Assembly (NCBI GenBank): GCA_019090895.1
Contig: JAHRVB010000051.1
Span: 28,220-92,219 of the forward strand
Direction of reading: 5' to 3'
From: Kangiellaceae bacterium
Lineage (GTDB): Bacteria; Pseudomonadota; Gammaproteobacteria; Enterobacterales; Kangiellaceae
Length of the DNA: 64,000 bases
Position 1 is the stretch's first letter. Each line of letters begins with the position of its first letter. The notes below the pieces were generated by a model. That model saw only the letters and a program-made list of their open reading frames with translations. It made no database searches and had not been told where the DNA came from. Both the position numbers and the translations under genes were made by a program. This document shows positions 1-64,000 of this stretch, one piece after another.

Positions 1-75
1 ACCAATTTCGATTATCCTATGCCCTTGAGTCGGTTCAAGTCCGGTTGTTTCTGTATCTAATATTATCTGGCGCAT
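1..75 (-). CDS. dnaQ: DNA polymerase III epsilon subunit, 5' end only (partial)
   Basis: This is the first 25 codons of the proofreading 3'-5' exonuclease subunit of DNA polymerase III; the rest lies outside the window. The reverse strand reads MRQIILDTETTGLEP from an ATG at 75. The DTETTG is the ExoI motif of the DEDD exonuclease family, carrying the first metal-binding Asp and Glu. It lies 28 bases downstream of the rnhA stop in the same direction, the co-directional rnhA-dnaQ pairing found in many gammaproteobacteria, whereas the two genes are divergent in E. coli. The ORF track omits it because of its length. Confidence 0.93.
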   Translation of the reverse strand, partial: MRQIILDTETTGLEPTQGHRIIEIG

Positions 76-103
76 TTTAATTTCTCAATTTGTCCTAACG
101 ATT

Positions 104-535
104 CTAAAGCTCGTCAATTCCTCTGTTAGCTAAATCATCAGCCTTCTCATTCTCAATGTGGCCGCTGTGCCCTTTCACCCAGTGCCAGGCAACCTTGTGC
201 CTTTGGTTTTGAAGGTCGAGTAATTTCCATAGATCGGCATTCTTTACGGGTTTTCTTTGAGAGTTTTTCCAGCCCTTCTTCTTCCAGCCTTCTAACCATT
301 CGGTGATGCCTTTCCGCACGTATTGCGAGTCGGTAGTTAAACTGACAACACTCGATTTTTTGACAGCTTTCAGTGCTTCGATAGCAGCCGTCAATTCCAT
401 ACGGTTATTGGTCGTATCCTTTTCACCACCATAAATTTCCTTTTCGTGCTCTCCAGCTCGAAGTAGCGCTCCCCACCCTCCGGGGCCAGGATTTCCTCGA
501 CATGCCCCGTCGGTAAATATCTCTATTTTGCTCAA
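104..535 (-). CDS. rnhA: Ribonuclease HI
   Basis: This is a 143-aa RNase HI, the usual length for the family. It cleaves the RNA strand of RNA-DNA hybrids in the cytoplasm, including R-loops and primers. All catalytic elements are visible: [11 protein letters not shown] near the N-terminus (first Asp), NNRMELTA (Glu), TTDSQYV (Asp), then HWVKGHSGH and the Asp of EKADDLA near the C-terminus. It sits between the yafS-like gene (80-base gap) and dnaQ (28-base gap), all on the minus strand, so rnhA and dnaQ are probably co-transcribed. Confidence 0.98.
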
Positions 536-615
536 GTATTTGGTCCTGTAAGAAAGGTCTAGTATGAAGGGTCTAGTCTATCAAAATTGGGCTTTAAGTA
601 CTCAATTTTGTGAAC

Positions 616-1386
616 TCATCGTTTCAATTGTTTAAGATAGTCATCGACTTGTCTATTTACCGAGGGATCAGCAAAGCGAGGACTCACTAGCTTTCGATTG
701 CTTCTCCAACTTGGCCGTATGGGAGTTAGTGTGGAGACTTTTTTCTTCGCTATCAGTATATAATGCCCTGATAAATGGTTTAATCCTATCTGGTATATTC
801 GTTTAAGTAGCTCTGAAATACGCCCGTTTTGATCCGTTTTCAAGTCTGCGCAAATTGGAATTTCATTAACTATTTCCAAACCTAGCAATCGAAACCAGTC
901 AGCGATTCTCAATTTTCCGATCGTCTTATTTGAGGTTGTTTTACGGATTATTCGAGAAATTAGTCTTCTTTTGAAACTTGTCCAACTTATGGGGTTTTCC
1001 ATAATTAGTACCACGTACCCCTCTGGAATTAAAACACGTTCCACCTCTCTAAGAATTTGATGAGGAAACTGGCTTTGGTGAAGTGTTTCTGGGAGTACAA
1101 CCAAATCGATTGTATCGGAGGCAATCGGCAATTCTTCAAACCGGCACCTTAAATGTGAAGCTTCCTTTTTCTCAGAGAGCACCACAGAGTTTCTAATTGT
1201 TGAGTTTTCATTTACCAGCTCTTTAGCTCTTAGAGAGAATAACAGCGCATGATATCCAAATATCCCACTTAGAATTAACTTCAATTTATCGGTCGCTATT
1301 TCAAACTGAACAATCGAAAAACCCTGCTCAAGCTCATTATGAAGTGCTTGCTTCCACTTAGCGATTTGTGAAGTTACTTTATACAT
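616..1386 (-). CDS. YafS-like class I methyltransferase-fold protein (degenerate SAM site)
   Basis: This 256-aa protein resembles the SAM-dependent methyltransferase-type proteins found next to rnhA/gloB/mltD (YafS in E. coli). The C-terminal half keeps a methyltransferase-like core: an acidic 'EELPIASDTIDLVVLPETLH' motif followed by a helix ending in 'REVERVLIPEGYVVLI', the usual post-motif I/II pattern. The N-terminal region that should hold the glycine-rich SAM loop reads 'LILSGIFGYHALLFS', without a GxGxG, so catalysis is uncertain. The start is the ATG at 1384-1386. It diverges from mltD, and gloB, which sits between the two in E. coli, is absent. The family call is mainly from position and motif order. 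Confidence 0.75.
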   Translation of the reverse strand: MYKVTSQIAKWKQALHNELEQGFSIVQFEIATDKLKLILSGIFGYHALLFSLRAKELVNENSTIRNSVVLSEKKEASHLRCRFEELPIASDTIDLVVLPETLHQSQFPHQILREVERVLIPEGYVVLIMENPISWTSFKRRLISRIIRKTTSNKTIGKLRIADWFRLLGLEIVNEIPICADLKTDQNGRISELLKRIYQIGLNHLSGHYILIAKKKVSTLTPIRPSWRSNRKLVSPRFADPSVNRQVDDYLKQLKR

Positions 1387-1539
1387 TAGGATGGCTCATG
1401 AGTGCAGTTACTAACAAATTAACAAGATTCAATCATATTCTAGAGTATAGCAACTACTAGGCTAAATTTTCGGTCTTAAGAATGCATCATACATTCCGTT
1501 AGACTATTAGCCTCTAAGATGTCAAAATTTAAGCCAGAT

Positions 1540-1568
1540 TTGACATATTGAGTCATAAAAAATACCAT
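1540..1568 (+). promoter_or_regulatory. Candidate sigma-70 promoter for mltD
   Basis: A perfect -35 hexamer TTGACA (1540-1545) is followed after 17 bases by TACCAT (1563-1568), a 4/6 match to the -10 consensus. It lies about 90 bases upstream of the mltD start in the 273-base gap between the divergent yafS-like and mltD genes. The spacing is ideal but the -10 is imperfect, so this is a candidate only. Confidence 0.4.
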
Positions 1569-1659
1569 TTGATCTTGGTAGGCTTACCTATCCAAGTTTT
1601 GAGTATGTCACGTACAAACCAAACACCACTGAAACCCGTATTACAGTTAGGTACAACTT

Positions 1660-3267
1660 TTGATTAGAATTGCCATTTATAGCTTAGTTTTTGCCCTCTT
1701 AACCAGTTGCTCGGCTACACTGTTTAAAACCGAATCACATCGTTCTGCAATAACTAATTCTGAAACTGTTAGTGTCGCCGAAACACCGGAAGCAAAGATA
1801 GATACTATCGCCTTAGGTCAATGCCAATTTTTAGACGGTCCTATAGATCCAGAGTCTTATAACAATGCTTGGGACCGAATTTCGACACAATTTAGTATGC
1901 TGGTTCCCGATAATCAAAGGGTAAGAGCGCAAAAATCTTGGTACGTTAATCACCCTAAGTACTTATCAAGAGTATCCAAACGGGCTCAACCCTATTTATA
2001 TTTCATTATTCAACAAATTGAGAAACGTAATCTTCCTCTAGAATTAGCGCTTTTACCTATAGTCGAGAGCGCATATGACCCGTTTGCCTATTCTCACGGC
2101 CGAGCGTCTGGAATGTGGCAGTTTATTCCTGGCACGGGAAAAGGATACGGCCTCACACAAAATTGGTGGTTTGATGGCCGTCGCGATGTTTACCTTTCTA
2201 CTCATGCTGCACTGGACTATTTGGCCTACCTCAACAAGCATTTTAAGGGCAATTGGTTACATGCATTGGCTGCGTATAATTCTGGCCTGGGTAATGTTGG
2301 TAGAGCAATAAGAAATAATAAAAAACAAGGCAAACCGACCGATTTCTGGTCGTTGAAACTGCCAAAAGAAACCAAGGCCTATGTACCTAAGTTACTTGCT
2401 TTGGCCGATATACTCTCGAAAGCAAAACCTGAAGAATCCGTTTGGACTGCGGTAGCTAATGAACCCTATTTTGTTCGAATTCCCACAGAATCTCAAATTG
2501 ATTTAAGTTTAGCTGCTGATTTAAGCGAACAATCGATGCAAGAATTTTACCAATTAAATCCTGCTTTTAATCATTGGGCGACTGCGCCAGAGGGTCCACA
2601 TTATCTGCTCTTTCCGATTGAAAAGAGCGAAACATTCTCAAACAACCTATCGACAATTCCCTTAAAGGAAAGAATTGCGCATAAACGATACAAAATAAAA
2701 CCTGGTGATAATCTAAGTAGTATTGCGGTTAAGTTTTCCACGACTGTTAAATTACTTCTTACTCACAATGGAATAGTCAATAATCAGATTACTGCAGGCA
2801 AAACACTTCTTATACCCGTACCTTCGGAAAAGCGAACTGCCTATTCAAAAAGCAACCAGCAGCGACTTGCAGCAAAACATAAGACAAAAAGAAAAGGAAA
2901 TAGAGTTTCTTTGAAAGTGAAATCAGGTGATTCGTTTTGGTCACTGGCCAAAAAGCACAAAGTGAGCGTTCGAAATTTGGCGTCTTGGAATAATATGGCC
3001 CCGAAAGATCCACTACGAATCGGCCAGAAACTAGTGCTCTGGAGTAAAGTATCTAGCGCGAAATATGCAGGTTTAATGAATCAACAGCAAAAAACGAAAA
3101 AAATTCACTATAAAGTGAGAAACGGCGATTCATTCGCTCGTATTGCAGATAAGTTTAACGTCAGTTTAAATAAGATAAAAAACTGGAATAAATCACTCAG
3201 TCGGAAAAAGTACTTACAACCTGGCCAATCTCTAACATTATTTGTCGATATTACTAACCAACTTTAG
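1660..3267 (+). CDS. mltD: Membrane-bound lytic murein transglycosylase D with three LysM domains
   Basis: This 535-aa outer-membrane lipoprotein cleaves peptidoglycan glycan strands to 1,6-anhydro products. The N-terminus has a lipobox-like LLTSC at about residues 14-17. The family-23 transglycosylase core at about 105-230 contains the catalytic Glu in 'PIVESAYDP', then 'SGMWQFIPGTGK' and 'AAYNSGLGN'. Three LysM peptidoglycan-binding repeats follow at about 345-390, 420-465 and 485-530, each starting with a 'V/I-K-x-GD' motif. The start is a TTG at 1660-1662, chosen because it gives the complete lipoprotein signal; GTTAGGT about 10 bases upstream may serve as a ribosome site. Position next to the yafS-like gene matches gammaproteobacterial synteny. 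Confidence 0.95.
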   Translation: MIRIAIYSLVFALLTSCSATLFKTESHRSAITNSETVSVAETPEAKIDTIALGQCQFLDGPIDPESYNNAWDRISTQFSMLVPDNQRVRAQKSWYVNHPKYLSRVSKRAQPYLYFIIQQIEKRNLPLELALLPIVESAYDPFAYSHGRASGMWQFIPGTGKGYGLTQNWWFDGRRDVYLSTHAALDYLAYLNKHFKGNWLHALAAYNSGLGNVGRAIRNNKKQGKPTDFWSLKLPKETKAYVPKLLALADILSKAKPEESVWTAVANEPYFVRIPTESQIDLSLAADLSEQSMQEFYQLNPAFNHWATAPEGPHYLLFPIEKSETFSNNLSTIPLKERIAHKRYKIKPGDNLSSIAVKFSTTVKLLLTHNGIVNNQITAGKTLLIPVPSEKRTAYSKSNQQRLAAKHKTKRKGNRVSLKVKSGDSFWSLAKKHKVSVRNLASWNNMAPKDPLRIGQKLVLWSKVSSAKYAGLMNQQQKTKKIHYKVRNGDSFARIADKFNVSLNKIKNWNKSLSRKKYLQPGQSLTLFVDITNQL

Positions 3268-3341
3268 AGTAAGAATTATCATGCGTCTGACTATTCCTAT
3301 CTACTAGAAACTAGCCTAGTAACTTTGTGAACTTTTTAACT

Positions 3342-4316
3342 CTATGCAGATTTACTTTGAGGTAGATGCTCTTTGAACACCATATAAATGTCAGCTCTTG
3401 AATAGACAGAGGTATCATTGGGCAAATCATCTTCAACGAAACCGTATTTATCAAATAGATTCAGCGCGGGTGTGAGTTGTCGATTTGACTCTAGAAATAA
3501 TCCTTTGAAATCAGTAGCTTGGTATTGTTGAATCGCAGCTTTAAGTAATTTATCTCCAATTCCAAGCCCTTGATAATCCTCGGTAACTGTCATCTTTGAA
3601 AGTTCTAGAAGCCCATTATTACAGGCCGAAAGTGCAACTGTTCCGATAATTTTCTCATTGATTCTCGCCATAAGAATGAAACCACCAGGTTCTATTATTC
3701 TGGCTGTCGGCTCAGATAAAATCTCATGGTCGATATCTTCAACATAAAAGTATTTCTCTAACCAGCTGCGATTAAGTTGATAAAAATACTCAGCATGTTC
3801 AGGTTCGAAATGAATAATTTCTACAGAGTTGATCAAACGTTCTCTTCTAAGATCAGCCATTCTATCAGTTAAACTAATTTGACTTAATTGTCGTTCGAGA
3901 AGCTCCATATTGCTCATTAGAGTTCCACCAGAAGTTGCCATTAAACGACCAAGAATAACCTGCATATCTTTCCATATAGGCGATAGTTGATCGAATAATT
4001 CAAAGCCTGCAGGGGTGATTGAAAGTAATCTGCGTCTTTCATCCGCATCATCAATGTGATGGTATATCCAACCTTTCTGTTGAAGCTTCTTACTCATTTG
4101 ACTAATGGCAGGATGAGTATGACCGAGCACATCTGCTAACTCAGTTACAGACATCGATTCATTTTCATTGATTAGTTGAAGTAGAGGAAAGTTCCTCGCT
4201 TGAAAAACAATTTTTTCAATTTTATAAACTTCGTCAAGTTGTCGGTAAAATAAATCGCTCAGTCGCTTAAGGCGAGAACCGAGTCCAAGAATACCCAAAT
4301 CATTCAAGTTTTTCAT
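3342..4316 (-). CDS. MarR-type regulator fused to a GNAT acetyltransferase
   Basis: This is a 324-aa two-domain protein. Residues about 10-150 form a MarR winged helix: 'SVTELADVLGHTHPAISQMSKKL' is the DNA-recognition helix and 'DADERRRLLSITPAG' the wing. Residues about 165-320 form a GNAT N-acetyltransferase, with 'MTVTEDYQGLGIGDKLL' as the acetyl-CoA binding Q/RxxGxG/A loop. Such fusions are known as bifunctional HTH/GNAT regulators, but the acetyl acceptor is usually unknown. The ATG at 4316 is preceded by AGGGAATAAA, a good ribosome site. It is converged on by mltD. Three inverted repeats in its upstream gap are candidate operators, probably for autoregulation, as is common for MarR proteins. 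Confidence 0.88.
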   Translation of the reverse strand: MKNLNDLGILGLGSRLKRLSDLFYRQLDEVYKIEKIVFQARNFPLLQLINENESMSVTELADVLGHTHPAISQMSKKLQQKGWIYHHIDDADERRRLLSITPAGFELFDQLSPIWKDMQVILGRLMATSGGTLMSNMELLERQLSQISLTDRMADLRRERLINSVEIIHFEPEHAEYFYQLNRSWLEKYFYVEDIDHEILSEPTARIIEPGGFILMARINEKIIGTVALSACNNGLLELSKMTVTEDYQGLGIGDKLLKAAIQQYQATDFKGLFLESNRQLTPALNLFDKYGFVEDDLPNDTSVYSRADIYMVFKEHLPQSKSA

Positions 4317-4444
4317 TTTATTCCCTATATATTAATGTGTTACAAAGCATCGATATAAAACCAAGGAAATAGCATGATTATTTATATGTCGTTGTAACTG
4401 CCATCCATTTCTAATTATAGTCAGAATTTATTCAATTGCCGAAG

Positions 4445-4494
4445 ATTAATTCATTAATACGTAATTTGTTACGTAACTATATCGTACCAACGAT
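4445..4494. promoter_or_regulatory. Cluster of three inverted repeats upstream of the MarR-GNAT gene
   Basis: Three perfect short palindromes stand back to back: ATTAAT-TC-ATTAAT (4445-4458), ACGTAA-tttg-TTACGT (4459-4474) and ATCGT-acca-ACGAT (4481-4494). They lie 130-180 bases upstream of the MarR-GNAT start and downstream of the HDOD gene stop. MarR dimers bind pseudo-palindromes of this size, so the central one is the best operator candidate. Chance is possible in AT-rich DNA. Confidence 0.4.
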
Positions 4495-4546
4495 AAATAG
4501 ATGCTTCAAGTACTACAAACAGTAACTACAACCGCTTGTATAATTT

Positions 4547-5947
4547 CTAATTCAGCTGATTAAGAGTGAGTTTCGTTAAATAGACAAAAAATTCAAAGGC
4601 TTGTATTTGTGTCTTAGAAATAGATGAATCAGCGTCACCATTATCAGCATAAATACATCCAATAACCTTACCTTCTACAATAAGAGGTCCCCAAATCGAA
4701 TTAGTGTAGACTAGCCGTTTTTTGATTTCATCTCGCGTACGACTTTTCTCCCTCAACTGGTCAAGTTTTAAAATATTCTGATTGATTAGAACTTTTTGAT
4801 TAAGTTCTGAAATATGTTCAACACAGTTAAACTTAAAGTTATTTTTGTAATGCTCTTCGTTTTCTCCGATAAGGTGTTTGACGGTCAATAAAGTTCGCTG
4901 CGGGTTTAAAAGTCCTACCAGACCAGTTCTAAACCCTGCTCCTTTCGTTAGACCTGCAAGCAAAATTTGTAGTGCCTCATTGATATCAAACTGAATTTGC
5001 ACCAATTTAGTGAGTTGTTCGATCGAATCAAACATAAGTTCCTTGGACACAACCTTATTCGAAACTATTTCTTTCTTAGCATTTTTGGAGTTAGTATTTA
5101 CACCTTTTAAATCTATTCCAAATGCCTGTAGGCTATCTTTAGCCGTTTTGGCTGCATCTTTTAATTTCTCAATTATTTCCTCCTGTGGTCTATTACAGTA
5201 ACGAGAAATTGTCTTGATATGCGTATTAACGGCTGAATTAAAACCCTGTTGCTCACAGGAAGCAGCGAAGCTATTTGCCAAGAGAATCGAACGACAAGTG
5301 CTCGATTCAGTGTATCGACCGCCTATTGTTGCAGCAATCATTGGTGCAATTCCCCAGGAGTTACACAAAGACACTGTAAGTTCATTAAAATAACAACCAA
5401 TCAAATCTCGCTCCTTCCCTCCTATAAATGGGTATCCTGCAATCAGCTTTGTAACAAGCCTATCGGAACTACCGAGTGCCGAATATACTGAAATTTCTCC
5501 TATGTTTATCAATAGAGCTGAAATAAAGATTTCTTCTATATCAGTATCCCCTCTCGCATTTGCTATTGCTTTGGCTTGCACTGCGGCATGAAAAGAACGA
5601 GCTAAAGCAGCTTGAAGAGTAATCGAAGCACCGTCCTTTAGAAATTCATCAAGCAATAAACAACTCGCACAAATTTCATGAATTGCTTTGTGCCCTATCA
5701 GCATAACACCGCGACTGACGGTCCGAATAGCGCTTCCAGAAGTATTAAATTGAACACTATTGGCTAGTTTTAATAGAGCGGCTGTTAGACTTGGATCTTT
5801 GAGAATAATTCTTGAAAGTTCGGCTGAATGGGCGTCGGAAAAAACATCTAAATTAGATAATTTTTGAAGGCTTTCACTAAAGCTGGGCAAAGATGTTTGA
5901 TGCAACTTTCTTAGCCATTCTTCTTTAGTTGTAGGAGGTGTACCCAT
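4547..5947 (-). CDS. HDOD-domain protein with C-terminal GAF domain
   Basis: This 466-aa cytoplasmic protein is of the signalling type. Residues about 12-210 match an HDOD domain, a degenerate HD-like fold found in bacterial signalling proteins, with 'LSRIILKDPSLTAALLKLANSVQF' and 'AIRTVSRGVMLIGHKAIHEI' as characteristic stretches. Residues about 310-460 look like a GAF sensor, ending '...WGPLIVEGKVIGCIYADN', a pattern shared with GAF-containing HDOD proteins. There is no EAL, GGDEF or HD-GYP motif. The ATG at 5947 has only a weak upstream ribosome site. It is not obviously in an operon. The ligand and partner cannot be told from sequence. Confidence 0.85.
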   Translation of the reverse strand: MGTPPTTKEEWLRKLHQTSLPSFSESLQKLSNLDVFSDAHSAELSRIILKDPSLTAALLKLANSVQFNTSGSAIRTVSRGVMLIGHKAIHEICASCLLLDEFLKDGASITLQAALARSFHAAVQAKAIANARGDTDIEEIFISALLINIGEISVYSALGSSDRLVTKLIAGYPFIGGKERDLIGCYFNELTVSLCNSWGIAPMIAATIGGRYTESSTCRSILLANSFAASCEQQGFNSAVNTHIKTISRYCNRPQEEIIEKLKDAAKTAKDSLQAFGIDLKGVNTNSKNAKKEIVSNKVVSKELMFDSIEQLTKLVQIQFDINEALQILLAGLTKGAGFRTGLVGLLNPQRTLLTVKHLIGENEEHYKNNFKFNCVEHISELNQKVLINQNILKLDQLREKSRTRDEIKKRLVYTNSIWGPLIVEGKVIGCIYADNGDADSSISKTQIQAFEFFVYLTKLTLNQLN

Positions 5948-6058
5948 CGAAAATTGATTCTTATTAGGGTTAAATTAAGAGGTATTTCAGATCAATTATA
6001 GACTAATACGAACGATTAAATGTTTTATATATACAACTAAGAAAACACCAAAACAAGA

Positions 6059-6070
6059 GCCTAGATAGGC
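6059..6070 (-). terminator. Weak hairpin downstream of natB-like gene
   Basis: GCCTA-GA-TAGGC forms a 5-bp stem about 30 bases past the natB stop. Reading the minus strand it is followed by a T-rich TCTTGTTTT. The short stem makes this a weak candidate for an intrinsic terminator of the natAB pair. Confidence 0.3.
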
Positions 6071-6101
6071 ACTAAACTCTAATTTTAGTTAGTTTTTATC
6101 T

Positions 6102-7334
6102 TTAATTTCGAAAAAGAACTTGTTCTCGTTGAAACCACCAATTGCAAAATCCCAACAAAATACCTGCTACCACCGTTGTTGAACCCAAAATCACTCCGAG
6201 CATACTGTAATCGATGGTCCCTTTAAAAATTTCCTTAATGGCCAGGGCCACATTTGTTAAAGGAACTGAAGCCCAAACCCAGTCTAGTTTTACCCCTGGA
6301 AGCAATGCCAAAATAACAGGAAAAATAGAAAGCATCATAATAGGAGACATATAATTTTGAGCTTCTTTAAATGTTCTAGCGTAAATCGACACACTCAATA
6401 ACAAAGAGCCAAACACCGCGCAAACAGGTACTAACATCAGAAACATTAAGAAGACATCTAAAACACTGATGCTGGACAAAATTTCGAGGAGTTTAGTCAT
6501 TCCTTCCCCACCTTCAGCCCCTGCACTTGAGAAAATAGCAGGTCCAAAAACCATCGATATTAGTGCAAAACTAACAAGCGAAAACAAAATGGATAAGAAT
6601 GATGTTGTAAAAATCACTAGGAATTTGGCCAATACAATATGCATTCTGGGAACAGGTGTTAGTAGTAATGTTTCGAGCGTACCACGTTCCTTTTCTCCAA
6701 CCCCCAAATCACTCGCTGGATACATAGCACCACTTAAAGCTAAAAGTATTAAAATGTACGGAAGAAAACCGCCTATTTTTTCCCCCAAAGACTCTCGTTC
6801 ATTCGCCGTTGTCGCTTCAATCAGCTTAATTGGTTCAATCAAACCGTCTCTTTGACTGGCAGAGACACCGAGTAAAACAAGACGCGCATCAGCCTGACTG
6901 CTTCTTAAAGAATCAATTGTGGTATTAATTCGACTAATCACTTTAGCACTGGTCGTCGATGAATCATTATAGAGAACATTTATGATCGCACTTTGTCCCT
7001 GATTCATTCGAGCTTGAGTATCATCAGGGATCGTGACTAAGAACCGTAGTTCATCATTATTTATAGCTTCACTATAGTCTGTTCCTAACTCAAACGATTT
7101 TAAACTAAATTTAGAATTGTTCAGCAAGGCCTGAGAAAATTCAGGATAATTTTCGGCACCTATGAGGTTATATTCTAACACTTCATTTTTTGCCTTATTG
7201 TCAATCATGGCAACCAAAGCACCAAACCCAATCATGATTATTGGCATCAATAAAGTCGGCAACAAAATGGTGAACATCAAGGTTTTTTTATCTCGAGTTA
7301 GTTCGAGTAATTCCTTTAAATAAATTTTAAACAT
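6102..7334 (-). CDS. natB: ABC transporter permease, NatB/ABC-2 family
   Basis: This is a roughly 410-aa inner-membrane permease of the ABC-2/NatB Na+-efflux type. The N-terminal 'KELLELTRDKKTLMFTILLP' is the family's hallmark cytoplasmic entry into the first membrane helix. A large extracytoplasmic region (about 45-190) follows, and then five or so hydrophobic segments with 'GVGEKERGTLETLLLTPVPR', the conserved ABC-2 coupling loop. I start it at the fifth codon of the ORF (ATG at 7334) because GAGG lies 6 bases upstream; the track start at 7346 has no ribosome site. It overlaps the end of the ATPase gene by 8 bases, so the two are translationally coupled. Sodium as substrate is inferred from the family only. 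Confidence 0.88.
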   Translation of the reverse strand: MFKIYLKELLELTRDKKTLMFTILLPTLLMPIIMIGFGALVAMIDNKAKNEVLEYNLIGAENYPEFSQALLNNSKFSLKSFELGTDYSEAINNDELRFLVTIPDDTQARMNQGQSAIINVLYNDSSTTSAKVISRINTTIDSLRSSQADARLVLLGVSASQRDGLIEPIKLIEATTANERESLGEKIGGFLPYILILLALSGAMYPASDLGVGEKERGTLETLLLTPVPRMHIVLAKFLVIFTTSFLSILFSLVSFALISMVFGPAIFSSAGAEGGEGMTKLLEILSSISVLDVFLMFLMLVPVCAVFGSLLLSVSIYARTFKEAQNYMSPIMMLSIFPVILALLPGVKLDWVWASVPLTNVALAIKEIFKGTIDYSMLGVILGSTTVVAGILLGFCNWWFQREQVLFRN

Positions 7335-8130
7335 TTTGAGCCTCATTATTAACTAACTTTACAAAAATTTCATATAAATCATGACTTTGGTCGACAGCCC
7401 TAAATTCACTTAAACTACCGTTAAATTTGGTCATGCCATTATTAATTAGCACAACTTTATCGCACAGCTTTTCAACTTCGTGCAAATGGTGAGTAGAAAA
7501 TATTACTGGAACATTGCTTCCTTTATAGGATTGAATAAAATCCAGTATTGTCTTGGCGGAGATCACATCTAGACCTGTTGTAGGCTCATCCAACACAATA
7601 ACTTCGGGTTGATGAATCACGGTACGCGCGATATTGGCTCGCTGCTTCATCCCAGTTGACAGTGAGTCAGCTTTTTTATCCGCAAAACTTTGAATATCCA
7701 GTAAATCAAAAATCTTTTCAACTTCGGCTGCGAGATGCAGTTCCTTCATACCGTGTAAACGACCAAAATATTCAACATTTTCTCTCACCGTCAAGCGATG
7801 GTACAAACTAGTTGTTCCAGACAAAAACCCTATTCTTCGTCTCATTGCCAGAGGATTGGCTACTACATCTTCTCCATTAATCGCAATTTTACCTGCAGTA
7901 GGGCTTATGGCTGTCGACAGCATTCGCAGGCTGGTGGTCTTACCAGCTCCATTCGGCCCAAGAAGTCCCAGGACCTGACCTTTATCACAACTAAAACTGA
8001 CATCTTGTACAGCATTAAACCAGTGTCCCTCATAGCGTGGATCTGATAACTCATTGTTTCTTTTAAGGTTTTCTTTGATCGTTTTATTATCAAGACGAAA
8101 TCGTTTTTGTAAATTATTTACTTCGAGCAT
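7327..8130 (-). CDS. natA: ABC transporter ATP-binding protein, NatA family
   Basis: This is a cytoplasmic ATPase of about 267 aa that drives the adjacent permease. Walker A is LGPNGAGKTT, the signature is LSTGMKQRANIAR, Walker B is VIVLDEPTTGLD, and a switch His follows in FSTHHLHE. These fit the NatA/CcmA group of two-component exporters. An insertion before Walker A ('NELSDPRYEGHWFNAVQDVSF') is shared with NatA-like proteins that have an extended first strand. I place the start at the ATG at 8130 (MLEVNNLQ), with AGGAA five bases upstream, over the ORF start at 8136. It overlaps natB, forming a two-gene operon. Confidence 0.9.
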   Translation of the reverse strand: MLEVNNLQKRFRLDNKTIKENLKRNNELSDPRYEGHWFNAVQDVSFSCDKGQVLGLLGPNGAGKTTSLRMLSTAISPTAGKIAINGEDVVANPLAMRRRIGFLSGTTSLYHRLTVRENVEYFGRLHGMKELHLAAEVEKIFDLLDIQSFADKKADSLSTGMKQRANIARTVIHQPEVIVLDEPTTGLDVISAKTILDFIQSYKGSNVPVIFSTHHLHEVEKLCDKVVLINNGMTKFNGSLSEFRAVDQSHDLYEIFVKLVNNEAQNV

Positions 8131-8136
8131 ACACAT

Positions 8137-8587
8137 TTCCTATTATAGCTATAGACGAGCCTTGTCGAACAGATCACTTTAACGAGTATAAACCCAGTCT
8201 GCTGCGGCAACAATCTAGCAGAATGTCAGTCTAATTAGTACACAGATTCATCATTTTATTACAAAACAATGATTGTTTATTCTAAATTCATATATATTAG
8301 AAATAGAAGTTTGCATTGTGCCCCTCGCTTTTGGAATCGTCGTTTTCAAATAGTGACCAAGATTTAAGCTAAGAATAATGCAATAGAGAAGTACTCTACT
8401 GTTCAATGGTCAGTAATTGAAGACACTTACCGAGATAGATTGAGCTCGAAAAGATAGGGCCATAAGAATTGATTATCCAGCGAATCAATTCTTCAATGTT
8501 TATAGCTAACTCTAAACACCACCTAATCAGCCGTTGTAAAGAGTGATAGTGTTTATGGCTACTTAACTAACCGAAATTCAATGGGAT
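8137..8587. other. Intergenic region upstream of natA with two inverted repeats
   Basis: No convincing gene was seen in these 451 bases. Two structures stand out. AAACAAT-G-ATTGTTT (8264-8278) is a perfect 7-1-7 palindrome about 130 bases upstream of natA and could be an operator. AAGAATTGATT/AATCAATTCTT (8464-8474 and 8483-8493) is a perfect 11-bp stem with an 8-base loop, placed about 95 bases past the stop of the small secreted protein gene. It may act as a 3' end structure, but it has no T-tract. Confidence 0.4.
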
Positions 8588-9151
8588 TTATTTAACTCTA
8601 CAAACTGAAATTTTAGTCATACCCAGTTTAGCAATAATCATATTCAGTGGCATAACATTTGTTAAAGCAATATAAGCTTCAGCACGCGTTTTAGCCAATG
8701 ACACTGATAATGCTGATGCCACTTGCAAAGATTGTTTCACCCGCTTTAAGCTCACTCTAATTTTATCCAATGCCTTGTGGCAAGCCGCGCTTTGAACTGT
8801 ATTATTAGTCGTGTCAATGATATCTTCAGCAAGAGTAAGTGCATTGTCAACTGATTGATCGAATTCGGCTTTTAATATCGCCGGATAATTTATATTTTCA
8901 CCAGCAGCGACTAAAATTTTTGACGTCTCCAAGCTATTTTTCTGAGCAATATCTCGAGAAAATCCAGCTAATACTTGCCCCGAGTTTAAGCTCTGAATTT
9001 TTTTACTTACTTTAGTGACCCTCGCCATCACATTGGTTAGTGAATCGAGTTGCTCAACATTGACTTCGGCTTTCGCGTCACAACTCAAGCCAAGATTGCA
9101 GCAGCTTATTACTGATAAAAGTAAAACAATATTCGAACGACTGTTTCTCAT
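8588..9151 (-). CDS. Small secreted protein of unknown function
   Basis: I do not recognise this 187-aa protein. It has an N-terminal hydrophobic segment (NIVLLLSVISCCNLGLS) consistent with a signal peptide. The context LSVISC or NLGLSC could also be read as a lipobox. The mature part is predicted mainly helical, alanine- and serine-rich, with only two further cysteines (about 123 and 184). The start ATG at 9151 has a strong AGGAG seven bases upstream. It follows the terminator-like hairpin of the Tad/VWA gene series in the same direction, so it probably has its own promoter. A periplasmic or surface location is inferred. Confidence 0.6.
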   Translation of the reverse strand: MRNSRSNIVLLLSVISCCNLGLSCDAKAEVNVEQLDSLTNVMARVTKVSKKIQSLNSGQVLAGFSRDIAQKNSLETSKILVAAGENINYPAILKAEFDQSVDNALTLAEDIIDTTNNTVQSAACHKALDKIRVSLKRVKQSLQVASALSVSLAKTRAEAYIALTNVMPLNMIIAKLGMTKISVCRVK

Positions 9152-9233
9152 TTATTGACTCCTAAAAGCTAGCTAAGAATTGGAACAAACGGCTATCACT
9201 AAACCGTTTTTCCGGAAGTATTTTCTTAAAATT

Positions 9234-9260
9234 AAGATGACTTTTGAAAAAAGTCATCTT
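9234..9260 (-). terminator. Inverted repeat closing the long minus-strand Tad/adhesin series
   Basis: AAGATGACTTTT and AAAAGTCATCTT form a perfect 12-bp stem with a 3-base loop, 50 bases past the stop of the VWA protein. On the minus strand the stem ends in TCTT and is followed by TAATTTTAAG, a modest T-rich tail. The position fits a transcription end for the genes upstream. Confidence 0.55.
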
Positions 9261-9310
9261 CTTACAAAACCGCTAAAGCATCCTTTTTTTTATCTACAGT
9301 CAACGACACC

Positions 9311-12300
9311 TCAAACCCCGGTTCGCCGTTGTCGGAACAGAGCTATTGGTAAGAAAATAAGCCAAAAAAACCATCCTAACACGCCGCCACCACTCTCGTT
9401 GGTGCTCTCGGTAGTTGGCACACTTGAAGATTTTGATGATGCGACTATCTCCACTTCAACCCTCACCGTTTTGAATGCGCCTTGGTTATCGGTGACAGTG
9501 AATTCAAAAGTATCTTTACCCTGATAATTATTGGGTGGAGTATAGAATACCCGTTCACTATCATTTTCGACTCTACTAATCGAACCACCTTTGGCTGATG
9601 AAACCTCTATTTCACTTATCTCTACACTGTCTCCATCAGCGTCTTGAATGTTTTCTAATAGATTTATCATAACAGCTGAGTTTTCTTCAGTGGTTTGAGT
9701 GGATACGAAGACTTTGGGTGCTACATTATCGTAAACAAAAAATCCTTTGTAAGGATTATTTTTAAGCTGAATAAGTGCATACCCATTTTCTAATTGTGCA
9801 CTAGTATCTTCAGACCATAAGTTAGTTGTTCTATCGAATGAATAAAGAGCTGATGGATAGAACCTGTCTTTGTAAAATATCTTTATCTCCTTAGATTCGC
9901 CTACAGCTAACCCTATTGTTTCAAACTCAAAATATCCGTGGGAAGAGGAGTCGTTAATCAATCCCAAGTTTTGGTCTGTTAGCGAACCAACTAAAGAGCT
10001 AACAAATGAAAGCTCTTCTGGAAGTGCAAAAGTTAGCCCTAAACCAGATTCCGCTCGTAAAGAAACGACATTTGATTGCTTGTAGTCTGCAATATCATCT
10101 CCGTTGCCATCATAGATCACGAGCTCATTATCGTCTGACATACCATCCAAATCGAAATCGCTACGATCAACTTTAGCGGTAAATACAGAGAAATTATTCG
10201 ATTTTTCATTTGCTATGCTAGTTGCAGTTAGCGTTAAATTATACTTGTCTGCACCACCTAAATCTTCTGGTAAAGTAAATATCACTCGAACCTCTTCACT
10301 TGCGCCTTTTGTTAAAGAGACTCCGTCCTTCGACAAAACAATAGGTGTACCATCCTGCATTTCTGCATGGAGTTGGAAGGTATCGAAATCTCCTGTGTTA
10401 GTGACTTTAAAACCAACATCATATTGAGCGCCTGGAGAGAATAACTGTGATATTTTGCTGATTGGTCTAACCTCAACAGATTGCCCAGAATATGCTTGAT
10501 TATAGGTACGTTCAAATTTACTTCCGGTTTGAGTTTCTCCTGAGACTAAGATACTGAACACATCCTCCGGTAAGGAAACGCTACCTAAATACCGCGAAGA
10601 AAACTCATCCTGCTTCACTAGTTCAACTTCTACTTGCTCTAAAATATTTGCTTCAGCTGACACAAGCGTCATTTGAAGGTTTTTGATCTTTCCGGTTAAT
10701 GTTAGAGAAACTGTTTGACTCGATGATTTAAGAGGTAATCCTTCGATTGGAAACAAGCCTTGATGTTCGGGTCGACCTTTGTATTCTACAAACCCAAAAT
10801 CTAGAATTTTAATATCGGAAATGGTATCAACACTTAGCGCATAACTTTGCCCGGCTTCTCCAGAAATTCTCACTCGCCATTCGCCTTGACTTGGGTTAGC
10901 GACAATAAAATTACTATTCGCATTACTTTTTGTAATAGTTACGTCAATGTCTCCCACTAAGACTTCCGTTCCATCCGGTCTAAACAAACCAACGATTCCT
11001 AACTGCTGCATACTGATATTAACGAATATTTGAGAAGATTCTGCATCAACTAGAAAGTCATGAATAACTTCACTACCAGCTTTTTTTAACCGTTCGTACG
11101 GAGTCTTTGTAGAAGCTATAGTGTAATTATGAAAAGTATCCAATTGAGTCGCACCAAAGTGTTTCAACACCTCAGTTTTAGGAAAATTCTTACCAACTAT
11201 CACTCCAGGCAACACTCCACTAAGCTTAGTTACTTTCTCAGTGCCACCATAAAATTCAGGATCGATATAAACGAAGGTACCTTCTGCCCCAGAAACTGTA
11301 TGTGCGTAGCTATGGATATCGCCTTGCGAGCCTGATGCTACATCGGTATAAGCGCTATCAGTATTACCTGATAGTAAAAAGTTGATTCTGATGTTCTTTT
11401 CATTTGCAAGGCTAACAATCGACGAGGCTAGTTCAGGATTTTTAGTCGTTTCATCTGTATATAAATAAAGCACAGTGTTATTCGCTGCCGCATTTACCAT
11501 TTTTAATAAAGCATCAAGCGACAACTCCGGCGCATCCCCACCATCATCTGGTACGCGAAGTTGAACAGAATTTATATTTGCCAGCATCCCATCGGGGTTG
11601 GTTGCGGTAAGAATTTCGCCTATACCAGGGTCTCCGTAAGACACTAGAAAGAATCGAGAAATGTCTTTATCATCATCTTTTAATGCGTCAACCGATCGAG
11701 CCATCGCATTTTTAATGCCAGCAACAATATCGCCCATACTACCCGTTGTATCAATAATGAAGCCTATGTTTGCATATGGTAACTGTCCTAAAAACTTCGA
11801 GATATTTGTATCGAGTTGCTCTCTTGTCAAGGTTGAACTTGCAAGCACATTTTCTATAATTCGAATAACATAATCAGTGGTATGTAGAGTTGCTACTTGA
11901 ACGGCTTCTTCATGAAGAGACTGATTTTGTGTGTCTTTGTTAAGTCCATTGCCTTCCGCTATGCCATGATCACATTTATAATAAAGGGGATCTGCTGTAC
12001 CCAAAAAACCTGCAAACCAGCCAGTTGTTACAACTTCGAGCCCTCGAGGCCCAAGTGTTAAAATTCCAAGCGGTTTTTCATCAAAGGATTCAAGATCCCA
12101 TACACAGGTTTCGTAACCCAATTTATCTTCAATATTTTCACCTTCCCACTCATCCTGAGGCGAAACGGGATCTTCGTTATGTGTCAAGGCCGAATAAATA
12201 TCTCGATGACCTAAATTAATCCAATTTGAATGAGCATAGAAATCCTGCAGCGTGTGCAATGCCTGTCCCAGTCTTTCTCTAGCATAAAAAACATCTGGGT

Positions 12301-12649
12301 CATCAGTAGTTGTTAGAATTAGTTCAATCTCATCTCTAATTTCTATTAGCCGTCCACTACACCCCCTAACGTCGCCGATATACTCCTCGTCACAATGTGC
12401 CCGCTTTACATCTGCCTCATTGTCATCAACTCCCGCGTTGGCCTCTTGCACTTCTAGTATCGCCTCCGGTGAAAAGCCTCTTGCCTGCCCATCAACAGTG
12501 AACTTTGTCAATCCGTCTTGGGTAACTGTAAGATGGTTTAAAAGAACGTCTTTCCACACTGGCCAATAGCTTTCTGAAGGCTTGAATGCAGAGACACTCA
12601 AAGAATAAAACAAGCAGCTGACCAATAAAATCTTTACATAATTGAGCAC
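9311..12649 (-). CDS. Giant exported protein: Het-C-like domain, VWA domain, Ig-like domains and C-terminal sorting tail
   Basis: This 1112-aa exported protein has a signal peptide (VKILLVSCLFYSLSVSA). Residues about 25-280 resemble the Het-C/zinc-phospholipase-like fold, with 'RERLGQALHTLQDFYAHSNWI' as its hallmark. A von Willebrand A domain follows at about 295-480 with a MIDAS-type DTTGSMG and a later 'LYLYTDET'. Beta-sandwich stretches follow, and near 985-1075 a cadherin-like domain ('DADGDSVEISEIE...FTVTDNQG'). The C-terminus is Gly-rich, then hydrophobic, then basic (GGGVLGWFFWL...RQRR), a GlyGly-CTERM-like signal. The Het-C plus VWA order resembles animal VWA7 proteins. The start is GTG at 12649, with AAGGA in the end of the preceding gene. 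It is last in the Tad series; an adhesin or pilus-associated role is inferred. Confidence 0.85.
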   Translation of the reverse strand: MLNYVKILLVSCLFYSLSVSAFKPSESYWPVWKDVLLNHLTVTQDGLTKFTVDGQARGFSPEAILEVQEANAGVDDNEADVKRAHCDEEYIGDVRGCSGRLIEIRDEIELILTTTDDPDVFYARERLGQALHTLQDFYAHSNWINLGHRDIYSALTHNEDPVSPQDEWEGENIEDKLGYETCVWDLESFDEKPLGILTLGPRGLEVVTTGWFAGFLGTADPLYYKCDHGIAEGNGLNKDTQNQSLHEEAVQVATLHTTDYVIRIIENVLASSTLTREQLDTNISKFLGQLPYANIGFIIDTTGSMGDIVAGIKNAMARSVDALKDDDKDISRFFLVSYGDPGIGEILTATNPDGMLANINSVQLRVPDDGGDAPELSLDALLKMVNAAANNTVLYLYTDETTKNPELASSIVSLANEKNIRINFLLSGNTDSAYTDVASGSQGDIHSYAHTVSGAEGTFVYIDPEFYGGTEKVTKLSGVLPGVIVGKNFPKTEVLKHFGATQLDTFHNYTIASTKTPYERLKKAGSEVIHDFLVDAESSQIFVNISMQQLGIVGLFRPDGTEVLVGDIDVTITKSNANSNFIVANPSQGEWRVRISGEAGQSYALSVDTISDIKILDFGFVEYKGRPEHQGLFPIEGLPLKSSSQTVSLTLTGKIKNLQMTLVSAEANILEQVEVELVKQDEFSSRYLGSVSLPEDVFSILVSGETQTGSKFERTYNQAYSGQSVEVRPISKISQLFSPGAQYDVGFKVTNTGDFDTFQLHAEMQDGTPIVLSKDGVSLTKGASEEVRVIFTLPEDLGGADKYNLTLTATSIANEKSNNFSVFTAKVDRSDFDLDGMSDDNELVIYDGNGDDIADYKQSNVVSLRAESGLGLTFALPEELSFVSSLVGSLTDQNLGLINDSSSHGYFEFETIGLAVGESKEIKIFYKDRFYPSALYSFDRTTNLWSEDTSAQLENGYALIQLKNNPYKGFFVYDNVAPKVFVSTQTTEENSAVMINLLENIQDADGDSVEISEIEVSSAKGGSISRVENDSERVFYTPPNNYQGKDTFEFTVTDNQGAFKTVRVEVEIVASSKSSSVPTTESTNESGGGVLGWFFWLIFLPIALFRQRRTGV

Positions 12650-12651
12650 GA

Positions 12652-13752
12652 TTAAGTTTCCTTACTTGCATTGGTTGACAAGCTTTTAATAATGATTGTG
12701 TTGGGTTTCACACGGTGATTGACGTAAATCAAAAACGCTCCACTTGGTGACACCTTTAATGATGAACCATAAAACAAGGTCGATTCATCAACGTGTTTTA
12801 TGAACGATAAATATTCTTTTGAGGTGGTCAATGACCCCGTCAAATATAGTTTATTCTTTACAAGATCTACCGAGTTAATAATCCCTGTTTGATTTGGCCT
12901 GTATTTTGAAAATACACCATTTGTTTGCTGAACTTTATTTAGAAGTCCATCAGAAATATCATAAACAATAAGACCGGTTTCTCCGCCTGCAACAAAAATA
13001 GTATTGCTATCTTCACTAAACACAATACCCATTGGATTACCTGACGGAGCCAATTTACCACGATTGTTATAGGTTGAAGAATCAATACCCAGCACTTTAA
13101 AAATAAGCGGGACAGAGATCTCAGCTACTGATAGTGCGTTATTCTTACTAAGTACAAACGCTAGTTTTTTTCCATTCTTAGACATTTTCAAGTTATAGCT
13201 CGGACCAATAGAAAACGACTTTAAAAAAACCACATTATTCTCAAGTTCGTAAATTGAGATCCCAGAACAATGTTTCACTTCACACCCGTTTGTATAAAGA
13301 TAACGGCCATCAGGTGTAATTTCAATATCACGAGCGGAGGAAATTTTTTCTTCATGAATGAGATGAACATTACTAAGATTTTCAATATTAAATATTTTTA
13401 GCGAGCGAGGAACTGTTACGAAAAGACGTTTCTCGTCCTTTGTTACTTCGATATCGTAGATAGTCGTAATATCTTTCCCGAGATCGATTTTTGAAAAAAG
13501 AACTGGATTCGCTAAATCGGACAAATCTATAATATGAATTTCTTTGACCTGATTATTCGCATACTTCTGCTCTGTGATTAACGCAAATTTCGAGCTATCT
13601 ATAAACAACGGACCATGACCAATACTATTAATTGCCAGGTAAAAGCCAACGTCTTTATCATCCACCGTTGATTGTCTCGTACAACTCGTCAAGACAACTG
13701 CTATCAATAGAAAATACCGCCTTACCAGAAAAATGTGTTCCATCCCCCTCAT
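12652..13752 (-). CDS. Beta-propeller lipoprotein
   Basis: This 366-aa protein has a lipoprotein signal (FLLIAVVLTSCTRQ, lipobox LTSC). The body is a series of repeats of the LVIVD/YncE type: 'IHIIDLSDLANPVLFSKIDL', 'LKIFNIENLSNVHLIHEE', 'LIVYDISDGLLNKVQQ', each a blade ending in name-verb-value strands. Such propellers are usually surface or periplasmic binding scaffolds; no catalytic residues are apparent. The stop lies 2 bases before the VWA gene start and the start 1 base after the previous stop, so the three genes form a tight operon. The ATG at 13743 (MEHIF) is an alternative start, directly behind a GAGGGGG run that is too close to be ideal. Confidence 0.78.
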   Translation of the reverse strand: MRGMEHIFLVRRYFLLIAVVLTSCTRQSTVDDKDVGFYLAINSIGHGPLFIDSSKFALITEQKYANNQVKEIHIIDLSDLANPVLFSKIDLGKDITTIYDIEVTKDEKRLFVTVPRSLKIFNIENLSNVHLIHEEKISSARDIEITPDGRYLYTNGCEVKHCSGISIYELENNVVFLKSFSIGPSYNLKMSKNGKKLAFVLSKNNALSVAEISVPLIFKVLGIDSSTYNNRGKLAPSGNPMGIVFSEDSNTIFVAGGETGLIVYDISDGLLNKVQQTNGVFSKYRPNQTGIINSVDLVKNKLYLTGSLTTSKEYLSFIKHVDESTLFYGSSLKVSPSGAFLIYVNHRVKPNTIIIKSLSTNASKET

Positions 13753-13753
13753 T

Positions 13754-14191
13754 TTATGGCAAACTCGATAAAAACCAGCCTGCTGGCGTTTTTACGAAAG
13801 TACAATAAGTACTGGTATTATAGTTTTTGGCTAAAACTCGAAGCTTCGCCCTGGCTTTTTTTGTCGCAGCAAACCTCTTTTTCAAACGCTTGTTGGGTTT
13901 TTCGTATATCAATTTACCCAGTTTGATTTCGTTGATACCTCCACTTTTCTGGTACCACTCTGCATGTTTTTTATCCAACAGCTTACGGCTATGCTCTAGC
14001 TCTTTGCTGCTCGGCTTAAACGGCATCAAGCTGATAAATGATTCGAGATTTTTATTCTCAATCAAATCGAAAGTCGCCAAACAACGTGATTGCAACTCCT
14101 TATCAAGAGACTCATTGGATAGAGCCTCTAACGAAATCACAGCAAAAAAAGAAAAAACAAAATACTTGAAATTTTTCATATAAAATCCCAT
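13754..14191 (-). CDS. Small secreted protein of unknown function in the Tad-linked operon
   Basis: This is an unrecognised protein of 145 aa. A signal peptide (MKNFKYFVFSFFAVISLEALS) begins at the fifth codon, and the ATG at 14179 with TGGGA upstream is probably the true start. The mature part is basic, rich in Lys and Arg, with cysteines at about 37 and 132 that could pair. It is flanked by the TIG lipoprotein (74-base gap) and the propeller lipoprotein (1-base gap). Its genomic setting suggests a periplasmic helper of the two large surface proteins; the sequence itself shows no known domain. Confidence 0.6.
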   Translation of the reverse strand: MGFYMKNFKYFVFSFFAVISLEALSNESLDKELQSRCLATFDLIENKNLESFISLMPFKPSSKELEHSRKLLDKKHAEWYQKSGGINEIKLGKLIYEKPNKRLKKRFAATKKARAKLRVLAKNYNTSTYCTFVKTPAGWFLSSLP

Positions 14192-14265
14192 CTTATTGTC
14201 GAGACAATTAGTTAGTTACATAAATACGAGAGTGTGTTAGATCACAAACTCTCGACTGAAAACAC

Positions 14266-17200
14266 TTAGTATTCTTGCTGCAACTTCAACAAATAGTCCT
14301 TAGTTGATTTTCTTCTTTTCGTCAGGCCGACATCGATGGTGAAAGTTTTAGTCGTGTCCTTCAGTAAATCCCGTCCTTCCTGCGCATCGCCAGAGATAGA
14401 AATAACATCACCTTCAAATTCGATATAATAAGTACCAATTTCATCTTCGGCCCTTATTCCAACTAGCTGAATTTCATGCTGCCCAGCGGACATTGCCATC
14501 GAAATGGGACCTATTTTACGGCTAGGCTCTGAACCATCAGAAACAACATTTCCATCCACAACTAATTTATAAATATCATCGTTTAGATTGCCGTTGTCCC
14601 CGTAAGTAATATCGACAACAAAAGGAACCGTAAAGACCAGCGCATTACTTAATACGCCGCCCACTTCAACGGTTACATCACCAGTAACTATTCCATTAGG
14701 AACCGTCACAGTCAGTTGATTATCGGAAGCACTATTGACGTTAGCAATAATTCGCGCTCCGCTCTTACCGGCAAAGGTCACTGTATTACCGGAAGGAATT
14801 GAGCTAAATCCAAGCCCATCTATCACAACAATATCTCCTGGCTGTCCTTCATCGGGTCTGAGTCTCGCAATTTCTAATCCATCTCCAATTTGTATATTGA
14901 CTGGTGACACTGCTGTCTGGCCTCGATGTTCAACAGTAACAGTAATATCCCTTCCTATTGCTAACTCTAAATACTCACCAGGGACAGTAATTGTCAATAC
15001 CGTTCCATCTTCTGAAACAGAATCGTGCTTAATTCTTTCCAGAGTTTCGCTTCTACCTAAATCATCCAATATAGTGATAGGCTCTTCGTCAAACCAATAC
15101 CATCGTTCGTTGATTCCAAAACCAGAACCGATAACCCTTAGTTCTTCATCTTGATTAATCGCTCTCATCATGACCGGATCAATGTCGACAATATTAAGCC
15201 CCCAAACAACCATGAAATCAGTTTTTATTGGAACCGCAGCCATGTCTTTAATTGTTTTTACTTGGTCTATAATTATGTCAGCGATTTTAGCGCCTTTAAT
15301 AATCGCCTCCATTTGACCTTTAAATGGTGTAAACTGCTTAGCAAGCGCCTCAGCAGTAATCGCCAATAAATCATCAGTTTCTATCCCCATACTAACGAAT
15401 ATTTCGCTCATGATTGGGCCAAATTTGAACCCATTACCAAGGTCAAAAAGTATTTCCACTTCATTTTTGTAAAATTCATTCACTATGTTATAAGCTGCAG
15501 CATCGAGGTCTTCTGCAGTGACATCATCATCGCTATACAACTTTGAAACTTCTGCAACTAGTGACGGAGAATACTTAATCATAATTTTTGTCACGGCTAC
15601 TGGATCAAACCCTGTTGGTTCGTAATCTATTAGCACTAAAACCAAATCAAAGTACTTAAGCAAGATTCCCTCAACAATTGTTCTAATGCCCAAATACTGT
15701 CGCGCTTCTTTAGTCTGCTTGTCATAGTCAGATGCACCGTTAAGATCAAATGGTGTCGGACCAAGGGGATCGCCAACGCCAGGTGCGATTACCTGATAGA
15801 CACAATTTTGATACGGGCACTCTGGGTATAAGTGATCTTTAGACCACATCTCTATCCCAAGAAACGTTCCGTCTTGTGGTCCTATCATATTACTATCGTA
15901 AGCCGAGGAAATATGACTCCTTAATGGATTGTCTAAGTCGATTTCACGATAATCATCATCAGTACCAAGCGGGAAAATTCTTGTACTTAAAAACAACCTA
16001 GTTCTGTTTTGTAGCTCGACACAACCGTCATAAACAATCTTAGCTTTTTCTTCATCGTTAACATCAGTATTCTCAGGGCACTTAGGATCACTCGGTAGCC
16101 AAGAGTCTAAAAAGTTCGTGGCTTCCATGCTCATATTAAAGAAAGCTGATTCAAATGTAGTGATGTCAGGTTTCAAAACACCGTCAGCTTTACTTTGAAT
16201 TAAGGCATTCAATTTTTGTATACTCTGACTAAATTTTCTCGCCGCAGCGGCGGATTTAGTCAGGCCGTCTGCATCAAGTTTCGCCAGAATTAACGATGCT
16301 TTTTCTGTCAAAAGTATAACCGTGTCTGTTTCCAGAGGATCAACCGCTGACGGAGAAGCGTCAAATAAAGTCGTTAAATGTGAAAGCACATCTTGGTATT
16401 CTTGATAAGTTAATATCGCGTCTCTCGTTTCACTTAGCCGAGTATTATCAAGATTAGAAAGTGAAATAAAATCAATGATTAATTTAATTGCTGTACTATT
16501 CAATCCAAGTTCTAGAGAATCCATCGATGGGAAAGAATAACCTGAAACGTGGGATTTACCTGTTTTATTTCCTTCGTTATCAAGAATCCATGAATATATG
16601 GCGACTGGTGAACCTTCTCTAATTTCTAACTGATATAGATTGGTATCACCAACTCGTTCAGCGACCGTTCCTCCAATAGCTTCTAATTGGGCTGTGTCTT
16701 GACTAATGCCACCAACCGGAGCGAAAGTAATATCAACCACTCGATTAACAAAATAGGATATATTATTGCTATCGCCCACTAGATTGTTAATTCTTACAAC
16801 GCCAGTTTTAACGTCTTCTGGTACGGTAACTCTAACGCTATTGCTAGAAATAGAATCAGGAATGGCACCGATACCTTCAAACAAAACCGTGACATCGTCG
16901 GAAAAATCCACACCTGTTATGGTGATTTGTTCTCCGGAAATAATTTCTTTGGTGCTCAACTCCGTCATGACTGGAGCGCCTTCTGGTTCAAGCTGGACAT
17001 TTCGTTTGTTAGACCGGACTAGTCCATCAGTTAAATAAACACTTTCCGTTCCTGCTGGAATTTTCACCTGAATACTGTTATCAACGAGGTTTGCGACAAC
17101 ATTACTACTCGTCGTTCCATGTTGAAAAACTACATACATCGTGTCTGCTTGAGGCAAGTTATTCTCAATGGTCAAAAACAAGGTGTCACCGGTTCGAATA

Positions 17201-18357
17201 AAGTTTTTGACTGTAAGTTCACCTGGGTGGATTGCTTCCAAAGCTAAGAGAAACAAATCCTCACCATTTGCCACAGCTATAGTTTTTAATCGTTCACTAT
17301 CGTACACGTCCCATAAGCCATCACCATCGTCATCCAAGTCTCTAAAATCGTGCAGATTGTCCAAGTCGAAATCATCGGGAGCATCTGAATCTTGACCCAC
17401 TTCACTGGAGTCCAATAGGGAATTACCATCTGAGTCAAGGTCCAAGAAGTTACCAAGACCGTCGCCATCAACATCATAGGCTTCTTCAACTCTATCTTTG
17501 ATCCCATCATTGTCACTATCATCATCTAGCCAATTGGGTATTTGATCGCCGTCGGCATCTAGTACTTTATTGCCAGCTGAATCTAGAAAATAGTATTCTT
17601 CCGCATCTAGAATGGTATCGTTATCTGTATCTTGTTTCTCACTATTGATTCCTAGTGCCGCTTCTTTAATATCATCTATCGCATCAACATCGAGGTCTTC
17701 GAATACCTCAATTGTATAACTAAAATCGATATCGCCTTTGAAGTTACTATCAACAACCCCCACATGATAGAGCCCATCATCTTGAATCAGAACGGCAACG
17801 GACGTGATACCCAGCGACGAATTAAGGTTGATTTTACCAAAGTTGAGAACATCACCATTACTATCAGAAAAATAAACTTGTGGTACAAAGATACGAGAGC
17901 TCGTTCTAAGGATAATAGTGTACGCTTTGCCCGCTTTTCCAGTAAAAGCATAGAGATCACCATTGTCAGAATTATTACTAATCGCTCCTGTTAAGCGAAA
18001 AGGTGGCTCCACATTCAGTTCGACAGCAACTGAAGGATTATCGTTTGGTTCTATGTCTGAAAACTGAGGATAAATGGTTTTATCTTTATCAAACGGAAAG
18101 TCATCGATTTCATCTAGCACACCATCCCCATCCTCATCTTTCTTTTCCCACGAGCCGGTCGCGGGGTCAATCGTTCCGCCATCACCGCTTCCACCCGTAC
18201 CGCCATCGCCGTTTCCACCATCACTACCATCACTACCATCTTGTGTCACAGTTTCTTGCTGGTTTACCTCAGGATTAAAGTCGCCACAAGAGGCTAAACT
18301 AAAAGCAAATAAGATCACTAACAAATACCGCAGCATATTCTTGTTTTTGCTAAACAT
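14266..18357 (-). CDS. Giant lipoprotein with Ca-binding-type repeats and IPT/TIG domains
   Basis: This is a 1363-aa lipoprotein with lipobox FSLASC near residue 24, then a Gly/Asp/Ser linker (about 40-62) that would span away from the membrane. Residues about 72-90 and 220-360 are thrombospondin type 3-like repeats, with DxDxDGxxD motifs such as DEDGDGVLDEIDD, DNDGIKDRVE and DDDGDGLWDVYD, probably binding calcium. A pre-peptidase C-terminal-like segment sits between them. IPT/TIG Ig-like domains are at about 460-545 and again at about 1090-1310 ('DDVTVLFEGIGA', 'GNTVTFAGKSGARI'). The middle 640-1080 is helical with no recognised domain. AAGGA lies 7 bases upstream of the ATG. It follows the second TadE-like gene directly, suggesting a pilus-linked surface protein, by inference. 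Confidence 0.85.
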   Translation of the reverse strand: MFSKNKNMLRYLLVILFAFSLASCGDFNPEVNQQETVTQDGSDGSDGGNGDGGTGGSGDGGTIDPATGSWEKKDEDGDGVLDEIDDFPFDKDKTIYPQFSDIEPNDNPSVAVELNVEPPFRLTGAISNNSDNGDLYAFTGKAGKAYTIILRTSSRIFVPQVYFSDSNGDVLNFGKINLNSSLGITSVAVLIQDDGLYHVGVVDSNFKGDIDFSYTIEVFEDLDVDAIDDIKEAALGINSEKQDTDNDTILDAEEYYFLDSAGNKVLDADGDQIPNWLDDDSDNDGIKDRVEEAYDVDGDGLGNFLDLDSDGNSLLDSSEVGQDSDAPDDFDLDNLHDFRDLDDDGDGLWDVYDSERLKTIAVANGEDLFLLALEAIHPGELTVKNFIRTGDTLFLTIENNLPQADTMYVVFQHGTTSSNVVANLVDNSIQVKIPAGTESVYLTDGLVRSNKRNVQLEPEGAPVMTELSTKEIISGEQITITGVDFSDDVTVLFEGIGAIPDSISSNSVRVTVPEDVKTGVVRINNLVGDSNNISYFVNRVVDITFAPVGGISQDTAQLEAIGGTVAERVGDTNLYQLEIREGSPVAIYSWILDNEGNKTGKSHVSGYSFPSMDSLELGLNSTAIKLIIDFISLSNLDNTRLSETRDAILTYQEYQDVLSHLTTLFDASPSAVDPLETDTVILLTEKASLILAKLDADGLTKSAAAARKFSQSIQKLNALIQSKADGVLKPDITTFESAFFNMSMEATNFLDSWLPSDPKCPENTDVNDEEKAKIVYDGCVELQNRTRLFLSTRIFPLGTDDDYREIDLDNPLRSHISSAYDSNMIGPQDGTFLGIEMWSKDHLYPECPYQNCVYQVIAPGVGDPLGPTPFDLNGASDYDKQTKEARQYLGIRTIVEGILLKYFDLVLVLIDYEPTGFDPVAVTKIMIKYSPSLVAEVSKLYSDDDVTAEDLDAAAYNIVNEFYKNEVEILFDLGNGFKFGPIMSEIFVSMGIETDDLLAITAEALAKQFTPFKGQMEAIIKGAKIADIIIDQVKTIKDMAAVPIKTDFMVVWGLNIVDIDPVMMRAINQDEELRVIGSGFGINERWYWFDEEPITILDDLGRSETLERIKHDSVSEDGTVLTITVPGEYLELAIGRDITVTVEHRGQTAVSPVNIQIGDGLEIARLRPDEGQPGDIVVIDGLGFSSIPSGNTVTFAGKSGARIIANVNSASDNQLTVTVPNGIVTGDVTVEVGGVLSNALVFTVPFVVDITYGDNGNLNDDIYKLVVDGNVVSDGSEPSRKIGPISMAMSAGQHEIQLVGIRAEDEIGTYYIEFEGDVISISGDAQEGRDLLKDTTKTFTIDVGLTKRRKSTKDYLLKLQQEY

Positions 18358-18411
18358 AAATTTTCCTTACTTTACGTATATTGACTTTAATTCAACTCAA
18401 TCGTAGAATTT

Positions 18412-19098
18412 TTATCGATTTCTAAAAGGTGTTTGCATCCGATAGGTGGCAGTGCTACGCATCGCTAAGTACGGAGCATTTAACGCAAATCCAATGACAT
18501 TACATCGTCGTTGCTGAGCTGACGTTGAAAACAACCCACTTGCAGCCTCAACAATAAGTGAACCGATGACAGGAACAATTAGTTCCTCGCACCAATCCAT
18601 TTGTATTTTTAATAAATTTGCATCTTGAATATTCATCAATACACCATCACCAATACTCTGTTGAGTTGATGGTCTGAACATCAAATTATCATTTATTATT
18701 TCATCTACTTCTATCCGTTGATTAGGATAGATCACAGTTGTCCGAAATTCGTTCCAAACTTCAGTGCTAGGATTAAGAATAGTAAGTTGACTTCTTACTC
18801 TTACCGCGAGTGTAGCTCTGGCTAACGCTCTAACTAATGCAATTTCACCGGTTTGCGCTTGCATAAACAGAGGAACCATACCGCGTGAAAATGCCGACCG
18901 TATTTCAGATTGTTGTCCATTATTTAAAGCACCCGCGCGCGCTGCTAATTCAGTTGCGGTATTCATTGTGATTTTAGTTCGGGAAATAAACCCCCATTGA
19001 ATAATACCAAAAATCAGGATCAATAAGACGGGAAGCACCAGTACCATTTCAAAAGCGCTTTGGCCGCTTTGTCGACTTCCCAAATGATTGACCTTCAT
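18412..19098 (-). CDS. TadE-like pseudopilin (C-terminal part of the Tad locus)
   Basis: This 228-aa protein begins with the TadE/TadG-type prepilin-like segment 'RQSGQSAFEMVLVLPVLLILIFGIIQWGF', where the Gly-Gln-Ser-Ala-Phe-Glu resembles the G-x-x-x-E processing motif. The rest is exported, with cysteines at 'WCEE' and 'RRCN'. TadE-type minor pilins are processed by a prepilin peptidase and support Flp pilus assembly. I start at the ATG at 19098 because CAGGGA lies 9 bases upstream; the longer ORF start at 19119 lacks a ribosome site. It is followed by the large TIG lipoprotein and preceded by the TPR lipoprotein gene (131-base gap). Confidence 0.8.
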   Translation of the reverse strand: MKVNHLGSRQSGQSAFEMVLVLPVLLILIFGIIQWGFISRTKITMNTATELAARAGALNNGQQSEIRSAFSRGMVPLFMQAQTGEIALVRALARATLAVRVRSQLTILNPSTEVWNEFRTTVIYPNQRIEVDEIINDNLMFRPSTQQSIGDGVLMNIQDANLLKIQMDWCEELIVPVIGSLIVEAASGLFSTSAQQRRCNVIGFALNAPYLAMRSTATYRMQTPFRNR

Positions 19099-19229
19099 AT
19101 TATTAGTTCCCTGGTTCATATTGAATACATTTATTCTTTCGATAGACCTTATTGGTAATCTCTTATTATTTGAACACTTTTCTAACTTTGTATTTGTTCT
19201 AAGCAGTAATAGGTATTATAAACATTGTA

Positions 19230-19658
19230 TTATTCGACTCGCTGAAGTCTCAAGAGTTTAGCCAATAAAATTTGGATTTCCGCTGAATTCCCCTCATCAA
19301 CTTTTTGCTTTCCTTCAACCAACGTATCAGTCGCCTGTCTAATTCGTGCTAACGCTAAATTATGCCACCCTTTGCTCATTTTTGAGTCATATGACAATGC
19401 TTTTTTATAATGCCTAATTGCGGCCTCTAGTTGATTAGTTCTCAAATAAATATTGCCCAACTTGAACCAGCCTTCAGCATAAAGAGGAACAAGTTTTATT
19501 AACGCAAGATACTCTGTTTCAGCTAACTGCAGGTTAGCTGATTTGTAATAATGTTGTGCTCTTGTCTCAATTTTAATTGCCGCCGACTGACCTTTATTAG
19601 CATTACTACTACAACCAGAAAGTAGCGATAATATCGCGACCAAACAGATAAACTTCAT
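19230..19658 (-). CDS. TPR lipoprotein (TadD-like)
   Basis: This 142-aa protein has lipobox SLLSGCSS at about residue 16. Residues about 45-115 hold at least two TPR repeats ('AEGWFKLGNIYLRTNQLEAAIRHYKKAL', 'SKGWHNLALARIRQATD'). In Tad loci, TadD is a TPR outer-membrane lipoprotein needed for pilus assembly, and position and length fit. GGAGTTAGACG precedes the ATG at 19658. It starts 3 bases after the DUF192 stop. Confidence 0.8.
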   Translation of the reverse strand: MKFICLVAILSLLSGCSSNANKGQSAAIKIETRAQHYYKSANLQLAETEYLALIKLVPLYAEGWFKLGNIYLRTNQLEAAIRHYKKALSYDSKMSKGWHNLALARIRQATDTLVEGKQKVDEGNSAEIQILLAKLLRLQRVE

Positions 19659-19661
19659 CGT

Positions 19662-20015
19662 CTAACTCCACTCAATTTTTTTCCCCTTAGATAGGTTTAA
19701 CCGCTTATTCATTCCACTCATCATTTCAATGACCGCATTAGCGCCAAGACAATATGAAAAATGCCAAGGTTTGAAATTATCAATGGTTTTCATGACTCTA
19801 CCGTCTTGGTCAAGATAACAAAGGTCAATCGCATATTTCATACCAACCATATGGACAGAATGACATTTTTCGATAAGCAGTCCTTGGCTATCCGTTAATG
19901 GCGACCGCCCCAAAAGCCCCCGTGTTCTCTGCCACGCTGTGCGAGCTATATATAATTCCGCTAACACTGGACGACCATCGACTGATGCGGCACTCATAGT
20001 TAAATTACATTCCAT
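19662..20015 (-). CDS. DUF192 family protein in the Tad locus
   Basis: This is a 117-aa protein of the DUF192 family, with 'RTRGLLGRSPL', 'GLLIEKCHSVHMVGMKYAIDLCYLDQDGRV' as the hallmark. DUF192 proteins usually act outside the cytoplasm with an N-terminal signal, but none is apparent here. The function is unknown. The first codons overlap the end of tadC by 11 bases (20005-20015). The track start was kept, but ATG at 19997 (MSAASVDG) is an alternative. Its place among tad genes suggests a role in pilus biogenesis, not shown by the sequence itself. Confidence 0.82.
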   Translation of the reverse strand: MECNLTMSAASVDGRPVLAELYIARTAWQRTRGLLGRSPLTDSQGLLIEKCHSVHMVGMKYAIDLCYLDQDGRVMKTIDNFKPWHFSYCLGANAVIEMMSGMNKRLNLSKGKKIEWS

Positions 20016-20871
20016 GGATCATTTTCATCGCGATTGGAAAACCGAGCACTAAAAACGTTACTGGGAAAATAAAGGCAACCAAAGGAAAAACCAATTTAAC
20101 CGGTGCTTCCATCGCTTTTTTCTCCGCCTTTTGAAATCGTTCAACACGTCGTTGATCCGCTTGAATACTAAGAGTTGCACTCAAGCTCGCACCTGTTTTT
20201 TCAGCTTGAACAAGTGCACTCACTAAATTATTAATTTCCTTAACTTGAACACGTTCAGCCATTGCTCGCAGTGAATCAGTCCGACTCATACCTGCACGCA
20301 GATCTCGGATTACTCCATCAAACTCTGCATGCAATGGACCTTTAGGACCTTTGTCTACCGCCTGTTGTAACGCACCAGAGAGATTAAGACCGGCTTGAAC
20401 TGACATGGTGATGTAATCGAGATACATAGGCAGATCTTTAATGATTTTGTTTTTCCTCTTTGAGTGCAAATCATTCAAAGTGATTAAAGGCAAGAAAAAA
20501 CCGAATAGAGTGAATGATGCCAACCAGCCGTAACTCACTTCACCAAGAGCCGCCATTGAAAAGAAAGACATAATTAACGCGACAATCGCTGCAAGCAATC
20601 TAACCGAGAAATACTGTTCAGCTGTCAAAATAAAAGACACTCCCGATAAACGTAATTTTCGATTGCTTTTTTCTAGATAATCAATTGGTAATCTTTCACC
20701 AATATAAAAAGCCAAAAATCTGACCATCGGCCATATCATTTTCAAACTGGATGGTAATGGATCCATAAATAACCGCTGGTCGCTTGGTACATGCGAACGC
20801 ACGTTATATTGCGCTATGACAAATAAAACTGTTGCCGCGGCGATCAACAAAATGATAATTAATAACATCAT
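20005..20871 (-). CDS. tadC: Tad/type II secretion inner-membrane platform protein TadC
   Basis: This is a 288-aa inner-membrane platform protein. The type II secretion F domain is at about 140-275, with 'LPMYLDYITMSVQAGLNLSGALQQAV' and 'ALVQAEKTGASLSATLSIQADQRRVERFQKAEKKA', and hydrophobic helices at both ends. TadB and TadC together form the platform that the TadA ATPase drives. It follows tadB after 58 bases and overlaps the DUF192 gene at its end. Confidence 0.9.
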   Translation of the reverse strand: MMLLIIILLIAAATVLFVIAQYNVRSHVPSDQRLFMDPLPSSLKMIWPMVRFLAFYIGERLPIDYLEKSNRKLRLSGVSFILTAEQYFSVRLLAAIVALIMSFFSMAALGEVSYGWLASFTLFGFFLPLITLNDLHSKRKNKIIKDLPMYLDYITMSVQAGLNLSGALQQAVDKGPKGPLHAEFDGVIRDLRAGMSRTDSLRAMAERVQVKEINNLVSALVQAEKTGASLSATLSIQADQRRVERFQKAEKKAMEAPVKLVFPLVAFIFPVTFLVLGFPIAMKMIHGM

Positions 20872-20929
20872 ATTTCTTTATTCTTTACCTTTCATGTTTT
20901 TCATAATTACTTTTTATCGACTGTTTTAG

Positions 20930-21778
20930 CTAAACGTCAATGGTGACAATTTTTTTAATGAACCGATAACCGATATATTGCATCGTTAATGCTATTGCAA
21001 TAACAATCCAGCCAGTTACATCGTTCCATAAATGCTCCATCGCTTCTGGCTCCATATGATTAAGGGCCAGCACTATAAGCGCCGGCAATAATGACATCAC
21101 AATCCCTTGTGCTTTTCCTTGGGACGTCAACGCTTCGATTTTTCCCTCCATCTCAAGTTTTTTTCGTAAAGTACTCGCAAGACGTTCCAACATTTCGGCG
21201 AGATTTCCACCAACCTCCTTCGAAATTTTCATTCCAGCAACGACCAAGTCCACTTCCGCCTCATCAATTCGAGCAGACATCTTATCGAGTGTTGGACCAA
21301 AGTCGCCTCCTAGTCGCAATTCTCGCAAGAACAACCCAAATTCCTGACTTGTCGGCTCAGGAGCTTCAGAAACCATTGTTTCTAAAGCTCCAACTAGACT
21401 ACTGCCTGCTCGCATACTCGAAGAAAGCATTATCAGTGTGTCAGGCATTTGTGAGACGAATAATTTTCGCCGTCTATTGCGCAAAAATCGATAGATTTTC
21501 TTCGGCATTGCCATTAAAACCAGTGCAACAACAATCGCAGGAAATAAACTTTCCGTTATTAACCAAGTTAATAATGAGCCAATTAGAATAACTAATAAGT
21601 TGAATCGAAATAGAGTTTGTGGCTCAATAAATAGAAATAGATCAGTAAGATTTCTCGAGGCAGACTCGGTAAACTCTTCTTGATAAGATTTACCGAGCAT
21701 CGCTGATATTTTTGAACCTGCTAATATCATCAAGACAACTGTAACAAAAACGATGGCGATAACAATGAGTTTAAACAT
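20930..21778 (-). CDS. tadB: Tad/type II secretion inner-membrane platform protein TadB
   Basis: This 282-aa protein is the partner of TadC. The T2SF domain at about 105-245 reads 'LPDTLIMLSSSMRAGSSLVGALETMV' and 'VAGMKISKEVGGNLAEMLERLASTLRKKLEMEGKIEALTSQGKAQG', typical TadB features. An N-terminal anchor and C-terminal helices are visible. The ATG overlaps the cpaF stop in a TAATG arrangement, so it is translationally coupled with the ATPase. Confidence 0.92.
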   Translation of the reverse strand: MFKLIVIAIVFVTVVLMILAGSKISAMLGKSYQEEFTESASRNLTDLFLFIEPQTLFRFNLLVILIGSLLTWLITESLFPAIVVALVLMAMPKKIYRFLRNRRRKLFVSQMPDTLIMLSSSMRAGSSLVGALETMVSEAPEPTSQEFGLFLRELRLGGDFGPTLDKMSARIDEAEVDLVVAGMKISKEVGGNLAEMLERLASTLRKKLEMEGKIEALTSQGKAQGIVMSLLPALIVLALNHMEPEAMEHLWNDVTGWIVIAIALTMQYIGYRFIKKIVTIDV

Positions 21779-23490
21779 TAGATCACATCTCGTTTGCTGA
21801 AAATTCCAAGGTTAACTTCTATGCCATTCCTTGAAAGTTCCTCATAAAATTCCGGTATCAAGCCGGTTGCTTCAAAATGACCTAGAATTTTCCCTTCACG
21901 GTTTATGCCACTACGTGTGAATCTAAATATTTCTGCTAACTGTACAGTGCCTGACTCGATTCCAGTGAGTTCGGCAATTGATGTAATCCGTCTTGAACCG
22001 TCAGAAAAACGGGTCTGCTGAATGATAATATCCACCGCCGATGCAATTTGTTCGCGTATGGCTAATACCGGCAAGTCCATTCCTGACATCATCACCATCA
22101 CTTCAAGTCTCGAAATACAATCTCTTGGTCGATTAGCATGTGCGGTTGTCAATGACCCATCGTGCCCGGTATTCATCGCTTGCAGCATATCCAACGCTTC
22201 GCCGCCTCGGCACTCACCAACAACAACTCTATCTGGTCTCATTCGCAAACAGTTCTTGACTAAGTCACGAATCTCAACAGCTCCTTTACCTTCTTGGTTA
22301 GGAGGACGCGCTTCGAGCGAAACCAGATTAGGTTGAGTAAGTTTTAATTCTGCGGAGTCTTCTACTGTTACAATTCGTTCATCATCGGGAATATAGTTTG
22401 ATAATACGTTTAGCAAGGTTGTTTTACCCGACCCTGTACCGCCTGATACCACCATGTTTTTTTTATACAAAACTGCATTTTTAAGAAACTCCATCATCTC
22501 ATAATTCATCGCACCGAATCCGACAAGATCTTCGGCCGTCAGTTTATTACTCATAAACTTTCGAATCGTTATTGAAGGTCCTTTAAGTGCTAGCGGCGGA
22601 ATGATTGCGTTTACTCGAGAGCCGTCTTTCAAACGAGCATCAACCATTGGTGAACTTTCATCAATTCGTCGACCTAATGGAGTGACGATACGTTCTATCG
22701 CGCCAATGACAGCATGGTCATCAGTAAATGCGACATCGGATAAAAATAATTTCCCCGCCTTTTCATAAAAAATCTGGTCATGAGAATTAACCATAATTTC
22801 CGATATATCTTTATCTGATAGCAATTTCTCTAGAGGTCCTAAACCAACAGTTTCATCCAGCACTTCATTTGCGAGCTCCACATGATCGATATGTTTAGGC
22901 AGATCGTTTATTTTTTCCATTACTTGCAGAATTAATTCCCGACTTTTTTCCCGAAGGACATCGTCGGACATTTCGTTCACTTTAATTCGACGTAAATCTA
23001 TCTGTTTTAACAGTGCTTGATGGACTTTTTTCCGCCAATTGTTTCGCTCAACAATATCTTTAGATGGTTTTCCATCGAGCTTGTTGACTGGTTTCTTTTG
23101 TGGAAGAACTTCAGTTATCTCGTTATCTTGTGGTTTAGTTTCAACAATATCCAAGTTCACATCTGTCGATTCAGATATTTTATGCTGTTGGCTCTTAGGC
23201 GGTGTAATCTGAATAATATAACCACCAATTTGAACCGTATCGTCTTCAGTTAGAGGACCTGATTCTTCAATTTTTTTTCCGTTTACAGCCACGCCGGTAC
23301 GACTATTGGATATGTCACGAATGAAAATACCATTTTCAACTAATTTTAATACAGCATGTTCCTGCGCAATTTTTATGCCGTGTAGTACAACTAGATTAGA
23401 CTTAGATTTTCCCAATCCGCAGTTATCACTTGTGCAACGTAAATGCGCTACTTCGGTACCTTTTTGGGTTCTGACTTTAACTTCAAACAT
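21778..23490 (-). CDS. cpaF: FHA-domain-fused Flp pilus assembly ATPase (CpaF/TadA)
   Basis: This is a 570-aa cytoplasmic motor ATPase for pilus assembly. Residues about 1-95 are an FHA-type fold ('CGLGKSKSNLVVL', 'QEHAVLKLVENGIFIRDISNSRTGVAVNGKKI'). Residues about 155-560 are the secretion ATPase, with Walker A GGTGSGKTT, Walker B 'RVVVGECRGGEALDML' and His box 'GSLTTAHANRPRDC'. In FHA domains the phosphothreonine site is formed by Gly-Arg, Ser-x-x-His and Asn-Gly; here Arg is Lys and Ser is replaced in 'AQEHAV', while His and the NG are kept, so phosphopeptide binding may be weakened. No separate TadZ/CpaE is in the window; whether the FHA replaces its localisation role is inference. Confidence 0.93.
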   Translation of the reverse strand: MFEVKVRTQKGTEVAHLRCTSDNCGLGKSKSNLVVLHGIKIAQEHAVLKLVENGIFIRDISNSRTGVAVNGKKIEESGPLTEDDTVQIGGYIIQITPPKSQQHKISESTDVNLDIVETKPQDNEITEVLPQKKPVNKLDGKPSKDIVERNNWRKKVHQALLKQIDLRRIKVNEMSDDVLREKSRELILQVMEKINDLPKHIDHVELANEVLDETVGLGPLEKLLSDKDISEIMVNSHDQIFYEKAGKLFLSDVAFTDDHAVIGAIERIVTPLGRRIDESSPMVDARLKDGSRVNAIIPPLALKGPSITIRKFMSNKLTAEDLVGFGAMNYEMMEFLKNAVLYKKNMVVSGGTGSGKTTLLNVLSNYIPDDERIVTVEDSAELKLTQPNLVSLEARPPNQEGKGAVEIRDLVKNCLRMRPDRVVVGECRGGEALDMLQAMNTGHDGSLTTAHANRPRDCISRLEVMVMMSGMDLPVLAIREQIASAVDIIIQQTRFSDGSRRITSIAELTGIESGTVQLAEIFRFTRSGINREGKILGHFEATGLIPEFYEELSRNGIEVNLGIFSKRDVI

Positions 23491-23498
23491 ACGATTTA

Positions 23499-24833
23499 TT
23501 AGTCCAGTATTAGTAACTTGTCTAGTTTTCGAAAGGACTCGATCATATCCGTTCCACGAGTTAAGTTTTGCTGGTGTATGTCTTGATTTGGAGTAACGAT
23601 TCGCGGAGTCACAAAAATCACTAACTCAGTCTTATTAGTTTGGAAGTCTTTCGACTTAAACAGCTCTCCCAAAATTGGAATATCGCCTAAAAACGGCACT
23701 TTGCTCACTGCGGTAGAAAGATTCGAATTAACCAAGCCCGACAGCACAATGGTATCGCCTTGTTTGACATTTATGACAGTATCGGTCTTTCTAGATAATA
23801 AACCGGGAATTCCATCTCTAGTAGCAACCGAAAAATCCAAGGTACTAACTTCAGCTTTAACTTTCGACAAAATATTCCCAGCATCATCGGCCACAGGTTC
23901 GATTTCTAATTTAATTCCATACTCGTGGAATTCAACAGAAATAGCACCATTACCTTGTACTATGGGGATCGGATATTCCCCACCAGCTAGGAATTTTGCA
24001 GATTCACCACTACGGGTATTTAACATAGGCTCAGCTAATAGTTTTGCGTCTCCACTGTCCATCATTAAATTAATCTGTGAGCTAATACCTGTGATAAGCC
24101 CCGCATATCCGAAGGTCGCACTATCGAGGAGATTTGTACCTGCATTTGCACTTGCGTCGGTAAGACTGCCTAATATTCCTTCACTAAGGCCGTTTTGTGA
24201 GCCACTGGCTAAATTGAAGATTTGGTTTGTGATCGGAGCACCGGCATAACCCGCCGCCGGTCCAGCAATAACACTTTCCCATTTTATCCCAAGATTTTTT
24301 AGCTGTTTCTTACTAAATTCAACAATTTTTAAATCCATTTGAATCATCTTTTCCATCTTAACTTTCTCAGGCTTAACGAGTACAACAACATCTGGAACGA
24401 CGCTCTTTAATTGATTTAGATGCTCTATTTCTTCTTTTTGAGCTTCCCCCTCCAAAACAACTACACCGTTCACAATTCGGCTAGTCACTTTGGGAAAGGT
24501 TTTAATAAATTCTTTAACTGAAGACAAGAGTTTTGCTGGATCGGCCATAGTAACATTCACTTTTATTCTGGTTTCACGCTCTCCTTCACGCCACACTCTC
24601 ATATCAGTATTCCCAGCATTTTCGGCTATTAGCAGAAGCCCTTTACCCTCAATTATCTTGGTACTAACAATATCGCCTTTACCGATGGCCACACGGCTGA
24701 TATTTTTTATTGGTAGCATTTTTAACGAACCGACGTGCATTGTTACTTTTGCTGTATCTACTGCGGTAGCGTTTGAACAGATAGACGCTATTAAGATGAC
24801 TACTACAATTTTAATTATTCGCATTACTTCCAT
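23499..24833 (-). CDS. cpaC: Tad pilus outer-membrane secretin CpaC/RcpA
   Basis: This is a 444-aa outer-membrane secretin forming the pilus exit channel. A signal peptide is followed by a BON-like/pilus assembly N-domain ('VNGVVVLEGEAQKEEIEHL') at about 95-150 and the secretin core at about 235-430 ('SGESAKFLAGGEYPIPIV', 'GIKLEIEPVADD', 'NVKQGDTIVLSGLVNSN', 'VPFLGDIPILGELFK', 'TELVIFVTPRIV'). These motifs are diagnostic of type II/Tad secretins. Its stop is 8 bases before the cpaF start. The ATG at 24833 was kept, but the ATG at codon 4 has GGAAG closer upstream. Confidence 0.94.
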   Translation of the reverse strand: MEVMRIIKIVVVILIASICSNATAVDTAKVTMHVGSLKMLPIKNISRVAIGKGDIVSTKIIEGKGLLLIAENAGNTDMRVWREGERETRIKVNVTMADPAKLLSSVKEFIKTFPKVTSRIVNGVVVLEGEAQKEEIEHLNQLKSVVPDVVVLVKPEKVKMEKMIQMDLKIVEFSKKQLKNLGIKWESVIAGPAAGYAGAPITNQIFNLASGSQNGLSEGILGSLTDASANAGTNLLDSATFGYAGLITGISSQINLMMDSGDAKLLAEPMLNTRSGESAKFLAGGEYPIPIVQGNGAISVEFHEYGIKLEIEPVADDAGNILSKVKAEVSTLDFSVATRDGIPGLLSRKTDTVINVKQGDTIVLSGLVNSNLSTAVSKVPFLGDIPILGELFKSKDFQTNKTELVIFVTPRIVTPNQDIHQQNLTRGTDMIESFRKLDKLLILD

Positions 24834-24920
24834 CTTCTTTTTGTTATTAACGTATTAGACAAATAGATTTTGTCGAAAACTTTTCATAAACAATCAAACT
24901 AGTTTGATTTACTTCGCTAT

Positions 24921-25862
24921 TTATTTTTTATCTGGATTGATCAATTCATCAATTTGGCCAAGCTTTCTTGCGAGCTTTTTCATTTCCACCGCCTGCTCTG
25001 CGACAGAAGCAATTCCTTTTTTGGCAGAACCGCCTATGATGTATTCAACCTTGTGTTCAATTTTTGCGACATTCATATAAACGTCATTAGAATCCAACAA
25101 TCGATGTTTTACTCGCTTATCATCTTCTCTATTTCTTAACATAGCCACAAACTTTCCATCTTGACGAGCGAGTCCAAGCCGACCCGCGTCACGAAGCGGT
25201 ATACCTAAAGTGATCGTGTTATATTGATCAAAATCGGAAGCTTGCATTGAATTACTTTTTATCACCATATCTTCAAGAGTGCTTCTTCCGGTAGCAAGCA
25301 CAACTGCGTTTTCTAAAACTAAATAAAGTGCTGATGATTTTTCTTTGCTTTTAAACCCGGTAATAGTTTTTTTATCTGCCAAAAGATAAAGGTCTATACG
25401 ATCACCTGCTACTAACATACCAGCGGTCGAATTAAACTCATCCATAGGAATAGTAATCGCCCGTTGCCCTTCTGTTAATAAATCAGAGAACTGCTTGATT
25501 CCAACTCCCGCTATGCTGTTTTTCAAAACAGGTTTACCAGCAGATATATCGGCAGTTACTACTCGTCCAATCAGTGACTTAAATTGCTTCGGAGTAAATG
25601 CACCATCAGGAACATATTGCGACGGAATTTCACGAACGACCATGTTGCTACTATCAATAATATCTCCAGGACCTACTTGATATTTTGGCACAACCACTGG
25701 GATTTTTTTTGTATTACTTCCTGCGAGCGTATTCCTAATCTCGGCTTCTTTGAAATCAAGATAATAGCTCGATAACCAAGCCGCGCTTCCGCCAAGGACT
25801 AATGCCACTACCAAAATTAACCAATTTTTTTTACTGGAACTATCACCAGAAACTACTTTCAT
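24921..25862 (-). CDS. cpaB: Flp pilus assembly protein CpaB/RcpC
   Basis: This is a 313-aa exported protein of the CpaB family: an N-terminal signal anchor (NWLILVVALVLGGSAAWL), then SAF/CpaB domains, 'VPKYQVGPGDIIDSSNMVVREIPSQYVPDGAF' and 'GQRAITIPMDEFNSTAGMLVAGDRIDLYLL'. RcpC links the secretin to the inner-membrane complex. I start at the ATG at 25862 (MKVVSGD), where GAGGAAG is 5 bases upstream; the track's first ATG is just before that ribosome site. It precedes the secretin by 87 bases, the normal Tad order. Confidence 0.92.
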   Translation of the reverse strand: MKVVSGDSSSKKNWLILVVALVLGGSAAWLSSYYLDFKEAEIRNTLAGSNTKKIPVVVPKYQVGPGDIIDSSNMVVREIPSQYVPDGAFTPKQFKSLIGRVVTADISAGKPVLKNSIAGVGIKQFSDLLTEGQRAITIPMDEFNSTAGMLVAGDRIDLYLLADKKTITGFKSKEKSSALYLVLENAVVLATGRSTLEDMVIKSNSMQASDFDQYNTITLGIPLRDAGRLGLARQDGKFVAMLRNREDDKRVKHRLLDSNDVYMNVAKIEHKVEYIIGGSAKKGIASVAEQAVEMKKLARKLGQIDELINPDKK

Positions 25863-25908
25863 TGACTTCCTCATTTATTATTATAGTGTTAATACTAACT
25901 ACAGATTA

Positions 25909-26106
25909 CTAGGGCAAATTACCTACGGAATGAGCGTACTTGTAAGCTCGGTACTCTTGTTTAATCATGTCAGACAAGCGAGTGACTACACTCCTTTTCT
26001 CTTCTTCATCACCAAATGGCACACCTAACGCCGCAATTATGATTAAAGAAATCACAATATACTCCGTTGTTGCCTGGCCTATTTGATATCTAGTGAATTT
26101 TTTCAT
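25909..26106 (-). CDS. Mini Flp-like pilin
   Basis: This is a 65-aa protein with the Flp pilin start 'QIGQATTEYIVISLIIIAALG': the x-TTEY after the hydrophilic leader resembles the G/xxxEY processing site, but with Ala rather than Gly before the cut. The C-terminal half is short and basic. It lies between the unknown secreted protein and cpaB (34 bases before cpaB). It may be a minor pilin or pilus initiator. Confidence that it is translated is good, given the conserved N-terminus, despite a weak ribosome site. Confidence 0.75.
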   Translation of the reverse strand: MKKFTRYQIGQATTEYIVISLIIIAALGVPFGDEEEKRSVVTRLSDMIKQEYRAYKYAHSVGNLP

Positions 26107-26129
26107 TTCAAAGCCTACTATTTTGGAAT

Positions 26130-26828
26130 CTAGAAGATCGTCTTTTTCACAATATTTGCGGTAATTTGAGTGCCCAGCGCTTGTTTCTTAAAAATAACAT
26201 TCAATTGGTCGGCGTCTTTATTCATCGTAATCACAGCACCGGTTTGTTGAGGATCTATAGCAGCACTTTGTGCGCTCCACCCTCTATCTGAAAATTTCTT
26301 CAGTAAAAACTGATAGCTTGTCGCAATTGTTTGCTGAGTATGAAATAAGAGAAAACGATTATTGGCACCAGGGTCCTTTTCATAAATATCGTTGATGACT
26401 GTGGAATGTCTTGGTAGCGGAAAATTATTACCAAGCACAAAATTTTTACGAATGGCAGCCATGTGGCTTATACCCATATACCCAGTAGTTTTACCCAAAT
26501 AAGATTGGATTTTAGCCGTTAAAACAAACCCATCCTGTTTTGAGTTGATGTAAGTCCAATCATCGATAATCTTTTCGTCATAAAGCGAATCTTCAATGGA
26601 TTTCCACTTTTCTCGATAAAAATCGGTTACTTGAGACAGGGTCATATCGGTATCAATTTTCCAGGTTTTCATCGGAATACCATTGAAAACCATATCTTCT
26701 GAAACAATATTAATTTTAACTTTTTTGGGAAACGACATATCAGGCCAATTATTTGCTTGGACCGAAAAACTTACTAATATTACTAACGGAAGCAGAATTA
26801 ATCTTTCTAAGTATTTTGTTATAAACAT
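26130..26828 (-). CDS. Exported protein of unknown function in the Tad locus
   Basis: This 232-aa protein has an N-terminal signal peptide (LILLPLVILVSFSVQA). I do not recognise the mature part. It begins 'NNWPDMSFPKKVKINIVSEDMVFNGIPMKTWKI' and appears to be two similar alpha/beta halves, each with an 'FYREKW' or 'LLKKFSDRGWS' helix, suggesting an internal duplication, by eye only. GTGGAAC precedes the ATG. Its start overlaps the end of the TadE-like gene by 10 bases, so it is part of the Tad operon and probably a periplasmic accessory factor. Confidence 0.65.
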   Translation of the reverse strand: MFITKYLERLILLPLVILVSFSVQANNWPDMSFPKKVKINIVSEDMVFNGIPMKTWKIDTDMTLSQVTDFYREKWKSIEDSLYDEKIIDDWTYINSKQDGFVLTAKIQSYLGKTTGYMGISHMAAIRKNFVLGNNFPLPRHSTVINDIYEKDPGANNRFLLFHTQQTIATSYQFLLKKFSDRGWSAQSAAIDPQQTGAVITMNKDADQLNVIFKKQALGTQITANIVKKTIF

Positions 26829-27667
26829 TTTGTTCCACTCACTCTACACAATCGTTGTTCAGGCGCCTGCTCAGTATCAACCCGACCTAAATCCAACCAA
26901 CTAGTCCTAAGTTCTCTCGCAACCGGAAAAATCCCCAAGACGTCACGAACTGAATTAACAAAACCAAAATCGAGAATCGCACTTGGTGTCAATCCTTGTA
27001 CCATTTTAATATTATGATTCCTACCCGACGTATTCCACCCGTCGCCTAACACAAATAATTTGCTCTCGCTCGTCACTGAAAAACTTTCATCAAAGGGCAA
27101 AATTCCTGGTAACTCAGCAAACGTGTATGCCAGTTCACTACCGTACATCCCCTTATCGTTTACAGAAAATCCGCCAAAATCTAACAATGAAACAAGACCC
27201 CCAATATCACCCGTAAGACCTGGTGTGTCAGATTCTGTTACTCGAGCAGTAACGACTCGGTCTTGGTCGTCTCCCTCAGTTTTAGTTGCGTTTAGTAAAG
27301 AGACTCGTCCGCTCTCCGTGGTTTGGTAAGTAGCAAGCATTGGGTTAATATTATCGGCAACTGTCCACGTTTTTGTGAGTAAGGAATCATCACTGCTCAA
27401 TGATTCTTCGTTATTTGAAAAAAATCGCCAGTGAATTTCCTGTTCCAACTCTTCATTGGATTTTGTTGCCGCATTGGATGTATCTGATGGTGCGTTTTGG
27501 AACCAAACAGTTCTTTCCCATGCCATATAGCGAGCTGCTTGATCTGTAGCTTGAGTAGTTTCGACGAACTTACCAAGTAGTGGCAATAAAATGACCACAA
27601 CAACTAGGACGCTGCCCATCGCAATCACGGCCTCAACAATCGCTTGCCCTTTGTTTCGTAAAATCAT
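26819..27667 (-). CDS. TadE-like pseudopilin
   Basis: This 282-aa protein has the TadE-type start 'RNKGQAIVEAVIAMGSVLVVVVILLPLL', in which G-Q-A-x-x-E matches the prepilin-like processing motif of this family. The exported remainder is polar, with two cysteines near the end ('RLCRVSGTKCL'). Minor pilins TadE/F are required for Flp pilus assembly. GGGAGAGATAA is upstream of the ATG at 27667. It lies 10 bases downstream of the TadG-like gene. Confidence 0.82.
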   Translation of the reverse strand: MILRNKGQAIVEAVIAMGSVLVVVVILLPLLGKFVETTQATDQAARYMAWERTVWFQNAPSDTSNAATKSNEELEQEIHWRFFSNNEESLSSDDSLLTKTWTVADNINPMLATYQTTESGRVSLLNATKTEGDDQDRVVTARVTESDTPGLTGDIGGLVSLLDFGGFSVNDKGMYGSELAYTFAELPGILPFDESFSVTSESKLFVLGDGWNTSGRNHNIKMVQGLTPSAILDFGFVNSVRDVLGIFPVARELRTSWLDLGRVDTEQAPEQRLCRVSGTKCL

Positions 27668-27677
27668 TTATCTCTCC

Positions 27678-29075
27678 CTACAACGCATTAATAATCAACA
27701 TACTTAGCACTCGATCCGTACTGTTTGTATCAATCAGTCTTGGCTGCCAATAAGGGCTATAAAGATTGCCGAACTCGTATCGTCCATCGAGCCTCCTCAT
27801 GGATGCTAGATCGTTGGGCCTTTTAAAATAAACGTCAGCCTTACTAATTGCACTCATATCACTGCCTGCTAACCTGCTGCCTTCTTCAATATTTAGCGAG
27901 GCTTCTCCCCAATGGGCCAACTCACCATCTATACCCTCGGATTTTGCATTAGCAGAAGTTCGTAGGTCGGAATCAGACTTTCCTAATATAACCCGTACAC
28001 TTGGCGTATTATCTATCAGCCCATCATCCTTGATGTCATAAAAATCTTGTAACCCGCTGTAAGAACCCACTTCATTCATATTACTCGCGGCCCAATTGGA
28101 AGTTATTGGATTCAAGTCCCAAGTGTTTCCCCAAATACCAGATTTCTTCTTATACATATTGTAGTTTTCACCTGAACGAGCCGATGCCCAACCAGTAGGA
28201 ATGGCTTCATTCCACTTCCATCTGCAACTAAAGGGTTTGCATTTGTAATTTCCAAACCAGATGGCAACCGTGTCCATAGCTGTCCATGTCTCGGTGTTGT
28301 CCCCAGAGTCAACTAAGTCACTACCACCCGCTTTTTTTACCCTAATTTTGAAAACCAATAGATTCAAAGTAAACCAATTGTGTGTCCGGTATTTTGAAAA
28401 ACGATCCCTTGAATCATTAGTGATCGAATGGAATTCCTTTTTTCTTGTTTTGTCGAATTCGTTGTCGCTGCTGGTATCAATTGATTCTGGAAATTTCACC
28501 CAAGTCTGGTAGTTATCTGCAGTGAAAGTTGCTATAGAAGCAGCGCCAAAATTAATCTTTGGGTCATTGGCTTCAATGACTTTATTAGCCGTATCGTAAG
28601 ATGCAAGGCCCATGGCTACATGAAACCCCTTCTGTCCAATTGAAATACCTTGAATCACATAGTCGGTAAGTGTTGTGGCGTATTCTAGTATCGGTTGAGC
28701 AACCGAGTTGACAGCATCCATAACGCTATCGATAGCACTAGTTACAGCAGCAACATAAGGAATCCATGAAGTTATAGTCGCTAAATTATCTGCGGAGTTA
28801 GTTAACATTTCTAGCCAAGAAGACAACCCTACGTATTGCCCAATAGCCACTTGATTTGCGACCATCGCTCGATTGGTATAGGATTGAAAGTTTAGATCCC
28901 GTGCTACTAATACAGCCGCGCTGTATGCTGCAGCATCAGCAGTGTTTTGAAGTTTAACTCGTTCTTTAGAGAGAATTCCTGCGTTAAAAACGACTAACAC
29001 AGTGATTGAAATTATACCCAAAAACAAGGTCACCAATATAAGGCTCTGACCTTTTTGCTTGTCTACGCGTTGCAT
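27678..29075 (-). CDS. TadG-like pilus assembly protein (putative Flp pilus-assembly TadE/G-like)
   Basis: This is a 465-aa exported protein. The N-terminus 'QKGQSLILVTLFLGIISITVLVVFNAGILSKERVKLQNTADAAAYSAAVLVARDLNF' is the typical Tad/TadG signature: a transmembrane anchor followed by the 'LQNTADAAAYSAA' motif. No VWA domain is apparent here, unlike some TadG proteins, although the operon's last gene has one. I start at ATG 29075 (MQRVDKQ), with AGGGA upstream; the track's GTG at 29105 is less likely. It is the first gene after the hairpin that follows the pilin genes. Confidence 0.83.
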   Translation of the reverse strand: MQRVDKQKGQSLILVTLFLGIISITVLVVFNAGILSKERVKLQNTADAAAYSAAVLVARDLNFQSYTNRAMVANQVAIGQYVGLSSWLEMLTNSADNLATITSWIPYVAAVTSAIDSVMDAVNSVAQPILEYATTLTDYVIQGISIGQKGFHVAMGLASYDTANKVIEANDPKINFGAASIATFTADNYQTWVKFPESIDTSSDNEFDKTRKKEFHSITNDSRDRFSKYRTHNWFTLNLLVFKIRVKKAGGSDLVDSGDNTETWTAMDTVAIWFGNYKCKPFSCRWKWNEAIPTGWASARSGENYNMYKKKSGIWGNTWDLNPITSNWAASNMNEVGSYSGLQDFYDIKDDGLIDNTPSVRVILGKSDSDLRTSANAKSEGIDGELAHWGEASLNIEEGSRLAGSDMSAISKADVYFKRPNDLASMRRLDGRYEFGNLYSPYWQPRLIDTNSTDRVLSMLIINAL

Positions 29076-29111
29076 TGCTATCCCTGTCTTCCTATTAAAA
29101 AACACATTAGA

Positions 29112-29142
29112 AAAAGGAAAACCCTGAGAGGGTTTTCCTTTT
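29112..29142 (-). terminator. Hairpin between pilin genes and the Tad assembly genes
   Basis: A nearly perfect stem, AAAAGGAAAACCCT / AGGGTTTTCCTTTT with a GAG loop, lies 34 bases past the second pilin stop. It is followed on the minus strand by a T-run. It probably terminates most transcripts, so that pilins are made in excess of the assembly genes downstream, or partial read-through feeds them. Confidence 0.75.
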
Positions 29143-29175
29143 CTTCAAACTGGAAACAAAATTATTAAGTACGAC

Positions 29176-29475
29176 TTAGTCTATGCCGGTACCACTATCG
29201 CTTCCATCACCTTGAGCGGCACCTTCGTTATAATTACTTAGGTTGTACTCTTGGTTAGCAAGATCGTTTGCATCATTGGCGTTGGTTTGCGCTTGGCTTA
29301 TCTGGCCACCTGAATCCTGGCCAGATACTTCCATCGTTAAACCCGCGACTTGATTCCGAATTGATTCTCCGAACAAAGCGTAGGTTCCAATTGCGGCAAC
29401 TGCGATCAAAGCGACAACAATAATAAACTCAGTCATACCCTGTCCCCGCGAATATAGCTGGTTAAGAGTTTTCAT
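29176..29475 (-). CDS. Flp-type pilin 2
   Basis: This 99-aa pilin carries the motif 'SRGQGMTEFIIVVALIAVAAIGTYALFG' (G|MTEF processing site, Phe in place of the usual Tyr at the second position) followed by 'SIRNQVAGL'. It is a close paralogue of pilin 1: the hydrophobic segment and the C-terminal 'QEYNLSNYNEGAAQG' are almost identical, which points to tandem duplication. The start is placed at ATG 29475 (MKTLNQLYSR), just downstream of the pilin 1 stop at 29486, rather than at the track's GTG at 29508. Confidence 0.88.
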   Translation of the reverse strand: MKTLNQLYSRGQGMTEFIIVVALIAVAAIGTYALFGESIRNQVAGLTMEVSGQDSGGQISQAQTNANDANDLANQEYNLSNYNEGAAQGDGSDSGTGID

Positions 29476-29485
29476 GAGTTTTAGC

Positions 29486-29767
29486 CTATGGATTATCTTG
29501 AGCTGCACCTTCGTTGTAATTACTTAGGTTATATTCTTCGTTGGCAAGAGCATCACCTTCAGTAGCTGAAGTTTGAGCTTGTTGGATTTGAGTGCTTGAA
29601 TCTTGACCTGAAATTTCAGATGTTAAACCAGCAACTTGATTTCGAATTGATTGACCGAAGAAACCGTAAGTACCAATCGCTGCAACTGCGATGAGTGCAA
29701 CGATTATGATGTACTCAGTCATGCCCTGGCCAAGTTGACGACGATTTAAATTATTGAATTTATTCAT
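29486..29767 (-). CDS. Flp-type pilin 1
   Basis: This 93-aa prepilin has leader 'RRQLGQG|MTEYIIIVALIAVAAIG', the canonical G-x-x-x-E-Y Flp processing site. Mature size is larger than classical Flp pilins and ends in a polar, Gln/Asn-rich tail. AAGGA lies 8 bases upstream of the ATG at 29767. It is the first gene of the locus, with a long AT-rich leader region behind it. Probably the major pilin, with pilin 2 as a second subunit. Confidence 0.9.
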   Translation of the reverse strand: MNKFNNLNRRQLGQGMTEYIIIVALIAVAAIGTYGFFGQSIRNQVAGLTSEISGQDSSTQIQQAQTSATEGDALANEEYNLSNYNEGAAQDNP

Positions 29768-30348
29768 TTTAGATATCCTTATTTATCGCGTGAATTTTTT
29801 GAGTTGTTTTTATCCAGAAAATTAGCAATGCAAAGGATTTTGTTTTTACGCAAAATACAAACCGATTTAAACTGCAAGAAAAATAAAATAAATTCTTTAA
29901 ATTCGATTATTGCAAACGACTAACTTCCCAAGCGAGAGAATCTCTTAATCGCCAATTTCAGTCAAGGTTAATAATACCGACTTTTTAACATCACCACGAA
30001 AATGAGACTTCGATCACAAAACAAACCAAATTAATATCACACACTGAGTTTTTATCGCACAGCAACAAACAAACTAGTATCTAATTTCGCTCCTTTAAAT
30101 CTCATTTTGAAATACGCAAATAACAAAAAGTGATAACCTCTTTTTGCAATCTAAATGATTCCAATTAAATTAACCGCTCATTAACAAATTATTAATTTAA
30201 TTCGAAACGAATTATTTATAGGCACTTAGAAAACTCATCTTTCGAACTTAAACTTAAACTTAAGTTTAAGTTTAAGTTTAAGTTCGACTGAAAACGATTT
30301 GAATAATTCTAACTTTGAAAGTTACTAGAATATTGTACGCTCACTTAA
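29768..30348. other. AT-rich intergenic region upstream of the pilin genes
   Basis: No gene is seen in these 581 bases, which separate the pilin operon from the DUF4892-OmpA gene. They should hold the pilin promoter; I could not pick out a strong -35/-10 pair. A long near-palindrome of AACTTA/TAAGTT units (30242-30287) lies about 60 bases past the OmpA gene stop. Confidence 0.5.
30242..30287. repeat. Near-palindrome built of AACTTA/TAAGTT units
   Basis: A 46-base element bounded by TCGA at both ends. The left arm has three AACTTA units and the right arm four TAAGTT units, so a long snap-back stem of about 20 bp can form with one extra unit in the right arm. It lies 60 bases downstream of the DUF4892-OmpA stop. 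It could be a 3' end structure, a cruciform site, or a protein-binding array. Confidence 0.7.
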
Positions 30349-31263
30349 TCACGAACTTTCTTTGAGTAAAATATCCACTCTTCGGTCTTGAACTCTTATC
30401 TTTGCAGAAGAACTTCCTTGAGAAGCGTTAATCGCTCCGAACCCTATAGTTTCTACTTTACTTTCAGGTATAGCAAAAAGTTCAACCAGCCTTTTCTTTA
30501 CTTGCTCTGCTCTTTTTGTTGATAACGCTTGGTTATACTCGTCACTTCCTGACTCGTCAGCGAACCCCTGAACAATCAACACTTGTTGCTCAGAGATAGC
30601 TTTCTCAACCATTGCTCTAGCACTCCCTAGTTGATTCAACGCTACATTATATTGATCACTTTCAAAGTAAATATTTACTTTAGCGTGGTTGTCGATTCCG
30701 ACTACCACATCAAAAACGCCCCTTGGTTGACCTGCAAGTTCGTTAACATAAAATGCTACGGTCGTATTTCCATGGTTAGCAACAAGATATTGTTGTTTCA
30801 GGTCTATCTCTCCGAGGTGGTTGTATAAATATGACTTCCAACCCAATGCCGATCCACATTCTTCTTTTGCACAGTTAAAAAGTTCTTCGAAACCTTGCTC
30901 CTTTAAATCATTACTTGCCCTTTCTAAAATCTCATCAGGCGATGTTGATTTGGGGTAATCATAGACTATACGAGTGATATCACCTGAAAGTGTCTCAATT
31001 CGTTGTACTCGGTAGCCCGTCTCCTCTGGCTCATCCGATTCTTCAAAATTTATGGTTCCCATGATTAGTTCATAGTCACTTTTCTTTTTGAATTGATAGT
31101 CAAACATCACTGCACCCGGAAAGCGATTCATCAAATGATGGTCGCTCGCTCCAGAAATCTTTGCATCATAACTCTTAAACTTGACTTCTTCTTTTGCCGA
31201 CACCTGATTACTCAAGATTAATAGAGCTGAAGAGAGTAACACTCCTTTAACTACACCGTTCAT
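30349..31263 (-). CDS. DUF4892 domain protein with C-terminal OmpA domain
   Basis: This is a 304-aa exported protein with signal peptide ending at LSNQVSA. The N-terminal about 165 residues match the DUF4892 type ('SYDAKISGASDHHLMNRFPGAVMFDYQFK'). The C-terminal about 185-300 is a peptidoglycan-binding OmpA-like domain ('VQGFADESGSDEYNQALSTKRAEQVKKRLVE', 'VQDRRVDI'). It probably tethers the outer membrane or a periplasmic activity to peptidoglycan. GGAGATGTTTT precedes the ATG at 31263. It is divergent from the BNR-repeat gene. Confidence 0.88.
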   Translation of the reverse strand: MNGVVKGVLLSSALLILSNQVSAKEEVKFKSYDAKISGASDHHLMNRFPGAVMFDYQFKKKSDYELIMGTINFEESDEPEETGYRVQRIETLSGDITRIVYDYPKSTSPDEILERASNDLKEQGFEELFNCAKEECGSALGWKSYLYNHLGEIDLKQQYLVANHGNTTVAFYVNELAGQPRGVFDVVVGIDNHAKVNIYFESDQYNVALNQLGSARAMVEKAISEQQVLIVQGFADESGSDEYNQALSTKRAEQVKKRLVELFAIPESKVETIGFGAINASQGSSSAKIRVQDRRVDILLKESS

Positions 31264-31638
31264 AAAACATCTCCGTGGATTCTTATATATATTAATTTTT
31301 ATTAGTTCAAAATATTTTTCTGTAACACTGAATTCAATTATTATTTTTGTATAAATCGATTTAACTGGCCTAGCACCTGCTCAACTTGAGCAAGCATTTA
31401 ATAAACGTTGGCTACTTTAAACGATCACAAACAATGATGTCCACTAACAAAACGTTATGACTTTTCGATGCGAGGAATCATTTAATATTTTGGCGACTGT
31501 TTCACAAATCAATTAAAGATTCAGACTTTAACTTAAAGATGATGTTTATTATTGGATAACTGGTTTGTTCAGTTCTTGTTAATTTTGATAAGCTCAAACT
31601 AACCGACAATTCTATTTAACTTTGAACTAGGAAAATTC
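31264..31638. promoter_or_regulatory. Divergent intergenic region with a perfect palindrome
   Basis: These 375 bases separate the DUF4892-OmpA gene and the BNR protein gene. TGCTCAA-C-TTGAGCA (31378-31392) is a perfect 7-1-7 palindrome, a candidate operator. No gene is evident. A second small inverted repeat (TTAAAG...CTTTAA) lies near 31515-31535. Confidence 0.4.
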
Positions 31639-34600
31639 ATGTTTTTTGACAGGACTATTTTAATACGCTCTTTGTTTGTATTTGTTTTTTTGTTTACATA
31701 TCAAAATGTACACGCAGAAAAATGGCTACCAATAGGACCTCAGGGTGGCAATATATTTTCACTCGTAGGACACCAAGATAAACCAGAGCGACTTTTTGCA
31801 TCAGTAACGTCGGCCGGATTATACGTTAGCGATAATTCTGGAGATACTTGGGATAAAATTCCAGCGTTCAGTAATCGAACTCACTTTGGCGCATTAGCTA
31901 TAGCTTCCACTGACTCAAATACAATTTATGCCGGAGCAGCGGGCAGCAACGAAATGTTTCGCTCAACAGATGGAGGTATTAATTGGCAGGAGATTTCTGT
32001 CAACTTACCGGTTGGTAATTTTGTTGGACATATTTCACAGATCATAGTTGATTCGTCAAACTCTCAGCATATCGTCATTCGTATAGGTGGCAACGAAGTA
32101 TTTCTTAACGCTGAAATTTACCAGTCGTTAAATGCCGGAGACAGCTGGGAAATGATAACACTCCCTTCGTTGAACATTTCATCCTATATTACAGATTTTA
32201 CATTAGTATCAGGTCGAGTAGCACTTTCAGTTCACAATGACTTTGAATCGGGAGACGGAATTTACCGACAATCAACGATTGATAATTCCTGGGTCAATAT
32301 CACTCCCAACCAATCAACCAGCAATGACCACGGTTTTTCAAGCATCGTCAGTTCCAATGATGGTAACCAGCTGTTTGCACTTGGGATAGATGGCATTTGG
32401 ATTTCAGACAATAGCGGTAGCAGTTGGTCACTACAAAACAGTGGGTTAATAAGCTGTCCAATTCCAGGCATGACTTGTGATTCACAAGATAAACTAGTTC
32501 TGGCTGATAGGCTGTTGCAGGACCCTGTCGATGACCAAGTAATGTTTGCTTATCAAGCGTTGTCTTCCTTTCTATGGAAAAGCGAAGACAGGGGACTAAC
32601 TTGGCAATTTATCAATACCGATCAGAATATTCAATCCTTACTCTCACTTGGCGATGAGAAACTCTACCTAGGGGATATTGGCGATGGTGTTTTTTATAAC
32701 AACTTCTGGTCGGGAAATAACTGGCAACAAAAATCGATTGGATTAAATAATAGTTATGTTGCCGACTTTAAAATAAACCCTATTAAAGACGAAGACATTA
32801 TAATGGCATCTTATTATCAAGGGATGTTGCACTCTTCAAACAATGGCTCCGACTGGAGTACTATTAATCAAGGCTTGAAAATCGAAGGATTACCAGAGAG
32901 TTATAACAATCAACTAAAAGCCCTTATTCGCCCAGAAAACTTATGGGTCGACCACAACAACTCTTCACTAATGTTACTGAGCACGAGCCTTATCGGTAGT
33001 AACAATGGTTTGTATCGCACCATTGATGCCGGTCAGTCATGGAATAAAATCAAAGCAGGGTTACCTTCTTTTGTTTCTGTATCAAAAATATTACGCACTT
33101 CAGTTGCTGGTTCTGCTATTTTCCTGGGGTCTCCGCTAGATGGTCTTTTTATCTCAAATGATGAAGGCATCAGTTGGCAAAAATCAGAGCAACCAGAAGT
33201 CAGTCGGGTTGACGGAATGACTCTGAGCGAAAACGGAACATTGTATGTCATTGCCAAACAAAGTTCGGTAGATTCAAGAAAACTATGGCGCAGTGAAGAT
33301 CAGGGACAGTCTTTCCAGCAATTAAATATAGGCGTCGACCTACAGCTGGATAACATTTTCACGAATCAAATCTTAGCGAATTCAGCCTTATTTGTAACCA
33401 CCGAGATAGAACTGGACATCGATCTTAACGTTGTTCAGCCTAACAAACTTTTCCGTAGTACCAATAACGGTACCAGTTGGCAGCAAATGTCCTTCAATAC
33501 TGAACGTGGAGCAATTTCAGCCATTGAAATCGCCCCTAACGATATTAATACCGTTTATTTGGGTACTGGATTTGACCTTACTACTGATGGTGAACATTTA
33601 TTCAAGTCGACCGACAACGGCACGACTTTCATTCCAATTGCAGGAGATGTGGAGCCATTAGACATTCGCCATATTTTAGCAAACCCGCATCAACCTGATG
33701 AAATCTATATAGCAACCTACAGCGGTGGATTATACAAGTCCAATTTGCTACCAAACATTAATATATCCGCACCAACCCAAACAAGCACCGGTGCAACCGT
33801 GCAACTTGACGGTTCAGGAAGCAATGATAGAGAAGGTGCTATTGCCGAATTTGAGTGGCAACAAACTGGTGGTACGGCAGTCACCATTTCAAATAGTCAT
33901 ACCGCAATTGCCGAATTCACGGCACCAATTGAAACATCTAACTTACTATTTACACTCACGGTTACAGACGGACAAGGAGAATCAACCGAACAGGATTTAG
34001 AGGTGATAGTCACGAACAATCAACTTCCAACGGCTATAATCAACGCGCCTACAGTGGTTAACTATGTTGATAATATTCAACTTGATGGAAGTGGAAGTAA
34101 TGACAGTGATGGTACGATTGTTAATTATCAATGGACGCAGTTGTCAGGTGTGGAAGTGAGTTTGGATAATTCGGAATCTTCATTGGCTAGTTTTGATGCG
34201 CCTCAAGAACCGGGCAATTTGAGCTTTATGCTGACGATAACCGACAATGATGGCGGCCAAACTGATAGTTCCATCACTATTTACGTAAACCAACCTCCAG
34301 AGATTGTACTTGAATCGTCGATGGCTGTAACCGGTGGAGCAACAGTAAATATCAGCGCAACCATTGCTGACTCGGACAGTGATATTGAAAGCATCGCCTG
34401 GAACCAAGTATCTGGACCAACAATAGCGCTTAGCGATGTCAACAACCAACAAGTTACATTTATAGCCCCCGATCAATCCGCTACGGTGGTACTAAGCATT
34501 CAAGTCACCGATACCTATTTAGCGGTTTCACAGCAGCAAATAAATATTATTATTACTGCAAGCGCTGCGAGCGATGATAGTGGCAGCTCTAAAAGTAGCG

Positions 34601-34668
34601 GAAGTGGCGCACTGTCGTTTTTATTATTGATTATGCTTACATTTTCCCGCAGAAACGCTCGGACTTAA
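31639..34668 (+). CDS. Exported BNR/sortilin-type beta-propeller protein with PKD/REJ-like domains and sorting tail
   Basis: This is a 1009-aa exported protein with signal peptide (FVFVFLFTYQNVHA). Residues about 30-700 are repeated BNR/Asp-box blades: 'SDNSGDTW', 'STDGGINW', 'SEDRGLTW', 'SDNSGSSW', 'STDNGTTF', the motif S-x-D-x-G-x-x-W. These repeats fold into propellers in sialidases and sortilin-like proteins, but sialidase active-site Arg/Tyr cannot be confirmed. Residues about 710-980 are three PKD/REJ-like Ig domains ('TQTSTGATVQLDGSGSNDREG'). The C-terminus has a short Ser/Gly stretch, a hydrophobic helix and 'RRNAR', a GlyGly-CTERM-like tail. TAGGAAAATTC precedes the ATG. Confidence 0.87.
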   Translation: MFFDRTILIRSLFVFVFLFTYQNVHAEKWLPIGPQGGNIFSLVGHQDKPERLFASVTSAGLYVSDNSGDTWDKIPAFSNRTHFGALAIASTDSNTIYAGAAGSNEMFRSTDGGINWQEISVNLPVGNFVGHISQIIVDSSNSQHIVIRIGGNEVFLNAEIYQSLNAGDSWEMITLPSLNISSYITDFTLVSGRVALSVHNDFESGDGIYRQSTIDNSWVNITPNQSTSNDHGFSSIVSSNDGNQLFALGIDGIWISDNSGSSWSLQNSGLISCPIPGMTCDSQDKLVLADRLLQDPVDDQVMFAYQALSSFLWKSEDRGLTWQFINTDQNIQSLLSLGDEKLYLGDIGDGVFYNNFWSGNNWQQKSIGLNNSYVADFKINPIKDEDIIMASYYQGMLHSSNNGSDWSTINQGLKIEGLPESYNNQLKALIRPENLWVDHNNSSLMLLSTSLIGSNNGLYRTIDAGQSWNKIKAGLPSFVSVSKILRTSVAGSAIFLGSPLDGLFISNDEGISWQKSEQPEVSRVDGMTLSENGTLYVIAKQSSVDSRKLWRSEDQGQSFQQLNIGVDLQLDNIFTNQILANSALFVTTEIELDIDLNVVQPNKLFRSTNNGTSWQQMSFNTERGAISAIEIAPNDINTVYLGTGFDLTTDGEHLFKSTDNGTTFIPIAGDVEPLDIRHILANPHQPDEIYIATYSGGLYKSNLLPNINISAPTQTSTGATVQLDGSGSNDREGAIAEFEWQQTGGTAVTISNSHTAIAEFTAPIETSNLLFTLTVTDGQGESTEQDLEVIVTNNQLPTAIINAPTVVNYVDNIQLDGSGSNDSDGTIVNYQWTQLSGVEVSLDNSESSLASFDAPQEPGNLSFMLTITDNDGGQTDSSITIYVNQPPEIVLESSMAVTGGATVNISATIADSDSDIESIAWNQVSGPTIALSDVNNQQVTFIAPDQSATVVLSIQVTDTYLAVSQQQINIIITASAASDDSGSSKSSGSGALSFLLLIMLTFSRRNART

Positions 34669-34993
34669 GTTTATTCAACTAGGGTTCTAAATTCGTAGTA
34701 CCCTAGTTTGGCTTTCCTAATACCCCCTTATTAGTACCATACCTTTTAGCCTCAGCTCTTCTTCGATATCTACTTCAAGAAATAGGGAATAATTTCAATT
34801 CAAGTTCGTTAGCGATCAAGGTTACCGATTAATGCTCCACTTGTAGCTATGGGCGATCAATGTGTCCTAAGAAGTCGAACTAATAATATATTTTCATTGA
34901 TCTGTAATAAACTGACTAATGTTGCGACTAACAGTCGTAATAGTACGAACATTCCACAAAGAATTTACACCTAAAATAAACAAGGAAATCCTT
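34669..34993. other. Intergenic region after the BNR gene
   Basis: A 9-bp stem, AACTAGGGT / ACCCTAGTT with a 14-base loop (34677-34708), follows the stop, a possible terminator-like structure for the BNR gene, with only a short T-run after. The rest is AT-rich leader of the Yip1 gene, with AAGGAAATCCTT just before its ATG. No other gene is seen. Confidence 0.4.
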
Positions 34994-35734
34994 ATGTCCG
35001 ATAATAATCTAGCCTCTCCTCCGATCGATAATCAGCCTGTTACAGGTAATCTCGCAATTCTCACTAATATATTTACTTCGCCTTCAACAGCGATGGGTCA
35101 AATACAGACTAATTACAGTGTCGCATTCCCTATGCTCTTAGTGATATTGCTTTCCGCGGTTGTGTGGTTTTCTTATTATTCTATGGTCGATTACGAATGG
35201 TTTGTCGATTATATAGTAGAAACAACCGCCGGGGATTTGAGCAAGTCTGAACAAGATCAAACACGAGCAGGAATGTCCATGATGCCTCAATCGGTAATGG
35301 GTTCTATTACCGCAGTTACGGCAGCAATCGCCGTGGCCCTTATTTATGTTGTTCAAGCTGTTTACTTTTTGATCGTTTCCAACGTTAATAACGACGGCTA
35401 TGAATTTAAACAATGGCTCTCTTTTGTAACATGGACATCCCTGCCCGTTTTACTAACAATACTGGCTATGTTTGCGATGTTATTTTCATCCTCGACAGGT
35501 CAAATAGCGCCAGATGCCCTCAATCCTCTCAGCTTAAACGAGTTAATTTTTGGTCTAGATCCGTCTAAAGGTATCGGTAAATTACTATCCACGATTCACC
35601 TTCCTCAACTATGGAGCTTAGCGATTATGGTCATTGGCTATTCAGTTTGGACCAAAAAATCAACATCTGCGTCTTCTATGATTGTTCTAACCCCATTTGT
35701 ACTGTTCTATGTTGGGTGGTATTTATTTCTCTAG
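34994..35734 (+). CDS. Yip1 family membrane protein
   Basis: This 246-aa protein is predicted to have five or so membrane helices (MLLVILLSAVVWFSYYS, MGSITAVTAAIAVALIYVVQAVYF, SFVTWTSLPVLLTILAMFAML, LWSLAIMVIGYSVW, MIVLTPFVLFYVGWYLFL). The body fits the bacterial Yip1 family; the N-terminal 'ILTNIFTSPSTAMGQI' is the usual cytoplasmic entry. The track starts at 34919, but the ATG at 34994 has AAGGAAATCCTT directly upstream and is preferred. It is followed after 79 bases by an efflux adaptor and may be co-transcribed with it. Function unknown. Confidence 0.82.
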   Translation: MSDNNLASPPIDNQPVTGNLAILTNIFTSPSTAMGQIQTNYSVAFPMLLVILLSAVVWFSYYSMVDYEWFVDYIVETTAGDLSKSEQDQTRAGMSMMPQSVMGSITAVTAAIAVALIYVVQAVYFLIVSNVNNDGYEFKQWLSFVTWTSLPVLLTILAMFAMLFSSSTGQIAPDALNPLSLNELIFGLDPSKGIGKLLSTIHLPQLWSLAIMVIGYSVWTKKSTSASSMIVLTPFVLFYVGWYLFL

Positions 35735-35813
35735 TTTTCATGTTATGAACTACTATCAATGACTAGGCGTCCGATGGCGCCTCTAGTAATATTAATTTAT
35801 CAAAGGCATTCTC

Positions 35814-37028
35814 ATGAAGAAAACAGTCCTTATTGTACTAATTCTACTCGTAGTTATCGGGATTCCGGTATCAAAACGATTCTTAGAAAAGGACAGCGTT
35901 AAAGAAGTCGTAACTGAAACTCTCAGCACTCAAAAAATTGAGGCGTCGATTTTAGCTTCCGGCCAACTGAAACATGAGCAAGAAGTTAAGTTGAGTGCGG
36001 AAGTGATCGGCAAAGTCACTCGACTGTTTGTAATAGAGGGTGACCGGGTCGAGAAAGGACAACTCGTTCTCCAAATTGATGATGAATCATACATTGCGGC
36101 AGTAGAACAACAAGCTGCAGTGGTAAGCCAACAAGAGGTTGCTATTGAACGCCAACAATTAGTTGTCGCCAATTTAAAGCATCAATGGTTGCGTAAAAAG
36201 AGTCTATTTAATCGTAAGCTATTAGATAAGGACGCTTTCGAAGCGATGACGCACTCTTACGAAGTCGCAACAGTCGATCTTCGAAGCGCTCATGAAATTC
36301 TAAAACAGGTCGTTGCTCGATTAGAACAATCGAAAGACCAATTATCAAAAACTAAAGTACGATCTCCTATCGATGGAAATATTACTTCTCTCGATATCAA
36401 AGAAGGCGAAACAGCAATTTCAGGGACAACCAACATTGTCGGCTCTTCGTTAATGACGATTGCAAATCCAGAAAGCATGCTTGCAGAAATAAATGTGGAC
36501 GAAGCTGACATTGCTGACGTAAAAATAGGTCAAAGGGCCGAAATCATATCTATCGCCTTTGCGAATCATCCAATTGTTGGTCACGTAGAATCCATCGCTT
36601 CGAGCGCAAAAAATACCCCCGGAAGGCAAAGTTTAAGTTTTGCCGTCAAGTTGCGTTTGCAAGATCGCGACGGCGTATCACTAAGGCCTGGTATGAGTTG
36701 TCGAGCTGAGGTCTTCACACAAGGCGAGCAAAACAAATTAGCGGTGCCCATCAGAGCTCTTCGAACTGAAGAAGACAACGATCAAGATATTGTGAAAAAT
36801 TACGTTTTTCGGGTAAACGGGGAAAGCGTTGAGAGAGTTGATATAAAGGTGGGTATCTCCGACGATGAATACCAAGAAGTTGTTGAAGGGTTGGTAAAAG
36901 GAGATGTCATAGTCATAGGTCCCGATAAAATTATCAGACACTTGAAAGATGGTGAAACGGTGGCCATTGATAAAACGACCAACAAGTCTAAGAGCACACC
37001 GACTAGCACCGCAAAAATGGGAGGCTAA
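35814..37028 (+). CDS. Periplasmic adaptor subunit (MacA/HlyD-type)
   Basis: This is a 404-aa membrane-fusion protein: an N-terminal anchor (VLIVLILLVVIGIPV), a lipoyl-like segment at about 45-95 ('VKLSAEVIGKVTRLFVIEGDRVEKGQLVLQID'), a helical hairpin to about 180, then a second lipoyl half 'KVRSPIDGNITSLDIKEGE' and beta-barrel part. Together with the following ATPase and permease it forms a MacAB-like tripartite exporter, without an outer-membrane factor in the window. AAAGGCATTCTC precedes the ATG. Seven bases separate it from the ATPase gene. Confidence 0.9.
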   Translation: MKKTVLIVLILLVVIGIPVSKRFLEKDSVKEVVTETLSTQKIEASILASGQLKHEQEVKLSAEVIGKVTRLFVIEGDRVEKGQLVLQIDDESYIAAVEQQAAVVSQQEVAIERQQLVVANLKHQWLRKKSLFNRKLLDKDAFEAMTHSYEVATVDLRSAHEILKQVVARLEQSKDQLSKTKVRSPIDGNITSLDIKEGETAISGTTNIVGSSLMTIANPESMLAEINVDEADIADVKIGQRAEIISIAFANHPIVGHVESIASSAKNTPGRQSLSFAVKLRLQDRDGVSLRPGMSCRAEVFTQGEQNKLAVPIRALRTEEDNDQDIVKNYVFRVNGESVERVDIKVGISDDEYQEVVEGLVKGDVIVIGPDKIIRHLKDGETVAIDKTTNKSKSTPTSTAKMGG

Positions 37029-37035
37029 GTAAGCG

Positions 37036-37767
37036 ATGTCTCTTATTTCACTAAAAAATATTTGTAAATATTACAGTATGGGCGACCAAACAGTAAAAGC
37101 ACTTGATCAAATAGACCTAACAATAGAAAGAAACGAATATATCGCCTTTATCGGCTCTTCAGGATCCGGTAAGTCTACAATGATGAATATTTTGGGATGC
37201 TTAGATAAGCCCACCCAGGGTGACTATCTACTAAATAAAAAGAGAGTATCTCAGCTTACTCAAGATGAATTAGCAGATATTAGAAACATCGAAATCGGTT
37301 TTATCTTTCAGAGTTTTAATTTGCTCCCAAGAGCTTCTGCCCTACACAATGTGATGTTACCTCTCGTCTATAGGGGCATTCCACTCAAAAAGCGAAAAGA
37401 GCTCGCAATGGACTCCCTATCCAAAGTTAATCTCGCAGATAGAACGGATCATATTCCAAGTCAACTGTCTGGCGGACAAAGACAACGAGTGGCCATTGCA
37501 AGGGCGTTAGTGACTAGCCCTTCTATATTGCTAGCGGACGAACCAACGGGAAATTTGGATAGCGGTACCACTGGTGAAATAATGAAACTGTTTGATGAGC
37601 TTCACAAGGAAGGGCAAACCATTATTATGGTGACCCACGAAGACGAAATAGCAAAACATTGTCATCGAGTGGTCCGTTTAAGTGATGGCAAAGTCCTTGA
37701 GGACCATCTAAATACTGACAAGCATTCGAACAACACGCATTTAGCGGAGACTCAAAGTTATGTTTAG
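37036..37767 (+). CDS. ABC transporter ATPase, MacB/LolD type
   Basis: This 243-aa ATPase has Walker [12 protein letters not shown], signature [15 protein letters not shown] and Walker [12 protein letters not shown], matching the LolD/MacB group, which energises macrolide- or lipoprotein-type export. It ends inside the permease gene with an 8-base overlap, so translation is coupled. Substrate specificity cannot be read from it. Confidence 0.93.
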
Positions 37768-38989
37768 CCTCATCGAAAGTTTTAGGAGTGCTATCAGCTC
37801 CGTTCGTGCGCATGGCTTTAGAAGCTTTTTAACGACCTTGGGGATAATAATTGGCGTAAGTTCTACCATTGCCGTTGTGTCAGTCATACAGGGATTAAGT
37901 TACTCCATTAACCAACAATTTGAAGGTTTTGGTTCAAATTCTATTTCAATACGCTCATCGACTCCAAGAAGTGAAAGATTAAAAGGCAAAATCGCTAGAA
38001 TTACAGCGGAAGATATTAATGCAATAAGAAACAATTCCGAGGGTATTGAATTTATTACACCTCAGTTAGGTTCGACCGTTGGTGGGACAAATTCCGTGAA
38101 GTACAAGGGCAATCAAAGCTTTGCACAAGTTGCCGGTTCAACTTATTCATATCAGAATGTTCAAAATCTTGATATGAAATTCGGTCGTTTTATTTCTTAT
38201 ACCGATAACGAGACTCGTCGAAAAGTTATTGTTATCGGCGATAAATTAAAAGAGGACTTGGAATTGCCCAGCAATCCAGTTGGAGAATTTATTTATTTTG
38301 CAGGAGAATGGCTTAAGATCGTTGGACTCGCAGAACCCAAGGGATCTTTCTTTGGTTTCAGTCAAGACAACTTCGCAATATTACCCTACAGTACCATGCA
38401 AAGCCTCAACGGTAATTTGATGGAGCCAGATATTTTCGTCCAATTGCAATTAAAGGACACTGAACAGTTAGACAAAGTGAAAGCTCGTTTAACTCGTATA
38501 TTGCGCAAACAACATCGGCTAAAATCCGGCGAAGAAGACGATTTCAAAATCGAAACTCCTGAACAACTGACTTCTGGGATATCCGCTATTATCGATACAA
38601 TGACAGTAGTGTTAGGAGGTATAGTTAGTATTTCATTACTTGTTGGGGGAATAGGCATAATGAATATTATGTTGGTCTCAGTAACAGAAAGAACCCGCGA
38701 AATTGGAATATGCAAAGCCATTGGTGCAAAACGTCACCATATTTTACTTCAGTTTCTGATTGAGGCGATTGTACTTTCTTTGCTAGGTGGTGTGATAGGA
38801 ATAATCCTTGGTTACGGTCTAGGAACGCTCGCAGCCGCCCTAATTCCGGGTTTTCCACCAGCAAATGTACCGCTCTGGGCTGTTGGAGTTGCGTTTGGGT
38901 TTTCCGCTTTTGTTGGAATATTATTTGGCATTATTCCCGCGGCAAAAGCTGCAAACTTGGATCCTATTGATGCTTTAAGATATGAGTAA
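37760..38989 (+). CDS. ABC transporter permease, MacB/FtsX family
   Basis: This is a 409-aa permease. The N-terminal '[27 protein letters not shown]' and C-terminal helices '[32 protein letters not shown]' are the MacB signature, with a large periplasmic domain between (about 60-270). It is the third gene of an adaptor-ATPase-permease operon. The natural substrate is unknown: peptide, lipopeptide or drug are all possible. Confidence 0.92.
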
Positions 38990-39232
38990 TTAGTGACACA
39001 GTAATCTAATACTAATTTCTGAATTATTTTCATATGGTTTCGTTTTTATTCTTCATCGCTGTGTATTTTCTTATGCAAACTGGCCTCATATTGTTGAGAA
39101 GCAAGAACTAATAGTTTTCTTATCCGACTAATTGAACAGCGATGAATCTATCTATATTTAACCGGTTTAAGCGTTGATTTCGAATCGTACTAATACGATC
39201 ACAACATAAACCTACCACACACAACACAAATA

Positions 39233-39261
39233 AAAAAGGTCAGCTAAGCTGACCTTTTTTA
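39233..39261. terminator. Bidirectional intrinsic terminator
   Basis: GGTCAGC-TAA-GCTGACC forms a perfect 7-bp stem, flanked by A6 on one side and T6 on the other. It lies between the convergent MacB-type permease and TPR genes and can stop transcription from either side. Confidence 0.88.
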
Positions 39262-39276
39262 TTAACTCTATATCAA

Positions 39277-40572
39277 CTACAACTTTGCCGCGTTGGCCTT
39301 TTGAGTCTTAGTATAACTAAGATACTGTCTCGCTCTTTGTTTCCATCTTTTGTATTTAAGAGCTTCTCCAAAAGAAGCTATCGACCGATTGAATTGCTTC
39401 ATCTCTAAGTAAGCAACACCCTTTCTAAAGTGTACTTTACCTACATCTTCTAATTTCCCTTTCTTCAATGCCTTGTCAAAAACTTGAATAGCTTGCTTAT
39501 ACTTATATGCATCAGAAAGCAATTCAGCTTGTTTCACATCGTTTAATCCTGTATCGGATTTAGCAGCGGATCTACTATAAGCATAAATAGCTTTATTCAA
39601 TTCGCTTGCCACGTGAAAGTTTGATGCGATGTTTGTCCAATTCTTCTCAGTATCTTCAACTACACCTTTATCGATCCCTTCCTGAAGAACTACAGCCGTA
39701 CGGTAAGGTATATCACTAAAGGCAAATATTGATGATAACTGTTTATAATCAGTTTCAGTTTCCATGTAACCCAACACATAAAACATTTCCATTACGGCTA
39801 ATGCATCATCAATTTTATCTTCATTCATGTAAATTGACGACAGATTTCTCCAAAAGCGTTTTTCCGTTGGGAAATCCAATATTAGTTGTTTAAGAATTTC
39901 GATCGTGCCATCGTAGTCTTTGAACTCGAAATGCGCATTAAGCATAATACCAAAAGCGTTCTTGCTCGGTTTTTTAGCGATCTTAGCAGCCCAATAAGCA
40001 GGACAAACAGATTCACGGATTTTACCCATATCAGTAAGGATAGCAGCGTATAAAGTGTACACAACTTCACTATCCGTATTCGAATTTTTCATCCACCGTT
40101 CTAAATATTCAAGCGATTTTGGTTTTAAATCGTTGCTATATAACATCGAAGCAACATTTTGAGTTAAATCTTGTATTTCCTTGTGTGGAAGAAAACCTTT
40201 CCCCAAATCAAGCGCTTTACTAAAATACTCAGTCGCTTCGATTGATTTGCTTTGTTGTGCATAGGCCAACCCAATATATTTTGCAACCGTCGCTTTCACG
40301 TATTGGTCACTAGTGGATTCCAACAATTGCTTGAACAAAATAACAGCTTCGTCGTAGTTTTCTTCCGCAAGCTTTTCTAAGGCCCTTGAAATTCTCTTAT
40401 GAGAACGTTCGCTTAACCCGCGGATAGGAACCTTGGGAATCACCAACTTTTTGTTGATTAAAGGCTTACAGTTTTTAGTCAACTTAGTAATCGGCACATT
40501 GTTTGCTGCCCCAGCTGACAAAATACCTGTAAGTGCTAGAACCGGAACACACAATAAAAGTCTTTTCTTCAT
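39277..40572 (-). CDS. TPR protein of the TonB-energising operon
   Basis: This is a 431-aa exported protein with signal peptide 'RLLLCVPVLALTGILSAGA'. Residues about 60-410 hold several tetratricopeptide-type repeats ('YDEAVILFKQLLESTSDQYVKATVAKYIGLAYAQQ', 'AIYAYSRSAAKSD', 'VGKVHFRKGVAYLEMKQFNRSIASF'). The track's start at 40746 would overlap tonB; the ATG at 40572 (MKKRLLLC) begins directly with a signal peptide and follows the tonB stop by 28 bases. In TtpC-type TonB systems a TPR protein follows tonB; its exact role is unsettled. Confidence 0.85.
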   Translation of the reverse strand: MKKRLLLCVPVLALTGILSAGAANNVPITKLTKNCKPLINKKLVIPKVPIRGLSERSHKRISRALEKLAEENYDEAVILFKQLLESTSDQYVKATVAKYIGLAYAQQSKSIEATEYFSKALDLGKGFLPHKEIQDLTQNVASMLYSNDLKPKSLEYLERWMKNSNTDSEVVYTLYAAILTDMGKIRESVCPAYWAAKIAKKPSKNAFGIMLNAHFEFKDYDGTIEILKQLILDFPTEKRFWRNLSSIYMNEDKIDDALAVMEMFYVLGYMETETDYKQLSSIFAFSDIPYRTAVVLQEGIDKGVVEDTEKNWTNIASNFHVASELNKAIYAYSRSAAKSDTGLNDVKQAELLSDAYKYKQAIQVFDKALKKGKLEDVGKVHFRKGVAYLEMKQFNRSIASFGEALKYKRWKQRARQYLSYTKTQKANAAKL

Positions 40573-40600
40573 ATTACTATTCTCTTCCAATTCTGAATTG

Positions 40601-41224
40601 TTATTCTTTCGCCAAGTTAAACTGCATCGTGTACACCATATTGTGCTGCTCAACAGCTTTTCCGTCGACAACTCTCGGCTTAAACTTCCACTTATAAATT
40701 GCTCGGCGAGCATCACGTTCGAAAACACGTCTAGGCTGTGCATCAATCAGCTCTACATTTAAAGGTGTTCCGTCGGGAGAAATTGTAAACTTAAATTTAA
40801 CCCAGCCTTCAATCCCTTCCATTGCTGCCTTCCTTGGATAACGTGGATTGATAATAACCATCGGAATCGCTTCGCCGTCGCCTAGGTTACCACCACCTGG
40901 AGGCCCAAGGTACAAACCACTTCCAGCAATAGAAACATCGATTTCACCTAAGTTTAGATTCATACTTTGAATCTTAGGCTTTTCAACTTTCGCTACTCTT
41001 TGAGTTTTAGGCGGCGGTGGATTTTTAGGCGGCTCAGGTTTCTTGGGAAGTCTTCGTTCACGTAAATTGATATCATCGTCAGGCTCAACCATACTGATTT
41101 GTACTGTTACAGTTTTCTCTTCACCTGGGGGTCTAACATCAGCTTTGATCAAATAGGCCATTAAAACGAATAGCCCAAAAGTGACAGCTCCTCCGATACC
41201 TAATCCAATTAAAATTCTTTGCAT
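40601..41224 (-). CDS. tonB: TonB energy transducer
   Basis: This is a 207-aa inner-membrane-anchored protein that carries proton-motive energy to outer-membrane receptors. An N-terminal helix (IGGAVTFGLFVLMAYLI) is followed by a proline-rich spacer (KKPEPPKNPPPPK) and a C-terminal TonB domain at about 120-205 ('INPRYPRKAAMEGIEGWVKFKFTISPDG', 'AIYKWKFKPRVVDGK'). It is of the short TonB2 type. The ATG at 41224 lies 1 base past the exbD stop. Confidence 0.94.
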   Translation of the reverse strand: MQRILIGLGIGGAVTFGLFVLMAYLIKADVRPPGEEKTVTVQISMVEPDDDINLRERRLPKKPEPPKNPPPPKTQRVAKVEKPKIQSMNLNLGEIDVSIAGSGLYLGPPGGGNLGDGEAIPMVIINPRYPRKAAMEGIEGWVKFKFTISPDGTPLNVELIDAQPRRVFERDARRAIYKWKFKPRVVDGKAVEQHNMVYTMQFNLAKE

Positions 41225-41225
41225 T

Positions 41226-41627
41226 TTATAAGTCCGCCGCTACAGATATATTTTTAACTCCAGCCGCTTTGGCTGCGTCAAGTACTTTAATTAGGACACC
41301 GGCATCCGCTCGATTATCCGCCTGAACAACCACTGTACTCTCTGGATTCTCGAGTAACATCTCCTCGAGACCGGCTTTCACCGCATCTTTATCTACTTTA
41401 TTTTTTAACATGTAAATATCACCATTAAGGTCGATACCTACGAATATGTTAGCTTTCGGTTTTTTCTGTGCCGTTTCCGCGGTAGGTTTTTCGATGGTTA
41501 TTCCCGATTCCTTCACGAAAGAAGCTGTCACTATAAAGAAAATCAACATGATGAAAACGATATCAAGCATCGGAGTCATGTCAATTTGTGCTTCATCCTG
41601 CTGCGGCTTACGTTTTTTAGTTGCCAT
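41226..41627 (-). CDS. exbD: Biopolymer transport protein ExbD
   Basis: This is a 133-aa inner-membrane protein of the proton channel. 'QIDMTPMLDIVFIMLIFFIVTASF' contains the single membrane helix with the proton-linked Asp of MLD. The C-terminal domain 'VVQADNRADAGVLIKVLDAAKAAGVKNISVA' is typical. Start at ATG 41627 (MATKKRK); the track's extension to 41708 is not supported. It is separated from exbB2 by 183 bases, unusual for this operon. Confidence 0.92.
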   Translation of the reverse strand: MATKKRKPQQDEAQIDMTPMLDIVFIMLIFFIVTASFVKESGITIEKPTAETAQKKPKANIFVGIDLNGDIYMLKNKVDKDAVKAGLEEMLLENPESTVVVQADNRADAGVLIKVLDAAKAAGVKNISVAADL

Positions 41628-41810
41628 AATTATACGGTCCCGATAATTTTTTATATTCTTAAATATTAAGGGCTGTGACCCAATATTGCTTCTACACTCC
41701 CTCGCCAAAATGCGATGAAGTGAGAAGAACTAACTAAGCAGTTTACTGTTCCGATAATATAGACTAGTACAATAAACTACTTGGTAAATAAAAGGTCCAA
41801 CTTTAAGATT

Positions 41811-42335
41811 TTAATGATGTGGCATATGATCGGCTAGCTCTTGCGCTCTAACATTGGCGGAGTATTCCAACCTTGCACTGATAAATAAACCAGACAAAGC
41901 AGCAACCATACCAGCCATTGTAGGAACAGTCGCTTGAGATATTCCAGCAGCCAACAAACGTGCACTTCCAGTTCCAGCGAGAGCCATTAATTCAAAAACT
42001 CCCACCATTCCAGTCACAGTGCCCAACAAACCGATCATTGGACAAATGGTTACGATAGTCTTTATTACTAACAAACCTGAGTTCAACTTTTCAGTCATTT
42101 GGGAAATCCAAGCTTGCCTGATTCTGTGAGCTCTCCACGATGTTGTATCATCACGTGCATCCCATTGCGCGATCATCAATCGCGCTTGTTTAGGATAAGT
42201 TTGCGAAAAATACCACAACCTTTCTATTATAAGAGTCCACATTGCAATCAGAGCAGCTGCGATAAACCAAAGAACATCACCACCGGTATCTATAAATTTA
42301 GATACTGTCGCCATAAGTTCTTGAAGGAATAGCAT
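41811..42335 (-). CDS. exbB: Biopolymer transport protein ExbB, short form (ExbB2)
   Basis: This is a 174-aa inner-membrane MotA/TolQ/ExbB-family protein with three helices: near the N-terminus 'VLWFIAAALIAMWTLIIERLWYF' and the paired 'LLVIKTIVTICPMIGLLGTVTGMV' and 'MAGMVAALSGLFISARLEY'. With ExbD it builds the proton channel for TonB. It is the second ExbB of this operon; its stop is 183 bases from exbD and its start 3 bases after the exbB1 stop. Confidence 0.92.
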   Translation of the reverse strand: MLFLQELMATVSKFIDTGGDVLWFIAAALIAMWTLIIERLWYFSQTYPKQARLMIAQWDARDDTTSWRAHRIRQAWISQMTEKLNSGLLVIKTIVTICPMIGLLGTVTGMVGVFELMALAGTGSARLLAAGISQATVPTMAGMVAALSGLFISARLEYSANVRAQELADHMPHH

Positions 42336-42338
42336 GAA

Positions 42339-43730
42339 TTATGCTCCTGTCTCTTCTTCGTGCTGTGCGATTAAACCGGTGCTTTGCTCTTCAAGCATAT
42401 GGTTCAATCCTTTAGCAATACCTGATACTACGCTGTGAAGTAGTATTAACGGAAGAGCTGCAACAATACCAAGTACCGTTGTAATCAACGCTGACGAGAT
42501 ACCACCAGCCATTACTTTCGGGTCACCTGCACCGTAAAGTGTAATACTTTGGAACGTTTCGATCATACCGGTAACCGTACCAAGCAGACCCATTAAAGGA
42601 GCAACTGCAGCAAATACCTTAATAATTGTGATACCACGTTCTATTCGAGGAGTTTCTTTAAGCACAGCTTCATCTAATTTAAGTTCAAGATTTTCTGTAT
42701 CATCATCTTTATTCGCTAAATAAACAGCCATAATACGTCCTAACGGGTTATTTCCAGGAGTGCTTGATTTAGCTTGAGCTCTCATTTTTCCGCGTAACGT
42801 AATCAAAGTGAACAATCTCTCAATAACGATTAGAAGACCAATACCAAGAACAACAAAAATAGCAAATCCAACGGGTCCCGCATATTTTTCAACACGCTCA
42901 GGCCAAGATTCACGAGCAACTTCAATCGTTAATATACTTCCTCTAGACGGGTCAATTGCCAATCTCTCAACGCCATTAGTAGCTTCTTGGTATGGGTCAA
43001 TCGTATCTACGAAATCGCCCTTTGGCTGACTTAAAAGTTGATTAATGTCTTGCTCTTCAGCGTTGAATACCAAGTATTCACCATTAGATACCAAGTTAAA
43101 ACCACCGATTCGGTCAATAGTTCGCTCTTCTTTACGACCATCTCGATTCACAATCTCAGTAGTGAATTTAACGACTTTTGATTGCTCAGTCATTTCGGTT
43201 TGTATTTCAACCCATAAACGTCGAATTTCTGGAATCTCAGGAAAAACTGTTGCTTGAGCGAGAGTTTCTAGGAATTCGTGACGACCTGGATATTGGGCAG
43301 TAATAACAGAACGTCTAAATCTTGCAGCCGAGTCACCTGCGACTTGACGTACAACACCTATCATCTCTCCTAGTGAACCAGCCTTAAGAAGCTTAGCTTC
43401 TTCTAGTTCCGCTAACTTTTTGTCATTAACTTCGTATTGTGCTTTAAGACGGGCAGTACGGTCTTCTTCTCTTTTCTGCTCAGCTTTAGCCGCGTTTAAA
43501 AGTGATCGTTGTTTGTTACGGTCTGCGCGAAAAGCGGCTACTCTTTTTGCATTATCTCTTGACTGGCTAATTTTGTCGTCTTTTACTAACTGCAGTAATT
43601 CTGCAAGTGTGTCGACAGCAGGTGTAGCAACAACCCCAGTGTCTTTTTTCGGTTTAGCAGCTTCTGCGGCAATAATGCCAGTCGATGCCGCAACAAGAAT
43701 CAATGCTGCGAATATATTTTTAATAGTCAT
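42339..43730 (-). CDS. Long ExbB-family protein with periplasmic coiled-coil domain (TtpC-like ExbB1)
   Basis: This 463-aa protein has a signal peptide, a long helical N-terminal part at about 45-265 with coiled-coil-like heptads ('RNKQRSLLNAAKAEQKREEDRTARLKAQYEV'), and then a MotA/TolQ/ExbB core at about 280-455 ('VFAAVAPLMGLLGTVTGMIETFQSITLYGAGD', 'ALITTVLGIVAALPLILLHSVV'). Such fusions are called TtpC in the Vibrio TonB2 system and are required for TonB2 function. It overlaps the DUF3450 gene stop in a TAATG join. Confidence 0.9.
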   Translation of the reverse strand: MTIKNIFAALILVAASTGIIAAEAAKPKKDTGVVATPAVDTLAELLQLVKDDKISQSRDNAKRVAAFRADRNKQRSLLNAAKAEQKREEDRTARLKAQYEVNDKKLAELEEAKLLKAGSLGEMIGVVRQVAGDSAARFRRSVITAQYPGRHEFLETLAQATVFPEIPEIRRLWVEIQTEMTEQSKVVKFTTEIVNRDGRKEERTIDRIGGFNLVSNGEYLVFNAEEQDINQLLSQPKGDFVDTIDPYQEATNGVERLAIDPSRGSILTIEVARESWPERVEKYAGPVGFAIFVVLGIGLLIVIERLFTLITLRGKMRAQAKSSTPGNNPLGRIMAVYLANKDDDTENLELKLDEAVLKETPRIERGITIIKVFAAVAPLMGLLGTVTGMIETFQSITLYGAGDPKVMAGGISSALITTVLGIVAALPLILLHSVVSGIAKGLNHMLEEQSTGLIAQHEEETGA

Positions 43731-44515
43731 TATTCAGCCCTCTTCGCTGCAGGGATTGGTAGGTCGATTAAGTTCAAAGTTGCTTGTTTGTTTGCCATTT
43801 TGATACCTTGTTCGATACTTCTAATATAAGAGCTATCTAGTGGTTCAAAACGCTTCTCTGCGATATTCCAAAATCCAGCAGACTGCCCATCTAAGGTCAA
43901 ATAAACCAGTGCTACGCGTCCGACTTGTAGGAACTCAACTTGTATTTCTTCGGAGTTATTTAAGATCTTACCTTGGTAGGCGTCGATACTTTCGCCGTAC
44001 CCAATTTCAGCTTGAAACGCTTCTAAGATTTTACGATATTTCTCAGAGTTAGGAATATCAGCTCTGATCATATAGTTCTTCAGTTTTTCGATTCGCTCAG
44101 CTCGTTTTTCTTTCTTGAACGGGATATCAATCTGAACAAAAGCATCGATTGAAGCGATCATCTCATTCATAAGTGGGATAGCACCACGTTCTGTTGCATC
44201 AATCGTCGCCATTTCACCTTCTATTGTTGCCATTTCAGTTTCTTGTGACTTTAATAGAATTTCAAGTTGATTGTTATAGATGCGCAAGCTATCAATGAGT
44301 TGCAAAGTCGTTTTGTAATCAGCATTTAAATCAACGGCTTGCTCGGCAAATCGGTCGACCTTTTTCTGAGCTGCTTTGGTGTCCTTATTGATCTGCTTCT
44401 CGATTTTCACAGATTGATCGTAAGGTTCAGCTGCAAAAGCATTCCCTGCCATGAATAGAGTGGTCAGTGCAAACACTGATGCTCTAAATAGGTTATTTTT
44501 GTTGCTACTATGCAT
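43730..44515 (-). CDS. DUF3450 family periplasmic protein of the TonB operon
   Basis: This 261-aa protein has signal peptide 'ASVFALTTLFMAGNAFA' and a largely coiled-coil body ('EKQINKDTKAAQKKVDRFAEQAVDLNADYKTTLQLIDSLRIYNNQLEILLKSQETEMATIEGE' at about 35-95). DUF3450 proteins precede the TtpC-type exbB in many gammaproteobacteria and are thought to support the TonB complex; the function is not proven. It is first in the operon, and its stop overlaps the next start by one base. Confidence 0.88.
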   Translation of the reverse strand: MHSSNKNNLFRASVFALTTLFMAGNAFAAEPYDQSVKIEKQINKDTKAAQKKVDRFAEQAVDLNADYKTTLQLIDSLRIYNNQLEILLKSQETEMATIEGEMATIDATERGAIPLMNEMIASIDAFVQIDIPFKKEKRAERIEKLKNYMIRADIPNSEKYRKILEAFQAEIGYGESIDAYQGKILNNSEEIQVEFLQVGRVALVYLTLDGQSAGFWNIAEKRFEPLDSSYIRSIEQGIKMANKQATLNLIDLPIPAAKRAE

Positions 44516-44989
44516 GTGGCTTCCTAATCGTTTTTATTTAGGGTTGAAATGAATTTGATTTGTTCGACAACTGCCCTAGTATTCACGGCCTTTTAAGGCG
44601 CTATCAATATTACGTCTTGTACAGTTATGCTTATATTAATGGTGTTAAAACGTTACTTTATTATTATACAAGTGGTCGAATCTTTTACTTACAATGTGCA
44701 ACATGATACTTACATCCGCACAATGCACCGACTATAAACAGAAAATTTATACGAGTCAACGTATCTAGTAAAACAATAAACAGATTTGGCACCTATATCC
44801 ATCGAGTTCGCTTAGAATCTGCTATTCCATGGAAAATAGAGCCCATAGTAGTGCCCTAACCAACTTACTACGACTCTCCACCTGAGAGCCTTCACTACAA
44901 GTGTAACACGTATTCTACAAGTTGACTAACCATCTAATGATTCCCAAGGTTTCAATCGATTCTAAAAGTAGGATTTCACTCTATTAACG
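44516..44989. other. Intergenic region upstream of the TonB operon
   Basis: These 474 bases hold the promoter region of the DUF3450-TonB operon and the 3' end of the broken S9 peptidase. No gene is seen. A small hairpin CTCTC-cacct-GAGAG is near 44873-44889, on the 3' side of the pseudogene. I could not find a convincing Fur-box-like palindrome. Confidence 0.4.
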
Positions 44990-46922
44990 CTAAAGATGTT
45001 TACTCAAAAATTCTAATGTTCTGTGGTAAAAATCTATTCTATTATTCTCATTACTAAAGCCGTGTCCTTCGGACCGTTTAAATAACCACTCGAAGGGCAT
45101 ATTCCGATTCTCAAGTGCCTCTTTCAATAAATAGGCTTGTTCTGGAGGAGCTCTTCTATCTTTGCCACTGTGAACAATAAACACAGGTATTTTCAATTTA
45201 CGATATAAGTCAGTGGTGATTCTGCTTTTAACTTAGATTCATCTGCTCCATAAACCTCAGCGGCTTCAACTGAAACGGATCCTTTTTTAGAATAGTCAGC
45301 GGTTTTTTCTTGTTTTACTGCATCATATACACCCGCAGCCGTAACACTACACTTGAATAATTCTGGTTCAACCAGTGGCGCCATTACCGCAAAGTAACCT
45401 CCAAAACTCCATCCCATGATACAAACGTTGGCATCGCTAGTATCCGGTTGAGCGAGAGCCCATTTCGCTCCATCGATGATGTCGTGTTGTGTTAAGGTAC
45501 TACGCTTTTTATACTCAATTTCTTTGTAGTCGAGTCCATAACCTCCGGATCCCCTGTAATTAACTTGAAGTACCGCGTAACCATTATTAGCCAACATTTG
45601 GAAGTATTTTCAAACCACCAATGATCTCTTGGTCCGTAAGGCCCGCCGTGAACTTTGGTTACTAGGGGAGCCTTTTGAATATTTTTGGGTAACGTTAGGT
45701 AGCCGTAAATTGTCGTTCCGCCTCGAGAAGTGAACTAAATAGGCTTTCTCTTGGACATCTTATTGGGGTCAATCCAAGCTTTTCTGCTTAACAAATAACT
45801 AGCTGAATTAGTTTCATTATCGAACAGATAAAAATCTCCCGGATTTTTATCACTCATCATCAATACAACTAACTCTTTTCCATCAGCCGTCTGTGAGGTT
45901 ATTGTTACATCGCTCCCAAGAAATGTTTGCGCCAATTTCTTATGTGTTTTAGCAAAAGGGGCATCAGGTTCAAAGTAATGATTTTCAATTAATCCAGGCA
46001 TAACCTGCAATCCGACGGTTGAAGAATTCACATAAGGAGGTTTAATAAAGCTGAGTATATCCGCTTGGTTACGAACAAATCGTTTGCGCATACTCTTTTT
46101 TTGAATATTGTATTCGAATAACGCCTGGGTCTTTCTACCTAGAGAAGTTGTAACATAAAGTATTGTTTCATCGTGGTTAAGTGATGCGGGATCGAAGTTT
46201 ATCAATGGATTATCTTTTTCAATTTCAGTTCATATCTTATTTTCATAATAAAACTCTTTCTAGACACCACGAGCATCACGTCCACTTTCGATAAATGGCA
46301 GCCCTTGTTTTGTTAGCACTATATCCATTAACCCGAAAGGTGTTTTGCTTATCAATCGTTTTTTTGAATTATTAATATTAAGTTTCAATAGTCGAACTGG
46401 TGAATCTACTTTTTGTTCGAAGCTTCGAGCTTCTAAGACAATATGCTCTGGGTCATCTGGCAATAAATGAAGAATTCGGCCCCAGGCCCTCTCAGAACCT
46501 TGACTACGATTAAGCCTTGTTCCTTTCGTATTTTTACCACCAAAAATAATACTTTTCCAAGAGCCGTCAATATTTCCGGCGAATATTTGTCCCATAGTTG
46601 TGGGTGCCTCTCTATATTCCCTTCTAATATATCTGGTAAATACAAGTCTATAGTTATTGGCCCAATAATATTGATCCATATGTTCATCTTTTAGAAAACG
46701 GAACGCGTGAATACTTTTCATCGATGCGCGATTAATAACGACAAGCATTGTTTGATCACCGTAAGGTACTTCAGCGGCGTAGTGTTTTCCGTCCGGTGAG
46801 AGTTTGATACTTTTGTACTGTGTTTCTTTAGAAAAATTTTCGAGTGGCTCAGGAACCGAAATTATTGGGAGGGCAAGTGTAATTAAAATACAACCAAAAA
46901 TTAGAGTTGTTAGATAACGCAT
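44990..46922 (-). pseudogene. Broken S9 family (acylaminoacyl/dipeptidyl) peptidase gene
   Basis: Translating the minus strand in all frames gives one S9-family peptidase in pieces. A signal peptide and propeller part run from 46922 to an in-frame TAG at 46260. After it the same frame continues through a TGA (YYENKI-stop-TEIEKDN; a Trp would be expected) and resumes at 46205. Another TAG sits at 45735, then 'TSRGGTTIYGYLTLP' and 'HGGPYGPRDHWW' continue. A frameshift near 45600 leads into 'LANNGYAVLQVNYRGSGG', and a second near 45195 into 'IPVFIVHSGKDRRAPPEQ'. Catalytic motifs survive: GWSFGGY (Ser), GKDRRAP (Asp), GHGF (His). Three stops and two shifts mean no functional enzyme unless there are sequencing errors. 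Confidence 0.9.
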
Positions 46923-47023
46923 TATTGATTGCTTTCATTAGTGTTAATTACCGATTCTTTTTTAAACGTTTAGCAACTAGTGCTCCTACCTATTGTCATT
47001 TACATTAAAATTTAAAGGCAAAA

Positions 47024-47055
47024 AAAAAGGCCGTATAAAACTATACAGCCTTTTT
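47024..47055 (-). terminator. Intrinsic terminator of the S8 protease gene
   Basis: A stem, AAAAGGC-GTATA / TATAC-GCCTTTT with one C/A mismatch and a short AAAC loop, is followed on the minus strand by a run of T. It lies about 20 bases past the protease stop. Confidence 0.8.
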
Positions 47056-47072
47056 CTATTCTTCCGATATTA

Positions 47073-50000
47073 TTATTTAATATATCTTCTTCTAAAGAAC
47101 AAAGGGATACCTAACAATAAAATAAGAAGATTCAAACTACCGACACCTTCATTCGCTTCTTTACCAGTAATAGTTATGGTGACTTCATCGGACGATGTGA
47201 ATTCGCCGTCAGAGACTTCAACACTAAAGGTATAAGAACCGTTTGACGCATCACTCAAGTTAAAGAACGCATCGATCGCACCGCTGGCGTGTATTGTAAC
47301 TGGTACACCTGCAGTTTGAGTCCATACGTAAGACATAACATCTTCGTCAATGTCTAGAGTTGCACTGGCAGACAACCTTATCTGACTAGGCGCATCAGCT
47401 CGATCGTAAGTGATGTCATCTCCAGCGTTCGCAGTCGGGCCGACATTAACTAATTCAACAGGCGACGCCCTGAATAACATATCTTCAGTACCGACCATAT
47501 CTGATTCAATTGAAACCATTGGAGCGGCATCTTGACCAAGATAATCTGCAGTAGGAACCACACTGAAAGTTACTTCGTAGGCTAGCGGAGGTGCATTGTA
47601 GTTGTAACAAAGCTGAACACCAGGTTCTATCATAGAACTAGCATCGGTTCCGATAGTACCGTCCGCATTTTCAACACCTGCCGTACCATCGTCTAAATCG
47701 CCAATTTGAGATGAGGCATATGACACTACGAATTCATAATCGTCTTCCTGAAGAGAATTGAAGGCAAAGAGACCAAAACTTAACCGCTCTGAATCTTGTC
47801 CCCACCCTTGAACTTCATCGTAATCCAAGTAAGTAAATTCACCACCTGCTGCAGCTCTAATACCCCGAGTTACATCATCAACAATCTCCATATCTTTCCA
47901 TAAAAGCGCAATCATGTCATTTGGTTCTGCGAGATTAGGTAAAGATGTATTAGCCCAAGGAGCTCCTCCTGGTGTACCGGAGAATATAACAAACCCATCG
48001 TCTGTGAATGTCATTCCTTCTGTTCTATCGGAACCGTAAAATGGGAATATTCTATCGCCCCACAACGTCCATGCCGCAGTGTCACCAGAGACTCCAAGAG
48101 TACCAAACCCTAAACCTTCAAGGGATAAATATCCTCCAAATCCAGCGTTCGCGCATGAAGTACTAGTTGCACTACTATCTACTGTGTAAAGCGGTTTTAG
48201 TCCCGGCGCGCTAATGTTCCAAAAGAACCCTTCTCCCGTTGCTGGAGTCAATAGTATCGAAAGCTCTCCAGTGTCGGAAGCATTTGGACTTGCATAGTTT
48301 TGAACGACCGCACGCCATCTACCTTCGGCAGGTGATGCTACAGTCAGAATTTCATTAGTAGCTCCAGTTGCACCATTGAATCCAAGTTGATTCACGAAAT
48401 TAACACCGTCTGCCGCATACTCAATGAATAAATCATTGTCCGGAGAAGTTGCTTCTGAGATAGCAATATTCATACTTACAATTGCACTCGGAACGTCAAA
48501 TTCGAAAACATGTACGCCGTCGGTTATATCGTCCGTGTATGAACTGTTATCAGAGTCGGGTCCCATGTCAAAACTATCTTCAAAATTGACAGGTTCTGCA
48601 TTAGGGTTTTTGACTGTTAGATTACCTCCAGTCACAACCACTGAACCTTCAACCAATGACATGTTGCTAGGCATATCTATTGAAGCTGAATATTCGACAT
48701 CTTGATTATAAACGGTAGGAGTTAAAGAAATTGTGTAGTCAATTTGCTCACCACGTGCAACAGATGTCTGAATTGCTGAAGAAGAAACATCATCTACAAC
48801 TCTGTCCAAAGTAGCTCGAAAAGTACCCAGTTCGGTCGTACCAGCATTAACAGTAACATCTGCGTAGTAAGAGTCACCTGGAACCATTGCGATATTCCAA
48901 ACCAATTTAATATCAACTAAACCATCAGCAGCCAATGGTGCATCAACTGATAAACCGGCTACAGGATCTGTTTGCGGAGTAATACTGACCGTTAGATTTC
49001 CTGTGTCCAAAGCGCCAGGAGCACTCGCCAGATAATTTTGAACCACCACAAGATAGGCACCTTCAACAGGAGCATCTATAGTTGCAACTTCATTTGTTGC
49101 AAAACTAGCAACTTGGGCAACAACAGAGTTATACGTTCCATCACCATTTGTATCCATCAAAATATATAGATCGTTATCTTGAGAAGTTGAATCAGCAATA
49201 GCAGCCGTCAATGAAACAGAATTAGCCGGTACTACAAACGGGAAAGTAAAGACTTCTTCAAAATTATCAATAGGGTTGTGATCACTACTTGGGTCTTCAA
49301 GAATACTGAATTCGACAGTTTCATTAAAGCCCACTGCGTTTGCGTCATATAAACCGTCAATACTAAAATTCAAGTTATCTGTAGGAAGCGATTGAACACC
49401 AGAAACAGCCCAAGAACCGTCGTCACGACCTGCTACCATATTAATTTCATCTGGCACAGCTCCATTGTTGACCAAAGCATGAACAGGCAGATGAAGTTCA
49501 GGTTGACCAGACGCGTTTATTAAAACACTTTCATATACATTACTTCCGGTATTGTCGCCAGTTACGTCCAAAGTAAACGTAACGCTAGAACTCTCACCAA
49601 CAAGAAGTTCCAACGACGAAGGCTCCATTGTCAACGTTGTAGCACTTGAGGTCACTGTATAGGTACCATCTCTTACGGCTGTGAAAGTTCTTGTCCAAGA
49701 ACAAGAAGCCGCACAAGAAAAGTTTGCCATACTTGGAACATTTAGAGTCTTAGGGTCTCCGCCATCGGCAGGATTCGCTGACTCATAATTTAGTTGTGAT
49801 TCAGACATCACCAGTCCTGCATTGATAGCCATATCAACTTGGACTCTTCCCGCTCCCATGTCATAAGAGTCAGCAGCCGTTAAACCATCTTCCTTTAACA
49901 TAGAGTCAGTTGAAGTCATCATTAGAGCAGAACGTATCTGATCTGGGTTCCAACTCGGGTGTGCCTGCGTCATTAACGCCGCAGCTCCAGCCACATGTGG

Positions 50001-51998
50001 TGAAGCCATCGATGTCCCCTGCAGAAAAGCAAAGTCTTGAGGTGCCCCACCCGTTTCATCGTTGAAGGGTTGGTCGTCAGAATATGCCGCATAAATACTA
50101 ACTCCAGGAGCAGCGATTTGCGGTGTAATCATCTCACCAAATTGGTTCGGTCCACGTGAAGAGAAACTGGCAATTTGATCGGCAGTATTAGTGTCTCTTT
50201 GCAATGTTTCGGCTGTAATGGTCGCTTGATGAGCCGTTCCGGTTGATAACCATGTTTTCAAGATATCGCCGTCATCGGCACTTATATGAACACCAGGAAC
50301 TTCATAATAATCATCGCCTAATGTATCAGCTCCACCTTGAATATTAGCCAAAACAAACCCGCCTGCGCCGCCAGAAGCCGCATTTGCAGCTTTCGCAACT
50401 CTTGCTATATCTCCTCGATCACAAACAACAATTTGCGTTGCCGTAAACGTTCCACCAGGAAACGGCTCTAAACATTGAGCAGAATCTCCATCTGGGTCAT
50501 TTGGGTTGGCAAAATCACCGGCATAAACGATATCTCCAGTAAATGCCCCATTGATTCCACTACCTGAAATATCCGCTGGCGCTGCTGTATCTCCACCAGA
50601 GAAAGCGCCTACTGATTTATTTCCAACAGAAGAAATTCTGTCATTGCCATGATTGGCTGCTGCAACTGAAGTATACCAAGGGGACACTTTTGTCGTTGAA
50701 CCAGCGCCTGGACCTGAGTTTCCAGCAGATGTAGCAACGAAAATTCCGGCAGCCTGGGCTCCTAGGAATCCAAGTTCAATACTGCTATTCCATGGAGAAA
50801 AAGGAGTAGTTCCGCCGATAGAATAGTTAATAACGTCAACGTCATCAACTATCGCTTCTTCAATTGCGGCAAGTGTAGCTGAAAATGCGCAGCCTGCATG
50901 AGTATCGCCAGTATTACCTGGGTCACAAATTTGATAAGCAATTATATTCGCATGAGGTGCAACACCGGACATACTGGGGAAAGTGTAAGATGTTGATATT
51001 CCATCGTCAGTGTTACCCGCGAGTAAATCATTGATTACATACGGTACATTTTCTAGAGCATTACCACCTGCGGTACTTGCTGTATGTGATCCGTGTCCAT
51101 TGTAATCTTGCCCATTGGCCGGCCGTTGATCTTCAACAGCAAAAATTGCATCTGTGTAATTATCGGTGATTTCGGGATAGCTCCGAACACCTATCAATTT
51201 AGAATTACACAATGTTGCGTCAGCGACACAATCACCAACGTAAGTGTCATCTCCCCATGGATTTACAACGGTATATCCGTCATCTCCAGTGGCAGAAAAT
51301 GAACGGTGATCTGTGTTAATACCAGTATCCAAAATACCAATGATAATACCTTCACCTTTGAACTCTGCACTTCCAGCAGTTCCGTCCCACACATCATTAG
51401 CACCAATTAACAATGGCCCAGTATCTGTATTTAGAGGAACTCTCAGATCTTGCTCAATAAATGCAACTTCTTTCATTTGTCCGATTGCTTTAGCTTGCTC
51501 AAAGCTCACTTCGGTTACGAAACCATTTATCGCATATTTGTAAGTTCTCAGAGTTGGAATTTTAATACCCAATTTGGCAGTCACTTCTGTAACAAATGAA
51601 GTCTGTTTATTTTCTAAATATGACGCATAATTTCTAGATTGTTTACTTTTAGCGTCAAAAACGGAATTAGATAGTCCACTTTTTCTAGCGGAAGAATTTG
51701 TCTTCTCATAACCGACAATTCCACCTTTGTAGGATGAAACAGGATCGTCAATTAAACGGACTATGTATCTCTTTTTCCCAGTATGTTGATGTTTATCGAA
51801 ATATTTGGTTTGACTAATTTTGTCTTGTACGGTGCTGAATCTCTTTATTTGTTTGTACTCTACTGCTTTTAAATTAGAGACTGAAGCGCTTTTAGCACTA
51901 GCAAGCTCTTTAAGCATTCCTTCTTGCGTCACTGCGGAGGCTCCTGCACAAAAGCCTCCGGCCATCATAATGGCGGTTACAATTGATTTAATTTTCAT
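47073..51998 (-). CDS. Giant secreted S8 (subtilisin-like) serine protease with sorting tail
   Basis: This is a 1641-aa exported protease. After the signal peptide, an inhibitor-I9-like propeptide (about 60-160) is followed by the S8 domain: 'GIIIGILDTGINTDHRSF' (Asp), 'DYNGHGSHTASTAGG' (His) and 'FLQGTSMASPHVAGAAAL' (Ser). A PA-like insertion ('GDFANPNDPDGDSAQCLEPF') sits between His and Ser. The remaining 900 residues are Ig-like and pre-peptidase-type domains, then a PKD/REJ-like domain ('GDDITYDRADAP') and a C-terminal hydrophobic, Arg-ending tail (GVGSLNLLILLL...FFRRR), GlyGly-CTERM-like. The start at ATG 51998 has GGAGAAATATA upstream. It may supply peptides for the flanking receptors. 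Confidence 0.93.
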   Translation of the reverse strand: MKIKSIVTAIMMAGGFCAGASAVTQEGMLKELASAKSASVSNLKAVEYKQIKRFSTVQDKISQTKYFDKHQHTGKKRYIVRLIDDPVSSYKGGIVGYEKTNSSARKSGLSNSVFDAKSKQSRNYASYLENKQTSFVTEVTAKLGIKIPTLRTYKYAINGFVTEVSFEQAKAIGQMKEVAFIEQDLRVPLNTDTGPLLIGANDVWDGTAGSAEFKGEGIIIGILDTGINTDHRSFSATGDDGYTVVNPWGDDTYVGDCVADATLCNSKLIGVRSYPEITDNYTDAIFAVEDQRPANGQDYNGHGSHTASTAGGNALENVPYVINDLLAGNTDDGISTSYTFPSMSGVAPHANIIAYQICDPGNTGDTHAGCAFSATLAAIEEAIVDDVDVINYSIGGTTPFSPWNSSIELGFLGAQAAGIFVATSAGNSGPGAGSTTKVSPWYTSVAAANHGNDRISSVGNKSVGAFSGGDTAAPADISGSGINGAFTGDIVYAGDFANPNDPDGDSAQCLEPFPGGTFTATQIVVCDRGDIARVAKAANAASGGAGGFVLANIQGGADTLGDDYYEVPGVHISADDGDILKTWLSTGTAHQATITAETLQRDTNTADQIASFSSRGPNQFGEMITPQIAAPGVSIYAAYSDDQPFNDETGGAPQDFAFLQGTSMASPHVAGAAALMTQAHPSWNPDQIRSALMMTSTDSMLKEDGLTAADSYDMGAGRVQVDMAINAGLVMSESQLNYESANPADGGDPKTLNVPSMANFSCAASCSWTRTFTAVRDGTYTVTSSATTLTMEPSSLELLVGESSSVTFTLDVTGDNTGSNVYESVLINASGQPELHLPVHALVNNGAVPDEINMVAGRDDGSWAVSGVQSLPTDNLNFSIDGLYDANAVGFNETVEFSILEDPSSDHNPIDNFEEVFTFPFVVPANSVSLTAAIADSTSQDNDLYILMDTNGDGTYNSVVAQVASFATNEVATIDAPVEGAYLVVVQNYLASAPGALDTGNLTVSITPQTDPVAGLSVDAPLAADGLVDIKLVWNIAMVPGDSYYADVTVNAGTTELGTFRATLDRVVDDVSSSAIQTSVARGEQIDYTISLTPTVYNQDVEYSASIDMPSNMSLVEGSVVVTGGNLTVKNPNAEPVNFEDSFDMGPDSDNSSYTDDITDGVHVFEFDVPSAIVSMNIAISEATSPDNDLFIEYAADGVNFVNQLGFNGATGATNEILTVASPAEGRWRAVVQNYASPNASDTGELSILLTPATGEGFFWNISAPGLKPLYTVDSSATSTSCANAGFGGYLSLEGLGFGTLGVSGDTAAWTLWGDRIFPFYGSDRTEGMTFTDDGFVIFSGTPGGAPWANTSLPNLAEPNDMIALLWKDMEIVDDVTRGIRAAAGGEFTYLDYDEVQGWGQDSERLSFGLFAFNSLQEDDYEFVVSYASSQIGDLDDGTAGVENADGTIGTDASSMIEPGVQLCYNYNAPPLAYEVTFSVVPTADYLGQDAAPMVSIESDMVGTEDMLFRASPVELVNVGPTANAGDDITYDRADAPSQIRLSASATLDIDEDVMSYVWTQTAGVPVTIHASGAIDAFFNLSDASNGSYTFSVEVSDGEFTSSDEVTITITGKEANEGVGSLNLLILLLGIPLFFRRRYIK

Positions 51999-52081
51999 TA
52001 TATTTCTCCAATAGATATTAACAACAAGTGACGCCAACAATTTAATAATATGTTGGCGTCAAATTCAATTTATGAATTGGC

Positions 52082-55000
52082 TTAGAACTTATGTTCAACA
52101 CTAAATGAATAGTATGTGCCTATGTTGTCGTAAATCGCAGAGCCAGTTCCAGTTCCGAAGAAAGGAAACGGAGGTAACTCATCAGTAACGTTATTAATAA
52201 TTAACTGAAAGGTCGTGTCTTCTTCATAAACGTAGCTAGCACCGATATCCCAGAACATCTTCGAATCTAAATAAAGTGTGTCTGTAGAATCAGGGTTAGG
52301 ATCCGTTTCATCAAAGATAGTTTCCTGCTCGCCATTCAATTGCTCATCAATGTAATGACCACTTGCGAAAACATTCCATTCGTCAATTTCCCAATTAACA
52401 TTGAATATATATTCTAACTCTGGAGTTCCAACTTCACCTTTTTGAGGATCCGTATTATCAGCAGTGTTAAGTATTAAAGTACGCTCATCTAAATAAGAAC
52501 CACCTAATCCAAAACTCAACTTACCCATATCTTCCAAGTCATAGGAATAGTCGATTTCAAAGTCATAGCCTTTAGAAATCAATGTATTCAAGTTAACAGG
52601 TGAAGACCGGATAAATGAAACGTTATACTCGTTTGAAGGGTCTCGGTCGTTTAATGAACAAAACTGGTTGTTTATGCCATTCGGATCATCGACACATCTA
52701 TTCAAAATCGCTTGTGCACCAGTATTGGCTATTGCTTGAGTAATTTCGATATCGTAATAATCTATAGAGATATTAAGATTTTCTAACCAATCAGGAGAAT
52801 AAACGAATCCGAAGGTTGAAGTTCTTGATTCTTCGCCTGTTAGTTCTGCATTACCACCCGATGAACCGACAACTGTAACTGCGTCATTAGCTAACCAATA
52901 ATCAGTTTCAACTTCCGGAGTTGCAGGATTATCGCCATAAACAACGCCAAGAGCCGCACAGTTCGCCATTCGATTAGCTATTCCATTTGTTGCTAAATCG
53001 ATGTTATCTGTTTCACATGGATCGCCAATTCCGAAGAAGTTTTGCCCCGCTGGATCGAATAACTCACTTATGTTTGGCGCTCTTAGAGATTTACCGCCTG
53101 ACGCTCTAAAGGTCAACTCTTCGTTGATTTCCCAGTTTAATCGAGCTTCCCATGTAGTGAAACTTCCGATTGTTGAGTAATCAGAACTTCTAGCGGCCAT
53201 TTCTAAAGTTAAATCTTGAACGAGAAATACATCTCTAACTAAAGGTATCGACATTTCAGCAAAGAAATCGCTTGCTTGGTAGCTTCCGCGACTGACAGAC
53301 AAATTATTGAAGAATGTAAGATCTAAGCCTGAAGCGGTATCTTCCTCTCCGCCAGAACGTTCTTCTCTGAATTCTGCACCAGCAACAAAGCCAACATCAC
53401 CTGCCCATGTGCTGAATAAATTATCAGTAGAAACATAACCAGCAGCTTGAGTTTGTTGTAGCTCAAATTGTCCAATAGCAGTTTGCGAGAACCAATCAAT
53501 TGCTTCTTGACTTGGTGAACCATACCCAAACAAGTTTACAGGAACACAACCAGCATTAGCATAGCTAGATTGTCCAGTTGAACCTGCGGTGAGCGCTTCT
53601 TGTAACACAGAACGACAAACCACATCTCCGACACTAACTGAAGCTAATTCATCTCGAGACGGAGCTGCAGATGCAGCAATAGCATCGATGTCGCCTTGGC
53701 TTAATCTTACTGCGTCTGTAGCATTAAAAAACCTTTCATCTATTCGGTTGTTAAAGTTCTTACGTACAATGTTTGTACTACCATAATTAACGTATGCATC
53801 CCATTCCCAATCTTCATTAATGAATCCCTGAGCACCAACAACAATTCGGAATGTATCACGTTCATCAACTTCCATTCGTCGACCGAAATCGGTATGGAAT
53901 CTTCTCAAGCTAAATCCTGTACCACCAGTCAAAGCAGAAACTGTTGGGTCGATATAGGCATTATCAGCAGCAATTGAAATAGGTACACCAAAATCAAACG
54001 ATGGCTGACCTTGCTGATTAGATTCGACTGACGCAAATCGAGTATCAACGTATAGTTCTGTTTCATCCGTCAAGTTATAACGGAAATTGGCATCGACCGA
54101 AAATCGAGAAAAACCAACTTGAAGGTCATTAAAAGTCGAAAGGTCTAATGGTGTACAGCCTTGGCCAGCACACCTAATTCCGTCAACATATTCGACATTA
54201 TTCAAGTCCAGTAATGAATATGTACCGTCTGAGTTGAAGCGACCATTTATGCCAGGAATCGTTCCTGCGTCAGAAATTAAGTAATGTCCTTGATTAGGAA
54301 CAGTAATTCTATCTGGAATACCATCATCAATTTGAATACCATCAACAATAGTATCGCCATCTAATGGATTAGGAACAGTGCCCCACTTTTCTGTAAAGCG
54401 ACCACCCCGTTCTGCTGCTGTCAACTCGTCTTGGTTATCGTATGAAACAGCGAAAGTCACATGACCTTTATTATCAGAGAAATTAGTTCCCGCTAAAAAG
54501 CTCGCTCCGTGGCGTTCAAACCCACTATCATTTGCAGTACCGGAATAAACGCGTATTTCACTTCCTTCAATGTCTTTCTTCATTATGAAATTGACAACAC
54601 CTGTTACCGCATCAGCTCCATACACTGCTGCGTTAGCGCCAGTGATGATTTCAACTCTTTCAATCATAATTGCTGGAATACTATTTACATCAACGGAACC
54701 TGAACCAGATGAACCCGCAACATGACGGCGACCATCAATCAAAACAAGAGTTCTAGCAGTACCTAACCCTCTTAAATCTAGCAAGCCGACACCCGAAGTA
54801 CCAATGCTGCTACCTGAATTTTGAGATGTGAATGTAGAATCAAGTTGCGGAAGATTAGCAAGTATATCTCCTAGTGCAGAAACACCAGAACGCTCAATCT
54901 GCTCTGCATTAATAACAGTTACTGGAGAAGGAGACTCAAATCCTTCACGCCGAATACGAGAGCCTGTTACTATGACTCTATTTTGTTCCGTAGCTTCTTC

Positions 55001-55114
55001 GTCTTGTTCTGCTGCATAAACAGTAGGCGCTGATACCGCCGAAATTGTCGCAGTTGCGAACAAAGCAGCTCGAATAGCAACCGCGATAGGGCTGCGCTTA
55101 TTTAAATTATTCAA
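52082..55114 (-). CDS. TonB-dependent outer-membrane receptor 1
   Basis: This 1010-aa receptor takes up a specific substrate with energy from TonB. Signal peptide, then a TonB-box-like region 'NRVIVTGSRIRREGFESPSPVTVI', a plug at about 60-180 ('LGDILANLPQLDSTFTSQNSGSS', 'LRGLGTARTLVLIDGRR', 'GANAAVYGADAVTGVVNF'), and a barrel ending with 'YYSFSVEHKF', a final aromatic. It belongs to the large TBDT class common in marine bacteria; the ligand is not identifiable. The start is TTG at 55114, with GGGAGAAG 6 bases upstream, and it is preceded by a mini-ORF leader. It lies downstream (in map) of the tandem sulfotransferases. Confidence 0.95.
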   Translation of the reverse strand: MNNLNKRSPIAVAIRAALFATATISAVSAPTVYAAEQDEEATEQNRVIVTGSRIRREGFESPSPVTVINAEQIERSGVSALGDILANLPQLDSTFTSQNSGSSIGTSGVGLLDLRGLGTARTLVLIDGRRHVAGSSGSGSVDVNSIPAIMIERVEIITGANAAVYGADAVTGVVNFIMKKDIEGSEIRVYSGTANDSGFERHGASFLAGTNFSDNKGHVTFAVSYDNQDELTAAERGGRFTEKWGTVPNPLDGDTIVDGIQIDDGIPDRITVPNQGHYLISDAGTIPGINGRFNSDGTYSLLDLNNVEYVDGIRCAGQGCTPLDLSTFNDLQVGFSRFSVDANFRYNLTDETELYVDTRFASVESNQQGQPSFDFGVPISIAADNAYIDPTVSALTGGTGFSLRRFHTDFGRRMEVDERDTFRIVVGAQGFINEDWEWDAYVNYGSTNIVRKNFNNRIDERFFNATDAVRLSQGDIDAIAASAAPSRDELASVSVGDVVCRSVLQEALTAGSTGQSSYANAGCVPVNLFGYGSPSQEAIDWFSQTAIGQFELQQTQAAGYVSTDNLFSTWAGDVGFVAGAEFREERSGGEEDTASGLDLTFFNNLSVSRGSYQASDFFAEMSIPLVRDVFLVQDLTLEMAARSSDYSTIGSFTTWEARLNWEINEELTFRASGGKSLRAPNISELFDPAGQNFFGIGDPCETDNIDLATNGIANRMANCAALGVVYGDNPATPEVETDYWLANDAVTVVGSSGGNAELTGEESRTSTFGFVYSPDWLENLNISIDYYDIEITQAIANTGAQAILNRCVDDPNGINNQFCSLNDRDPSNEYNVSFIRSSPVNLNTLISKGYDFEIDYSYDLEDMGKLSFGLGGSYLDERTLILNTADNTDPQKGEVGTPELEYIFNVNWEIDEWNVFASGHYIDEQLNGEQETIFDETDPNPDSTDTLYLDSKMFWDIGASYVYEEDTTFQLIINNVTDELPPFPFFGTGTGSAIYDNIGTYYSFSVEHKF

Positions 55115-55136
55115 TTGTCTTCTCCCAGTTTGTCAT
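55107..55136 (-). promoter_or_regulatory. Conserved leader mini-ORF before receptor 1
   Basis: The sequence CCTCTATGACAAAC leads a 9-codon ORF (ATG at 55136) that ends in TAA inside the first codons of the receptor gene. The same CCTCYATGACAA block with a short ORF occurs before receptor 2. Translational coupling or regulation by start occlusion is possible, not shown. Confidence 0.35.
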
Positions 55137-55722
55137 AGAGGACGTGTTAGTTTTTTGCTTAGCTACTCGTTATATTCGAGCAATCCTGCAAACTTTCTAT
55201 TAGGACTTAATCAGCAGCCGCGAGCCGCCTAATAAGCATGTACTATCAACCCAAATGATATCCTGAATGAAATAATGAATGGAAGCTTAAGAAATGTGAA
55301 TATGAACACGTTTATGATCTTTACTTATGAACCGGATAGAACGATAATAATCGGTTTTTGATAATTTGTTACGTCTACAGAATAGTGTTTGATAACTAAT
55401 AGATTTTGTTCGGATTTAAATGCGTTTACTTGCAATTTCAAGTAGTTAGGTGTAACTGCCTGATTTAGCGATATGAATTGCGAAACTTTTGAAGTGAAAG
55501 GCGCTGTGTCACTTTTACAATTTTGATTTGAATTTTTCTGTCAAAAATATCATTTTTAGAGAAAGAAACACCAGTTAGATGGCACAAATTTTGGCGATTT
55601 TACCCGCTTCAACGAAATTATTCGTAGTTCAATTCAAAAACAGTCAGAAAACAAACTTATGACTTTCAAACTAGCTAGTGTTAACTTCTGAGAAAGAAAA
55701 CTAAGAAGCCGATCTATAAAGA
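55115..55722. other. Intergenic region between receptor 1 and the sulfotransferases, with a stem-loop
   Basis: No gene is seen in these 608 bases. TATTAGG (55198-55204) and CCTAATA (55228-55234) form a 7-bp stem around a 23-base loop that is GC-rich (contains GCCGCGAGCCGC), unlike the AT-rich surroundings. On the minus strand it lies about 85-115 bases before the receptor start, a possible leader RNA structure. Confidence 0.4.
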
Positions 55723-57300
55723 TCAGCGCTCTATATCGATGCCAGCAGCTTCGAGGTAGTTTTTTAATGGTTGTAGTTCATCATGAAAATACTTCCACTT
55801 CCCTACCGACCTTGTATGAACTTTCTCTCGTACCTGCAAAGTGCTTGCTGTCGCACTTGATGCAGGGTTCTTTTCAAATTCCAAACAGCTTTGTTCGAAT
55901 TCAAGTCCGAGTTTCTCCAAAACCGTCCGTGTATTAACCTCTTGGTCTGCAACTAAAGACTCATAGTCTAGCTCTATTATTCGATCGCCCAAAATTGTCT
56001 GCCAGTGTTTTCGCAAATGGTCTTGCGCAACGTAATATCGACCTAGATTATCTAAAGAATATGCGAATTTGAAAAATGATTGTTTAAACATTGCAAAGCA
56101 TGCGTCCATCGGGTTCCGTCTAAGATAGACTATTTTTGCATTCGGAAAAGCTTTGGCAATGAAACCAAGATATAAGAAATTATAAGGAAACTTATCGATA
56201 AAGAGCGGTTTGTTAGTCAGCCGATATTCCACAGAGACCATATACTTTTCTGCTATTAGATTAATATCTGCGATAGAGGCGCTCTCAATAATTGATTCAG
56301 TTACTTCATTAATCCCACCCACGCCAGATGCATGGCGAATAGCCAATTGCATAAAGAATGTTTCGTCGGCACTTTCCACCTGCGAATGGTTCGATATGAT
56401 CCGTTCCGTTAAAGTGGTTCCTGTTCGTGGTAGCCCTACGATGAATATCGGAGTTTTTGTCCCTTCTTTAGTATTTAGTTGATTTGTGCTTGGCTCAATC
56501 CAATCTTGAGTACAAATACTCTTAATCTTTTCGATGACTTTAATATCGTTAGCGACATCGTAGTTCGCAGTACTCAGCACCGCATTACCCGCTTTTTCGT
56601 ATAACTGAAAAGACTCTTTCCATTGACCCAAATCTTCTAATTCTTTGCCGATTGCGTAATACATGAATATGTTTTTGTTCGGAGGATACTTTGTATCCTC
56701 TAGGACTTCTTGCATCTGCTCTATGTGTTCGTGATCTTTTGCTTTCGCAAGTTTGGATAGTTCGTAATGGTATTGTTGATGCTGAGGGTACTTGCTAAGT
56801 AAAGCTTGATATAAGTCTTTAGCTTCTTTCGCTTTTCCCAAGAGCACACTGTTTGCAGCTAGATTTGCTCGGAACACATCAATATCTGGCTGAAGTTCAT
56901 TTGCCTGTTTATATAACGACCAAGCTCTCTGGTGCAGACCAAGTGCCGATAAAATACGAGCAGTCATATCCAGATAAAGAGGGCTGTTATTTAAGTATTT
57001 CTCATATTTATCGATTAGCTCAAACGCTTCATTATGACGTAATAATATCAAATAAGAATTGGATAATTCTATGGCAGCATCATAGCGCGAAGTCTCAAGA
57101 CTAAGCGCATGAGAAAATGCCTTTACGGCTAAATCTACTCGCCGAGCGTTCTTGTGAACCAACCCCGACAGAAAATGCCCCTCAGGTTCTTCGTTATACT
57201 GATGTTGAATCTCTTGAGCAAATAAACCGACTCTTCGCCAGTCTCTTTTTTGCACGGCAATTCTAGCTTGGTGACTCAACTGGGCCAAATTAGCATTCAC
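55723..57300 (-). CDS. TPR-containing sulfotransferase 1
   Basis: This is a 525-aa protein. Residues about 1-270 are tetratricopeptide repeats ('RYDAAIELSNSYLILLRHNEAFELIDKYEKYL', 'AWSLYKQANELQPDIDVFRANL'). Residues about 275-525 are a PAPS-dependent sulfotransferase: 'TPIFIVGLPRTGTTLTERII' is the 5'-phosphosulfate loop and 'VYLRRNPMDACFAMFKQ' the 3'-phosphate-binding segment. TPR-sulfotransferases occur beside TonB-dependent receptor genes and resemble tyrosylprotein sulfotransferase-like enzymes; the substrate is unknown. The start is a GTG at 57300 with GGAAGGA upstream. It is a close paralogue of the next gene. Confidence 0.9.
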   Translation of the reverse strand: MNANLAQLSHQARIAVQKRDWRRVGLFAQEIQHQYNEEPEGHFLSGLVHKNARRVDLAVKAFSHALSLETSRYDAAIELSNSYLILLRHNEAFELIDKYEKYLNNSPLYLDMTARILSALGLHQRAWSLYKQANELQPDIDVFRANLAANSVLLGKAKEAKDLYQALLSKYPQHQQYHYELSKLAKAKDHEHIEQMQEVLEDTKYPPNKNIFMYYAIGKELEDLGQWKESFQLYEKAGNAVLSTANYDVANDIKVIEKIKSICTQDWIEPSTNQLNTKEGTKTPIFIVGLPRTGTTLTERIISNHSQVESADETFFMQLAIRHASGVGGINEVTESIIESASIADINLIAEKYMVSVEYRLTNKPLFIDKFPYNFLYLGFIAKAFPNAKIVYLRRNPMDACFAMFKQSFFKFAYSLDNLGRYYVAQDHLRKHWQTILGDRIIELDYESLVADQEVNTRTVLEKLGLEFEQSCLEFEKNPASSATASTLQVREKVHTRSVGKWKYFHDELQPLKNYLEAAGIDIER

Positions 57301-57350
57301 CTAAAAGGTCCTTCCAGTAAAAATCATACAACAAGCTATTTATAATTGTT

Positions 57351-58928
57351 CTAGTCAAGTTTAATACCCGCGTTTTCCAGATGTTCCTTCAATGGCTGCA
57401 GCTCTTCACTAAATCGTTGCCATTTATTAATCGACCGGCTGTGTGTTTTTTCACGGATTTGAACTGAACTAGCTGTCGCACTAGGTGCGGTATTTTTGTC
57501 AAAATCTAAACAAGCACCTTCGAAATCTAATCCAAGCTTGTCTAGCAATAAACGTGTTTCATTTTCAGTATCAGACACAAGTGTCTCATATTCAACTTCA
57601 ATCAAACGGTCTTTAAGAACGTCTCGCCAGTGGTTTCTCAAGCGATTATAAGCAACATAATATTGCCCTAAGCTTTCAAGTGAATATGAAAATTTGTAAG
57701 CCCAAGTGAAAACCTGCTTAAACATTGAAAAACAAGCATCCATCGGATTTCTACCGAGATGAATAATGCGCGCGTTTGGCCAGGCTTTTGCTATAAAGCC
57801 AAGAAATAGAAAATTAAAAGGAAGTTTGTCGATAAAAAACGTCTCATCACCAAGCCTATAACTTACGCTCTCCAAATATCCACTCGCAATCTTGTCCGGG
57901 TCAATCTGCGCGAGAGCCTCAATCATTTCTGCATTCATATTTTCAACGCTTTGAATGTTACTTTCTTTACGCAGAACCATTTGTAAGAACTGTGTTTCCC
58001 CGACTGTTTCAACCTTCGAATGACTGGATACTATCCGTTCAGTGAGCGTAGTTCCTGTACGAGGCAAGCCAACGATAAAAATAGGCGTTTTCGTCTTATT
58101 AGAATCAGTGGATTTATTTGACGGTTGCTTTAGCCAGCTTTCATCGCAAATCTCTATGATTTTATCAATAAGAGTGATGTCATCCTCAATGTTATATTTT
58201 GCTACTGAGCAAACGGCATCTCCACCTTTCTTATAATACTTGAATGATTCTTGCCAGTTTTCTAGGTCTTCTAATTCCTTACCTAGTGCATAGTGCATAA
58301 AAATATTTTTGTCTTCAGAAGCATTTGATTTAGATAAGATATCCTTCATCGCATTGATATGGATCTGATCTTTTGCTCTTCCAAGCCGAGCCAGCTGATA
58401 GTGATTTCTTTGATGATTCGGAAATCGATTAAGCAGTGATTGATATAGTTTTTTCGACTCCTCAATTTTTCCCAGGAATACACCACAAGCGGCTAAATTG
58501 GCTTGAAAAAGATCAACACCTGGTTGTAATTTATGTGCTTTATTATATAAAGGCCATGCCTTCTGTGGCATTCCAATATCGGTATATACAGTGCCAGCCA
58601 AGTCCAAATACATAGGGCTGTTAGACAATTTATCTTCATATTTAATAAGCAACTCAGCAGCTTCTGCATTCCGCCTTGCTATAGAGTATTGGTTTGCCAA
58701 CTCAACAGCTGCATCATACCGACTTTCATCCAGCTTCAAAGCGCGTTCAAATGCTTGTGCGGCCTTAATAGGGCTTCTTGATACACGTTCAACCAAGCCC
58801 TGCAAGAAAAAACCTTCTGCGCTCTCTCGATCCTCTTTGATAATAGTCCGAGAAAATGCGGCTACGGTTTGCCAATCTTGATCCCTTACTGCTTTTCTGG
58901 CCATTTGGCTCATCTGAGTAATATTCAT
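57351..58928 (-). CDS. TPR-containing sulfotransferase 2
   Basis: This 525-aa paralogue of sulfotransferase 1 has the same layout and length. N-terminal TPRs ('RYDAAVELANQYSIARRNAEAAELLIKYEDKL', 'AWPLYNKAHKLQPGVDLFQANLA') are followed by the sulfotransferase domain with 'TPIFIVGLPRTGTTLTERIV' and 'IIHLGRNPMDACFSMFKQ'. Visible differences are a three-residue stretch in 'QVFTWAYKFSYSL' against 'QSFFKFAYSL' and Arg to Gly before 'RNPMD'. The two genes are tandem duplicates 50 bases apart, co-directional, transcribed away from the methyltransferase. Confidence 0.9.
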   Translation of the reverse strand: MNITQMSQMARKAVRDQDWQTVAAFSRTIIKEDRESAEGFFLQGLVERVSRSPIKAAQAFERALKLDESRYDAAVELANQYSIARRNAEAAELLIKYEDKLSNSPMYLDLAGTVYTDIGMPQKAWPLYNKAHKLQPGVDLFQANLAACGVFLGKIEESKKLYQSLLNRFPNHQRNHYQLARLGRAKDQIHINAMKDILSKSNASEDKNIFMHYALGKELEDLENWQESFKYYKKGGDAVCSVAKYNIEDDITLIDKIIEICDESWLKQPSNKSTDSNKTKTPIFIVGLPRTGTTLTERIVSSHSKVETVGETQFLQMVLRKESNIQSVENMNAEMIEALAQIDPDKIASGYLESVSYRLGDETFFIDKLPFNFLFLGFIAKAWPNARIIHLGRNPMDACFSMFKQVFTWAYKFSYSLESLGQYYVAYNRLRNHWRDVLKDRLIEVEYETLVSDTENETRLLLDKLGLDFEGACLDFDKNTAPSATASSVQIREKTHSRSINKWQRFSEELQPLKEHLENAGIKLD

Positions 58929-59171
58929 GTTGATTTTTCGAACCTTATAAACGGTAACTAAATAATGGTTACGAGTATTATTACAGTAATTTTACTCAAA
59001 AGCATTAATAGACTTCGACGTTTGCTATCGAGGTAAGAAATACTTAAACCTATTTTCGAATCTGCATTGGACAACGATTATACAAGCGCAAAACTGGCAC
59101 TCATTTATAGGTCAGTTTTAAAATAGCCTTGTGGCTGATATAATCGAATTTTGAATAAATAGCTGTTACTC

Positions 59172-60146
59172 ATGCAAAATACTCCATCGAACGATACTTC
59201 AACAGTAGAAAGTTGGGACACTTATTGGAGAGGTGCATCTTCTACTGATGCATTTTCTAGTGACGGAGTTAATCATCCGGCTATTCCTGCCTTTTGGCAG
59301 TATTTTTTTGGTCTTTGCAACCAAGATGAGAGCGTATTAAAGCTTATCGATATCGCATGCGGTAATGGTTCAGTCATAGAGTGCGCCTCTCAATTTTTCA
59401 ACCACGACAAAATCCAATTAAGTGCTCTTGATATCTCAGCGGCAGCGATAAAAAACCTTAAACAAAAGTTTCCTTTTGTAAAAGGTATTGTTTCCGATGC
59501 CAATAACATCGCACTGGATACTGAAAGTTACGACATAGTAACTAGTCAGTTTGGAGTGGAGTACGCGGGCCTTTCAGCTATTCTCGAAACAAGTAGACTC
59601 GTGACAAAGGGAGGGAAATTGGGTCTGTTATTTCACATAAGAGATGGCAGTATTCATCAAGAATGCGAGCAAAATAAAAACGCCATAAACTCAGTCATTA
59701 ACTCTCGATTTGTACCATTGGCATTGAGGTTATTTAAAAACGGATTCGCAGCAATGCAAGGTGCAGATCGTTCAGCCTATGAAAGTGCAGCTCGAGAATT
59801 AGCGCCAGCAATTAAGGAATTAGAATCAATTATGACAGAGTATGGCCTACACATCGCTGGAGATACCGTCTCGCGCTTATACAACGATGTAGACAAAATA
59901 CATAAGAAAATACAACACTACAATCCTGATGATGTATTTGCTTGGCTTGAGTCGATGGAAAATGAACTCCCCGACTATTTGGAACGAATGAAATCGATGG
60001 TTAAATCGAGTCTCACAATAGTCAATTTCGAGACCATCAAAGATGAACTAGAGAAGGAGGGATTTGTATTAGAAATCGCTGATAAATTCTTCGCTCCCAA
60101 TCAGAAATCACCTTTAGCATGGGTCCTTATTGCAAATAAACAGTAA
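59172..60146 (+). CDS. SAM-dependent methyltransferase
   Basis: This is a 324-aa cytoplasmic class I methyltransferase. Motif I is 'LKLIDIACGNGSVIECA' at about 63-80, the acidic strand end is 'LSALDIS', and 'SYDIVTSQFGVEYAG' matches motif II. The C-terminal about 170 residues are helical with no recognised domain. The substrate is unknown; it is not a close match to UbiE or other core pathways by eye. It is divergent from sulfotransferase 2 (243 bases) and followed after 76 bases by the oxygenase, suggesting they act together. Confidence 0.85.
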   Translation: MQNTPSNDTSTVESWDTYWRGASSTDAFSSDGVNHPAIPAFWQYFFGLCNQDESVLKLIDIACGNGSVIECASQFFNHDKIQLSALDISAAAIKNLKQKFPFVKGIVSDANNIALDTESYDIVTSQFGVEYAGLSAILETSRLVTKGGKLGLLFHIRDGSIHQECEQNKNAINSVINSRFVPLALRLFKNGFAAMQGADRSAYESAARELAPAIKELESIMTEYGLHIAGDTVSRLYNDVDKIHKKIQHYNPDDVFAWLESMENELPDYLERMKSMVKSSLTIVNFETIKDELEKEGFVLEIADKFFAPNQKSPLAWVLIANKQ

Positions 60147-60222
60147 TACTTGGTTCCATCACATTAGGTCTCTAATTTAACCAAACTTTTAACCGTGTAG
60201 TTTTTGGCATATAGGAACACAA

Positions 60223-60939
60223 ATGCTCAACAAAAATCATGATAAAACTACTTTAAGTGAACTATTTTCTTTTGACAAGAGGATCGCTGTCGAAAAATTT
60301 TTCGATACAGAAGTAGCAGAACGAATTCATAACGCTTGTAAAACTAGCATTCCTTTCAGTACCCATTATGTGCTTGATGAGAAGTATCAGAGTAAAACCA
60401 AACATGAAATAGTTTCAATGGGTAAGAAAGAAGCACAAGAAACATTTAAGAAAATATCGGAAGCAGCAGCGAAGGGAGTCGGTTTTCTTTATGAAGGTTA
60501 TCTACAAAGCAGAGCAAATAGAACACCTCTCGACATTGGAGATACAGAATTAAATTTTGCACATGAAGTGTTCGAGTATTTTAGTAGTAGTGAGGTTGTT
60601 AAATTAATAAAAGAAATAACCGGTGACAATAGTATTGTGGGTGCAGAACCTCAGTTTACGCGATATACAAAAGGTCACTTTTTAACTCGGCATTTAGATA
60701 TAGTACCGAATGGTAAAAGAAAATATGCATTTGTTCTTGGATTGACCAAAAATTGGCACCCTGATTGGGGTGGTCTACTGCAATTTTACGAACAGAATGG
60801 AACACCGCGGGATGCTTGGTCACCTAAGTTTAATGTTCTGTCACTGTTTGAAGTATCGCATGTTCATGCTGTTACCTATGTGACTCCGTTTGCTGTTGAA
60901 CCTCGTTTATCTCTTACAGGTTGGTTTGTCTCCAATTAA
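60223..60939 (+). CDS. 2-oxoglutarate/Fe(II)-dependent oxygenase (prolyl hydroxylase-like)
   Basis: This 238-aa protein carries the facial-triad pattern. 'RYTKGHFLTRHLDIV' gives H157-x-D159, the distal His is in 'SHVHAVTYV' (213 or 215), and R228 in 'VEPRLSLTGWF' would bind 2-oxoglutarate; 'RLSLTGWF' is typical of the Tpa1/Ofd1-type prolyl hydroxylase group. Thus it probably hydroxylates a protein or peptide. Placed with a methyltransferase and two sulfotransferases between two TonB receptors, it looks part of a modification cassette. AGGAA precedes the ATG at 60223. Confidence 0.88.
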   Translation: MLNKNHDKTTLSELFSFDKRIAVEKFFDTEVAERIHNACKTSIPFSTHYVLDEKYQSKTKHEIVSMGKKEAQETFKKISEAAAKGVGFLYEGYLQSRANRTPLDIGDTELNFAHEVFEYFSSSEVVKLIKEITGDNSIVGAEPQFTRYTKGHFLTRHLDIVPNGKRKYAFVLGLTKNWHPDWGGLLQFYEQNGTPRDAWSPKFNVLSLFEVSHVHAVTYVTPFAVEPRLSLTGWFVSN

Positions 60940-61000
60940 GAGTATATTTAAACTTTAGACGAATCGTTTCTAAATTTGTTAAATATAATTTTAAGTAATA

Positions 61001-61028
61001 AAAAAGGCCGCTAAAGCGGCCTTTTTTT
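61001..61028. terminator. Bidirectional intrinsic terminator
   Basis: GGCCGC-TAAA-GCGGCC makes a 6-bp GC stem flanked by A5 and T7. It lies between the convergent oxygenase gene and receptor 2 gene and serves both. Confidence 0.9.
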
Positions 61029-61053
61029 ATGCATCTAAGAATTATCTAAAATT

Positions 61054-63954
61054 CTAAAAAGTCCATTTTAGACGCATATAATAACCCTGACCAAACATAC
61101 GATATGTTGAAGGATCAGTTTTACCATTAAAGCCAATATCAATGAAAGGAGGCTCTTCATCAGTAATATTAGTAATACCACCAGAAAGAACTAAGTTAGT
61201 ATCTCCACCAAATGAATAACTACCGACTAAATCGTGATACAAATACGAATCAGTTTGCTGTTGGTAATCAGAGAACCAAATATCACTCTCTAGCCCACTG
61301 ATGTATTCACCAAGATAGCTAATAGAGATGTTATCCAGCGTCCACTGAAAAGAGATGTTCGCTTTGTCTTCAGCAAAAGAAGCACCTTCAAATCTGCCAA
61401 CAAAATCAGAAATACCAGCGCCTTCAAACTGCTCTTGTTCACGTTCTAGCAAGTGAGTCCAAAGAACAGATGCACTTAGTTGACCGATTTCTGATGGGTA
61501 GTTCCATTTGAACTCAAAATCTACACCAGCAGCTGTTTCAGTAGCTACGTTTAATTGAGCATCAATGATACTTGTGATTGCATAATTTGAATCACGAGTG
61601 ATCAATGCACATGCGCCCGCAACTTGCTCTTGATAACACTGGTTAAGCGTAGTCTGAACACCCAAAGAACCAATTCCGTCTTCTAAATTGATTTTCCAGT
61701 AATCAGCAATAACTGTAAATTGGTGCTCACCAAATTCTGGATTCCAAACAACACCTGCAGTAAACGTGTCGCCATGTTCAGCCTCTAGGAATGGGTTACC
61801 ACCAACTTTCGCATTTACTTGGCTATCAAGCTGTGTACTGTCCGAAGCACAACCAACCGCAGCGCTGCCGTTATTAGCTGGTTGAGTAGGGTCACAAGGA
61901 TCAGTGTAAGTTGGGAAACTATCTACCTGCCCACCAAACAAATCACCGATAGTAGGTGCACGGAATACTGTACCGTATGTTGCTCGAAGTTTTAACTCTT
62001 CTAATGGTGTATATTCAACACCTACTTGATAAGTAGTATCAGAACCAAATTGATCCCAATCATCAAAACGTACACCACCTTTTAAAACCAAGCTCTCTAA
62101 AACAGGTGCATAAAATTCGCCATAATAAGCGCTGTTACTAAGTGAACCAAATGTACTAGCTCCAACATTTCCTGTTACGGCACCAATCGTCTTAGCTGAA
62201 TCAAGAATGTTTGCTAGTTCTTGTTTCCAGTATGAGTAACCGACAGACCAACCAAATTCTCCACCCGGTAATTCGAATGCTATACCGGTTAAGTTTGCAC
62301 TTAAAGTTGTTTGATCCGAATTATTTACATCAACAGTATCTAGAGATACATAATCAAGCATTTCTTGAGTTAATGTCGTTACAACTGGATTACCACCTGC
62401 ATCAACAGAACCACCACCAAATAAGTTTAATGGTACACATCCAGCGATTAGTGTATCGGGATTTGTGATATCTGCGTAACACTCAGGGGATCCATCACCA
62501 TCTAAATCAGCAGAAGGTCCCAATGCATTAAACAAACGAGAACCAGCAAACTGTCCAAAATCTTGACTTGTGACACTACGATGTCCTTGACCGTAGGCAA
62601 CATCCCAACTCATGTCATCATTGATTTCTCCGTCTAGTGCCATGTTCCACTGGTATTGTGTAACTTCTTGCTCAAAACGTCGATTTGTTTCAATCATACG
62701 ACGGCGAGGATTAATGACGGGCTCATAGACCAATGCCGTTCCATTCGCTGCATTATATGCATCTACCGCACGACGTAAATAATAGTTATCTTGTGAGATA
62801 CCAGTAAACGCCACAGTTCCAACAGGTAAACCAGTATCTGCATCTATACTTGGATCATCATAAAAACCATTAAACATTGGGTCGCCGCCAGTAAATGGTA
62901 ATGGAGCGAGTTGCTGCGCTGAACTACGTTGATTAGCTCGAAACTCTGCACTAAAGTTAATTGTATCGGTTAGCTCAAAGTTAGACTCAGCAAAGATGTT
63001 AGTTCTTTCATAAGGAGTCTGCATATAGTTAACTGGTGCGTAATTATATGTTCGACCGTCATGGGCTTCCATTAGTCCAACTTCATTAGGAGTAGTTGCT
63101 GGCGTTCCAACAAGGAATAATCCTTGACTATAAAACGGTAAACGACTTTCTGGAATTCTTGACGAACCTATCGGATAACAACCACCTTGTGCAGTTCCAT
63201 CGTAAGCGTCTGCAACTTGTGCTTCACAGCCATCAGGATAGATGTAATAAGAGTCTTGCATGAAATCCCAAGGTGTATCACGTTGGAAGGCTTCTTCTTG
63301 AGTAACGAATTCAGCGCCAAATACAAAGTTTCCTCGGTCAAAATCTTGTCCAGCAATAATAGAGAATGAATCTTGGCCTCCACCATCGGTGTTATTCCAG
63401 TTTGCTGTTTGAGCACTTAACTCTACACCACTAAAATCTTTACGAGTGATAATGTTTACAACACCAGCTACAGCATCTGCTCCATATATTGCAGAAGCAC
63501 CATCTTTTAGTATTTCAACATTTTCAATCATCGCTGAAGGAATCGCTTGATAGTCACCGCCATCAACGACACGTTTACCATTAACGAGCGTTAAAGTTCT
63601 TGCTGTACCCATGCCGCGTAAATCGATAAGTACTGCACCGTTACCGCCATTATTGGTAGTTGTTCCGATTGGAGAACCTGACATTGAAGGGATGCTTTGA
63701 AGAAGGTCCCCGACATCAGTTAAGCCACTCAACTCTAAGTCAGCACGTGTAAGTATCGTTACTGGACTTGCAGTTTCAATATCAGTTCTCTTGATACGTG
63801 AACCGGTAATAGTGACACGATTAGTGTCTTCTTCTTCTTCTGTTGCTTCTTCTGCGTATACTACAGATGGCAATGACACCGCCATTGCAGCACTCACTAG
63901 CAAAGCACTACGGACCGCTTTCGCAAGCGGATTGCGTTTGTTTAATTTACTCAA
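61054..63954 (-). CDS. TonB-dependent outer-membrane receptor 2
   Basis: This 966-aa receptor is of the same class as receptor 1: shared 'LNKR-P-A-A-R-AL' signal start, acidic stretch, TonB-box-like 'NRVTITGSRIKRTDIETASPVTI', plug ('LRGMGTARTLTLVNGKR', 'GASAIYGADAVAGVVN') at about 50-170, and a barrel ending 'GYYMRLKWTF'. Ligand unknown; the two receptors have different loops, so they likely take up different molecules. The start is TTG at 63954, 8 bases after AGGAG. It is the right end of the receptor-flanked cassette. Confidence 0.95.
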   Translation of the reverse strand: MSKLNKRNPLAKAVRSALLVSAAMAVSLPSVVYAEEATEEEEDTNRVTITGSRIKRTDIETASPVTILTRADLELSGLTDVGDLLQSIPSMSGSPIGTTTNNGGNGAVLIDLRGMGTARTLTLVNGKRVVDGGDYQAIPSAMIENVEILKDGASAIYGADAVAGVVNIITRKDFSGVELSAQTANWNNTDGGGQDSFSIIAGQDFDRGNFVFGAEFVTQEEAFQRDTPWDFMQDSYYIYPDGCEAQVADAYDGTAQGGCYPIGSSRIPESRLPFYSQGLFLVGTPATTPNEVGLMEAHDGRTYNYAPVNYMQTPYERTNIFAESNFELTDTINFSAEFRANQRSSAQQLAPLPFTGGDPMFNGFYDDPSIDADTGLPVGTVAFTGISQDNYYLRRAVDAYNAANGTALVYEPVINPRRRMIETNRRFEQEVTQYQWNMALDGEINDDMSWDVAYGQGHRSVTSQDFGQFAGSRLFNALGPSADLDGDGSPECYADITNPDTLIAGCVPLNLFGGGSVDAGGNPVVTTLTQEMLDYVSLDTVDVNNSDQTTLSANLTGIAFELPGGEFGWSVGYSYWKQELANILDSAKTIGAVTGNVGASTFGSLSNSAYYGEFYAPVLESLVLKGGVRFDDWDQFGSDTTYQVGVEYTPLEELKLRATYGTVFRAPTIGDLFGGQVDSFPTYTDPCDPTQPANNGSAAVGCASDSTQLDSQVNAKVGGNPFLEAEHGDTFTAGVVWNPEFGEHQFTVIADYWKINLEDGIGSLGVQTTLNQCYQEQVAGACALITRDSNYAITSIIDAQLNVATETAAGVDFEFKWNYPSEIGQLSASVLWTHLLEREQEQFEGAGISDFVGRFEGASFAEDKANISFQWTLDNISISYLGEYISGLESDIWFSDYQQQTDSYLYHDLVGSYSFGGDTNLVLSGGITNITDEEPPFIDIGFNGKTDPSTYRMFGQGYYMRLKWTF

Positions 63955-63955
63955 T

Positions 63956-63976
63956 TTAAATTCTCCTGGTTGTCAT
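63956..63976 (-). promoter_or_regulatory. Leader mini-ORF before receptor 2
   Basis: CCTCCATGACAACC begins a 6-codon ORF (ATG at 63976, TAA at 63956-63958), one base before the receptor's TTG. CTCC and GGAG in this leader can pair and would hide the receptor ribosome site. The same block precedes receptor 1. Confidence 0.4.
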
Positions 63977-64000
63977 GGAGGTTATTATTTTACGATTTAA

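Follow-up and report, generated by a model that had tools for sequence, protein, structure and literature searches.

We describe here a cassette of predicted protein-modifying enzymes that accompanies a TonB-dependent receptor (TBDR) in a Kangiellaceae genome. Its conserved core consists of the receptor TBDR2, the oxygenase OXY, the methyltransferase MT, and the sulfotransferases ST1 and ST2, in the order TBDR2-OXY-MT|ST1-ST2, together with a TonB2 system, and is found across distant MAGs. The pairing of a receptor with a sulfotransferase recurs more widely, in Alpha- and Gammaproteobacteria. These are known families in an arrangement that, as far as could be seen, is undescribed, as is its likely target. 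A literature search, with preprints and most subscription journals outside its reach, found no account of the receptor-sulfotransferase pairing, and a Sutterella paper concerns a different sulfotransferase family, ASST.

Gene content of the locus

The window (the whole 64,000-nucleotide stretch that was analyzed) carries the cassette at its right side, with the contig ending just past TBDR2, at the window end. The six genes named in the earlier note are all intact frames of the families it assigned, by open reading frames and Pfam. Three lie together on the minus strand: the receptor TBDR1 (52082-55114; 1,010 aa, plug and barrel domains by Pfam), ST2 (55723-57300; TPR plus Sulfotransfer_3, PF13469, E 8e-44), and its paralogue ST1 (57351-58928; TPR plus TPST-like sulfotransferase, PF13469, E 9e-46). 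These are followed on the plus strand by MT (59172-60146; class I SAM methyltransferase, Methyltransf_11) and OXY (60223-60939; 2OG-Fe(II) oxygenase resembling protein prolyl hydroxylases, 2OG-FeII_Oxy_4, PF13661, E 2e-23), and again on the minus strand by the class B receptor TBDR2 (61054-63954; 966 aa, plug and barrel by Pfam). Promoter and terminator counts in the window are the same as in shuffled sequence; a terminator-like stem directly after ST2 (55727-55708) may mark the end of an ST1-ST2 operon. An anti-phage defense reading was discarded, as the PADLOC matches are to generic domains only.

The giant S8 protease previously placed beside the cassette is present at 47073-52040 (minus strand), a subtilase of 1,655 aa with Peptidase_S8, PA, and PKD domains and, by eye, a GlyGly-CTERM-like tail. 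Its nearest relatives (51% and 49% identity) adjoin TBDR2-type receptors and MT in two genomes, G002 and G009, and the stretches fetched from these genomes contain neither a sulfotransferase nor OXY. At about 44990-46922 (minus strand) lies a pseudogene of the S9 prolyl-oligopeptidase type, with in-frame stops and two frame changes relative to intact S9 relatives in tblastn. The S9 gene of another cassette (L074, 10910-12440) is likewise in pieces beside intact enzymes.

A complete TonB2-type system lies at 39277-44515, all on the minus strand. It comprises a TtpB-like DUF3450 protein (43730-44515; PF11932, 2.7e-76), a TtpC-like MotA/TolQ/ExbB protein (42339-43730; identified by sequence and by an order as in TonB2 operons), and ExbB (41811-42335), ExbD (41226-41708), and TonB (40601-41224), each identified by sequence, order, and homologues. 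The sixth gene encodes a TPR-type protein (39277-40746; placed by order and homologues), assigned as TtpD by its position and TPR-like sequence only. The same six genes, TtpB-TtpC-ExbB-ExbD-TonB-TtpD, occur in the same order in the TonB2 system of Vibrio vulnificus, whose TtpB2 is a DUF3450 protein (PMC6957404). The Vibrio system serves siderophore uptake, whereas that of the window adjoins a protease, receptors, and modifying enzymes.

Relationships of the modifying enzymes

ST1 and ST2 share 52% identity on alignment. When the catalytic half of ST1 alone was compared with the PDB, protein-tyrosine sulfotransferases occupied ranks 1 to 7 (best E 3.5e-10), followed by a polyketide-synthase sulfotransferase (E 0.0056); the TPR half is nearest O-GlcNAc transferase (OGT) and consensus TPR proteins. 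The AlphaFold model of ST1 (pLDDT 93) matches the TPRs of OGT and SPINDLY as well as TPST1/2, the latter with a TM score of about 0.65 to 0.70, normalized by target length. Residues R290, E311, K368, R393, and S487 are invariant among 35 homologues and present in 131 to 135 of 140, a set into which a TPR-sensitive profile also took TPR hydroxylases (e.g., L093 5209), so that at least some of the exceptions arise from these. On the catalytic-domain alignment, we take the first four to be R78, E99, K158, and R184 of TPST2, and S487, matched by eye, is presumably S285. ST1 thus carries the PAPS-binding motifs and the catalytic Arg, Glu, Lys, and Ser (the last by eye) of TPST. An APS kinase is encoded in the window's genome, so PAPS can be made.

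The Sulfotransfer_3 family also contains enzymes that act on small molecules and carbohydrates, and NoeE gave a partial match only (32 bits, against a cutoff of 500). ST1 and ST2 are TPR plus TPST-like proteins, predicted to be directed at proteins. They share the catalytic domain, fold, and catalytic residues of human TPST1/2 and add an OGT-like TPR half. OGT and SPINDLY likewise set a TPR superhelix beside a protein-modifying transferase; theirs is a glycosyltransferase domain, whereas that of ST1 and ST2 is a sulfotransferase. Two proteins of about 1,700 aa in other loci (L163, 1018-6228; L181, 6170-11290) also contain a TPR-sulfotransferase region.

The closest PDB sequences to OXY are PPHD (4iw3 and 4j25; PPHD has been crystallized with EF-Tu) and OGFOD1, and its model (pLDDT 79) matches the folds of Tpa1, PPHD, and PHD2. 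H157, D159, H215, and R228, which supply the HxD...H iron triad and the 2OG-binding Arg, are invariant in seven sequences. OXY shares with PPHD, Tpa1, and OGFOD1 sequence and fold similarity, the HxD...H...R site, and an RLSLTGWF motif; it differs from them in its N-terminal part and in its place in a receptor cassette. By this resemblance to protein prolyl hydroxylases, OXY probably hydroxylates proline. MT has a weak match (E 9e-4) to the plantazolicin methyltransferase BamL. The TPST-like and PPHD/Tpa1/OGFOD1-like relationships support the earlier proposal, made from the letters of the sequence, that sulfotransferases and oxygenase belong to types acting on proteins or peptides, and both kinds of enzyme are tied to the receptor across genomes.

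Conservation of the cassette and of the receptor-sulfotransferase pair

The arrangement in genome G006 (L051, on the same contig as L111) is TBDR2-OXY-MT|ST1-ST2, followed by a TPR/2OG hydroxylase and the TonB2 system. A MAG named Paraglaciecola (L106) has TBDR2-OXY-MT|ST1-ST2 and the TonB2 system, and L108 has TonB2-TBDR2-OXY-x-MT|ST1-ST2, where x is an extra small gene. Partial cassettes occur in L107, L109, and L110, with a further protein, STc. Because the order is kept in L106, L051/L111, and L108, and partly in L107, L109, and L110, the cassette is more than a chance grouping. The G006 copy of TBDR2, beside the intact cassette, shares 70% identity with that of the window, and TBDR2-type receptors are also present in L106, L108, and L110. 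TBDR1 had been taken as the other border of the same cassette; it has no relative at E≤1e-180 among 39 same-family genomes and lies outside the conserved core. The window's genome encodes 48 receptor plugs.

STc belongs to a 350-aa family (L107, 1055-2146; L073, 8064-9098; L074, 8484-9533) for which two scanned members (L074 and L107) gave no Pfam match; by eye, its N-terminal third resembles a sulfotransferase P-loop.

The earlier expectation that the four enzymes would be conserved with the receptors holds in part. Related genomes also carry them separately: only 2 of 40 same-family genomes contain close relatives of ST1, and elsewhere a sulfotransferase stands alone with a TBDR, MT accompanies S8 and TBDR2 without a sulfotransferase, or OXY lies apart. 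What persists is that the parts recombine around the same receptor class, which argues for modules and not for one fixed pathway.

For a wider survey, 80 loci with the sulfotransferases closest to ST1 (one genome per species) and the matches in 40 same-family genomes were annotated with profiles built in this analysis. A TBDR is the immediate neighbor of the sulfotransferase in 47 of the 80 loci, compared with 6 of 335 background genes taken from the same loci at a distance of five genes or more. The fetching profile drew on 12 sulfotransferases, several of them picked beside receptors, and matches were ranked by similarity to ST1, so the 47/80 figure applies to this subfamily. In the same-family sample, a TBDR adjoins 17 of 52 TPR-sulfotransferases and lies within three genes of 24 of 52; distant TPR-sulfotransferases are often far from any TBDR. 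A mirror-tree comparison of sulfotransferases and receptors gave a Spearman correlation of 0.47, reached by 0 of 500 permutations, which is confounded by shared species history and carries little weight.

Two classes of receptor are involved. Class A receptors, of about 800 aa, occur in Pseudoalteromonas, Colwellia, Novosphingobium, Caulobacter, and others. Across 52 class A loci, conservation is confined to receptor and sulfotransferase (the next family reaches 7/52), and 25 of 44 adjacent pairs read TBDR then sulfotransferase on one strand with short gaps. No precursor peptide, transporter, exporter, or biosynthetic gene recurs in these 52 loci, and other modifying enzymes lie beside only 2 of 59 sulfotransferases. 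Class B receptors exceed 870 aa and are the kind found in the window. Among 39 class B entries, about 4 of which are TPR hydroxylases and not sulfotransferases, 24 stand with other modifying enzymes, 17 with a peptidase, and 11 with a TonB2 system. The additional enzymes of related loci include PF13759 and PF13640 2OG oxygenases, an Asp/Asn beta-hydroxylase, radical SAM proteins, a Trp halogenase, other sulfotransferases, and S9, S15, and M3 peptidases. In these loci, TPR repeats join a sulfotransferase, a PF13759 2OG oxygenase, or an Asp/Asn hydroxylase domain, three fusions that suggest a common type of substrate, a protein.

Candidate substrates and competing explanations

Among ORFs of 18 to 110 aa compared in 15 loci, none is conserved, and a blastn comparison of the window with L106, L107, L108, and L051 showed no conserved intergenic DNA, bearing out the earlier remark that no precursor peptide is visible. 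A 150-aa protein of L107, L108, and L110, the one exception among the window, L051, and L106 to L110, and a 170-aa exported protein of L135, L160, and L161 were rejected as the substrate, being unrelated to each other and missing from the window. The small exported family, which adjoins the Asp/Asn hydroxylase of class B loci (L135, 5989-6507; L160, 11576-12082; L161, 11001-11597), is a possible substrate or accessory. Tyrosines in acidic context, the usual TPST motif, are equally frequent in paired and unpaired receptors (0.54 and 0.55 per 100 aa; p 0.88). Total tyrosine is 4.9% in paired and 3.9% in unpaired receptors, a comparison confounded by receptor class and phylogeny.

A unit of two genes, lacking any biosynthetic gene, precursor, exporter, or inner-membrane transporter, is a poor fit for a system that makes or imports a modified molecule and a better one for a receptor or partner protein as substrate. 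We therefore favor, tentatively and with somewhat less than even confidence, the reading that the receptor-linked enzymes modify the receptor, or a partner protein of it, in the cytoplasm before export. The locus would serve outer-membrane uptake, with the TonB2 motor, class B TBDR2, and a large secreted-type S8 protease in this genome, and would itself carry enzymes that modify proteins in the cytoplasm. In ST1 and ST2, the TPR half would hold or read a protein chain while the TPST-like half moves sulfate from PAPS, most likely onto tyrosine; OXY would hydroxylate, probably at proline, and MT would methylate. The most likely substrate would be the receptor or partner while it is still an unfolded cytoplasmic chain awaiting Sec export. 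The chemically altered receptor surface or plug could then affect ligand binding or permit escape from phages or bacteriocins. RaxST has been reported to sulfate its substrate in the cytoplasm before secretion (PMC9372746). Compared by description, this matches the cytoplasmic action before export proposed here, whereas RaxST is paired with a type I secretion system and RaxX, and ST1 and ST2 with TonB receptors. The ORF lists contain no RaxX precursor or type I secretion genes beside ST1 and ST2.

To our knowledge, RaxX is the main documented case of tyrosine sulfation in bacteria. If the favored reading is true, bacterial protein sulfation would be common, as dozens of Alpha- and Gammaproteobacteria have a receptor with a TPST-like enzyme, and it would have its first general substrate class, at the cell surface, where ligands, phages, and bacteriocins are recognized. 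The broad form of the proposal, that TBDRs of these two classes of bacteria are tyrosine-sulfated, and those in class B loci also hydroxylated and methylated, by dedicated neighboring TPR-TPST-type enzymes, is more doubtful; we found no precedent for it.

The enzymes might instead act on a ribosomal peptide whose gene lies elsewhere and which, after secretion, returns through the receptor, as with methanobactin. In methanobactin operons the sulfotransferase MbnS likewise accompanies a TonB-dependent transporter (PMC3621798); the radical SAM, halogenase, and hydroxylase enzymes of related loci are typical tailoring enzymes, and MT weakly resembles the plantazolicin enzyme. The cassette, however, has no precursor, MbnB/C-like enzyme (no Pfam match among its proteins), or exporter, MbnS is a PF00685 protein whereas the cassette enzymes are Sulfotransfer_3 with TPR, the window's closest relatives share with it neither conserved small ORFs nor conserved intergenic DNA, and the class A loci retain only TBDR and sulfotransferase. 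This RiPP-like route appears unlikely.

Nor do we hold it likely that the receptor brings in a peptide or phenolic compound for sulfation, hydroxylation, or methylation by the cytoplasmic enzymes, in catabolism or detoxification. Small-phenol sulfotransferases are common, and the S8, S9, S15, and M3 peptidases of class B loci make peptide use likely. However, no inner-membrane transporter recurs beside the pair, the TPR plus TPST architecture and the prolyl hydroxylase type would be odd for small molecules, and the window's S9 gene is dead while its four enzymes are intact. The earlier proposal of an imported peptide that is then modified is unsupported on the same count, with neither an inner-membrane transporter nor a precursor recurring.

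That the sulfated target is no protein but a surface glycan or lipid cooperating with the receptor is quite improbable: some bacterial sulfotransferases use glycans and NoeE matches in part, but that match is far below its cutoff, the PDB matches are TPSTs, and class A loci show no recurring third family and hence none for glycosyltransferases or LPS genes. That accessory enzymes have loosely gathered beside receptor genes with no common task would suit their separability and patchy orthologues, but an order kept in distant MAGs and an adjacency far above background leave it quite improbable as well.

Two further features of the window were recorded. Gly/Ser-rich, hydrophobic, arginine-rich tails resembling GlyGly-CTERM were recognized by eye on the products of 9311-12649 and 31639-34668, as on the S8 protease (47073-52040), which suggests rhombosortase processing of these three large proteins. 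ORF translations also reveal a Tad/Flp-type pilus cluster at 18412-29767, within which two tandem, very similar Flp pilin genes lie at 29176-29508 and 29486-29767.
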